This document shows, piece after piece, positions 1 through 64,000 of a DNA stretch of 64,000 nucleotides. Position 1 is the first letter of the stretch; each line of letters begins with the position of its first letter. Both the position numbers and the translations under genes were made by a program. The DNA lies in NCBI GenBank assembly GCA_012932295.1, contig JAAONU010000001.1, positions 49,139,134 through 49,203,133 of the forward strand, in the 5' to 3' direction. Under the pieces are notes generated by a model. The model did not search any database and was not told where the DNA came from. It saw nothing but the letters and a program-made list of their open reading frames with translations. This DNA is from Cyclina sinensis (lineage: Eukaryota > Mollusca > Bivalvia > Venerida > Veneridae).

Positions 1-507
1 TTAATTATTGAGATTTGTTGTCAAGGTGAAAAATTTGCCTTTTAATATCTCAGAATTTTAACAGAAAAACTTACATTGATAAGACTTTACCTGAATGTGA
101 AACTTTATCTTTCAACTGTATACAAGTCAAGATCTCTGTAACTTGTGAAGAATGTGGCAACTCTAGTCTCACCATACATAAAATATGCATTCTGACCTGA
201 GTAAATTGATCGGCCAGCCTACATATGAAACAAACAGTGGTTGCCATTTATCCTTTTTTTCTCAGGTTAAGTATCTTGTGAATTTTTCTAGTTAAAGACG
301 GGTGTTGGTCACATTCCATGATCTTCTAGTTTTCCGAAAGTTTCCTTGCATTTCATTGATAATCCTAACTGTCTGTTATTTTTATGAAGCAGCCATATAG
401 CTCCTCATTTAATCTTCATTTTAGCCAAATATAACTATTTTATTCCATTGTTAAGTAAGTGTAAAATGTAGAAGTTTATGAATCACTTTAACATTTTTAC
501 TGGTGTA

Positions 508-579
508 CGCCATTTTACCCAGTGCATTGTGGGATAGATACGGCTGAATAGATCGGTGACTCATCAATATCTTGTAAGT
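508..579 (+). promoter_or_regulatory. Clustered promoter-like motifs (YY1, ZNF143-type, AP-1) and a donor
   Basis: Within 72 bp are CGCCATTTT (508-516, YY1-like), GCATTGTGGGA (524-534, reverse complement of the TCCCAnAATGC core of ZNF143/Staf sites), TGACTCA (557-563, AP-1) and CTT|GTAAGT (donor at 574). YY1 and ZNF143 sites often sit at start sites of housekeeping promoters. No downstream coding exon is recognised, so function is unproven. Confidence 0.3.
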
Positions 580-837
580 TTAAACTCTTTACCTTACATT
601 TAATATAGTAGAGAAGAGATTGTTACTGTATTTTAGCTCATAAGTGTTGTTTAAGTTGTGCAGTCATAATTTTTTAAGAATCTAAGAGGCCATATTGAAT
701 GTTAAAAGTGAATATTTTTATCTACCAAATATTGGTCATCTACCATTTTTAGGTAGAGACCATTCTACCAGTTCTTGATAGGTTTTACCAATTTTAGGTA
801 AATTTACCAGTTTTAGGCTGCTTCTACCACACTTGAG

Positions 838-864
838 TATATAAGCACTGCATTTTTGGTCATT
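838..864 (+). promoter_or_regulatory. Weak TATA/initiator candidate
   Basis: TATATAAG at 838-845 is followed by TCATT (860-864). The 24-bp spacing is shorter than the usual ~30 bp. It is preceded by several near-copies of a TACCA-TTTTAGGTA motif (about 720-815). Confidence 0.2.
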
Positions 865-1284
865 GGAGTAGTCTTGCTTTGGGTTTTGTCTGGAACTGTG
901 TCTATGCAGATTTTTTCTTAAATTTTCATAACAGCATAACTTATCAGAGTGTAAGCCTGATATAGAAGGTATTTTAGCGTTTTAAAATTCAACTCTAAAT
1001 ATAAAGACTTTATAACATTTTTTGAAGTTTTGTTAACACTTTAAAGATTTAGAGAATCTATTTTAGCTGTATGTACACCTTTGTATCATTTGCCACAGTA
1101 CTTATTACTCAAAAGATACAACGTAACACGGAGACTTTGAAACTGCTTATGAAATTAAAACAAGAATTATTAACAGAACAGTAATTTTCCATATGCTTAT
1201 AAAAAAAATTCATTGTTCAAAAGTGTGTGTATGTACGCGTTATATTACACTTTGTTGATATTTTTGCTGATACTTCAGCACTGA

Positions 1285-1323
1285 AATAAACTAAGTTTAA
1301 TTTAACTCACTGTGGTTGTGGTC
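1285..1323 (+). terminator. Candidate polyadenylation site, plus strand
   Basis: AATAAA at 1285-1290 is followed about 20 bp later by a G/T-rich stretch (TGTGGTTGTGGTC, 1311-1323). This is the arrangement of a metazoan cleavage site. Sequence 1-1284 could then be the 3' UTR or last exon of a gene that begins outside the window; no coding sequence is recognised there. Confidence 0.35.
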
Positions 1324-1330
1324 ATTAACT

Positions 1331-3239
1331 ATCAGAAAAGCAGAAGGCCTCTACCCTCTGAACCGTAACAATATTCATATATCTGTAAATGATAATGATA
1401 TATGTCTGATAGTGCATGTATAAAATATTATTGTTATGCTTTGTCACATGGATATCATGTATTGATGCTCTTCAAATATGGAGGTGATAAAATTATATAT
1501 AAAGATTTTTTTACATTTTGTCTTCTTTTTTCCTAGCAGATCACTGATGCTTATCTCACGGACTAGTCACATTTAGGTAGGAACTGAGGTAGACACAAGT
1601 TTTCGCCAGTCAATACTGGTATATTGTACAGGTGCACCAAAAAATTCTAAGATGATTCTTAGAAATTCTGTTATCATGAATAACTTAATATGAAGAAATA
1701 TTCTAAAGTATCGAATCATCCACGAAAATGATATGGATTATACCATAGACATATCTTATCTGACAGATTGTAAATTTTAACTGGTAAGGTTATTCAAGAC
1801 AACATGAGTGGACTTTCTACACCGCTTATTCAACTGATATCTGTGTTGGTTCGGCGTGATGGTCATATTCTTGGCCTGATCTAGTTACAATACATTTGCC
1901 AATTATATTGTTTATCAGGCTTTCTTCTTTTCATTATTTTTACTGCAATTTTACCTTTCGATAATGTCAATGAAAAACATAAAAGAGCCCTGATTTTGAA
2001 AATGTTAGAACAGTATTGGAAGAAAAGTATTTTGGATTTTCTTAACTACGAAGAAACCCCACTGATATACTTTCAGTCTGTTTTGGATATCATTTCCTGT
2101 ATCATGGAGTTTAATTTAATCGGTACCGTTTTTGTAATCACTTTCCAACATTTTCATTATTATAGATGATTATTTTACGGTTTGTTATCAGAAGACATTG
2201 GGAATTTATTGCAGCAAATAATTACTGTCTCTAACTTGTATTACTGTTTGTTTTTATTGTAAGGCCTCGAAAAAAACTCATATTGATTTTAAGATGTTTT
2301 AAATGTTTCACGGCGCTACTTTATTCTGTGAGATTTGAAATTAATACTCGACATTTCTTCTTAAGCTCAAAGTAAAAGTGTCTTTTTTCGTCTATATCTT
2401 TTCATGAGATAAGTCACAAAGATTTGAAGTTTTTAAGGACCAAATTCTTAATCAGACATTTTAAGACAAACACATTTCCCCATTATGAATATGTGCAACT
2501 ATATGACTCTTAGAAAAAGTCTCAAGATACAAAACGACACAATAGACCCTTCTAACAGAATACGGAACCTAGATACAGTAGAACCTTGCGACACATTAAC
2601 GGTTATCTAGTTTCAATGTGATCCATCATTACCAACGAATTTCATTCGTTTTTAAGACTTTTAAAGCAGCCGATCTAGATTATGTTTCTCCTGATTATCA
2701 TGTCCCTCTTTGTAAATGAGCAAACCTTTTGATATGACATTAAATTGTTTCAGAACACCGTGAATACTTTGTTTTAAATTGTTCTATATTTGATGACCAT
2801 GTGAATCATGCTAAAGTGTTGCCTACCTCATAAAATTAAATTCGCATTTGCTGAAAGTCATATTTGTAAACATGTACGAGATTTCATCCGAGCCGCCAGG
2901 AAAGCTCTAGGATTTGATATTTCACTATGACAATGCACCTCGACATCGAGCTTCAGTTACATAGGCAATCATCCTCCAGCTTCAGTTTGACATTCTTCTC
3001 GCCCTATTTGACTTCTGTCTTTTCCCAAATTTGAAGAATTTTCTCCGCTGAAAACACTTCGCTGATGTTGGACAGTTATCCCATGCAGTGCAAGAGTCAG
3101 TTTTGGCAATCCCACAGAAGTCGCACGTGTAAAGTTACTTGTCATAGGTAAATAGATGCAATAACTGCATTTCATTCCTAGAGAGTGTTTTGAAAATGAT
3201 TAATTGCTTATAAGTAACAGAATATCATTGCCGAGAGTA
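1331..3239. other. No gene recognised
   Basis: AT-rich non-coding sequence. Reading frames are short and show no domain. Confidence 0.5.
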
Positions 3240-3270
3240 TGACGTCAAAATGACGTCAATAATGACGTTG
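3240..3270. promoter_or_regulatory. Three helically phased CRE-type sites
   Basis: Two perfect palindromic TGACGTCA sites (3240-3247, 3251-3258) and one TGACGTTG half-type site (3263-3270) are spaced 11 and 12 bp apart, about one helical turn. CREB/ATF bZIP proteins bind TGACGTCA. No gene start is recognised next to it. Confidence 0.5.
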
Positions 3271-4471
3271 GGTCTATTTTATGGAGGAATGCGTAGTCTA
3301 GCCGTTCGTTTTTATCAATAACTGCATGTAAGTCAAATAACCAATGACGTATAAGCTTATCGAAGTTGTGTTTACATTTTGTCCAAATTTTTATAACGAT
3401 ACTATTGTAACAGAAGTTTTCCGCGTAATTATTGAACACGACTCGTATCTTAAAACTAACTTGATGAATAAAAACAGTTTTGTTTCAAAATAAAATAACA
3501 CAAATATCCAAAGCATTGTTTAGAATTTTCCAGTTGCCACAGCTAATTAGTGAGCGGAATCAGTAATACGTTTGTTTTTGACAATAAACTTTAACAATGT
3601 TACAGAACATAAATCTTATTGCACACTGCACTAATTAAGACTATTTTAGCATGTTACAATGTATTTATAGTTAAGGCTAGGCTCTCAGCAGTAAAACATC
3701 GTTAAAACAAAAAGGTCACTTTTTTTCGTGAAACTTCATTGTTCAATTATATTCATCAAAATTTAAATGAAGTTAATTCAAATAAATTTTTGCGTAGCTG
3801 TATTTTTATAATTGTTTGTTTCTTGGGGTGTTTTTGCTAAAATATTGTAACAGAGAAGTTACTTGACGATTTTTAAACGCTCGAGATTGCGTTTTAAACT
3901 CCTGTAAAAAGCCTTTTTCCATTTACAGCCACTAATGTTACTTACAGATATAAATGTGAATGATGCAAACATGTATGTTGTGGTAAACTGTAATTATTAG
4001 ATTATGATGACTAAGGATTATAATGTACCGTAACTAATAATGTGAATAAAAGGCAAGTTTGACTTATCATCGTAGATTTGAATATAAGAGTTCGACTTGC
4101 CTAAAGTCCAGCATACTTAGAGCGCATTACAAAAAAAGTTCAGCATACATAGAGCGCATTACTAAAGTCCTATCAAGATCAGGTATCATTTTTTTGATAT
4201 TGTTTGTTTCTATAGAAATAGAATTAATGTAAAATTATTTTGATTTAGTTTAAGAAAATCCTGATCACAAGTTTGTTCGATCATACAACTTTGTCGTGTA
4301 GCCCTTAGTTTTTATCTTTAACCCGTATTTCTTCCATTAAACATTTTGATAAATTTTTGTGTTACATCTACTTCCAAACCAAATACTTTCTTATAAAATC
4401 TAATTGAGAAGACATTTTTTCGATGATTTAATTTAAAAGTTTCAACACAGTTTGTGAAACTGGCTTATCGT
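3271..4471. other. No gene recognised
   Basis: AT-rich sequence. The only structure noted is a short imperfect direct repeat (CAGCATAC.TAGAGCGCATTAC) at about 4108-4161. Confidence 0.45.
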
Positions 4472-4585
4472 GTGGCTTTCACAATTTCAGACAGTGTTAC
4501 ATGCTATTGGCTGTTACATTAATTAGTTGTGGCTTTCACAATTTCAGACAGTGTTACATGCTATTGGCTGTTACATTAATCAGTT
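4472..4585. repeat. 57-bp tandem duplication
   Basis: Two nearly identical 57-bp copies (4472-4528, 4529-4585) begin GTGGCTTTCACAATTTCAG. The near identity implies a recent event. Confidence 0.85.
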
Positions 4586-4962
4586 GTACAATCGATAATA
4601 TTGATTGTGCATTTTATAAACTTATCAAAGTCGGCATCTTCCAGAGTAATTACTTTAACTATAAGGCACGCTTAAGATTTTCATTTCTATTTACATTTTA
4701 CTAAACCAATAGTGGTATAGCCCTTTTTGTACACTTCTTTAAAATTGCATAAGCCTTAGGTTTCTTTGATATTAGCTGTTTGCAAACTTAATTGTATTCA
4801 AGAAGAAGTCTAAGTAATGCTGTCTTATCAATTTTAGATTTCATCGTACAAATAACATGCTTGTGGAAAAAAATGTTTGAATTTCTTTCATACGTTACAA
4901 GTACAGAAGCACAGAGGTTACATTGGAAGTTTCTTAAGGACAAGTTTATCTACTAATAGGAG

Positions 4963-6028
4963 GTTGGCAGTGGCAGTACGCAGTAGCAGTTGGCAGTAGA
5001 AATTAAATCAAATGTGAAGGTGGCAGTAGCAGTAACAGCAGTACCAGTAATTAAAACGTGAAGTTGGCAGTAGCAGTAACAGCAGTAGCAGTTGGCAAAA
5101 CGTGAAGTTGGCAGTAGCAGTACGAGCAGTAGCAGTAAGCTAAACGTGAAGTTGGCAGTAGCGGTACGAGCAGTAGCAGTAGGAAAGTCTTAAAAGTCAG
5201 GTGCCAATCAAGCAAATGTCATTGTTGATGTCAAGGGACCCTCCCGAATCGATTTTACCGGTCTGCGACTGTTTCTGACAGTCTCGAAGACTTTCATGAA
5301 ATTTGGTGCTAATCTAGAAAATGTAATTTTGGAGGTCTGGGGATCCTCCCGGGTCAATTTTACCGGTCTGCGACTGTTTCTGACAGTCTCGAAGACTTTC
5401 AGGAAATTTGGTGTCAATCTAGAAAATGTAATTTTGGAGGTCTGGGGAGTCTTTCCGGGTCAATTTTACCGGTCTGCGACTGTTTCTGACACTTTCGCGG
5501 ACTTTCAGGAAATTTGGTGCCAATCAAGAAAATGTCATTTTTGATGTTAAGGAACCCTCCGGTGTCAATTGTTACGGTATGCTTCTGTTTCTGACATTCT
5601 TGCAGACTCAGGAATTTTAGTTCCTATCTCTAGAGACCCTCCCGGTTCGATTGCACCGGTATGTGACTGTTTCAAACACTCTCGCAGACTTTCAGAGTTT
5701 CCTACTGCTACTGCTGTTGCTGCTACTGCCAACTTCATGTTTGCTTACTGCTACTGCTACTGCCAACTTCACGTTTTTTACTGGTACTGCTGTTACTGCT
5801 ACTGCTATCTTCACGTTTAACTTACTGCTACTGCTGTTACTGCTACTGCTATCTTCACGTTTTACTTACTGCTACTGCTGTTTCTGCTACTACCAACTTC
5901 ACGTTTTACTTACTGCTACTGCTGTTACTGTTACTGCCAGCTTCATGTTTTGCTTACTGCTACTGCTGTTACTGCTACTGCAAACTTCACATTTTTCTAC
6001 TGCTACGTACTGCTACTGCTCACTTCCT
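4963..6028. mobile_element. Foldback-like element with inverted simple-repeat arms
   Basis: The left arm (about 4963-5185) is an array of GGCAGTAGCAGTAACAGCAG-type units joined by AACGTGAAGTT. The right arm (about 5700-6028) is the same array in reverse complement (ACTGCTACTGCTGTTACTGC joined by AACTTCACGTT). The arms flank a 105-bp satellite core. Long inverted arms built of internal direct repeats around an unrelated core are the layout of foldback (FB) transposons. No transposase and no clear target-site duplication were found. Long reading frames here, such as the 160-codon Leu-rich frame at 5651-6133, are repeat translations. Confidence 0.55.
5201..5700. repeat. 105-bp satellite core of the foldback-like element
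   Basis: Units start at 5201, 5306, 5411 and 5517 (period 105-106 bp), with a more diverged fifth unit to about 5700. Key shared strings are TTTTACCGGTCTGCGACTG and GACTTTCAGGAAATTTGGTG. The middle units are most alike and the outer ones more diverged, as expected from unequal exchange. Confidence 0.8.
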
Positions 6029-6030
6029 AT

Positions 6031-9000
6031 GCATAGTATATCTTTTAATATCTTGTTGATACAAAATATATTAGCTTGTTCCCACAACTTAATATATAAC
6101 ATCAAATTACAGGAAAACAGCATCCAATCTTAGGCTTTTAAGATACAATAAATTATTAAATGAGAATGGGTTTCCTGATATTTGGAACAATCCATTTCAA
6201 TATGATAGTAAATATGATGGTAAATATTTTGTTAAACTTTTAAAACAAAGGGTGATAGACTTTTTTTCAGTATTTATAGTAAGTTATGTTAGGAAATTGA
6301 ATGCTGTTAAAGTTCGTTCTTCAATTTGATAACAACGATTCAAAAATATATCAAATTTTGATATAGTTAGATTCAGCTCTTTCACTTTAGTTCATGTACC
6401 ATCATAATTGACCAACGACACAGGAAAAAGGGCGCTCCAACATAACTTTTGGAAACTGACCTTTTTACTTTTTTGAGCAAATGATATCCTAGAATTAATG
6501 TCTGAAAATTTCAGCTTCCTGCAAAGTGCAAATACGACGTACTTTTATGTTTAAGAGGACCATGATGGGCAAATTTGATGTTCTTTAAAATGACATCACA
6601 TACCCTATTCTGACGTTAGATTATATCTACGTTCCTGTTGAAATTAGATTAAAATGGCAGATTTCAGACGTTTAAATTTTACATATTTTATTTTTAAGAT
6701 TCAATACCTTTTCAGTGTATCCAACATTTTAACAAAAATATAATGGTTATCATTCAAAATTGTGTTTTGTTCAGTTGATATCATTTTATACAAGGAAGAA
6801 CTGTCCCCAAAAACTGTTGCCATGGTAATGGTTATCAAGAAATTTGATACAAAATAGTCATTTGTGTGAAGGACAATATTCAGGCTATCAATATTTCACT
6901 TTAATTTTAAATTGTAAGAGTACAAAAATATTGCCATTTTTGCTGATTTTCAATTCAGTATATTTCAACTGTATACCAAATGCCGAGTGCCCTTTTTCCC
7001 GTGACGTTGGTCATATTGTGTATGAATTATGTCATGCAAATGGATGTTATGTAGTGACTATATACAAAATGTTTATGCCAATAAATAAAAAATGATATGT
7101 CCCATCTATAACTTTGCTTTTCCGCAACTTAATTTCTTGATTCCACAAAATAAAAACATACATATTTTGCTCTCAGTCAAACGTATCTGGCTTGCATTTT
7201 TTGTGATGTTGATTACTTACCAAATTTTAAATTTATAAATGTTACAGGAATGCAAAATTATCTTCATGAAATGCTCAAAATGATATACCTGTCAATTCAC
7301 ATCCCAAGTTGGTCATTAGATTATGGCAAAACAACAGTGAACCACTGACTGAACTTTTCAAAACAAGACAATATAATTGCAGTATGTATGTAACAGCAAT
7401 TTGTAAATTAAGAGAAATACAATTTTTATCGAGTTTCGGTAGTACAAAAAGATTTTTTTAATCATTAGTATATTGATGGCAGGACATTTTACATTTTGAA
7501 GAGTTCTAAGAATTCGTGTGAAAATCCCTCGTGTTTTTCTTATACCTGTAGTTTTCTGTTAGAAAACAATAAAACTGTTCTTAGTCTTACCAGTTCCCTA
7601 GACAGATTTTCCTAGAGCTTCAAACTGTGTCGCCGAATTTTAGCTGATGTTTCCTGAAAAGGAAAATTTCCCTCCAACATGCATTTACTTTTAGGTTTCC
7701 TTTTGCTCATGTAACATCAAAAGTTTCAAATCTGTATAAAAAGAATCTAACAAGATAATGACGGTATAAAGTGCACGTCTTTCTGATGCATGTGCATCTC
7801 ACAGAGCTACTGTCTTTGTGACTTTAAAGTGAAATAGAATTAATTGCAAATAATAAAAAAGAAAATTGCAAAATAAGACATCCTCAAATGACATTGTCAT
7901 TTATTCGAATGCCGTTAATACTTTATAATGAACGATGCAAAAATGCCCTTTATGTTTAAAATGCAACCAGTCATACAAATTGACATAACTTCATTCCGAC
8001 ACACTGTCTTCAAAAGAATACTTCAGCTTCAATATATCCAAGAAGCATAAAAAAATGTAAAAGGTCTTTAGATAAAATAATTGAAAATCTTTTCAAACAA
8101 CATTCCACACCAGAAAGACGACAGATTTTTTTTTATTTGCACAGAGGATCTTTAGTATTAAACAGATTAAAATTTATAATGTGTGTTACAGCAATCTTTA
8201 GCATTTAAAGATGAAAAATGCATTTGAGAAATAGCTTAAGTATTTGAGTGGTATCTCAAAATTATTTCTTGCTATTTTTAATACTGCTTTAAGAAACGAA
8301 TAGTATCCTTATAGGAACATATCGAGCTTATGCTTTTCTTTCTGAGAGACTCAGTTTCAAATTTCCTTGAGAAAAGTAGCAAAGTCAGTTGAGTAAATTA
8401 CGAGTATATTCATATGTTTATTTATTTATCTACTCATTGTTTTTGAAAGTGGGTCAAATCCCTTCATAAAACACATGAGGAGAAGTTATCTTTGCAACAA
8501 GATTGGCTAAAATTAAGCTGCTGTGTTTGCTATTCAATTCTGTGTCTACAATTATGACATAAAAACCTACAGAAATATAAAAAGAGTAGCAGCGCTCGAT
8601 TCACACTTCTATAAAAACAACTTCACACCATTTTGATGCTATGAAGTATTCTGAAACAATTAAATCTGATAAGTAAGTTGGCTTTAAGGTCATTCAGTGT
8701 ATCAAAGAGTCTCCTAGTTATCTGTAAATGTCATGCAATTTAAAACCCGATATATCTGTTAAAAAAAATTCACACCAGTTTGTTTCGATTGTATATTTGG
8801 TATGTCAGTAGGTGTTTAGTTCATTCGGTGTATAAAAAATCAAATCTATTAACATGTACTGTGTTTCTTCTTTTTCATGCACATTCAATGTCATTGAAAA
8901 AAGGAAACTGGAAACCTATACCACCGTTGAAAATATCTTATATCACATGTGATACATGCTAATTTTGTAGTTAAAGGATTCAGCCTCATTATACTAAAAC

Positions 9001-11687
9001 TCTTTCAAGGTCCAGTTTTATTCCAAAGATAAACATATGAAAATAACAAATTTTACTTATATGTTACAACTGTGCTTTAAGGAACATGCGCACTATTCCA
9101 GCAGCTGAAATAACCCGATATCTACAAATCAGCCTCTCATTGATTTGTTGGTAAATCTACTAAATGCAAATATAGTATTGTCACGTGGATTGTCACGAGA
9201 CGTTAGGCAGATTTAAATTCATAACAAACATAACGAATGTCCAATATCTGTAATAAACTTTAATGCTTGCTAGAAGAATATTTGTAACACACATGCAAAT
9301 CTTCATTTAGTGTATTTTATCTTTACATGTGAAACTGGCTCCTTAAAATTGCAGTTGTTATCTTAACATTTAAGTAATGATACAGTTCATAAGATGGTTG
9401 CTGGATATCGACAGGTAAAATGCATTCTGTTCTTTTCAATAACACTCAGAGCAAATACGATTAAATCCCAACACACTGAGGTTTTATTGGTGTCTCTCAG
9501 AAGCTGTTACCATATTTTCCATTTCACAAAGTGACGGACAAATCAATAATATCTCTTAATGATATAGCGGATTATCATTTTACAGGTCTGTGTCACATAT
9601 CTAAGCGCGTGTCATACCAATGGGAGGACCATATAATGGCCAAATGCTCCTTAACATTCATCATCAAAGAGGCCACCAAGGGTGGTGCTTAACAACAAGT
9701 TAATAGTAGAAATTGATATGGAAGTTTTAAAGAAACCACAACCCAAACTAGCAAACACTTGTAGCAGAAACCTGCTAGGAAATACAGTAAAGTTTTGTTG
9801 ATAAGACCAATAAGAAAACAGTCTTAACAATAACTCGGTCTTAATAGTGGATATTTTTCTCCTGAATTACAGACTTTGGTTCAACAGATTTGCTGAATTT
9901 TGCGTGATTTTCAAATAATAAATGTAGTTTTAATTATGGTTATTAACCGTACTACCATTTAAACAAGTTAGCTACTGCCACATTATCTTATCTTTTGTTA
10001 GCAGTGTTATATTTAATCTTGGCGATATATACGACAAAACCTTTCATTCTACCCCGAAAATCATCAAATTCCGATTTTATCATAAGTTTTACAGTTAAAA
10101 ACAATAATTGTTTACTTGTTAATTCTATCAGTTCATAATATTTATAATTTCCTAAGATGGATACAGGTCATTTCATTGAAGATACAAACCTACATTGTTC
10201 TATTCGTAATTCGCTTTTCCATTACTGATGTTTTTAGTCGCAAAGAACTCTAAAAACCTCTAGATGCCAGTCATCAATTACATCCGGTGTAAAAAATTAA
10301 CTTTGCCACCATCAGATACACCATACTGAGAGTATCATATAGAATTTTGATACAGGTTCGCACCCATGTAATGAGTTTGACGTCAGAAGATAACGCCTAT
10401 TTTTATTCGCTAACATTTTTCATTTACGAGTAGCTAAGTCCAGGTAGATTAGTTCGTGAACAGCATAAGATGAAAAAGAGGTCTTAATAAGAATATCAGT
10501 AAACAAAGTAATCGTTTATGTTGTTGTTATGTGCACAACATTGCTCACTGCTGTCAGAATTGTGAGATCCAGTATTTTAATTATTGTGTATGGCAATGTT
10601 GATTTTTAGTTCAGATAAAGAAAATCCATTCAAATATCGTTCATTAACAGGTCTACTATTTTAAAGTTATTGCGTAATTATAGCGTGTTTGTCTATTATC
10701 CTTGGCCCTGTTCTTTTATCAAATCATGTAAATTAATTGTTGGGGTAAAAACGATTCGGTGTTCTTTCCAGACACTATTTCTTATGAGAAAGACAAAGAG
10801 TTTCGTATATTACAGAAGGAACTTTAACTCACAAAATAAGCAATGATTTAGCTGTTTGTTTTTATTTGTTCGCTGTAACGAAAAACTATAAAAAAAACTA
10901 AAACAATTCTAAGCCTTTGAGGAGAAAATATCGCATATAAACCGTAACACCAGCATCTTATCTGCCGCAAGTGAAACATTTAATCATAATACATGTACTG
11001 CGTTCTACAACAACAAAAACCCGCATCGCATTTCCTTTAAATTCTCACTGAAAGGTTTCTATGCAATATTTAGATTACTATATAAAAATGAAGTTCATAT
11101 TGTTCATTGACAATTTTCCTGTACTTTTCTTGCATTTAACTGAGCATTAACATGCGACAAAATTGAAACGCATTTCGCTCAACATGAAATTTCAAACTAA
11201 TGTTCGTTTGTACCTCTTAAAAGTTGACAAAGAAAAGATATTTCGGGAAGGAAAAGTTAAAAATCAGGTCTTTATTGGAACAGCCGTATTTCATTCAAAG
11301 AAATACTTAAAAGAGCCTAGAGCAATGAGTTGATATTCATACTTGATGTCATACTCCTAAGATAGTACACACTTGCAAAATACGTAAATGTAAAGAGTTG
11401 CAGTCCCTCTGACATTGATAAAAAAATGGTATGCTGACTGAAGTCCAGGCGAGGTATTGGACTGTTAAACTGGGGATACTTATGTAAACATTTCTTAGTT
11501 TTTCTGTCGTATTAAATATTTTCCTCTGCACTGCCACGGCCGTTTATACTTATCAAAATGTCAATACATTTTCTGAAAAGTGAATGTTGTTCATCTTTGC
11601 AAAAAGGACACTTTCCCGGGAGAGAAGCCGCGGTATAACATCGATGAATGCCAGAACAAATTATAACAAGTATTATGTCAACACATT
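6031..11687. other. No gene recognised
   Basis: About 5.7 kb of AT-rich non-coding DNA. No conserved domain, RNA gene or ordered repeat was found by eye; an isolated TGACGTCA lies near 10,379. Confidence 0.5.
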
Positions 11688-12887
11688 TTTATTATACACA
11701 AATTTGTATTTGTTCCACAAAACATATACATTTTGATGCCAATGTCATTTGTATCAAAAATATTCATAGGAACATATATGGAAAATATAGCAGCAATATA
11801 TACAACTGAATGTCTGATATTCATGATTTAAATGATTCCGTGTTACCTTAATATAACACATAGGAAACTGCTTTCATTAATATTTTAAATAAAATCTTTG
11901 TATATTTAGCTCACTTGCTAAATATGCTACTTGATTCACAAAACTTGAAGCCAACACTACACAATGTTCATGCTTTTGTTAGTATTCAGATGGCACTTGT
12001 GCACACTAACCGAGTTTCTGGTATAGCGCTCGGTTTTTGCAATAGCTGAGATATTCGTGAAAGAAATTTCGTAATACATGTATACTGTTATTCACGGCGG
12101 TTCTCATGTACAACAAAGCTAAAGACACAGTGGTCAGAAACCTCTTTGGAAAAGTTTTTTATGTATGGTTCTCGATGCGTTTGGCATTTTAATTTAGTTT
12201 GTGGTATTTATAGAATGTAAAAGGTCCAGTAATATTTCTTCTTTTGGTGTTCACGAATGAAATATACGTGACTGTATACAACTTAAACAAGTACCAATTA
12301 TTATTTCTCTTCTTTCATACCCAAATAGCATTTTTTAATTAAAATTTTTAATTGAAATTGCGCGGGGATGTTGTCTTTTGTATGAAATAATGTCATATTT
12401 CCCAGGTCATCAGAAACTTCTTGAATCCGGTACAGTAAACGTTTCGTTGATAAGCAGACATTCACCTATTTCAAGAATCATGAAACACTGAAATGATCTG
12501 ATACTTTCTCTGCACGCAGTGCGTTATTAGGTTATGATCTACCCTTTATATTGCGGTGAATCACTGAAACACATGAACAAAAATTATGTTAATTGGCACT
12601 TACCGTAATAGTCTTGCAAAAAATATAACATTTCAGCTGTTTCCTAGGAAATGATTAAGTTGCTTTTACCCGACACTTACTGCTATTTTTCCGCAGTTTT
12701 ACACATACAAGCAAGAACTATAAAAATGGCATGTTTGATACAAAACTGAACTTTTATAAATGCTATATACAAAAGCACCAATTCTGAGATATGTTTCCCG
12801 ATTAAACGCAAGGTTATGTTCTGCAAAGAAATAAAGTTGGATTTGCATATATTGCATACATTGGTGTCTTCGTTCGAATAGTTTTAA
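11688..12887 (-). other. Candidate 3' UTR of the GTPase gene
   Basis: After the stop codon (12890-12888) the first AATAAA I find on the minus strand is at 11693-11688, followed by a TGTGTTG stretch. An ATTAAA variant lies near 12,189. A 3' UTR of 0.7-1.2 kb is therefore possible. No other gene is seen here. Confidence 0.35.
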
Positions 12888-13546
12888 TCACGAATCAACA
12901 GAGTATGTTCTTGATTTCGGTTTAAGTAATGGCGTTTTCTGGCGTTCCGTTTTCGCTAACCTCATTACTGGCATTGATATTCTCCGGATGAAGGACTGAC
13001 GTTTTTCTTCAAGTTGAATCCTTTCTTTAATTTTCTTTTCTAACAACTGAAAGACCGCATCAATATTTTCACCTGTTTTTGCTGAGGTTGTCACAAACTT
13101 ATCTTCCCAGTCCATACACACGATGGATTCATTGACGGTTTGTTCACCACTTTGACATCCCTGGTCCATTTTGTTAGCCACGACAACTATTGAATATTTT
13201 CCATTCGTTTTGTGCTCTTTGATTTCATCTCGTAATGTTTTTACAACTTCAAAACTTTCTGCGTCACTGACGGAGTAAACAAGAACAAATGCGTCACCCG
13301 TTGCAATGGCGAGTTTGCGCATGGCCGGAAACTGGTGTGATCCAGATGTGTCCAGTATGTCAATATCAACAGACATGGTTTCAAATTTCATACTGTGACG
13401 ATGTAGTTCTTCGATGGTTTCCTTGTGACTTTCTGTAAACTTGTTATGAAGAAACTGGTTGATTATCGAACTCTTCCCTACACCAGCAGTTCCCATCACT
13501 ACTACGCGAAAATTCTGGCTCGCCGATTCCCGCCGAAAAGGCATCA
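12888..13546 (-). CDS. Ras-like small GTPase (RASD/Dexras-Ras-dva type), main coding exon
   Basis: Predicted small GTP-binding protein acting as a GDP/GTP switch. The residue numbers below count from the ATG at 13544 (218 residues). Seen: P-loop GTAGVGKSS (18-26), switch I with T43 in TIEELHR, switch II DTSGSHQFPAMRKL (65-78), base-binding NKMD (124-127) and SAK (154-156). DTSG instead of DTAG, and a non-Gln residue after the Gly, are typical of RASD/Rhes and Ras-dva proteins; the SH-FPAMRKL pattern recalls Ras-dva. The C-terminus is basic (about 173-212), has an RRIS motif (187-190), and ends YSVDS with no CaaX cysteine. The reading frame also opens at a GTG at 13547-13545, but its first G is the last base of a splice acceptor (TTTCAG at 13552-13547). 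The exon therefore begins at 13546, and spliced transcripts should read G|TG ATG. The coding part has no further intron. It is the only confident gene in the window. Whether the family is Ras-dva or RASD proper is uncertain. Confidence 0.93.
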
Positions 13547-14286
13547 CTGAAATTAAACGAAAACCATTTTAAAATAAATTAAATATCCTACTTTGCACGA
13601 TATGTAGTTACATTTTAATCCTTAAGTCAGGTATTGTCACTTTTGTCAAAATAAGAAGCAATAAAACAAATCTATAAAGTAATTGAAAAGGACAGCCGTG
13701 TCGTATCTGTATTTTGTTATCAGTAATGCATTATAACGTCTGCAGAAAAATCTGTATTGCCGAGGCATGTTTGCCGAGTAAACAATGCTGCAGATAACAT
13801 GAAGCACATTATTGACCATATTCCGCTGGTTTCCGGTAAGGCTGCTCCAATAAACTAAATCTGAACATTTCACCCCAGAATTAATACCTGATTTTCATCT
13901 TGTTTAAAGCAGACATCAAATATTTTGAGAGGAGAAGTGCAAAATTAAATCACACGCTTAATATGATGAAAAAGATCAATGTAAGTGAACTTCATTCACT
14001 TTAAAAATATAAAACTTAAAAATAAAAGTTAGAATAATTAAAAAAAGATACCAAATTAAATGCCTTTTTAAAGTCCAGTATACTTTATCTTATTAAAAAT
14101 GAGGAAATCGCACATAAAACGAAAAATACTTTAAACGCAATATCTGATTAATTACCCTTCATCTCTTAAATCCTTGTTTTGTCTAAGTTGTAAGAAGGAA
14201 ATAAATAGGTAGATGATATTTCTTTCTTATATAATAACACTACACTGCTAGCGGCAGCAACGTCTATACGTTATATCAGATTTGTT

Positions 14287-14323
14287 CAGTGTCTAGATAA
14301 GATTTATTGGGAAATCTGATACA
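14287..14323. repeat. Short block repeated at 18,741
   Basis: CAGTGTCT..AAGATTTA.TGGGAAATCTGATAC is shared with 18741-18776. Similarity fades on both sides, with weaker agreement downstream. Both copies lie in the putative GTPase intron and may be remnants of the duplication that made the promoter array. Confidence 0.5.
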
Positions 14324-15939
14324 TCGCCAACTGGCGAACTAGGTTTCTGCAATAATTTTTCCTGTTTTCTTGTCGTTCAAAAGGCCAATGGACCTTTTTA
14401 TGACTGAAAATAATGTGAATGTCTGCTTTAAAGACGAAATCATAGTAATAAGAACCTAACAAGGCTTATCTATTTAGTAAGAACACTGGCTTGTGATTAA
14501 GGAAATCGAAAACCTGAAAGATCTAAAACAGCAACAAAGCATTGTTTCCTTGTTGTAAATCTTGACAAATTAAGAAAACCGTTATGTAAGATGTTAATGA
14601 AGCAAGATTTTAACAGAATATTTTAAAATTTATATTACTGAGACATTTGAAAAAATATATAAAGCGAAACCAGTTATTTATTACTGTAGATGTTGAAAGC
14701 TGTAACATGATTTTGCATTTTGTAATTTTCGACCAGTTATTGAATTAATACAATATAAAGGAAGTCTAAGATATCTAATGTCTGTAATTAATTAATGCAA
14801 ATAATTGTTTATCATTCTCCTCCTATTTGAAACCTTTTATTTTGACCAAAAAGCTAGATGAATAAAAACAGCTCAAGAATTAAGACAGACGTTTAGTCAT
14901 ACATTTTCAAATGATGCGTGACGGTGAGGACATGTCTACGATTAATTAACAGAGCGTCACGTTTCAAGAAAAATACGAGACATGCAAACCACAAAATAGA
15001 ATAAAAGTAGATTAAAGCATTAGATCGCTAAAAATGAATCTATAGATAACGGGAAAAAATGATATACACAAAAAGCTGATAAATATAGTTGTTCATCACT
15101 GTCTTATTATATCTTGTTACAGAAATAAAACAAAATAAGGAAAATGGCATTCCTTTGATTCAGATGGTTCACCCCTCTCAAATTTAATTAAAGTATCTAT
15201 GTATGTAACAAGATGTACAAGTCATCACATAATGTTTACCGTCAAGGTATAAGCCAAAACAGTGTTTCTACTCCTTTGTACAAAATTTCATGAAAATAAT
15301 ACAAGGTCTTGAATATTCGCTTTATTACATATGATTTGTAATTAAACCTGTCTGCAATAAAGTCTGTGGGAATTTAATGTATAATTTACGAGTTAAATAG
15401 GAAGAAGACAAGGACAAACTTAATTTGCCTGTCAATTAGAGGATACAATGAAGTAGGAAAATCAGATTTTATTAGATGTATTCAAAATGGATCGATCAAG
15501 CGGAATAGAACCAGTCTGATTTTTCAAAAAATTGCTTAAATACAAGTCACCTTTCTTTATGTCTCTGTTTAGGTATAATTAAGAAGATAAGGTCAATTAC
15601 CACACACATTCACACACACAACAACAACAACAACAATAAGAGGAAATAGACATTGATTATAAGAAACTGGAAACCGGACACTTATTGCTTTTTTATCGTC
15701 GTTTTATACCATACCCTTGTCTTGATTACGGTTAGCAGAAGCCAGTACAAAAGGGTATATCAAATTACACTTTACTGATGTGTCTGAACAGCCTTAAGAC
15801 AAATACATAATTATTGTTTACACCGATGGATGCTCCCCGCGGCTAGAAAACATTGCCAGGTAAAAATGAATTAAAATAAATTGGGGTAATTCGACGAAAA
15901 AAAAGATTCTTTTTATACAGCTCAGGGAAATGCATGCAA

Positions 15940-16310
15940 GCTACCTTTATAATAACTCATGACTTTTGACCCCTTAGTGTGAACTTGACCTTCAGGCCAC
16001 TGACCTGGTTCGTGCGCGCGACACAACGCCTCATTGAGGCAAACATTTGAGGCAAATTCCTCCAACCAGAGTAAAAGTAACAGCACTGACAAGAAGAAAT
16101 TCAGCCAAAATGTGACCATTACCTTTGCTCTACCGGCTGTGTCATGCACACAACACACAGTCTCGTCTCACTGAGGCAAACATTTGTGGCAAGTAATTTT
16201 GAAATCCTTCCAAACAAGGCAAAGTTACAGTCCGGACAAGCAAACGTATAACAGAATGACGGACGGACAAAGCGAGAGCTATATGCTTCACGAGTTTATT
16301 TTCGGGGAGT
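15940..16310. repeat. Dispersed bivalve-type repeat
   Basis: It contains two related halves, each with the string TCA(T/C)TGAGGCAAACATTTG (about 16,031 and 16,168), and ends with GACGGACGGACAAAGCGAGAG. The mix of TGACC/TTGACCTTCA motifs and a terminal GACGGACGGAC run is typical, to my knowledge, of common non-coding repeats in bivalve genomes. It is not assigned to a named family. Confidence 0.45.
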
Positions 16311-17956
16311 ATAGAAACTGGAAGTTTTAAAACATGAACAGTCTTCTTTTTTTCAGTTTAAGATAAACGGGTGAGTCATGTATCTTCACATGCCAAAAAT
16401 GTTAATTAGTTATATTTATTTCGATTATTCTTTACTTTAAAACAATAATGTAAACAGAAATCATACAAAAGCTTGGCTTTATCTCTTCTAATATTACTGC
16501 CAATGCAATTAAAAATTAATCAATATATTTCTTCGATTATAAAATGAGACGAAAAGGCTTCATCATATTCTGTAATTTCTTATACATGTAGAATACGAAC
16601 AGTATTTCATTTTTGTACAATCTTGTTTAGAAAATACCGTTACATCAGCGGAGAAGGAATTTGATCACGTTTGAATTTCTTATTTACTCATCATATGTAC
16701 AGGCCAATTCCTAATAAATTCTTCTGATCAAGAATCCTGAAAATTGTATTTTTAATAATGAAAATACTTGTCGCATTTTTAATTTTAGGTATCTTTTTTG
16801 CATTATCTATAACAACGTAACTGACTTTACATCACTGCCAGATGATTCATCATTGATATTAACCTATTTATTTTTGTATATTTTTACAAATTCAGAAATC
16901 GAAAAAAAAAAACAATTTAGAGACTTGGGCATTCTGTCAATGACCGCTGGAACAAGGAGTAGGCATAAGTCGATGTTCTTAATTTCACGCCAACAACTGT
17001 CATCTCTTAAACTGTCAGCATATTCTCTGAAGCTTCTTACGAGTGCTTATCACGACACTGCTCCATAGTTTGTTGTCATTATCCTAAAAGTTTAAACATT
17101 CTGAGACATTAAGAACCCTGAAGAAGACATACGTATGTATTCAGAAATAGGAAATAATCAAACACATCAGCAAGTCTGCAGTTAGAATTTTATTCTAAAG
17201 ACATTCTTCTGACCCAGTCAATGGCCCTCCTGAGTTGGGCAGATATCTTGATATAAGAAAATGAAGAACAAAGAAAAACATGTTAAATGCTAAATTAGAT
17301 ACAAGTTCTTTAATTAAGAAAAAAACTTGAAACATTAGTGCATTCCTCAGTCTCACCAGTACAAAAATCCTTATGATCATTCATACGATCTTTTTTGTTT
17401 GTTTGTTTGTGTGTTTGTTTGTTGTTTTTTTTTTTACTTTTTGAATTCACAAACTACTAGCATTTTTTTGCTTAACAGATACGCAACAGATCTGCTTTAG
17501 CTTGAACAAATACATTCTAAAGAAGTTCAGTAAGTGAAAAAAGATTTTGCTTTTCTTGTAAATGTGAACATTATCAAAACAAGCATTCATCATTACTAGT
17601 TGGTTTTCACTACAGTTCTCTGATAACATTAATTAGTTAAATAAACATATATGTTCTCTTTATAATGTACCGCTGTGAAAATCAGTTGGTGCTCAATAAT
17701 TGTTAAAAAACACTTACATAAGGGTTTCAATGGTAATCATCACAAAACGTACCTCTTATTTGTGCTAATGAGGTTCGTCAAATTAAGGGAAGGACACTCT
17801 AGCGAACCCGGCCATCAGTGTTAACAATATAATATAAAATAATTAGAGACTTATAAATATACCAGCAAGGTTTAAGCATGATGTGAATACAGAATCCGAG
17901 GAGAGTATTGTATGCAGATGTGACGGCTAGCTAGATAGACGGGATGACCAACTTAC

Positions 17957-17990
17957 CTCATTAAATACTTCAACGTCGTGGAGCATATAT
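17957..17990 (-). other. Possible 5' UTR exon with a consensus donor
   Basis: The minus strand reads TTTAATGAG followed by GTAAGT (intron starts at 17956), a near-perfect donor. An ATG about 30 nt before the donor opens ten codons in phase 0. If joined to the acceptor at 13546 it would stop at the TGA of TGATG, overlapping the GTPase start codon. A short shared motif (GCTGTGAAAATCAG) lies about 285 bp away on the intron side, both here and at exon B. Speculative. Confidence 0.22.
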
Positions 17991-18740
17991 TTTGAATATG
18001 TTCGTATCTCAATCGATACTGTGCATTTAATCACATTTACATTGATTTTTTTAAAATCAGACTCAGCTTTCCGTTTTCAAGAAAGTAAAGCATTTCTAAA
18101 CAATAAAACATTCATGGATAAGAAAGTAAACTATTTAATTTGTTTTAACGCAATTATCAAGAACTTACTGAACAACTCAATTAGAGCGTATACAGACATA
18201 TGTAAGTGATTGTTAATCATAAATCCGACACTGTACCCGAAATCGTTATATCAAACAAAAGAATGTAAAATATTGTACGTCGTGGCAGTTATTTTTAGAA
18301 TTTGTGATCAGCGTTTGAAAAGGTAAAATTTCAAATAGAAATCCTTATTCCGTTAAGAGTCATTGTTTTGAAACGTTTTCATTACGCAGGCCGGTATTTT
18401 AACAGAACTACATGTGTTTGGTGTCTTTACGAGTTTTTATCCTTGAATGGTTAAATCTTTAGAATAGGTTAAAAGAATTAAAAAGGACCACAGGACTTGC
18501 CACAATTACGTTCAATTAAAAAATCTACGGGGAGAATAGTTATGACATCTTTAACTGCAAAAAAGAAACTGGTTCGATCACAGGATCTGATCTTATCTTA
18601 CCAGTTAAAGAAAAATCCAAACACTAGTAATATGACTGATATATTCATATATTGACTTAAGTATGAGAAAAAATATGCGAGGATTAAATTTCAGCATCAT
18701 TAACCAATGTCGGTTGTTTCAGCAGTAGAGAATATCAGCT

Positions 18741-18776
18741 CAGTGTCTCGCCAAGATTTAATGGGAAATCTGATAC
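18741..18776. repeat. Short block repeated at 14,287
   Basis: Partner of the block at 14287-14323. A GATGAATCTATGTTTTCC string further on (about 18,817) resembles one near 33,925, behind exon C. Confidence 0.5.
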
Positions 18777-20416
18777 AACACAGTCGTAATGTGAAACTGC
18801 TGCTATTGCAGTGTGATGAATCTATGTTTTCCTAAAGTCAAAAGACCTATTTTTTGGATAGAGTATCAATGACTGTTTAAAAGAAAATACACTAGGGAGG
18901 AGTAAAGCAATGACTAGATACGGTTTAGGTAAACACATGTTAAGAATTAAGACTAAGAATATTAATTAAGTTTCAATTTATTTCAGCAAACCTAAATGAA
19001 CATGTTAAAATCACAAACTTTTATGTGTTTCTGATCGAAATGCAAACAACACTGTCCTGCACAAATAATTTTCACAGAGTCTAAATTAAACCAACGTATT
19101 GTTTGGTTATACATTTGTTTACAGTAATTTTAGTATGTAAATGTCTTATAATGATGACATATTCTTAAATTTAATTATTCTTTTACCTCAACTGGGTCTT
19201 ACCAGTACTCTCCACTTACTTTTTTTCTAACCTAACTATGTTTTAGGGAAGCTGAGTTAGACATAATAAGATATTTCAAAATAAATTAAATAGAATTAAT
19301 CGCGCAAAGCTATCATTTCCCTTCACCAGTCCTGTATTATTGGATAACGTATTAGACAATATTTTATAAATTTTAAGTGAGGTTGTTTTTTTTCTTCATG
19401 AAATGTATTGAGATATGTTAATAAAGATGTGTTACCCTATCATAACTGAAATGCGAGTTTTTATTACCGCCTTTAGTACATGATGATGTTATCGTATTAC
19501 GGTTTCGTGGGGTGTACTATAACTTATTATTATCATGCCTTGAACCAGTCAATACTTTGTAATTTACTAACTTATTGCTAGATCTCTTGTAGCAACCACA
19601 TCATAACCCACCCGTTTCATTAAGAAAATGATCCTCGTCATAATATTCAGTGTCATTTTCAGCCCCGTTTATTGTTTGTACTGAATATTCCTAGAAACCT
19701 TTGAGCCTATTCGATAAAAAAGAATCAAATTTGTAACAGCTGCTGGAAGTCACAGTTTTACGTCTATACTATTTTTTTCTAATAGTGTTTTGAGATTATA
19801 ATCAAATGCTGTTGGTTATACAGCTATACTACTTTTTCTAATACTGCTTAGAGCATATAATGTAACCTTTTTGGTTATACTGCTAGGGGAATAAAGGCTT
19901 TTTTCCTAGACAGGAATTCACGTTTTTTTTTCGTCCAGAAATATATTTTGAGAATGAACTATCGTAACATCTTTTTTTGAACTTCGAGCAATGTTTAATT
20001 TATTAACGTGTTCTGAACACACAGATTAAATAAACAAAATGCATGAGAGAGCATGTTTGAATGTTGCTTGCATAATGCGTGCGTAAGGGAGGAAGGCAAC
20101 TTACTGAGTGTGAAGATGAGTGAATAAGTGAATGAATGAGATGTGTACGTAACAGAGGAACTAAGATTAAGTGTGTATAAGCGGCAGATCGTCAGTCAAT
20201 GACGATTATAATGGTATTTGTTAAAACAGTATGTAATATATTTCAAAAGTGTAAAACATAAAGGCCACACGGCACATCTTGAAATAATAAAAAACTAAAA
20301 TTGTTATTGCGCAAATAACATAAATAAGTAAGGGTAAATTCAATTAATAAATGAGCAAGCGTTCAAACTACCTTCAAACTCAAATTAGGGCAATGATTTG
20401 ATATAAAAGTGTATAC

Positions 20417-20444
20417 CTTGTACAGAATTATTTAATTTATCCAT
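20417..20444 (-). CDS. Alternative first coding exon A of the GTPase gene
   Basis: On the minus strand an ATG (20444-20442) opens nine codons, MDKLNNSVQ, plus one G, followed by a GTATAC donor beginning at 20416. Phase 1 matches the acceptor at 13546, giving G|TG = Val, then MPFRRES of the GTPase. The product would be 228 residues. Copies B and C have the same length, donor phase and near-identical peptide, with substitutions confined to residues 3 and 6 and to synonymous positions. This is too short to be found by ORF length; the evidence is the three-way comparison. The 5' UTR probably runs to about 20,573. Splicing to the GTPase is inferred from phase and orientation, not observed. Confidence 0.7.
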
Positions 20445-20599
20445 TTTAATACATCTATATATTTTCCAGTAACAACAACTCTCCATAAACTACACTGAAG
20501 CCAGAACCATTTGTTCCTTTTAGTAACAGTTTCTTCTAAGACGGCCTTTAGACCAACTATGGCACTGGCGCTTAATTACCTAAATCAATGTCTTCTATA

Positions 20600-20607
20600 C
20601 TTTTATA
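20600..20607 (-). promoter_or_regulatory. TATA box of alternative promoter A
   Basis: The minus strand reads CATATAAAAG. It lies 156 bp upstream of the exon A ATG and is followed by the conserved TAATTAAGCG block near the expected start site (about 20,570-20,575). The corresponding position in copy B also carries TATAAAAG. Confidence 0.6.
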
Positions 20608-20994
20608 TGGGCATAATAAATCATGGAGAGGGATATTGGAATTTTTTTTTTGTCGTGAAGAGAGACCTGTAATTTGCGAGATTTCGTATAGTAAATATAG
20701 GTATTTTTTCTTCTAGTCGAAACATGATTTTTTCAGAAGTACGAAAATTCAAAGAGTTCTAATATGGCGTATAACCTACAATTTTAAGGATGAAAGTTTA
20801 CGTGCAGATTAAGTTTGTTCCATCGTTACATACCTACCATTACATATTATTTACTGCAGTTAATGCAATAGGGAATACCAGCTTGTAAATGTCTAGCCAC
20901 TGATAATTAGAAAGTCGACTACAAAAAAAATCTTACAGATGACATTAGTTTTGTTATATGATTATTTATCCAAATTTCTTGTCCGTCCCCCTTT

Positions 20995-21033
20995 CCCCCC
21001 CCCCCCCCCCAAAAAAAAAAAAAAAAAAAAAAA
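20995..21033. repeat. C16-A23 homopolymer junction
   Basis: Sixteen C then twenty-three A, followed by (ACA)-like sequence. The minus strand is a G16 run. It is prone to sequencing and replication error. Confidence 0.85.
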
Positions 21034-22439
21034 CAACAACAAAAAACAAAAACAAACGTGTACAAATAGGAACAAACAACGTCAAACAGCGGAATTCATA
21101 ATTTTGAAACTGATTTGTTTTCAAATAAAGAATTCAAAAATTGGACTTAAATTAAAGACCAAGATTCACCTGCTGAGATAAAATATACCAAAATATCAGG
21201 AATTACATACATATGTTTTACAGTTTTTCTTTTAACAAGCATCTTAATCTAAAACAGACATTGGACATTCTTTATTTTTTATATTTTTTTTTAGATCTGT
21301 CTAGATATGCATTTAGGTGAAACCGTTGGTGTTTACTACAGGTTTGTGAATATGGGATTGTATTTAGCTATCCGATTAATTGGATTGAGAAGGGTCAATT
21401 TCACATATATGTAAATTCTGTTATTTTAGAGTATTTTATCTTTGTTAGTGAATCTGACCTTTTATTCATCGACAACGTTCACCTAGATATACGAAAACGG
21501 CTATTAGAACTAGAAAACATGGTATTTTAGCTTATTTCTTAATTAATCATGATTAGTTAATTTTAGTCACTTTTTATATTCCTCGATTTTGTTGTTTCAA
21601 ATCGAGAGAAATAGAAAAAGATAGATTTTTTCCGGTATTTCCAAACAATCAGATGTAATCCATTTTGAACTGGTTCGTACTGGTACGATAAACTAAGAAT
21701 ACGAGCTTTAATATTGGATAAAAGACAGTTTTAAGTAGCATAGTGCTAAGGAGCTTTAATACAGAGGATGGCTTACTACAATATATTTTATACAAATGCA
21801 CCAAGTAGCTTTGAAAGATATCTACAGAATGATAGAATAATGATCATCTCAAAAAGATCTATATTCAAGTTTTATAAAAGGAATTAAAAAGCATAAAATT
21901 TAATGAGTAAAACAAAATCAACTAAATTAGTTTTCTAAGGATATTCATTTCTTTACTGTTGCACAATGACGTCTCCATCCACAAAATTGACATTGTTAAC
22001 CTTACGAGTGTTCTGTTTTCTTTCGTTTTGAAAGAAAATCCAGAGAAGAGGGTAAAAAACAATCATTCATTACTAGTTACACCTACGGCTACATACTTTC
22101 ACTGCTATATGAAAAAAAATCATTTTAAATGTAAACAAATGTATTTTCACTAATATCAGATTGCTTTAAAGTTACTGCTTAGAAATAAAAAAGCAGACAT
22201 TAAATTTTTGAAGTATGCGTTGACCGTTTGAATTTGAAGACATTTTTCATAACCTTTCTTTTTAAACGAAACTGGAGTAAAAATGCCTGTCAAATAAGCT
22301 CAAACTTGCCAATCATGTTTAAAAACACAAACACGATAACACGTTTATGGGTTTTGGCAATGTATTTTGCCACATAGGGGAGAACTAAATTCCAGATTCT
22401 CATAGATTTCGTCAATATTCTGTTTTTTTTCTTCATTTT

Positions 22440-22884
22440 TGTGTCGCCTGCTACAAAGTAGCCGCGACATATAGGGATCACTTCTCCGTCGTCTGTCTGT
22501 CCGTCTGTCACAAACTTATCCGGACTACTCCTCAGAAACTACTGGTGAGATTTCATCCAAACTTTACAAGAATGATCAGTACCAAATCTTGTGCATATCA
22601 TCCGCATTTTCCAGTTCAAAGAGTTTTGTCATAGTTATGGCCCTTTAATGATTTTTTATTTTTAATGTTTGTCCGGACTACTTCTCTTATACTACTAAAG
22701 CAATTTAAATGAAATGTTACAGGATTGATTGGTACCTCAAGTACTTGCGCATGTCTAACAGGTTTTTCGGTTGAATTATTTTTGGCTGAGTTATGGCCCT
22801 CGAATAAAAAAGTGCGTTTTAGCCTACAAACTGTCCAATCACCTCTCAATACTACTGTTTAATTGGCTGTCATCAGGCGACACA
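22440..22884. mobile_element. MITE-like dispersed repeat with 11-bp inverted ends
   Basis: The left end TGTGTCGCCTG (22440-22450) is the exact reverse complement of CAGGCGACACA (22874-22884). The left end also has an internal hairpin (GTCGCCTGCTAC-AAA-GTAGCCGCGAC, imperfect). The interior holds two related ~170-bp halves, each with TGTCCGGACTACT-like or TATCCGGACTACT-like and GAGTTATGGCCCT-like strings. No coding capacity and no obvious target-site duplication. Confidence 0.5.
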
Positions 22885-25459
22885 TGTGATCACTGATCGC
22901 CCTTGTACTAGTTTCAACTCAATTGTGAAAATCTTGCTATAAGCATGTGTTCCTTTCACTTATCACATGAAGACACGTCATGATACTTCAAACATTGTTA
23001 CAATGTTAAAAGCAATACCGACGTCCAAGATAACTTAAGGAAACGTAAAATAATTTGTTGCCTGAAATGCATAAAACAGCATTTAACATTATTTCATAGT
23101 AGAATGTGAGCTGCAGCCTCGTTTCCCGGAATCCATTCATCTCAAGCGCCAATGTAACCAAAGAGATATCATTTGGTGTAATGTAAGTTTCAGATGTCTT
23201 TTGTCAGACTAAAATATTCAGTCAACTGCGATTATTATTAAACGGAAACATTATATGAAGAACAAAAGGAACATTATAGCTCGGCCCAATTTTTACTAAT
23301 GCTTGAAGCATACATTACCGCCTTCATTGGCAGACGTTGTGCTGCACCAGGGACGATTGCCGAAGAAAAAGTTATATAGCGGACATTTTCTCTCATACTA
23401 AATACCGGTGGTTAATGTACCTGTCACCTCTTGAGATACCAGACACTATTTGACAACATTAAGCAAGCACTTAATTAGACAGTTAAATGACGTTTGGTGC
23501 AATTAAGCAAGATATTCTGGCATTTAGAGACAATAAATCTCAAGGATAGATATCCACTCTTGCACAACAAAGTAAATCAAGTCTTAGGTGAATTCACAAG
23601 ACATATCTTTACCGATTATTCTATGAATAATCTGACTGCAGAATAGTTTTTCCTTTATACCTTTATACCATATTCATCTTAAGTTCTGATTAACGAGTAA
23701 GACAACAAAGTTTTGGTTATGTCCATGTCTTACATTTTACTCAATGTAATTTCTAGCAAGATACGCAATATTACATCTCTCCTATTTACGTATTAATCTA
23801 GATATCATACAACTTACTTTACCAAGTAAGACAAATTACATCTTTACATACTTCAGCTTCAGACTACAGACTTCAAGATATAATATCATATTCAGTAAAA
23901 TTCAGTGTGAATGGAAAGTATACTGACATTGTCGAATGATTTCGTAGACTTTGGTCTAACGTCGAATGCATAATCAAGAGTATGTGTTTGAATATTAGAA
24001 TAATAAGCTTGTTAAAGAATTATATGAATAATTCGATAGTTATTCCATGATTGGGATTTTAGACATTTATTTTGTGTAAACGCTGCCTTTGCTTATCTTA
24101 ATAACAATAGTCCTGTTAGAATATAACAATATGATGCTCTATTAAAGTTCCTGGAAACCATTGTTATTTTATTATTGCATGGAACATTGAATCACTACCA
24201 GTCGGAAGGAAAAACAACATGGAAACCACATCTGTCCAGACAAATTTAACTGTGCGTTATCTATTTGATTTGTAATGGCAAAATTAAGATGCACTATTGT
24301 AGTATTAACTAAAGTGGTTCAAAATAATTTCATTAGGCGGATTGCTGTCACAAATTATAATGGTATAATCTATTATTGCATTTGATTATTACCGTTAAGG
24401 AGGGCTGCCAGAAGCATTGTAAAAGTTGTAAGAAGTAGACGCGTAAAATGATTCCAGAATTATTAAATATTTTATATCTATACAGATGTAAAACGTGATT
24501 CTGTAATTCTGCAAAACGTAATTCTAGTTGCCATAGAGTTCCATGAGAAATGGAATATTTAGGAAATACTTTGATAAAGCTTCACATAAGGAACATTTTG
24601 CAAAGTTTCACAGATTTTGATTCAGCAGCTTCGTTAGAGATTTCATTTAAAGCAAATAATAGTTTGACCACCGACAAAGACCGGCTAAAAACTGTTCAGG
24701 TGAGCTAAAATCAATGGCATTTCTATTTCTACTTTATTCTAAATACGCTGGAAATACGTTTTGAGTTTAATTTCTTCGTGGCCTCCGTTTATTGTCGTAA
24801 AAGGCACAATCTTTTAAAAGCAATTCAAACAAATGCTTAAAAACGTCATAAATAAAAAGAAACTATGCTGACAAGAGAAAAGAAAAGTCTCATTCTATCT
24901 CATTCTGCAATATTCTGTTACCTGTCATTCAATATTAAAAAAGAGAACAGGAGGTCAATGCACAAAGTTGATCATTTAACAGAACTGATAATTAATTAAA
25001 CAGCATTTAAAGGTCATTGTGTTTTAAGTCATGTATTTCATTTGATTGGTTAGAGCAATTTCATTGATGCAGTCAACAGCCCGTCTTGTCACCTGTTATT
25101 TGCAACCACAGCAGCAAGACGACGGAACGTACCATGGAACCGCACGAGTACAGAAGCTGATATCGTAGGATTCTGACCCAAGCCTGGTAGAGGGCTATTG
25201 TATGTGTCTTACAGGCAAGAGTTCTAATGTCATTGCAATTCCGAAAGAGTAATTCATTTATTTTTTGTTCTCTATTCACGATTTTGTGAATAATTGACTT
25301 TCCCATAGTTTACCAACAGGATTTGTTATAGTATTGTTTCTTTTAAGTAAGATTTGCAATTTTCATTTTAATCCGTTTACAAACCTTTTCAATAGGTAAA
25401 TAAGCACTGCAAAATAAAAAAGCGAACCCTCTCGTTATTTATATCAAACTAGTTGATCT

Positions 25460-25771
25460 GTTACGGTGGCGCTGAGTCATGCTATGTTACGGTAGCGCTG
25501 TGTCATGCTATGTTACGGTAGCGCTGAGTCATGCTATGTTACGGTGGCGCTGAGTCATGCTATGTTACGGTAGCGCTGAGTCATGCTATGTTACGGTAGC
25601 GCTGTGTCATGCTATGTTACGGTAGCGCTGAGTCATGCTATGTTACGGTGGCGCTGAGTCATGCTATGTTACGGTAGCGCTAAGTCATGCTATGTTACGG
25701 TGGCGCTGAGTCATGCTATGTTACGGTGGCGCTGAATCATGCTATGTTACGGTGGCGCTGAGTCATGCTAT
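25460..25771. repeat. 26-bp minisatellite, 12 copies, with AP-1/NF-E2/ARE-like cores
   Basis: Twelve head-to-tail 26-bp units begin at 25460, 25486, 25512 and so on to 25746. Eight carry GCTGAGTCAT, which fits the NF-E2 consensus YGCTGAGTCAY and, on the other strand, the antioxidant-response core TGACnnnGC. Units 2 and 6 read TGTGTCA, unit 9 TAAGTCA and unit 11 TGAATCA. The shared variants in units 2 and 6 suggest a 4-unit (104-bp) higher-order duplication. It lies in the putative intron of transcripts from B and C and about 4.9 kb upstream of promoter A. Confidence 0.9.
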
Positions 25772-27352
25772 ATTAAAATAAAAAATATGAAATCTCCAGA
25801 AGTCGTGTATTTTTCTCTCAGACAATTATTCCCGAAGGTCATTTGTTTCTCTTAACGATGGAAAGTTGTGACTGGACTGAGCGAAGTGCATTTTTAGGCG
25901 ATGAAAGTGTTTGATTTCAATTTACAGCTGATTAAATACGCAATACAAGTCAACCTTCAAACTGTTTATACCAACGCCAAATTCATGTGAGTTATTTTTC
26001 GTCATTTTAGATTGTTGTACTATTTACTTGCAGGAAATATTTACTTTAGTAAATATATATAAATTTGATTAGAACTTTTAGCATTAACAGACAACAATTT
26101 ATTTGGACGGCTCAATCTCAAGTTCAGGGACACCGACCGTCCGAAGCGTTGGAGAACTGTTACTGAGTGAAGACTTTTGAAGCTTTGGAAAAGTAACGAT
26201 GTCATATATTTGCCTTTTATATTCCTTATTGTATATGGGGGAAAATAATGTGCTAATTAAGTTTGGGATTTATTATTTTACGACTGTGTTTGAATACTTC
26301 AGCTGAATTTCTCTGCTTCAGTGGTTTTTAATATTTTCCACATAAAATTTGATTACAGACATTTTAACTCGTTTGTATATTGACCATATAGTATTTTTGG
26401 CACAATAACATTTTCTCTTTTTTTCAATGCATGCTTTTATACTTTTCCCAGAGGTTGTAGCTCCGAGATACAGCTTGCTAAGTTCAGCAGGGACTGCAGA
26501 TGAAGAGATTATATAACGCGCTTCTGTATTGCATAATATAATAGGATTTCCATAAAATCTAAGAGATACATGGACCAAAAGACATCAGTAAAATCTGTTA
26601 AAACCACATAATTCAAGCATGTCGGGTATTTGTAATAACAAAAGATAATGGCATTTTATCATGTTTTCCCCTCTAAAAAATGACACAAGATGATGTCAAT
26701 GTAAAAAAAAAACTACATGTAACTGAATGAATTTGACATGTTAATTTGTAACGCTGTAAAACATCAGATGACTAGAAAATCAGTGGGCATAGGACTTGTG
26801 AAACACTACAAGAAACAGATTTAACTGATAAATCGTGGCGGTATCAAGGTGCACTGACTTTACCAATAAAGACGTCTGAGCACATTAAAATGTTTAACAA
26901 AGTATTTTCAAATGACTTAGGAAACAGCTCAAGCCTTCTATCACCTATGTATATATCGTATCAGGACAACGATTCACATCTTAGTGATTCACGATGAAAC
27001 AAAATATCACATGAGTTAAAAAGAAATTAAATTTCTGCAAAAATATTTAATTATTTACTTATTATATGTGTCTCAGAAATAAAACCGGCTGTGAAAATCA
27101 GTACTGATAGAATCTGAAGCAGATATCTATCACCTGAGTGACGTTTAAAATTAAATTAAAAAAAACCTCAAAGTTAATATATAAATTTAAAAGCTAAAAA
27201 AACACTACAGACTTTTCTTTTGAGAAAATTTGTATTGTTTGATACTATATTAAAATAAGAGAAATCAAAATCAGAAGAAAATAACGCAATACGATTAAGT
27301 CCTTATTACCTTACAAATAGAGATAAAAATAGGTACTCATAGCAAATATTAC

Positions 27353-27380
27353 CTTGTACAGAATTATTTAGACTATCCAT
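27353..27380 (-). CDS. Alternative first coding exon B of the GTPase gene
   Basis: Minus-strand ATG (27380-27378), nine codons MDSLNNSVQ, then one G and a GTAATA donor starting at 27352. It has the same 28-nt length and phase as copies A and C. Upstream sequence is recognisably homologous to A through the UTR and core promoter, for example the shared TAATTAAGCG and the ...TGCCAT..TTGGT block. It would splice about 13.8 kb to the GTPase exon, in frame. Confidence 0.7.
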
Positions 27381-27542
27381 ATTGTCTTCATACATTGTAA
27401 ATATTGTTTTCTTCCAAGAAGTAGAGACACAATACAAACAGCGTCTAACCAATACACTGTGTCATTCCTTTCAGTGTCAGATAACCAGTAACGATCTTAA
27501 AACCAAGGATGGCATTTACGCTTAATTACACGTGTCTTGTAT

Positions 27543-27550
27543 CTTTTATA
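27543..27550 (-). promoter_or_regulatory. TATA box of alternative promoter B
   Basis: The minus strand reads TGTATAAAAG, 163 bp upstream of the exon B ATG. A CACGTG E-box (27529-27534) lies just downstream, and the TAATTAAGCG block falls where the start site is expected (about 27,513-27,521). Copies A and C lack this E-box, a possible promoter-specific difference. Confidence 0.6.
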
Positions 27551-28584
27551 CAGTCCCAATAAAGTCTAGGGAGAATTATTGGAGAGATCGCAAACAGGGA
27601 ACAATGGCAATGAATATGTCGGTTTATCGTTCAACTCCAGCCGTATACTTAAGCATGTATTGCTTGTATTCTGTTAGAATAAAAACAATCAGCGACCGTT
27701 TTATATCTGCTCTTCAAAGGAAAATTAAGAAATGTACCCAATATTTACTGTTTCCATAGCACCCATATGTTTCAATACCGGTGAACATTGATCACTGTGA
27801 CATAATAGTTTAAAGTATAAAAGCGTGTTATGTGTGTATTATTATATTATAGGCACACATTATTTAATTTCGAGACGCTTGAATATTTTATTTTTTTCAG
27901 AAAAAAATCGTCATAATATTTAAACATCGGATCAAATGGGTTCAAAGTTAATGTTGCTTATCTGTCATCAACTGCATCAGCGAGGAATATATGTATTCTC
28001 TAAAAATCAATTAAACTAATCTATTTAATATATAAAGAATAAACATATCTGTCATTTTCTATTTTAAACATTTTAACACGTAAATGGATAAAAATATTGA
28101 ACACTCGAGATATTTCAGCTTTCCTGAGGCTGTTCAGTTTGTTTTTGTGACCGACCGTCATGCATTATTATGCGTCATAAAACGTACCGTTTGCACTCGC
28201 GACATAAAGTTGAAGGTTGCATAATCCAACCAAATCCTTTTAAAAGAAGAAAAATGCATCATATGCAATTCCCTTGATGATGAATTAATTCCAGTTATTC
28301 AATAGTCTTAGATCGAAATATATACATTTTTTTCAATTTAGAGTACACCCTAACTACATTAAAGTGAAATGTTTATGTAAGGATGACAAAGTCCGTGCAC
28401 ATCAGAAATTGTCTGTGTATGTATACAAGTCGTAGCGTTTGAAAGCATATTGTACATAAACATAATTCTGCTACGGTTCAATTTCCCTGATTTAAACAAT
28501 TTTCGTTTTAAAAGTAAACGTAACAACCATTCGATGTAGGTAAAATTGAAAATATCTACTATATTTATAAATTAAATTACACCC

Positions 28585-28883
28585 TTATAATGCTTATATG
28601 TTATGTTACTTTTAACGCTTAAACATGGCAACATCCTCTCCCCGTGTAGTCGCGGCACCATTATATTGCTTATATGTTATGTTACTTTTAACGCTTAAAC
28701 ATGGCAACATCCTCTCCCCGTGTAGTCGCGGCACCATTATATTGCTTATATGTTATGTTACTTTTAACGCTTAAACATCGCAACATCCTCTCCCCGTGTA
28801 GTCGCGGCACCATTATAATGCTTATATGTTATGTTACTTTTAACGCTAAAACATCGCAACCTCCTCTCCCCGTGTAGTCGCGG
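28585..28883. repeat. 76-bp minisatellite, four copies
   Basis: Units begin at 28585, 28661, 28737 and 28813 and differ at only a few positions. Each holds CTCTCCCCGTGTAGTCGCGG, a GC-rich patch that stands out in this AT-rich region. Confidence 0.9.
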
Positions 28884-30635
28884 GATTAGCATTTTATTGA
28901 CAATTTAACACACCTTTGCAACTACCTTCCCAACTCATTAGCTGGTTATTTTACTATTAAATGTAAATGGCAGTTTTGTTCATAGGACAGAATGACATAC
29001 AAATAAAGTGTTTTCATTTTCTTCTTTTAAAGGCCTTCTTCGTCACTTTTTAGCTTGTTAATCTAGCAATTGCAATATGTACTCGATCTTCATAACATTT
29101 CAAATAAATAATAAATGAAATGTTTACCTGATAGTTTATTCCTTTAAGAAATTAACGAATGACCTCCAAATGTAAATTAACAAAACGATGCAACAAAAAA
29201 ATTTATATCTTTGGTCGAATCCATTTAATAGGCTTCTTGTTCACTGAGGTATATCTAAAGCTGTAAAAATAAATATAGAAGTGTTCGACAAGCTACCCAA
29301 ATGTTTCGTAATATTGATAAATTAATGCATTTTGTGAAAGGTTACAAGTTTGACAGGTTCATATATTTGTCCAATCTGATTATTAAAATCATCTCCTAAA
29401 AAACGATATGTTAAGATTTTATCTGGAAATTTCTCACTTTTATTTATTTTTCGTACTCTTTTTTTTAAATTAGAAAATATGAGAAGATTTCAATAAATAG
29501 ACAGATTAATTATGTAAGTTGTAGTCATTTAATCTGAAGTCTGATTATTTTGAACAATTTAAAAAAAACAGCAAAAAAAACAACAACAAAAAACAAAGTA
29601 AACTGTAGTTGATAAATATTCTATAATAATAAAAGTTTCAAAAAGTACAATTTGATTTGGATTTAAGTGAAAGAGGAAAACCCCTCACGCGTATCTTAAC
29701 ACTTAAATAACTAAAGTACTCAATGTTTTGATACTGAATTTTCAATTTCGCATGTACTGAACACGTAAAACGAGCATTTTAAAAAAGAAAACTGATGAAT
29801 TTATTTCTTTAATTTTCCTAAATATTTACACACGATTTACATTATTTATCATTAAGCCCAAATAAAGCATAACAACCAGATATAGTACAAATCGTTAGCT
29901 TAAATTTCCTCTTTAGAAGTTCTTCCGTTAGATAAAAATAACTGTAATTAATGTATTATCACCCATAATGCTGCGTTTGAACAGTTGTATAACCGTGAAG
30001 TCATTTGTCTATTTATAGAATTTCAATACAAATTTAAATCTCTCGAATTTATTTCATCAAGCTGAGCTTCACCATTTGTGGGAAGAATTGAAGAACTAGG
30101 CACAACCAATACTGAAATAAAATGATGTTTTTGTTTGCAAACCCTTTTAGCTAGGTTTATGTACCGTCCTTACAAATATGAGCTGTTTAGATTCAATATT
30201 GAAGAAATAATTCGTTCATGATTGAAACAGCAACAGCTATACAAAAAGAAAATTATCAGATAAAATCAGAATTCCAGCTGGGACAGCTGGGACAACGTTG
30301 AACAAGATAAAAAAATCATAGATATTTACACAATAATGGATATCTAACTGTAAGTCTGGATATAAATCAGCATAAATCTCGAGCCTATTTGTAAATAAAT
30401 GTATTATTATATTTCAACTGAATTAAATTTTAGCGATTTTTATCTTGAAAGGAAAATCCAGGCGCTTTTAATTTGTTTTAGTTATTTGTTTTAGTTACTG
30501 AATCATCTGTGTAGTGTCAACAAACTTTTACCGAATGTTATACAAGGTTAGCTTTTTTGAAAAAGCTAGTCCTGGAGAAAGCATATGAAAAGCAATAAAA
30601 AGCGGTATACCTTGGTATTGATATTAATATGACAA

Positions 30636-30916
30636 TTGTTTATTGTTTATTGGGGTTTAACGCCGATTTCAACATCTAGGTTATATCTCGGCGGTCAGTC
30701 CACCTAACCGGTTTTCCTGGATAACTAACCAGTAATTACCAATTTCTCCGCAAGTGACTGACTACTGTTCCCACTTGATCAACTCTGAATCAGCGGTGAG
30801 AGACAAATGAACATCAGACACAATGCCTGAGATCAATTGTCACGGAGAAATTTTGCCCGGCCCAGGGGTCGAACCAGGGACCCATGGATTACTAATCCAG
30901 TGCTCTACCTATTGAG
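30636..30916 (-). mobile_element. tRNA-derived SINE with 13-bp target-site duplication
   Basis: Read on the minus strand, the 5' head is tRNA-like: an A box near TAGGTAGAGCACTGG and a B box GGTTCGAACCCC (30854-30916). A central domain follows, then a 3' tail ending GGCGTTAAACCCCAATAAAC. The copy is flanked by perfect 13-bp repeats ATTAATATGACAA (30623-30635 and 30917-30929), proof of retroposed insertion. It resembles tRNA-headed SINEs with conserved central domains known in molluscs; the exact family is not assigned. Confidence 0.88.
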
Positions 30917-32309
30917 ATTAATATGACAAACACGTACAATATTCTTCCTCAAACAGGACCATGCCATTGAGAAAATAGCTTTTATTACATATTTATGTGA
31001 ATCGCACTGTTTGATAAATAAATAACTTACTGTTGTTTAGAATGTAAAAGTGTAAATCGAAATAGTTTTTGAGCAAACGAGAAAATATATGTTGTTATGA
31101 AATCTGTACTTGTCCTTCGTCTGTACACGTACGCGTGATATACTCGCAAGGAAAATACAATTACAAATTTATGAACGTTTGTTAACTTCAACTGATTACT
31201 GTCAAAAGTCACTACTGACTATACTAGGCGGGCGCGTGTCAGGAACGTTAAAATTATAAAAGATAAAAAACAAAGTGAACAAGACTTTAACTAGAGATTT
31301 TACTTAAAACATTTATTGTGAACATTTAAAATCCATAAAACCTCTTCAAGCTACTTGTTCTTGTTTAATATAAACTATATAGTATTTTTTTTTCAATCAA
31401 AATATATAATTTTGGACATATTTCGTGGGCTTTGACTGTTTGTTTGGTAAAGCATTTAACTCAGATAAAAAAGGCCAAACTGCACGCAATGATTCTGTAG
31501 TGCAGTTGTCGCTGCTACCATGCAAACCACTTATTCTATACAATATTTATTAAAGTTTTATATATAGTATTAAGGGAAACATGATATATCAAAATATTAT
31601 GTGATGTAAATATGAGAACAATATGAAGCTAACTAGAAAAAAGTATGTGTAATTATAAAATTATTATATGTAAAATTACGAAGAAATTAAAAACGTTATG
31701 CTTCTTTTTCTCGTATCTCTACTGGAATGTTTCTTTTTTCTTTTAAGTTTCTCAGCTTGTTCCAAGATCTTTTACAAAATAGCATTGCCACGTTATTACG
31801 TTTCGTTAAATTTAGAGGGAAGTAATACACTGCATTAGTCAGCGATATTATAGCATCATTTTTTTGTGTGTACTCAAATTTCTAGAATCATAAAATGTCT
31901 TCAGAAATAGAAGCCAAGCTAATTTGTTGCGACAGTAGAAAATTACACAAACAATAAAATGTAACAGCGCGAAATATACTGTCTTTCTTTCACATTCTGT
32001 ACAAATTTTCTATCTATCTTTTCTAAGAAATTTACCCTTATTTTTATGTTTTTTTGTTTTGTTTTAAAATCATAGTTTGTAAGCCATGCCACAGATTACT
32101 TTATGATTTCATTGCCAAATATAGATGCTTCATATATCTGCATGACTAGACAAATAAGACATTCAAGAACAAAATCCATGTTTGCATTGTTTTCGAAGAC
32201 TTACTAGAAAAAGACTTTATCATTTGAAATGTTCGTTAAAGTACAGGCATTGAACACAAGGTACAAATATAAAAAAACTAACTTGAAAACTAACGCTACG
32301 TTCGAATTA

Positions 32310-32540
32310 ACACCATGCCCTCAGGTGGTGGGGGGCATTAAACTTTGACCCCGTGACCTCTAAATGTGTCTGACGTGTAGAGGTGCATGCACCTGTGAGG
32401 TTTGGAGACTGTTGGTTGAAGGACTTCCGTGTTATGGTCAAGGTTAAAGTTTTGTGACAAATAGACAAACTAACAGACAGACCAGACCAGACCAGACCAG
32501 ACCAGATAGACTGAAAACAATATGCTCCCTCCGGGGGTAC
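32310..32540. repeat. Dispersed repeat with an (ACCAG)n run
   Basis: It has the same style as the repeat at 15.9 kb (TTTGACCCCGTGACC, GTCAAGGTTAAAG) and includes about six GACCA/ACCAG units near 32,480-32,506. A 91-codon minus-strand frame across it is not a gene. Confidence 0.4.
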
Positions 32541-32631
32541 AAAATCTAAAACAAGTAATAAATGTGAAGTTACAAACCCCATTATTATTACGAGGAAATA
32601 TTACTTGTTTCATATATGCCTTTCCCCTTAC

Positions 32632-32665
32632 CAGAATTATCTATATTGTCTATATAAAAATCAAT
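32632..32665 (-). pseudogene. Degenerate relic of the repeated first exon
   Basis: The minus strand contains GACAATATAGATAATTCTG followed by a GTAAGG donor (intron G at 32631). This resembles the exon A-C body ...AAT.(A/G)ATTCTG..., but the TACAAG triplets before the donor are missing and no ATG remains in frame. The donor is still phase 1. It lies about 0.9 kb from exon C. It may be a dead fourth copy or chance similarity. Confidence 0.3.
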
Positions 32666-33398
32666 ATATTGTCCAGTATCCCAGGCACTTCTTAAATTAA
32701 ATCATTAGATATCTTTTAATAATCTTTAGATAGCGATGCCGTTCATGTTCAGGCCGTAAATCACAAGGGCCTATAATATATATCGAGGTATTGAAGAGAT
32801 CAAGGCTCATGGGCATTGTCAACATCTCCTGAATTTCAGTGACAATAGTCTCTAAAATAGATCTACCAACTCCATTATCTGAAAAAAAAATCAAGACAGC
32901 CTTTTTCCACAAACGTTTTAACCGATTATTCACTGAACATTGTTACTACACCAATGTCATGCATTTTATTAGCATTTCTATGACGTCTGTGCTTTCATGT
33001 TTATTGATCTTTGTAACAAAGGTGTATATGGACTTTTCCATGTGGCAATTCGTTGAGGTTTAACAACTTCATGAGAGAAACTATTCTATGACTATCTCTA
33101 AATTTAATACAAAACAGCTAAAAGTTCTGAAAACAAACTCTTATCTTGTACTTCTACCGTTCATTGAAAATAAAATCAAAGGCACACGAATATTGAAAAT
33201 GAACAAAAGTATATTTATTTATATATCCTCAGTGATGTTCAAAATTAAATTAAATAAAATTAAAGAATGAGTAAAATATAAGAACAACTATGGGAGTTTA
33301 TTATTTCTTTAAATAAATAAATAAACGTACGCGATAACAAATATCTTTTCCACCCATAAACAAAATAGCAACTTCATAGAAAATAAGAAGCTGAAGAA

Positions 33399-33482
33399 CA
33401 GAAGACAAACATTTCACATATCATTTTGTAACGTAACGTTCAGAAGACAAACATTTCACATATCATTTTGTAACGTTACGTT
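33399..33482. repeat. 42-bp tandem duplication
   Basis: Two copies (33399-33440, 33441-33482) beginning CAGAAGACAAACATTTCAC differ by about one base. It lies within the putative intron, just inside the exon C donor. Confidence 0.85.
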
Positions 33483-33537
33483 AATTTCCTGAACCAAATC
33501 GGGAAAGCGTTAAAGATTTTGTTATAGAAGTAATTAC

Positions 33538-33565
33538 CTTGTACAGAATCATTCAAATTATCCAT
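33538..33565 (-). CDS. Alternative first coding exon C of the GTPase gene
   Basis: Minus-strand ATG (33565-33563), nine codons MDNLNDSVQ, then one G and a GTAATT donor starting at 33537. Length and phase are identical to A and B. The intron to the GTPase exon would be about 20 kb. An alternative reading is that A, B and C are first exons left from duplicated genes whose second exons were lost, but no second GTPase exon is visible between them. Confidence 0.68.
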
Positions 33566-33706
33566 ATTACCATCATGCATAGTTTCGTGATCTGATATAC
33601 AGACACTGTAGATACGTTGCATCAAAGCCAGATCGGTGTATCATTCCTTTTATCAAAATATCTGACAACGATCTCAGACCCAACGCTCGCTCACACATGT
33701 TTTGTA

Positions 33707-33714
33707 CCTCTATA
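33707..33714 (-). promoter_or_regulatory. TATA-like element of alternative promoter C
   Basis: The minus strand reads GCGTATAGAGG, 142 bp upstream of the exon C ATG, in the position of the better TATA boxes of A and B. The match is weaker, so this promoter may be TATA-poor or divergent. Confidence 0.4.
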
Positions 33715-34084
33715 CGCGCCTGATAAATTCTGTAGAGGGATATTGGATATATCAACAGTAGAAAAGAGTCATTTATAGAAAAGAATGATCATGTAACTTG
33801 TTAAATGCTTCAGTTTCAATCATGTTTCATCTTGTAACAGACAATTCAGGAAATTAAAATGTTTTTTTTTTCCTTTCTGTCTTGGAATACAATGCAATAG
33901 GCTACCGTATTGCACTTGTGGAGATATGATGAATCTGTTTTTTCCGGAATGTGACAACTTCCTTTGTAAAATAATCAGTGGTCAATTTCGGAAAGGTCAT
34001 ACCGTCTTGAACCAGAGTAACAAAAGTAATACTACCATTCCATATATATCTGAAATACCATGTAACGAATAACTCTAACCCTTA

Positions 34085-34140
34085 CTCAAATTTACATTGA
34101 ATTACACGTCTCGTACATGGGCTAAATTATCTCTGAGGAA
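34085..34140 (-). promoter_or_regulatory. Partial relic of the repeated promoter block
   Basis: The plus strand reads TTTACATTGAATTACACG, close to TTTACGCTTAATTACACG of promoter B (27516-27533). No clear first exon follows on the minus strand. This supports a history of more promoter copies than the three intact ones. Confidence 0.3.
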
Positions 34141-37100
34141 AAATATTGCAATTAGCAAATAGCACATATATCAAAATATACTTTAACTGCAGCTGTATAA
34201 TATACTCGTATCTTGTGATAGCTTAACCAGTAAATTAAGATGCGTTTACTAAGCATAAAACGCAACCAGACATCAATTTGCACCTGTTTTATCAATTACG
34301 CTTAACATTTCATGTGACCACTTCAGTTCTTCATATGAAAACATACATACTAAAAATCAGCTGCACGGTGTTAAGATTCAGAGCACAGATATTCAGTACA
34401 AGTGTGACTAAACAGTGTAAATTAAAATGTATCTTAAATGTTAATTATCAGAACGTATAGTAAAGGTATTTATTGTTGATATGTTTACATTGTATACCTG
34501 TATACTTAATACGAAGAAGAAGAACGTTTATTTTTCTCTTAAACTACAAGTTTCTCGTGAATAACATATAAGCATACATATAATGGCATGAAAAGTAAAA
34601 GTGACATGGAAGTTAACATGATACGTCTGAATAATTAACGCAGTATTAAATGTGATAAAAATTGCAGTTTTTCTTTCAGCAGCTCTGCCGCTTTCACTGA
34701 CAATCTTCACACCAAATATGACACCCTATTGCATTTCCATCAAACTGACTGAACGCTGATACAATGTCTCGTAGAATCAAATCGCGTATGTCATTAAAAA
34801 TACCAAACCAAAACCGAACCTTTCTTGTAACAAAAACAAAAATACGACACTGTATTGATATTTAAAAAGAAAATACGATTTTGAATCCGACATTTTTGGG
34901 GAAACATGCTGTTTTCATTCCTTGATTTTAAGCTTGATCTTAATAGGGAAAAAAATGGACTGAAATATATGTGCCTCATTGTATTATCAGAAAAGAGAGA
35001 GAATTTATACCTGCTTCAGTATCCCTCTTAGCATTCAACGAAAATCTGAAACAGTTCCTAGATAACAGTTTTTTTGGATAAAATATCGAACAACGTAAAA
35101 TTTTATTTCTCTGTCGACTCAGTCATAAATTTTATCACATATAAATCTAGAGATAAACAAGCAATTAGTGTGAGAATGTTTGCTGTGATTTATACCCCAA
35201 ACGCTTGGGTAAATTTGAAACCTACTTAATGTAATAATGTTTCGCGACAGGTTACTAGTTTAATATGTTAACATATATAAGGGTACAAAACAAAAAAAAA
35301 ACTGCTAAAAAAGTCAATCAGTTTAAGAAATTAGGTTAAGAAATACAATATATGGGCCGAGACGTAGTAGTCAATTGACGTAATCGTGATTTATGCGACG
35401 TAATGATGACTTGCGTCTTCATATTGCTACATGACGCTTGCTTTTCTGATTGGCATTACAGCCTTTTAAAGATTTTTTTCTCATGGTTTGTTCTACTTTT
35501 GTTAGATTATAATCTAAAATCGTTTTTCGGCATCTGTAATGAAGCAGTAACTGAAGGTGTTCGACATTAAGAATGACCCATATAGACATTCGGAACGTCT
35601 TTAAAAGTTTACTCATTTTGTGACTGAAATGGAAAAAAATAAATAAAAGGAAAAATAAAAAACAAACTGAATGTCTAAATGGGCCGTGTCGTGAGATTAT
35701 CAACAATGTGGTCAAATTTTATATTTTCAAGTTTTATTCACTTTTAGATTTTAGACTTTTTTGGAATTACTTTTGTATACTTCTTTCGCATTCTGACTAC
35801 AACAAGGTACACTGAAAGTGGAATAAACAATGTGTATATAATATATTTCTATTAATCATTTTTGGCATCAAATACGTCATACCACGTAACATGCAATATG
35901 CGATATAGCTGCTAGGTTGTCGTGTGGTCCAGATCAATGTTTCAGTAATTTTCAAACACTTAACTAGCATTTTTCAAAGACAACACTTTTTGGTTATTCA
36001 GAGAAGGGAGAAAAGATTGTGTTTTTGCAGAAATTGTTAATTAGTTTATGACGTCAAACGTCAAACTAATTTTCGATGACGTCAAACTGACCAGACTGTT
36101 GAAGTCACAAAGTCAAACCTTTCTATGCTTAATAAGTAAAAACATATGACATGTCATTACGAAAATCTGACTATCTCCTTTTCCTGGTATGCTGGAAATT
36201 ACTCATTCTCTCTTTTTACATAAGTCCTTTTTTCAGACAGAACGTCTGTAATAACTATATATTTGAATATTTAATGCAGTTCAGCGTCAGGCAATACTAC
36301 ATTATAAGTCATATTAAGCAATTATATATTCTTCTTTGGGACTGATTGTAGTTAAAATGTAATATTCCTAGATTCCTAAAGCAAATATGTCATTCATATG
36401 TGTTTATATTTCAAGTAAAAACTTGATTTTTTCGCGTTTTAAAGAGATACTAAAGTAAAATCTTATTTGATAATTGGTTTCAATTTCAAACAGTGGCAGA
36501 AATTTATAATAAAAAAACAAATAAGTTTTGTCAAATCAGATCGTTGCTAGTCCATCTGTCCATAAAAGGTCTATTCATTTTGAACTGAAACCTTTATATA
36601 TAACTTTATAATAGTGAACCGTTTCTTTTTTAACAAAGTTTAATATATTAATAGACTTTTCGTTTTTATCAATATATATACTGTATCTATATAAGGTTTT
36701 GTCCATCGGCCTGATTCTATACGAAGTTTGTGATAAGATAAATGTAATCCAGATAATACTTTGACGTGTTTGTCTGCAGATTTTACGTTCAAATCTCCTG
36801 AAATATGAAGCTATTAATTGTTCTATAAATCAAAGCTTATGATGATTCTTCTAATCTACTTTGTCAATTTTGAACAAAATTATCTTTTAGGCGCCGTTTA
36901 AGTATGATAAGAAATAGATTTACATTTCTAACATTTTGCTGTAACCATACGTCATAAAACCCTCATAAATAAGTATATAGGATAATTTTAAGTAAAATGA
37001 CAAAGTTACATAAACCATTAGAGCCGATAATATAGGAGTATCAATCACATTCTTTTCATGCGTAACTTCAAGCTACATACTTAAAGTAATAAACAAAACA

Positions 37101-38299
37101 AAATCTAAGACGGCTTTGATGACCCTGGATGGGTCTTAATATTCTTGCTCAAAACAAAGAAATGCTAACTTTAAGTTAGAACAGATACAATGTCAAGGAA
37201 GTCAAGTTAAGAGCAAAATATACTAATAGACAAAATTATGGTGTGTACCAAAACTCCAAGCTACTTTATGTAATAGTCTATGGCAAGATGAAAGTATGTT
37301 TTAAAGAGTTCCTAGACTGAGATATGTAAGAGATGTAGATCCCGTTGTGAGGCTAATAATATCATGGATATTATCGGATATAAATTTTTTTTAAACTCTT
37401 GGACTTGCAGCCTTAAAGAAGACTTAAACTAAAATATGTGAACTAAGAATCATAAGGTTAGACCGACTACAAGCTACATGCATGCTATAAAAACTCCAGA
37501 GCTAAAGGTTTCAAACAAGTTCTTGAGAGATTTCCTACATATCTCTAGATTAAATATGTTGCCCTTGACTAGGACCAAAAGTGACCATAAGTGGGCATAT
37601 TTTTGGCAAGGTTGTTGATACACCTGATAATGCTACACGCAAATTATGACGACTCTACGTCTTTCGGTTTCCAGCAAAAACACTTGTTCATAATTAACCA
37701 ATGAATCTCTATGTTAAACGTGTGACCGGCGAGATCAATAAATCCCCCCGGAGACATGATGAAGTGAAATATTTTAAGTAATTTTTGTAAATGTCTACTA
37801 GAAAATGGTACATACCAAATATAAAAGCACAGGCCATGTCGTTTCAGGAAAGAAGATTAAAAGATGTTACTCTGTACAAATGTATTTCTATCAAGACATG
37901 TGACCACTTGGCTTAGGCCAAAAATGAACAAGACGTAATGATAACTATATCTGTAAAAGACCTCTAGGCGATGCAGTATGCGACATATGCCTTGTGGTGT
38001 CAGACAAAAAGAAATCTAAATCTTCTCATATTAAATTATTTGAGCCAAATTAGATCAAGGATTTCAGAGGAGTTGTTACTGAGATCAAATCTTGATGATG
38101 AACGAACTATCATTGATTATAAAAGCTAGAACTTAAAGATGAGCTAAAAATAACATAACTCGCCTACATGCTTTTATGATATTCAATATTATTCAACAGA
38201 TTGTTTTACGTCATTAAACATTGACTAATCTCTCATCGAGTCGTTTTTATTTCCCATATTTGTGTTCACAAAGCAATCCTCGTCAAAGACTAAAACAGT
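34141..38299. other. No gene recognised
   Basis: Non-coding AT-rich DNA. A stretch at about 37,100-38,100 has the look of an old dispersed repeat (phrases such as AAGTGACCATAAGTGGGC and GACATGTGACCACTTGGC), but I cannot define its ends. Confidence 0.4.
36049..36084. promoter_or_regulatory. Pair of palindromic CRE sites
   Basis: TGACGTCA at 36049-36056 and 36077-36084, each followed by AA, with a further ACGTCAAA between them. The 28-bp spacing is not an integral number of helical turns. About 2.3 kb upstream of promoter C on the minus strand. Confidence 0.35.
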
Positions 38300-38760
38300 T
38301 ATAAAAATATCACTGTATATATTATCACCCACTGCGTTTGAAAAGTTGTAGAAAAGTTGATCGTTGCGAAATTTCATTGTTTATTCAGAATACTTTTCGT
38401 GAAAAACTGAAATAAAACTCACAACTTTTATAATATAAAATATTAAGCAAGAGGCAATTTCAATGTCACGTAAAGTAAATAAGAATTTCATAAACATTTG
38501 TTTCAAACGACAGCCATCTGATAATAAAAAAAAACACTTTTATATCAGTCATATCACCCATAAGGCATTTTTAACAGTTGTAGGCGATAGGTACGTCATT
38601 TCAATAATAGTACTTCTAAAGTATCCATTTCATAAAGCACTATTTCGCCATTTGTGGGAGACGGGTGACGTAATAGTCACAGATACAGTTAAAATTGGAT
38701 TTCAGGTTTGTATTTGCAGCGTTTCCAACTAAGTTGTGGTAACGCTTTTTTTCCTTGTAC
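38300..38760. repeat. Copy of a diverged repeat family also at 29.95 and 44.2 kb
   Basis: ATTATCACCCA..CTGCGTTTGAA.AGTTGTA near 38,315 matches 29,958. GCCATTTGTGGGAGACGGGTGACG (38,648-38,671) relates to CACCATTTGTGGGAAGAATTG (30,071) and to GTGGGTGACGTCAAAGCCACAG (44,207), and CTAAGTTGTGGTAACGC matches 44,277. The 89-codon frame at 38463-38732 lies inside it and is probably not coding. Confidence 0.4.
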
Positions 38761-39056
38761 GTGTACGCTATTTTAAGATTTCATTACTAAAGATAAACAT
38801 ATAAAATATATTTAACTATTGTCTCGGAGATTCTAAAGCTATGTTACTTTATCTCGTTTCCATCTCAAATAACATAGCGACCGAGTCTAAGATCTTTATA
38901 TCGTGAAATGCTACTCACTGACTTGCATAAATAGAGATACTCCAAGGAAATTACTTTAAGCCTACACATAACGACACTCCTAAATTTCTTGTTAGAATTG
39001 TGTTTGCAAAAATATCGTTCAGATTAAGAAAATAAAAACAACGTGGTTGAAAACTG

Positions 39057-39057
<1 letters not shown>

Positions 39058-39140
<83 letters not shown>
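39058..39140. repeat. (AT)n microsatellite
   Basis: About 40 dinucleotides with one interruption near 39,099. Confidence 0.95.
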
Positions 39141-39143
<3 letters not shown>

Positions 39144-39726
39144 CTCCAACGTTACTTATTTTTATATAGATAAATTTGACTACCATCATGTTGTAACATT
39201 TCTCTATATCAGAATGGCAAATCTATTTCAAGAAATTTATAATATTTGTGTACGTTTAATGAAAATACACTCTACGCTTTATCGTTACTACTTTTCCCTT
39301 TTCGAACTCAGAATTAATATTTATAGAACCTAAACTCCAGATATTAGTTCGCTTACCGAAGACAGCGAGGTTATATGTTAAAAAGAATCGAGTAACTTGT
39401 AAACCATTCAGATTCGGCGTCTGTTTACATAATATCTACATAAAGAAGTGTTTTTAACTTGTTCAGTACACTTTGTAAACTAACAGAATAGAGACTTACT
39501 GATTAACGAACCGTATGTTTTAGTTGTCATTTCAAATATTTGCTCTAAAGTAGTTCACATAATAATGAAATTAATACAGATCAAAACATTCAAAATAAAC
39601 AAGAGCCATGTGCGATTTGACAATTCCCCACCAAAGAGAATTTGGTTTGATAAAAAAGACAAAAAAGACAATCACGTTGACTTGCAGGGACACGATTTTG
39701 AGTAGACAAAATAATAAAATATTCAG

Positions 39727-39727
<1 letters not shown>

Positions 39728-39756
<29 letters not shown>
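39728..39756. repeat. (AC)n microsatellite
   Basis: About 14 dinucleotide units. Frames across it on both strands are artefacts. Confidence 0.95.
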
Positions 39757-39758
<2 letters not shown>

Positions 39759-39924
39759 GACGCAACACCAACTTTCTTAAACAAAGAGCTTAGTCCATTC
39801 GCAGTCTCCATGTATTAACTTGCTTACTGGTTTATTTAATTTTTGAGCATTATTCAATAACTTTTAAATAACTGTTTACATGTCTTTAATCTTAAACTTT
39901 AAAAAGACATAAATTAAACTGTTC

Positions 39925-40094
39925 CTCAATGCCATCGACTAAGCCGAAAAAAGTTAATAAATCACTGGATTCTGTAGTTATGTTTATGACTTGAGCGCAG
40001 AGTTAAGGTTCTTTGGTCTGCTCTACTCTACAATCTACGCTGCAATGCAAATCTAACTATTCTTTAAATTTCAAGTCAAAACATCGATGTATTA
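39925..40094. repeat. Local repeat, copy 1 (partner at 42,351)
   Basis: About 170 bp, roughly 90% alike to 42351-42549 and in the same orientation. The partner has an extra ~35 bp in the middle. The most conserved part is GAGTTAAGGTTCTTTGGTCT and the following ~90 bp. Confidence 0.8.
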
Positions 40095-41384
40095 AAAGAC
40101 TTACATTCAGAAATACAACCGGTCAAAAACGCGTACTTACTGACACACTCACAAATGGTAAAACAACTCCATAGATATGAACAAATATAAAATAAATGCT
40201 TCATTCAATAAGAGTATTTATGAAAAAATTGAATATTTTACAAGAGATCGTTTGAAGTTTGAGACTTTAAAAGTGTTTGGTACCAACAAAGTCTATTCAC
40301 TCTCTTAAACTTATTTCCATCAATTATGACAATGCAAAAAAAGGAGAAAATGTACGAATAACTTTGTTTAAGTATTACAATATTTAAAAATAACATTCTG
40401 CATTCTATTTCTTTTGTGAAAGTAATTGATAAAAAGACTTGAACAAAACAGAAAAAATACCAGGAGTTTATATCTCACCTCATTATTTTTTTCCACAGTA
40501 GACTATTGTATACCTTAAAATGTAACGTCCCTGCAAACAGGAAGGGCTCTTCTACCTCTCGGTAAGGTGTCTAAACACTCCATCTAGCGTTCAAATATCA
40601 ACATCCAGCCGATATATAACTATTTATAATACATGTAGTAAAAGTATTATTTAACCTAAGTTGTAGGTGTTAATGAGTCAATTTTATATTATATATTTAT
40701 TTTTACCAGTAATTTTCCCGGTAGAAACATCCTATCGTGAACGAACGCATATCCGATATCAAAATCGTGGGAGATCGGGACGTAATAAATTCAAAAAAAG
40801 ACTTGGATTTTTCAATTGAATTTTGCGGCTACGCCTAACTAAAGATCTTGATACTTTACTATTGGCATTTGTATGTAAAATAATTGGTATAGAAAATACC
40901 AAAGATTAAAATCGTAGTAATAAAAAAAAAATAAAACCTAAGGCGCCGACGGATTGGATATGTGATTCATTTACAGTGGAAGACAAAATCGAGAAGTAAA
41001 TAGTACTGAATACTAACAAGGATCTCGTTAGAAGTGATTGATGCTTCCTGAAGTCTACTCTATACATGAATTCATTTTGGCTCTAAAAATGTTCAAATAA
41101 TAATGAAACGTTATGGTTCTTGTACACTCCATACTTAGATATAAGAACGATTCGTACATTTTAGTTAAAGTTCAAGTATCAAGTTCACATATCTTAGTTC
41201 ATGTTCAGTCTGATATTAACAAAGGGCGACGAAGAGCTATTATTCTTGTGCTCTCCATATTTTCTTAATAAAACGTACTTATGAATGAATTTTCAGGTTT
41301 AAATCTTAATGGGTGGAGTAAAAACTATAAAAATTAACACATGGTAATAGTTCTAAAAGGATGAATAGAGGGTTGTAGTTATTG

Positions 41385-41520
41385 TGCACCGCGCCTCTTA
41401 ACGAGATCAATCCATTCATTATAAACTCGGTTATAAAGGTTTTGGAGTAACGGCCCGCAAGTGTGACGGACGAACAGGCGGATGAACGGACAAAGCGGAC
41501 TATGCTCATCCGTCGGATAG
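41385..41520. repeat. Dispersed repeat fragment
   Basis: It contains GTGACGGACGAACAGGCGG and ACGGACAAAGCGGACTATGC, the same end type as the repeat at 15.9 kb. A related ACGGACGAACGGACGG-like fragment is near 42,835. Confidence 0.4.
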
Positions 41521-42350
41521 AGCCAAATTTGCTTTTAAACTAACAGCTTTCAATTTTAATAGAACATCCAATAGTAGTTTTTTCTACAGCAACAACTTTT
41601 GATAAAATATTCTGAGCACCCTTCTTACTTATTGTCAATCACTATCATTCATCGATAATATTTTAAGGTAAAATTCGTTTCCTGGATTCAGTTTCATTGC
41701 GAATTTTATTATGGTTTGAAAATCTGACTACTGGTAATTGTACAGTGACAGATTTACAAATAGACTATTTTATTTATAGTTAAGAGAAAGCCTTTCGAGT
41801 TATAAAACTGACTAACGAACACATCAAAGTGAGTTATCAATAATGTGACATAATTATTTAATAGTGTTCATTTTGACCCTATGTACACCAAAATCATACG
41901 AGCACAAAGGTTTCTTCTCCATTACTGAAATACGGGCAAATTACGCTTCATTATTTTGCGATACGCACAAAAGGCTATTGTCGGAGAACAGTTGCACAAA
42001 GCAATAACTCACTTCAACAAAAGTACTTTCAGCAATTTATATAAATGGAAATGATATCCTTTTTTGACATAAGATGTAGAAGATTAATCAATCTCCATTA
42101 TTCTTATTGCATCTGACTAACGAAAGATTAAGACTCAAGCTGACAAAAAGAATCAACGTTACTGTAATTTACTGCAACAGGGTTGGTGCTTAAATCAAGA
42201 GCTTTGTAAACTGACGATATAACATTTTCTTCACATTCCTCAATGAATAAATAGTAACCTAAATGATCGTTTTAATTCTTTTTTTGAAAGCGGTCCAGCT
42301 AAATATCACAAGTAACTCTCTTTTATAGTTCATGTTTTCTTGCACTTTTT

Positions 42351-42549
42351 CTCAATGCCATCTACTAAGCCAGAAAAAAGTTAATAAATCACTGGGTACC
42401 TTGTTATGTTTATGACAAAACTTGAGTGCAATAAATATTCACACAGTCAAAGCAGAGTTAAGGTTCTTTGGTCTGCTCTACTCTACAATCTAAGTTGCAA
42501 TGCAAATCTAACTATCCTTTAAATTTCAAGTCAAAACATCGATGTATTA
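42351..42549. repeat. Local repeat, copy 2 (partner at 39,925)
   Basis: Same-strand partner about 2.4 kb away, suggesting a duplication with later loss of the intervening similarity. Confidence 0.8.
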
Positions 42550-43069
42550 TTGATTTGTGGTCCAGACAAAATTTTAATGAAGTCAATATCTCTACTGACA
42601 GCCATGGGAGATTTATTTTTCTTTAACTCTACCGTTTAAAGTCAATTCATTGTAAGGTTATAGAGTTATATAACAGACAAATATAAATAATAAATTTTAA
42701 CAAAAGTAATTACTCATCAGAGATGCGCTGTTATATAACTTATACTCTGCACTTCTCCACATTTCCGTCTGGCAATACCTTTAAGTTTCTAACCAATATA
42801 TCAATGTGTTACAGCTCTGTACAAATGTTTCATACGGACGAACGGACGGACTAAATATCACAAGTGACTCTCTTTTTTCAAAATCATTCTTTCTAAATGT
42901 CATTACGTAATTCGATCTCTTTTTGTCAACGACCAAGCTTGCCATAAACCATTATGTAACTCTTTTTTGCCAAAACGATCTTGTTACATATCATTAATAA
43001 GTAACTTTTTTCGGCAACGTCAGTCTTGTTAAATATATCAATCAGTTCAATAATGATGAAGTAGCATTT

Positions 43070-43593
43070 CGGCTTTAGTGGTAGCCCTGCTAGAGCATCT
43101 AGCAGATCAGTTTTAGTGGTAGGCCTGCTAGGGCATCTAGCAGATCAGCTTTAGTGGTAGGCCTGCTAGGGTATCTAGCAGATCAACTTTAGTGGTAGGC
43201 CTGCTAGAGCATCTAGCAGATCAGTTTTAGTGGTAGCCCCGCTAGAGCATATAGCAGATCGGATTTAGTGGTAGCCCTGCTACAGCATATAGCAGATCGG
43301 CTTTAGTGGTAGCCCTGCTAGAGCATGTAGCAGATCGGATTTAGTGGTAGCCCTGCTAGAGCATATAGCAGATCGGATTTAGTGGTAGGCCTGCTAGAGC
43401 ATATAGCAGATCAGTTTTAGTGGTAGCCCCGCTAGAGCATATAGCAGATCGGATTTAGTGGTAGCCCTGCTAGAGCATATAGCAGATCGGATTTAGTGGT
43501 AGGCCTGCTAGAGCGTTTAGCAGATCGACTTTAGTGGTTGCCCTGCTAGAGCATACAGCCGATCGTCTTAAGCGAAAGCTCTGCTAGAGCATA
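43070..43593. repeat. 38-bp minisatellite with a hairpin in each unit
   Basis: About 13-14 units of period 38 bp share TTTAGTGGTAG(C/G)CC. Each unit holds an inverted repeat, in its best form CTGCTAGA-GCA-TCTAGCAG (8-bp stem, 3-nt loop). Many units keep the outer CTGCTA...TAGCAG pairing while the inner bases vary. A two-unit remnant occurs at 53,556-53,632, at the junction of the large duplication. Confidence 0.9.
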
Positions 43594-44211
43594 CCTGTCT
43601 TATGTGTATTAACAGAGATACAGTAATAGTATTTAAGAATCTTAACGCAAGCTTTTCCCGTAAACTTCCAGTAGCAGTAGTAAATTTTGTAAAAAGTATA
43701 GATCTGACGATGATAATCTCGGTTTCGTAAATAAAATATTCTGGATATTTTGAAGGACTCTTCATAAAGTCAGGAATAAATTCTTTATAAATATAAAACT
43801 TTAAACCCCCCAAAATGATATTTTTAGACCTCCTTTGCTTTTAAAGATGGATGTTTCAACCCTTTTAAACATTAATTAAAACTTCACATTCAAGCATATT
43901 GCATGCACTTAAACTTTTTCTACGTTTTGATGCCTGTATATCAAATAATTTGGAATGTTCTTATTCCAAAATTATGATTACTTTCAATACTTTTCAACAT
44001 TTATTGTGCATTATTGCACTAGGTCAGTCCCTTCAGAGGTAATTCATTACACAAGAAACTAATTTTAGCACCTTTTGCATTGCTGACACTCACTTCCTCT
44101 GTAATCCATTCAGGTTTTATATCTGACTTTTTAAAAAAATATATCTAATTATTTGTTAAGCCGGCAGTAGGCAAGGTGCTTTGTTTACATTTCCAAATTC
44201 AGACAAGTGGG

Positions 44212-44219
44212 TGACGTCA
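44212..44219. promoter_or_regulatory. CRE site in duplication copy 1
   Basis: TGACGTCA within GTGGGTGACGTCAAAGCCAC; conserved in copy 2 at 54286-54293. Confidence 0.4.
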
Positions 44220-44490
44220 AAGCCACAGCCGAAGTTTATATCTGAAATCAGGAAACGTACGTGTGTTTTTTCTTCTTAGTTGTGGTAAGGCAGCAATAAA
44301 TATTTGCTATTTTAAGACCTCAAATAAATCGCCCGTGTCTTTTTTTGTAACTGAACAAACAGAAGCTATAAATGTCAAAATCAAATAGAAAACAACTGCG
44401 GATAAGAATAATGCATCAAAACGGGTTTATTGTGGGAGTGGCAAGAAATTGTTTGTGGGAGATATGGGTAAACAGATTCTCCATACGCAA

Positions 44491-45229
44491 TGGAGAAACC
44501 AAGGGTACAGCTACATCAACTGTATTGTCATAGCCCTATATCAACTGTATTGTCATAGCCCTATCTGACAGCACCAGGCAAAATACCATTAATATCTTTA
44601 TTTAACTTGATTAATAACCTTATAATATTAGACCCTTTGCCTGACAACGTATTTCACCAATTATACGTTATGGCACTGTGTTTTCATCTGAAAAATCATA
44701 AAAGAATAGCTTGACTTTATTTATATATTTATATGACAAAATGTGATAATACGTATAATACAGTAAAACATGCCTAACTTTAAGTTGCATTTTTTTAATA
44801 TTCGCCATAAAATCATCGAATTACTTTTTGGATGCAGTTTTGACCTTACATTCTGACGCTCTACTGGGCCAATATTAACGTGACTTTGTATGACAACAAT
44901 TTCACTGTAGGCACATACGTGTCAAAATGACATATTACCTTTCTACGTTAAATATATTATTACCTTAGTACAATATTTTGGTTGATAAGAAAATTACAAT
45001 ATCAACGTATACTCTTTCATCCTTACACCTAACGGTGGTCAAATGTACTTTCATTTTCGATAAGTACGACTATGGCACTGTTCTTAGTTTTATTCTGGTC
45101 TAAACTGCAAACTCTTGTTAACTCGTAGAACAATGCTTTTTGCGTGTCACTTCGACCACTCGAATAATTTTAAAAGACCACTTGCATTACTTTCCAAAAA
45201 TAAGTAGACAGAAAGTTTCCAGAAAAAAC
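44491..45229. other. Segment present only in duplication copy 1
   Basis: Copy 2 passes directly from TCCATACGCA to AGCCTTTTATT at 54,548-54,563. Copy 1 has ~740 bp between the equivalent points, including a 25-bp tandem repeat ending TGTATTGTCATAGCCCTAT (about 44,516-44,565). ACGC occurs at both edges, which fits a microhomology deletion from copy 2 better than an insertion. Confidence 0.6.
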
Positions 45230-46244
45230 GCCTTTTATTAAATAATACTGCACAAAAAGGTCAGTGTTTTGAGTTATTGAATTTACTTGGAAGCAAAATT
45301 TACCAGTTTCCTCGAAGTCGTAAACATTTTTGATAACTATTTGTGTTACTGAAACATCGCATTGTATGACTCAAGTAGCACCAACATCTTGAAATCGATA
45401 CTATCTGTAAATTAGGTCAGAACTCAAACATTGGACTTTTGTTAGTGTCATTTGTGTTATGATTGATTTTGATTTGACATCTAGGTCAGTTAGAATGGAA
45501 AGAATGAAGGGGAAATGTTTTATGATAATGCGTATCTTAGTACTTGATAATGGGTACATTTGTACCAACTTAAACGAGTCGTTTAAACGAGTACATCAAG
45601 TACACAATGTCAAAACTGAATGTGTTAAACACGGTAACACTGATATTATAACGTAGTTAATTGCTGTCTTTGTTTGATTTGTTAGTGTGAGGATTTTGGT
45701 TCCTGTCCTTTGTGCTGTATCTAATAAAATATCAAGTTAAATTAAATTTAATTTAATTACATAAAGCTATATATTTACTGCACGTGGTCGTTTTAAGAAA
45801 TATAATTCACAAACATTCACACAATGAAAGCACGATGACTAAAAATGGTTGAGTTTTTAAATACGGCGGCAGGTTTAGAAAGAATTTGGTACAGCATGGC
45901 CATGCAAAGTTAGTATTTAACTAAGTTTTTAAACAGTCAACTAACCTTCTTGAATACTGTTTATCAGAACAGAGTAGAGGCAAAGTCCTTGGAATGAGTA
46001 ATGGAAAACGACATGATGCATTCGTCCCACGTACAAAAAGACATTATCAGCTAGCAAATGAAACATATTTTTATGATAAATTTAGATAAATAAGTCAAAT
46101 GCTTACAAAAGAAAAAAGACAAAATAAATAAAATCCTATTATCGAATGACTATAGCTTATTTCTGACAGCACCATGTCAGTAGTATCATTTATTGCAAGC
46201 TTATCTAGAGCTCGAAAACAAACATAACGAAATGCATTACAATG

Positions 46245-46246
<2 letters not shown>

Positions 46247-46284
<38 letters not shown>
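46247..46284. repeat. (GT)n microsatellite, copy 1
   Basis: About 19 dinucleotides; partner at 55870-55917. Confidence 0.95.
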
Positions 46285-46285
<1 letters not shown>

Positions 46286-48360
46286 AAAGGTCACAACTAT
46301 TAATCAGCATCAATTATTTTCGAAAATAGTTGTAAAAGCAGAAGTGATTTACAACCAGATTAATTAAAAGCAATTTTAAAGAAATGTTTGAATCGGGCAT
46401 TTCTTTCGTTATCGAAACAAGATCAAAAGTCACTATTACATAGTCATCGTAATGACAGTTTTGACACAACTTGCATTTTTGCATCATTCGCCAAGACAGA
46501 CCATTGCATCCGTTAATAACACTAATTAGGAAAAAATAGTTCTTTTATTTCATAGGAATCTGAAAACGCAAATACCGACCGTCTAAAAATTACCAAGTAA
46601 CAGTAAACGAGTTTAGGCAAGTGAGCAATCGTAACAACTCGGCCTTTTCCGACAACTTCGTATAAAAACTTATTGAAGTTGCCCAAAGTGTTCCGAGTGG
46701 GCAAGTGAGGTAACTGGGGATATCGATTCATTCGGGAGTTTAGACAACAGCTTTGATTGGCTATTCAGTGGAACAAAAGTTGGGAAAGACAACTAAACGA
46801 AACATGACATGAAAACTGATATTCTGAATGGTAGAGTCCTTCTAGAACAGTGACACTGTATCTATATAATGATCACATTATAGGAAGAATAGTTAGAAAT
46901 TTCGACTTGATATCCATTAAGGGAAATATTCTATGTATTATATATCAATAACATTCTTCTAACAAATGGATTTGTGTTTTAATGGTTGTGATTAATAGCA
47001 TATTTGCAGATCTAGCGTTAATATATTGCGTTAAACTGATTCCGTAATATCTATCCAATATATTAAAACTAAATCGTCCAGTTCGCTTGTTTTGTTGTTG
47101 TTAATCTTTGAAATAAATAAAAACAATCAGATAATTCGTATTTTCAGAGTTTATTGTGGACAAAAACAGTGATTTCTATCAAAGTGATATATTTTGAATC
47201 GGCTTGTTTCAGTAAAAACCTGTTTGTTTGTTTTCATACGTTTTAAAGCAGACGCCATTATTTCTAAATATCTATAATTCTGTTATCTATTCAGAAATAA
47301 TTCAAGTGTTTGTGCTTCAGCGTTTAATGGCTTTTAAATCATGTTTATATGTGCATCAAAGGAAGACCTAAAACTTTAGTCATTGTAAACAACCATAAAA
47401 CCAAGAACCTTCACAAAGAACACCTACCAAATATTTAGTCGTTACTCGTCTGCAGTAGTTTAGAATTTCTCTCTGTGAAATTGGAAAAAAATACTTTGAT
47501 TTTATCGCTTATCAGTTACAAATGCATAATATTTAAGGCTCTCTCCAATCAATTTTACGTCATTTATGTGACATCATTAGTAGGCAAGGCTTTAAATATG
47601 CCCATTGCTATTTTCGGGAAAAAAAGGTCTCTTTATAAAAAAGAAATTACATCATATAAAATACGTTTACTGATATACGCGATCCCTTGTGTTTAAATGG
47701 ACCTGACCTAAACCTACTGATCTCTACCGGAAATTGATAGGCAATCAATTTATCTTTGGATTCCTTTGTCTTAGAACAAGACACTACACGGCAAATCAGT
47801 ACGTAGGAAAACAACAGGTTCCTTGTAGTTCAGAAAGATTACTATTGACCATCAATATAAGATATTGTTAGTATATCGTAGGTTTATAGACCCATATTCA
47901 GACATAAAAGATTAATCATTAGTTTATACCAGCTTTAGACTACACTTTTAAAAAAAGTCACTTTTTCTCTTTTTTTCATCTTAAGAGTATTTGCTCTTGT
48001 GTAATCACAACACAATCAGTTTCTTTTTTGTCTTTTAAATCTAAACAGACACAACATAGAAATAACAATGATCCAATACTGGGGGAAAACTTCTTTCTTT
48101 ATATTGACTTGCCACTGCCAGGCACCAGGTCATATTTACCGTGAGTAACTAGTCGGCTGTCATTTCAATAAACATAAGAAAATCTTAAAAGAAAACGACC
48201 CTAAGAACACAAAAACTCTGCAAAGATAAAGTACACTGCAAAGACTAAGTACTCTTTTTAGGTTAATAATAGTAAAAGTGGAGGCAAGTAGAACGAACGT
48301 CCCGAACCTCTTTGATCGAAAGAAATGCAACGTCGGGGAACGTGCCATTGTATTTTTACA

Positions 48361-48394
48361 TCTCTCTCTCTCTCTCTCTCTCCTGCTCTCTCTC
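48361..48394. repeat. (TC)n microsatellite, copy 1
   Basis: TC run with a CTG interruption; partner at 58014-58048. Confidence 0.92.
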
Positions 48395-48777
48395 ATTATC
48401 AATAAATGAGTACATTTTCACAGGATTCTTGTAAAACGCTTTTTATTAAAATCAAATACATGTAACATGAATTATGGTCTGCACAAGCAATCTTATTTTA
48501 AGCCTAGATAATTTCATGAGATTTCGTAATTTATATCTGTTTACAGATACTTTGGTATGCACTTTACATCTCATGTTTTAGTGATAATAGAATGCATTTC
48601 AAGTGTCTGTACAATTAATCACAAACGATTTGTAGCATCTATCTATGGGGAGGTATAAATCGAGATACTCTTATGTCATATCTATCTCTGTTACATAAAA
48701 TGACTTTCATGAAATAACAAGTCTGTTGTTATTTTTCTATTGACTTGTGAAAACGAATTTATATTATTATAACAAAG

Positions 48778-49613
48778 CTATGTCAAGACTATGACTACGC
48801 TATGACCAGATTATGCCAGACTTTGACAAGCCTATAACCAGCATGTGCTATGAGTATGACCAGCATATAACCAGCTTTTGTCTATCCTATGACCAGACAA
48901 TGACTAGCATATAACCAGACTGTGACCAGCCAATGACTAGCCTATTTCCAGACAATAACTAGTCTATGACTAGTTCAAGACCAGACTATGACTATGATTA
49001 TTCTTTGAATAGACCATCAGCAGCCTATAACTAGCATATGAATAGACTACGACCAGCCTATGACTAGTATTTTACCAGACAAGCTTTTGACTAGACAATC
49101 CGTAACCTATGACTAGCATATGAAGAGACTCTGAGTTACCATGATCAGATCATGACTAGACTTTGACCAGACTATGAGTAGACTATAACCAGCTTACGAC
49201 CACACTATAATTAGCCTTTGACTCGACAATAATCAGCCTATGACCAACCTATGACCAACCTATGACCAGACTATGACCAGGCTATGACTAATCTATAACA
49301 GGACTATGACCAGAATGTGACTAACAATTGACAAGCCTTTAACTAGACTATGAAAAGAGATTGACAAGCCTCAAACCAGATTATTGCCAGACAATCACAA
49401 GGCTTTGAACAGCCTATGACTAGAGCATGTCGAACATATGACCAGTCTATGACTAGACCATGACCAGTTTATATACAGACTTTGACCAGACTTCGACAAG
49501 CCTAAAACCAGACTTCGACTAGACTATGACCAGCCTATGGCTAGCCTTTGACAAGACATTGACAATTCTATAACCAGAGTATGACCACACTATAACGAGA
49601 CCATGACCAGCCT
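48778..49613. repeat. Degenerate 11-bp tandem array, copy 1
   Basis: About 75 units of consensus CTATGACCAGA / CTATGACTAGC. The period of 11 bp is well kept although individual bases vary. No open frame runs through it. Confidence 0.85.
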
Positions 49614-52600
49614 GCCTATTCGTACACATAACTGCAAAATCTTGACCATGGTTTACTTTGATAGAAGTCACACATTTTTAATAGATTTACCTTATAAATT
49701 GTACTGTCCATATACAAGATGGACAAGTCCAGTTTCAAGATTTTGAGGAAAATCGAATTAGATAACATTTACTTTACAAACCTCTCCATACTAAATTAAC
49801 ATAAATTTTACGCAAATGTGGCTGTATATATGTAAGACTGAGAAATAATACACTGCAATGCTGACATGTATCATTTACAATGTCATAAAATAGTTGTTTA
49901 ACTTGATGTATATGAAGAAAATACGAAAGTGTATGAGGGTCAAAAGGTAAGAAAATAGTAATTTTGAAGGACGTCATTACTACTTCGAAAATGCGTTATT
50001 GCTGAAAAGAGGTATTGTTACATTTTTTAAAAGGCATATTAACGTAAAATCAATATTAATTTCAAATTCTTTTTATATCATTGTAAAAACGCCCTCTGCA
50101 GCTTATAGTTATAATTTAAAATACTGTAATTTTTATAGTTTATCTTCTATCGATGTTTTTTTAAACTTACACTGTTTTATATGGACTATAAGAATGTAAC
50201 CATTTCTAGATTCTCTTGTACATGCCTGTTTATACTTTGACCCTGTATGCATTTGCATAAGTATGGAAGAGTACTTAGGTTAATTTCCTAATATTGAATA
50301 AACTATATGATGCGTTCTGATTAACACTCGTGCGGGAAACACGATTTTGGATTTCCAGATCAAACTTAACTGTGAGGATAAGAACCAAAGATCTCTGGGT
50401 CAGGAGGCTGACGCTTTAACTCGAGACAATGGTCCATCTTCAAACTTTATTATCACCGATCGGTCGACATTTTCAAGCAATACCTCAAATACTTACACTC
50501 AACTGCGACTAGAATTATCATTTTGTGACACCATATTAATGCTCTAGTTCGAACATACTACAGGACAATTTTTTCCAAACGCATCACATAAAAATGAATA
50601 AAATCATACTGTTTTAGTATATATGACAATAGCAAACAATTTTATTTGCTGAAATTAAAACATCACCTTTTAAAGGATGACAATATTATATATAAGACAT
50701 ATAATTATACAGACATTAAGATACAGAATTTACCTTCAAATCAACTGTCAATCCAAATAAATCAGATTGTAGTATCACTGTATTCGGGCTGTCTCTATTG
50801 TTGTTATAATCCAGTTGTACTATTATTTATAACGTATGTTTTGAATGAATTTCTATTATGTTGAAAGTTGCAACTGAGTATTATAAAACAAAAATCTTTT
50901 TGGAATTTCTCTTCACCATGTTTATTATGGAAATACCCTCTGTCGAAAAGCGTTGTGTTTTGTCAGAAGTGTAGTTTTATTTGATTTTTGATCAGTCACT
51001 TTCACGCAATTTTCTTTTATTATATTAATACCTTTATTGGACAGTTTACATTCATCCAACTACAAACCTTTTGAAACTTCTATCTGTTTTTCTCAATTTT
51101 ATTATTAAAGTGCAAAAAATACAGAATACGACTGAATGTGAAAATTCAGGTTGACAGTTTTATCTTATTTACATAGCGAAGCGGTACTTGGGGGAAAACT
51201 TATTTTTCGTCGTAATATATCAACCCTGATCAAATTAATATTTATAGGAGTAACAAGCAGAATTTATAGATAAATAAATTTACAGATATTTCTTTTACTA
51301 CCGCTCACGCATGTGAATTTTGCAATGAACTATTCGTTTTTGTGGGGGTTTTTTTCGTAATAAAGAAGGCAATATATTAAGTTCTTTGATAAACAAAACA
51401 AAAGCAAACTTTTTTAAGATGAGACTTTGCGTTCTAGCTTGTGATATGAAAGTACTTCCTTTTATTTTTTACAGTCGGCATTGAGATTTAAAATAAAAAT
51501 GTTAACTTTGCATTTTTGTATCTTTCTTTAATATATTGTTTAATTATTTTAAGTGTTCATAATTTTGATCACCTGATAGTTATAAGCAAACATGTCACTT
51601 AATTCGTGAAACTGAAATGAAAATTCTAATCGCTTTAAGGAAAATAAAGTCAGGGAATCATTCAGTTTCCATCAGAAAAAAATGGGAGAAAAAAAAAAAG
51701 CAAGATGACAGCTGTTTTAACAATCTCTAAGAAAGAAACAGAAAGGTTTCCTTAGAAACACATGTCGCACGTGTCTCGTCTGAGTAAGGGTTGTCATAAC
51801 CTTTTCCCCCTAGCTGTTCACTTGTTCAGAAGTTTAGGTTGGGAAAGGAAGTCGGTCTAGAGTGGTCTACGTCTTTGCCAAGACACTATACTACTGTTAC
51901 AATTTCAAAGACGATGTCAAAGCTTTGAATCAGACTCGACCTATATATTATATAAATGTTGATTTGACCAAAAATAAAAGAAGTCATATGAAGATGCATT
52001 TCCATGCTGCTAAGAACACTTCTACCATGTTATTTCAAAACCCAGCCATGTATGTGCAGGACTAGAACAAGTGACGTCATCGCAAAGAATGAACGACGAC
52101 GAAAGCCTGAACCTGAAGACCACTGACAAAGTTTTCTTAAAATGGTCGTAAAATTACGCTCCTACTTAAAAACTACACATAAATTGTTTTCACCCGCTAC
52201 TGGTATATCAATTTTAGCTATGATAGGAAATTGACATGCCAGTACAGACGATATCAAAGATCGACTAGTTTGTGTTGTAAATAAATTCAGAATCAAGAAC
52301 TTCTAATTTTTTATCTCTTCAAACAAAACATAGCCCCAAGTATCCATATTTAGATCGTTTTCTATAAAGAATGGGCTATTTTAAGAAACTGTTATATATT
52401 TGGATCCTTGTTAACATTTCTTTAAAAAAGGGACAATATTTACTAAGACTAGATTCTTCAAGCTGAGAGCGCTAGGGTATAAAATGATTGAACTTTTAGA
52501 TACTGTCGTTTGTAACATTTCCAATATCTGTGACAGTATGTTCTCACATTTTCCTGCAGGTGAACAATATTGCACGACAAACCTTTGATCACAAAGGCAA

Positions 52601-53139
52601 ACGGCTCTCTGTGTTAAGATATATTTGATGAATTTAAAACATGTTCCTTAAATTAGAAAATCTACATATGAAAAGTTTCATTAACTATTTTATGTGCATG
52701 AAAACATCTAGCTCAGGTTCGTTTCGTTCCAATGTATGATCAGATAACTGCTGCTTGAAAATTATTAATATGTGGAAAGAAATTAATCAACACCGACTGT
52801 AATCGAATGCGGAAGAGCACTAAGAGAAGCAAGTAGGTCGAAAACACGAGGAAAGGCTTCCCCTCAATCTACGAACCTTCAATAAAGCAATATACACAAA
52901 TGTACTTACCTTCTATCCCGCAGGGGTTAGACGATTAATCTTAAAGTTTTGGTACAATCGTATTGCTGAATCACTTTTCAGAAGTGAGTACACTTTGTAA
53001 TCTGTACGTAAGCTAACCAGATCCCCATACAATCTTTCAGCCCTTAGGTACATACTAGTATTTACTTTTCTAACGGTAGTTTTGTATATTTAAAAAAAGA
53101 AACAATAATAAAAGGTGCCTAGTAAAAACATAAGACACC

Positions 53140-53550
53140 GTGCCAGAACTCGAGCAATTAATCGAGATTTTATTATACGCCAGTCGAAAGACGGCCGTAT
53201 TATGGGAAACCCCTTGGCGGGCGGCATCCAAATTTTGTCCTGACCATATCTCTGTTTGACTGACTTCAAACTTGCTCTCTTGCAATGAGTAGAAGTGCAG
53301 TGCATAAGAACCATAACTTCCATTTTTTATTTATCCCCCCTCCTGGAACTTTTTTGTCCAGGTCATAACTTTAAAAACTAAGAAGTGAATCGACGTGAAA
53401 CTTTAAGTAAAGATAGCTGGCGACAAGGAAAAGTGCAATGCCCAAGAACTATAGCTCTACCTTATATATATTTTTAGTAATCTCATCTTTTTTTTAAATT
53501 TCAATAATGAATTTTGATCCGGAGTATAACTTGAACACTATAAATGGAAT
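53140..53550. repeat. Dispersed repeat at the end of duplication copy 1
   Basis: It has a palindromic block (GTCGAAAGACGGCCGTATTATGG), then TGGCGGGCGGC, then ~170-bp internal repeats around ATAACTT.AAAACTA and GAAGTGAATCGACGTGAAAC. I associate this kind of sequence with abundant bivalve repeats. The frames at 53070-53323 are not genes. Confidence 0.5.
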
Positions 53551-54285
53551 GGATCATTTAGCAGATCGCCTTTAGTGGTAGCCCTGCTAGAGCATATAGC
53601 GGATCGTCTTTAGTGAAAGCTCTGCTAGAGCATACCTGTCTGATGTGTAATAATAGAGATACAGTAACAGTATTTCAGAATCTTAACGCTAGCTTATCAA
53701 ACATCTTAATATTAGACAAGTAGCAGTAGTAGATTTTGTAAAAATTACATATCTGACGATGATAATCGAGGTTTCGTAAATAAAATATTTCGGATATTTT
53801 GAAGGATTCATCACAATTCGGGAATAAATTCTTTATAAATATAAAACTTTACCCCCGACACCACCACCCAGGAAAAAAAGATATTTTTAGACCTTCGTTG
53901 CTTTGAAAGGTCGCGGTTTCAACCCTTTTAAACACTAATTAAAACTTAACAAGCATATTGCATGTACTTTAACTTTTTTACATTTTGATGCCTGTATATC
54001 AAATAATCTGGAATGTTCTTATTGTATATGGTTACTTTCAAAAGATTTCAACATTTATTGTGCATTATTGTACTAGGTCAGTGCCTCTAGAGGTAATTTC
54101 ATTGTCTAATTCATTACACAAGAAACAAATTTTAGCACCTTTAACATTGCTGACACTCACTCTCTCTGTAATCCATTCAGTTTTTATATCTCACTGACTT
54201 TTTTTCAAAACAATATATCTAATTAATTGTTAAGCCGGAAGTAGGCAAGTTGCTTTGTTTACATTTCCAATTTCAGACAAGTGGG

Positions 54286-54293
54286 TGACGTCA
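54286..54293. promoter_or_regulatory. CRE site in duplication copy 2
   Basis: TGACGTCA in the same context as 44212-44219. The surrounding ~20 bp is unchanged between the copies. Confidence 0.4.
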
Positions 54294-55867
54294 AAGCCAC
54301 AGCTTTTATATTTAAAATCAGGAAACGTACGTGTGTTTTTTCTTCTAAGTTGTGGTAACGCAGCAATAAATATTTGCTATTTCAAGACCTCAGATGAATC
54401 GTCTGTGTCTTTTTGTAACTGAACAAACAGAAGCTATAAATGTCAAAATCAAATAGAAAACAACTGCGGGGAAGAATAATGCATCAAAACAGGTTTATTG
54501 TGGGAGTGCCAAGAAATCTTTGTGGGAGATATGGGTAAACCGATTCTCCATACGCAAGCCTTTTATTAAATAATACTTCTATAAAAGTTTTTTTTAGAGT
54601 TATTGAATTTACTTGGAAGCACAATTTACCAGTTTCTTCGAAGTCATAAACATTTTTGATAACTATTTGTGTTACTGAAACATCGCATTATATGACTCTA
54701 GTAGCACTAACATTTTGAAATCGATACTATCTTTAAATTAGGTCAGAACTCAAAGATTGGACTTTTGTCATTTGTGTTTTGATTGATTATGATTTGACAT
54801 CTAGGTCAGTTAGAATGGAAAGAATGAAGGGGCAACGTTTTATGATAATGCGTATCTTTGAACCTGATAATGAGTACGTTAGTACCGACTTAAATGAAAA
54901 GACTTCAATCGATTTTTATAACGTAAAATTTTTCGAAACAAAAGGATTCACCAATGAAAAAAAATATGTACTGTAAAAATGTGTTAATTGTTTTTATGTT
55001 TTTACAGTGTCATAAAATCATTTTCTGATATGAAAAGTACAAAAGCAGACGAAATCCTCTTCAGCAAAATGGAAATACAATCAAAATAAAAAGGATGTCC
55101 CTTGATCGAGGCCAATCGCTATAAACAAATTAACACACAATATTTTAAGTGTCCTTTAAAGGAGAAACGAGTCCTTTATGCAGCAAGTATATTATGTTAT
55201 TATTCACAGAAGTGCATCAAGTACACACTATGGAAACTGAATGTGTTAAACACGGTAACACTGATATTATAACGTAGCTAATTGCTGTCTTTGTTTGATT
55301 TGTTAGTGTGTGGAATAGGCTTGCTATCCTCTGTGCTTTATCTAATAAAATATCAAGTTAAATTAAATTTAATTTAATTACATAAAGATATAAATTTACT
55401 GCACGTGGTCGTTTTAAGAAATATAATTCACAAACATTCACACAAAGAAAGCACGATGACTAAAAATGGTTAGGTTTTTAAATAAGACGGCAGGTTTAGA
55501 CAGAATTTGGTACAGCATGGCCATGCAAAGTTAGTATTTAACTAAGTTTTTAAACAGTCAACAATAACACTAATAACCTTCTTGAATACTGTTCATCAGA
55601 ACAGAGTAGAGGCAAAGTCCTTGGAATGAGTAATGGAAAACGACATGATGCATTCGTCCCACGTACAAAAAGACATTATCAGCTAGCAAATGAAACATAT
55701 TTTTATGATAAATTTAGAAAAATAAGTCAAGTGCTTACAAAAGAAAAAAAGATAAGATAAATAAAATCCTATGATCGAATGTCTATAGCTTTTTTCTGAC
55801 AGCACCATGTCAGTAGTATCATTTATTGCAAGTTTATCTGGAGCTCGAAAAGAAAGGCACTACAATG

Positions 55868-55869
<2 letters not shown>

Positions 55870-55917
<48 letters not shown>
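55870..55917. repeat. (GT)n microsatellite, copy 2
   Basis: About 24 dinucleotides. The length difference shows independent slippage after the duplication. Confidence 0.95.
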
Positions 55918-55918
<1 letters not shown>

Positions 55919-58013
55919 AAAGGTGACAACTATTAAACAGCATCATTTTTTTTCGAAAATAGTTGTAAAAGCAGAAGTGATTTATAACCAGATTAATTAA
56001 GAGCAATTTTAAAGAAATGTTTGTATCGGGCACTTCTTTCGTTATTGAAACGAGCTTAAAAGTCACCATTGCATAGTCATCGTAATTACAGTTTTGACAC
56101 AACCTGCAGTTTTGCATCATTCGCCAAGACAGACCATTTCATCCGTTAATAACACTAATTAGGGAAAAAGTTCCTCTTATTTCACAGGAGTCTGAAACGT
56201 AAATACTGGCCGCAAAATTGCCAAGTAACAGTAAATGAGTTTAGGCAAGTGAGCAATCGTAACAACTCGGCCTTTTCCGACAAGTTCGTATAAAGACTTA
56301 TTGAAGTCGCCAAAGGTGTTCCGAGTGGGCAAGTGAGGTAACTGAGGATATTGATTTATTCGGGAGTTTGGACAACAGCTTTGAATAATCTATTCAGTGG
56401 AACAAAAGTTGGGAAAGACAACTAAACCAAACATGACATGAAAACTAATATTCTGAATGGTAGAGTCCTTCTAGAACATTAACAGTGTATTTATATAATG
56501 ATCACATTATAGGAAGAATTGTTAGAAATTTCGACATGATATCCATTAAGAGAAATATTCAATGTATTATATATCAGTAACATTCTTCTAACAAATGGAT
56601 TTGTGTTTTAATGGTTGTGATTAATAGCATATTTGCAGATCTAGCGTTAATATATTGCGTTAAACTGGTCGTAATATCTATGCAACATATTAAAACTAAA
56701 TCGTCTAGTACGTTTGTTTGGTCGTTGTTGATCTTTGAAATAAATAAAAACAACCAGATAATTTGTAATTTCAGTTTATTGTTTATTGCAGTGATTTCTT
56801 TCGAAGTTATGTATTTTTAATCGGCTTGTTTTAGTCAAAACCTGCTTGTTTGTTTTCATACGTTTATAAGCAGATGCCATAATTTCTAAATATCCATAAT
56901 TTTGTTATCTATTCAGAAATAATTCAAGTGTTTGTCCTTCAGCGTTTAATGGCTTTTAAATCATGTTTATTTTATGTGCATCAAAGGTAGACGTAAAACT
57001 TCAGTCATTGTAAATAACCATAAAACGAAGAAATTTATAAAGAACATCTATCAAAGGATTTAGTCGTTACTCGTCTGCAGTACTTTAGAATATCTCTCTT
57101 TGAAATAGGAAAAAAAATACTTTGATTTTATCACTTATCAGTTACAAATGCCTAATACTTAAGGCTCTCTCAATCAATTTTACGACATTTATTTGACATC
57201 ATTAGCAGGTCAGGCTTTAAATATGTTCATTGCCATTTTCGGGAAAAAGGTCTCTTTATAAAAAAGAAATCATATAAAATACGTTTACTGATATACGCGA
57301 TCCAACCTTAACCTATTAGTCTCTACCGGAAATTGATAGGCAGTAAACGTCCTCTGTACAATAAATATAGAATCAAACTTGAAATAATTTCAATCAATTT
57401 AGCCTTGGATTTCTTCGTCTTAGAAATAGACACTATTTCTACATGGCAAATCAGTACAACTTAGGAAACAACAATTTCCTTGTAGTTCAAAAAGATTACT
57501 ATTGACAATCAATATAAGATATTGTTAGTATATCGGAGGTTTATAGACCCATATTCAGACATAAAAGATTAATCATTAGTTTATACCAGTTTATGGCTAC
57601 ACTTTTAAACACAGTCTTTTTCTCTTTTTTTATCTTAAGAGTTTTTGGTCTTGTGTAATCACAACAAAATCAGTTTCTTTTTAGGCTTTTAAATCTAAAC
57701 AGACACAACATAGAAATAATAATGATCCAGTACTGGGGAAAAACTTTTTTCTTTATATTGACTTGCCACTGTATCTCACCAGGCCTTATTTGCCATGATT
57801 AAATAGTCGGCTGTCATTTCAATAAATAAAAGAAAACGACCCTAAGAACACAAAAACTCTGCAAAGATAAAGTACACTGCAAAGACTAAGTACTCTTTTC
57901 AGGTTAAAACAAAGAGGAAAATAGTAAAAGTGGAGGCAAGAAGAACGGACGTCCCGAACCTCTTTGATCGAAAGAAATGCAACGTCGGGGAACGTGCCAT
58001 TGTATTTTTACAT

Positions 58014-58048
58014 ATCTCTCTCTCTCAATCCCTCTCTCTCTCTCTCTC
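58014..58048. repeat. (TC)n microsatellite, copy 2
   Basis: TC run interrupted by CAATCCC; the interruption differs from copy 1. Confidence 0.92.
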
Positions 58049-58532
58049 ATTATCAATATTTTATAATGAGTACATTTTCACAGGATTCCTGTAAAACACT
58101 TTTCATGAAAATCAAATACACGTAACATAAATTATGCGCAAGCAATCTTATTTTAAGCCTAGATAATTTCATGAGATTTCGTAATTTATACCTGTACAGA
58201 TACTTTGGTATGCACTTTACATCTCATGTTTTAGTGATAATAGAATGCATTTCAAGTGTTTGTACAATTAATCACAAACGATTTTAGCACATATCTATGA
58301 GGACGTATAAATCGAGATATTCTTATGTCATATCTATCTCTTTTACATAAAATGACTTTCATGAAATAAAAGGTATGTTTTTATATTTCTACTGGCATAA
58401 GTCTTGCGAGTAATTTCCCACTATATTGAAACCAGATTACAGAAACTTACATAAAGGTATCTGAAATGGCACCTCAAATATTCCTATAGTGGTATGCTTT
58501 CATTTATCTTCTAAATTTGTTTAATTTTAGGG

Positions 58533-59800
58533 TATAACCTGCGTACGACCAGATAATGCCCAGACTATAACAAACCTATGACTAGGTTATGTCCTGACTA
58601 TGTCTAATCTATGTCCAGGTTTTTAAAACTATGGCCAGACTATATCCTGACTATGGCCAGACTATATGCAGGCTATGAAAAACCTATGACCATATTATGT
58701 CAAGACTATGACAAGAATATGACTACGCTAGGCCCAGACTATGGCCGGCCGATGACCAGATTATGACTAGACTATGACCAGACTTTGACAAGCCTATAAC
58801 CAGCATGTGCCATGACTATGAGCAGCCTATGACTAGACTGACCAGACCATGACCAACCTTTGTCTATCCTATGACCAGACAATGACTAGCATATGACCAG
58901 ACTATGACCAGCCAATGACTAGCCTATTACCAGACAATGACTAGACTATGACAAGTCTATTACTAGACTGACCAGACCATGACCAGCCTTTGTCTATCAT
59001 ATGACCAGTCAAAGATAAGCATATGACTAGACTATGACCAGCCAATGACTAGACTATTATCAGACAATGACTAGACCATGACCAGCCTTTATCTATCTTA
59101 TGACCAGATAATGACTAGACTTTGACCAGTTCAAGACCAGGCTATGACTGTGACTAGCCTTTGAAAAGACCAACAGCAGCCTATAACTAGCCTATGACAA
59201 GTCTATTATCAGGCAAGCTTTTGACTAGACAATCCCCAGTCTATGACTAGCATATGAAGAGACTCTGACTTACCATGACCAGATCATGACTAGACTTTAA
59301 CCAGCTTACGACTACACTATAACTAGCCTTTGACCCAACCATAATCAGCCTATGACCAACCTATGACCAGACTATGAATATATTTTGAACAGGCTATGAC
59401 TAAACTATAACGACTATGACCAGACTATGACTATCAATTGATCAGCCTATAACCAGACTATGAAAAGAGATTGACAAGACTCTAGCAAGCCTCAGACCAG
59501 ACTATTGCCAGACAATCACAAGGCTTTGAACAGCCTATGACTAGCTTACGACTAGAACATATCCAAAATATGACCAGTCTATGACTAGACCATGACCAGT
59601 TTATCAACAGACTATGACTGCCTATGACCAGACTGTGACCAGCTTATAACCAGACTTCGACAAGCCTATAACCAGACTTTGACTAGACTATGACTAGACT
59701 ATGACCAGACCAAAACCAGCCTATGGCTAGCCTTTGACAACACTTTGTCAATTCTATAACCAAAGTATCATCACACTATAACGAGACCATGACCAGCCTG
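58533..59800. repeat. Degenerate 11-bp tandem array, copy 2
   Basis: Same array as copy 1 but about 430 bp longer, with local repeats such as TAGACTGACCAGACCATGAC at two places (near 58,831 and 58,963). It has expanded or contracted since the duplication. Confidence 0.85.
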
Positions 59801-60092
59801 CCTATTCGTACACATAACTATAAAATCTTGACCTTTGTTTACTTTGATAGTAGTCACATATTTTCAATAAATTACCTTATAAATGGAACTGTCCATATCC
59901 AAGATGGACAAGTCCAGTTTCAAGATTTTGAGAAAAATCGAATAAGATAACATTTACTTTACAAACCTCTCCATACAAGATTAACATAAATTTTACGCAA
60001 TTTTGGCAGTATGTAAGACTGAGAAATAATACTCTGCAATGCTCACATGTATCATTTACAATGTCATAAAATCAAGGTGCCGATACCACGTG

Positions 60093-60335
60093 ACTTAGAT
60101 AGATATGTGTGGGACATATTCAACATATGTGTAATAAATCTGCGCATGTGTGACCGGAACGCGAAGAAACGAAAATGCGAAAACACGACAATGCGAAAAA
60201 TCAAAAATGCGACAAAGCAACAATGCAAAAACACACTGATACGACAAAATTTGACTTTGTCGATGTTCGTGTTTTCGCATTCTCGAAGTGAAAAGGCGAA
60301 AATACAAGATGGCGTAAATCAGCAGGCATATATTA
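60093..60335. mobile_element. Inverted-repeat insertion specific to copy 2
   Basis: Copy 1 lacks this block: the flanking similarity jumps from TGTCATAAAAT at 49,880 and, after unrelated sequence, resumes at GAGGTATTGTTACATTTT. Inside, an AATGCGAAAACACGA-type array (about 60,160-60,205) is matched in reverse complement by TCGTGTTTTCGCATTCTCGA-like sequence at 60,268-60,288, giving a foldback. Frames on both strands (60047-60391, 60095-60307) are produced by this repeat. Element type unknown. Confidence 0.45.
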
Positions 60336-63309
60336 CTGAGAAGTGTTATTGTTACATTTTAAAAGGCGTATTAACGCAAGATCAATATTAATTTCAATTT
60401 TTTTTTATATCATTATAAAAAAACAACGCCCTTTGCAGCTTACAGTTATACGTTAAAACACTGTAATTGTAATAGATTATCCTCTATCGATGTTTGTATA
60501 TACTTACATTGTTTTATATGTTCTATAAGAATTTAACTTTGTCTAGATTCTCTTGCACATGCCTGTTTATACTCTGACCCTGTATGCATTTGCGTAACCA
60601 AGTATGGAAGACTACTTACGTTCATTTCCTAATATTGAATAAACTATATGATGCGTTCTGATTAACACTCATGTGGGAATATACGATTTTAAATTTCCAG
60701 GTCAAACTTAATTGTAAGGATAAAAACCAAAGATCTTCGGGTCAGGAGGCCAACGCTTCAACCCGACAAAATGATCCATCCTCAAACTTTATTATCACTG
60801 ATCGGTCGACATTTTCAAGCAATACCTAAAATACTTACACTAACGTGCGACCAGAATTATCATTTTGTGACACCATATTAATGCTCTATTTCGATCATAG
60901 TTGAATCACAGGCTTACTATAGGACAACTAAATTAAACTAAACTACAGGACAATTTTCCAAACCCGTCACATAAAAATGAATAAGTTCATATTGTTTCAG
61001 TATATATGACAATGACAAACAATTTTATTTGCTGAAATTAAAACATCGCCTTTTAAAGCATGATAATATTATCTATAAGACATTTAATTACACAGACATT
61101 TAGATACAGAATTTACTTTCGAATCAACTGTCAATCCAAATAAATCAGATGTAGTATCACTATATTCGGACTGTCTCTAATGTTGTTATAATCCAGTTGT
61201 ACTTTTATTTATAACGTATGTTTTGAATGAATTTCTATTATGTTGGAAGTTGCAATTGAGTATAATTAAACAAAAATCTTTTTGGAATCTCTCTTCACTT
61301 TAGAAATACAATCTGTCCAAAAGCGTTGTGTTCTGTCAGAAGTGTAGTTTGATTTGATTTTTGATCAGTCACTTTCACGCAATTTTCTTTTATTATATTA
61401 ATACCTTTATTGGACAGTTTACATTCATCCAACCATAAACCTTTTAAAACTTCTATCTGTTTTTCTCAATTTTATTATTAAAGTGCAAAAAATACAGAAT
61501 ACGACTGAATGTGAAAATTCAGGTTGACAGTTTTATCTTATTTACATAGCGAAGCGGTACTTGGGGAAAAACTTATTTTTCATCGTAATATATCAACCCT
61601 GATCAACTTAATATTTATAGGAGTAACAAGCAGAATTTATAGGTATAAATTTTTTACAGATATTTCTTTTACTATCGCTCACGCATGTGAATTTTGCAAG
61701 AACTCTTCGTTTTTTTGTGTTAATTTTTTTTTTCGTAATAAAGAAGGCAATATATTAAGTTCTTTGAAAAACAAAACAACACAAGAGCAAACATTTTAAG
61801 ATGAGACTTTGCGTTCTAGCTTGTGATATGAAAGTATTTCCTTTTATTTTTTAAAGTCGGCATTGAGATTCAAAATAAAAATGTTAACTTTGCATTTTGG
61901 TATCTTTCTTTAATATATTGTTTATTTTAAGTGTTCATAATTTCGATCACCTGATAATTATAAGCAAACATGTCACTTAACTCGTGAACTTGAAATGAAA
62001 ATTCTAATCGCTTTAAGGAAAATAAAGTCAAGGAATCATTCAGTTTCCATCAGAAAAAAATGGGAGAAAAAAGCAGGATGTTTTAAAAATCTCTAAGATT
62101 GAAACAGAAAGGTTTCCTTAGGAACACTTATGTCGCACTTATCTCGTCTGAGTGAGGGTTGCCTTATAAACTTTTCTCCCTAGCTGTCCACTTGTTCAGA
62201 AGTTTAGGTTGGGAAAGGAAGATGTCTAGAGTGGTCTACGTCTTTGACCGAAAAGGATGAACGACGACGAAAGCCTGAACCTGAAGACCACTGACAAAGT
62301 TTTCTTTGTCTTCTGTCATGCTAAACATGGACGTAAAATTACGCTCCTACTTAAAAACTACACATAAATTGTTTTTCACCCGCTACAGGTATATTAATTT
62401 TACCTATGATAGGAAATTGACATGCCAGTACAGACGATATTAAAGATCGACTAGTTTGTCTTGTAAATAAATTCAGAAGCAAGAACTTCTATTTTTATCT
62501 CTACAAACACAATGTAGCCCACAGTATCCATATTTAGATCGTTTTCTATAAAGAATGGGCTATTTTAAGAAACTGTTATATATTTGGATCCTTGTTAACA
62601 TTTCTTTAGGAAAAAAGAGACAATATTTACTAAGACTAGATTCTTCAAGCTGAGAGCACTATGGTATAAAATGATTGAACTTTTAGATAATGTCATTGTA
62701 ACATTTCCAATATCTGTGACAGTATGTTCACACATTTTCCTGCAGGTGAACAATATGGCACGACAAACCTTTCACCACAAAGACAAGCGGCTCTCTGTGT
62801 TAAGATATAGCTGATTAATTAAAAAAAATATGTTCCTTTAAGTTTAAAATCTAAAACCTAAATATGAAAGACGGTTTCATTAACTATTTTATGTGCATGA
62901 AAACTTCTAGCTCATGTTCTTTTCGTTCCCATGTATGATCTGATAACTGCTGCTTGGAAACTATCAATATGTGAAAAGAAATTAATCAACACCGACTGAA
63001 TCGAATGCGAAAGATCACTAAGAGAAGCAAGTAGTCCGAAAACACGGAAAAAGACTTCCCCTCAATCCACGAACCTTCAATACAGCAATATACACAAATG
63101 TATTTACACAAACTTACCTTCTGTCACGCAGGGGTTAGATGATTAATCCTCAAGTTTTGATACAATCGTATGGCTGAATCACTTTTCAGAGGTGAGTACA
63201 CTTTGTAATCTCTACGTAAGCTAACCAGATCCCCATACAGCTCTTAGGTACATACTGTTTATTTAAAGATAGAACAATAATAAAAGGTTCTTAGTAAAAA
63301 AAATCTGGC

Positions 63310-64000
63310 ACTGTGCCAGAACTCGAGTAATAAATCGAGATTTTATTATACACCCGTCGAAAGACGGCCGTATTATGGGAAACCCCGTGGCGGGCGGCGT
63401 CCAGACTTTGTCCGGACCATAATTCTGTTGCTAATAATTTGGCTGACATAAAACTTGCTTTCTTGCAATGAGTAGAAGAACAAGAACCATAAATCTGCCT
63501 GGTTACATTTTTAATTATTTCCCCTATTGGAATTTTTTTGTCCGGAGCTTAACTTTAAAACTATGAACTTAAAGTAAAGATCAGAAGTGCAATGCCCAAA
63601 ATGTATAACTCAACCTTATCCATTTTTTAGTAATCTCCCCTTCTTTAATTTCCATAATGTTTTTTTATCCGGAGAATAACTTGAACACTATGAATGGATT
63701 CTCTTGAAACTTATGATAACGATAGATGGTAAACAGTAGAAGTGCAGTGTGTAAAAACTATAACACTTCCTGGTTCCAATTTTGAATCATCTCCCCTCTT
63801 ATTTTATTTTTGACCGGAGCATAACTTAAAAACTATCGAGTGAATTGACGTGAAACTTAAAATATAGGCAGCTGGCGATAAGAAAAATTGCAGTGCCTAA
63901 AAGTATAATGCTACCTTATCTTGCTTTTTAGGTAATCTCCCCTTCTTTAATTTCTATAATAATTTTTTTTTCAGGAGCATAACTTGAACATTTATTTGTA
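63310..64000. repeat. Dispersed repeat at the end of copy 2, running out of the window
   Basis: Same element as 53140-53550, but with about three internal ~170-bp units (TCCGGAG.ATAACTT, GAGTGAATTGACGTGAAAC), the last cut by the window edge. Confidence 0.5.

Follow-up and report, generated by a model that had tools for sequence, protein, structure and literature searches.

Arrays of similar first exons, each with a promoter of its own, are described for UGT1, for Gcnt2, which has three such exons, and for the protocadherins (PMC1885805, PMC3325998). In UGT1, one of these sources states, a conserved motif precedes every exon at a roughly constant position (PMC1885805). Hormones modulate the levels of Dexras1 and Rhes in the account of PMC3979064, which provides a precedent for control at the level of expression in GTPases related to the one considered here. 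No report of alternative first exons in this GTPase family was found among the matches listed, as judged by titles and abstract starts, and the combinations of alternative first exon with DIRAS and of alternative promoter with RASD1 gave no report on the subject by title or abstract start.

The locus compared here with these systems lies in a stretch of 64,000 nucleotides of the clam Cyclina sinensis (assembly GCA_012932295.1, contig JAAONU010000001.1, positions 49,139,134 to 49,203,133), hereafter called the window. I consider it likely, on the strength of the DNA sequence, that three alternative promoter/first-exon modules, arrayed in tandem, feed one Ras-like GTPase gene. In each module a TATA-type box lies 33 bp beyond a TCCAAT box; then come a putative 5' UTR, estimated from the TATA position at roughly 120-140 nt, and a short coding exon ending in a phase-1 donor. 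This exon would be spliced over 7-20 kb to the single GTPase exon at 13546. The products would be near-identical, with a variable leader of about ten residues, and the choice of module would set when, where or how well the mRNA is made, through promoter use together with differing upstream ATGs and uORFs. The array would have grown and shrunk by birth and death of modules, a fourth copy seemingly having decayed. Transcription from the modules, their promoter activity, their splicing to 13546 and their distinct regulation are predictions of this model.

Three homologous modules and a GTPase exon

On the minus strand are three 28-nt coding starts, each encoding MDxLNxSVQ and ending in a phase-1 GT donor (CAAG/GT), just as the earlier note had described them (Table 1). 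The acceptor that it proposed, TTTCAG/TGATG at 13546, holds as well: joining any of the three modules to it gives an open frame of 228 residues that passes through V-MPF into the GTPase, with leaders that vary at positions 3 and 6 only. This acceptor offers the best combination of acceptor and frame between 33537 and 12900 (1030 candidates). Two or more homologous first exons, in tandem and in one orientation, mark the multiple variable first exon kind; the locus has three of them, and one downstream exon, at 13546, in a phase that fits all three. In a 30-mer consensus scan of the window the modules stand at 0-2 mismatches and the next best site at 6, while a profile built from the three modules and run over 124 kb gives three matches at E <= 1e-56 plus one weak match (12.6 bits, E 0.004). 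An N-terminal search (5 matches of 9 candidates) found no protein with an MDxLNxSVQ N-terminus.

Table 1. Positions of the features in the window (a slash marks a splice junction)
Feature	Position	Strand	Remarks
Exon 2, GTPase coding exon	12888..13546	-	218 codons from MPF plus stop; acceptor TTTCAG/TG ATG; Pfam Ras 122 bits
Probable decayed fourth module	15171..15392	-	Promoter/UTR similarity; exon-like but ATG-less stretch at 15200; TATA box absent; similarity suggestive
Intron from module 1, inferred	13547..20416	-	6.9 kb; introns from modules 2 and 3 longer
Module 1 first coding exon, MDKLNNSVQ	20417..20444	-	Phase-1 donor GTATAC
Module 1 putative promoter and 5' UTR	20445..20640	-	TCCAAT 20640-20635; TATAAA 20607-20602; in-frame ATG at 20486
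Module 2 first coding exon, MDSLNNSVQ	27353..27380	-	Donor GTAATA; in-frame ATG also at 27395
Module 2 putative promoter and 5' UTR	27381..27583	-	TCCAAT 27583-27578; TATAAA 27550-27545
Module 3 first coding exon, MDNLNDSVQ	33538..33565	-	Donor GTAATT; in-frame ATGs also at 33580, 33622
Module 3 putative promoter and 5' UTR	33566..33747	-	TCCAAT 33747-33742; diverged TATA-type box TATAGAG 33714-33708

The spacing from the TCCAAT box to the TATA-type box is exactly 33 bp in all three modules, and the homology runs from the TCCAAT box to the donor, fading past it, which supports the earlier proposal that promoter and first exon were duplicated together in tandem. A TATA-like box does lie upstream of each start, as that proposal had it, but at 163, 170 and 149 bp from the ATG rather than at 142-163 bp. 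When module pairs were compared with 1000 random windows, only 2, 3 and 1 of these were as good over the 200 bp upstream of the ATG; from -410 to -210 the pairs are not distinct (151, 121 and 109 as good). On the intron side, modules 1 and 2 stand out as a pair (7 as good) and the pairs with module 3 do so less clearly (85 and 77). A local-alignment test of the upstream regions against 500 windows, a set that in part overlapped the module under test, is less sharp for modules 2 and 3 (16 as good) than for modules 1 and 2 (4) or 1 and 3 (0).

Further in-frame ATGs, located 42 nt upstream of the MDKLNNSVQ ATG in module 1, 15 nt up in modules 2 and 3, and again 57 nt up in module 3, render the MDxLNxSVQ start ambiguous in all three modules. 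Short upstream ORFs are also unlike between modules, and it may be that translation as well as transcription differs from one module to the next.

Exon 2 encodes a complete Ras domain (Pfam Ras, 122 bits, E 2.2e-35) that contains GTAGVGKS, DTSG, NKMD and SAK, which I take to be its P-loop, DTxG, NKxD and SAK motifs. The window gene is an intact Di-Ras/Rap/Rhes-like GTPase. It differs from RASD1 (Dexras1) and RASD2 (Rhes) in that the nearest solved structure by sequence is Di-Ras2 and in that its C-terminus, SRTYSVDS, is devoid of a CAAX box, the C-terminal lipidation box usual in the Ras family; its basic tail carries an RRISMP motif. Alignment to Di-Ras2 places an Ala in the P-loop where Di-Ras2 has Gly, a position that I assume to be equivalent to Ras Gly12, and a Ser, as in Di-Ras2, at what is presumably the place of Ras Gln61. 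With these residues, GTP hydrolysis by the protein may be weak and its control may rest mainly on the amount made, in which case multiplication of its promoters would tune it directly. One function of Rasd1 is, however, reported to involve its GTP hydrolysis, so weak hydrolysis is not to be assumed for relatives. The window held no RNA family at gathering score.

A tree of 58 proteins, made up of the query and 57 from the listing of 120, groups the window GTPase with P0001, Ruditapes P0002, and Mercenaria P0004 and P0003 (support 99/89); relatives among the listed proteins carry the names Rhes-like and RASD1-like. P0002, a Rap-2c-like isoform X1 of Ruditapes philippinarum (Manila clam), is the likely orthologue, being 82% identical to the window protein. 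It too has a short leader ending Q-V before MP (MMEYLKTHEQ-V-MPL), hence the same V-MP point, although the leader sequence itself, MMEYLKTHEQ, differs from MDxLNxSVQ. Such a leader is what a short phase-1 first exon in that position would be expected to give.

A second genomic copy and a probable decayed module

A genome search with the GTPase gives 35 matches at E <= 0.001, six of which are close (57-100% identical). All six lie on the minus strand of one chromosome (C1), as two collinear sets of three, at 49.03, 49.06 and 49.15 Mb and, 3.1 Mb away, at 45.94, 45.97 and 46.06 Mb; the second set is a haplotype that was not collapsed or else a segmental duplication of recent date. Near-equal pairs are also seen among some of the other GTPase matches (C12, 6.6/12.1 Mb; C1, 56.1/69.9 Mb), and these suggest either that the assembly contains uncollapsed haplotypes or that segments were duplicated recently.

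All three modules recur in the second copy of the array, copy II (C1:46055001-46085000), where their 28-nt exons are unchanged. Across the array the copies are 96-98% identical in long aligned pieces (92-98% with the upstream flank), some stretches being found in one copy only. Modules 1, 2 and 3 differ between copies at 1, 1 and 0 positions, that is, at 2 of 665 bp as against about 19 expected from nearby windows. Exon 2 differs at 1 of 658, and introns and flanks show 1.7-3.7% substitution. Background windows of module size have a mean of 6.1-6.7 differences, and three such windows drawn at random total two differences or fewer with a frequency of 0.009; taken singly, modules 1, 2 and 3 are equalled in conservation by 20%, 20% and 9% of background windows, respectively. 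Since some stretches outside the modules, for example 33792-34791 (0 to 0.4% per 250 bp), are almost as change-free, low divergence between the copies is not unique to the modules.

Minisatellites with 26-bp and 76-bp units flank module 2 (25459-25775 and 28580-28883), and the 76-bp array appears longer in copy II. The two halves of a tandem duplication of about 10 kb (43516-53548 and 53557-63698, 78-89% identical in the main pieces) each harbour a diverged array of 11/22-bp repeats (49141-49610 and 58628-59796), and 4972-6027 is a block of 44-bp and 105-bp tandem repeats, inverted copies included.

The weak profile match mentioned above lies at about 15370-15249. Since 1 of 30 simulated 224-kb sequences scored as high, the match is only suggestive by itself. 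In the 100 bp 3' of it, the expected place of an exon, is the exon-like stretch ATAGATACTTTAATTAAATTTGAGAGGGGT at 15200. At 20 of 30 positions it agrees with one or more of the three exons, a score that 22 of 3000 random windows equal. The whole stretch 15171-15392, which had been chosen by the profile before this comparison, was matched in its alignment to modules 1, 2 and 3 by 2, 0 and 0 of 1000 random windows. Both genomic copies of it lack an ATG, and they differ from each other at 15 of 222 positions. This stretch is probably a dead module in the same intron and provides a natural contrast with the three that are intact. The low divergence of the intact modules is moderate evidence for constraint, made stronger by the contrast with 15/222 in the decayed copy, and suggests that the three intact modules have been kept by selection. 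In copy II, a further weak profile match (L048 8512-8594, 8.5 bits, E 0.018) is located between exon 2 and module 1.

Other readings of the array

The modules might instead be remnants of a tandem duplication of the whole gene, in which a single copy kept its GTPase exon and one or two of the three modules are now leftovers or drive non-coding transcripts only. The family is indeed a tandem cluster here, with three paralogues (the window gene, B and A) on the same strand within about 120 kb, and the protein listing shows it to be multi-copy in Mya, Dreissena and Mercenaria; one module has apparently decayed (15171-15392) and the TATA-type box of module 3 has drifted. Yet tblastn revealed no second GTPase exon in the window, the intervals between modules included, or in 124 kb, where the other matches are short (E 0.25 or worse). 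Moreover, none of the three modules has lost its frame, ATG, donor or promoter spacing, and the two genomic copies differ far less in these modules than in the decayed one. I therefore regard this history as unlikely.

The drift to TATAGAG in module 3 is one weak point of the array reading. Another is that all three donors are without G at +5, and such donors are not strong by the usual consensus. The donors also lend something to the idea that only one module is a genuine promoter and that the others, similar by old duplication, are unused or serve as enhancers. What makes this idea improbable is the pattern of conservation. Invariant columns among the modules amount to 23 of 28 in the exon and to 60 of 130 ungapped columns from TATA to ATG (Fisher p 0.0004), so that coding bases are more conserved than the UTR, as the earlier note had claimed; this is unexpected for enhancers, although the bases adjacent to the donor contribute to the difference. 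The core promoter (23 of 41 columns invariant) is not significantly above the UTR (p 0.18).

Paralogue B lies 98-111 kb and paralogue A 126-139 kb downstream of the modules. Their acceptors (ag/GC ATG at C1:49033547 in A, ag/CG ATG at C1:49061260 in B) match that of the window gene in place and in phase 1, and a short phase-1 leader exon therefore looks ancestral to the cluster. The earlier claim that 13546 is the only matching acceptor with a coding exon holds for GTPase exons within 124 kb; it fails once the wider cluster is considered, where A and B are phase-compatible. Each first exon could then serve another second exon, some modules being spliced past the window gene into B or A. The common strand and phase would allow this, and the profile detected no modules, nor is there any module-like promoter, near A and B in 224 kb: both strands of the 224 kb have five CCAAT-TATA sites, three of them with a short phase-1 ORF, and two of these three are modules 1 and 2 (the pattern leaves out module 3, with its TATAGAG). 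Such splicing would nevertheless have to span about 100 kb beyond a nearer acceptor, and the first exons of A and B may be too divergent for the profile to recognise; Mercenaria P0015, which groups with P0013 and P0018, the latter matching A best, has a leader of its own, MDRNAHTE. I hold this explanation to be very improbable. Slighter still is the chance that the modules form a shared promoter/leader pool for the three-gene cluster, spliced also over ~100 kb into B and A, in which any promoter would drive any GTPase.

The clam array and known multiple-first-exon genes

Three alternative modules feeding one gene thus stay the preferred reading, and the clam array is likely a further case of the known multiple-first-exon kind, in which nothing but the GTPase family concerned would be new. 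The arrangement probably lets one protein be switched on from three promoters. Intact and apparently decayed copies of the module stand side by side in the array, which is testable across clams. Should transcripts confirm it, the array would be a compact example from nature of duplication that altered regulation and left the protein nearly constant.

The array would resemble vertebrate Gcnt2 (IGnT) in that three alternative first-exon modules lead to one gene; the transcripts are established in Gcnt2, whereas those of the clam array are predicted. The variable exons of Gcnt2 encode a substantial part of the protein. By contrast, the clam leaders vary in only about ten residues, and the gene belongs to another family in another phylum. 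With UGT1 and the clustered protocadherins, as portrayed in the sources cited at the outset, the array has in common its tandem first exons; a promoter for each exon, as those genes have, is predicted in the clam from the TCCAAT and TATA-type boxes at their fixed spacing. Their exons number about a dozen or more and diversify the protein, whereas the clam has three and its protein is barely altered: the peculiarity of the clam array is that its variable exons hardly change what is made.
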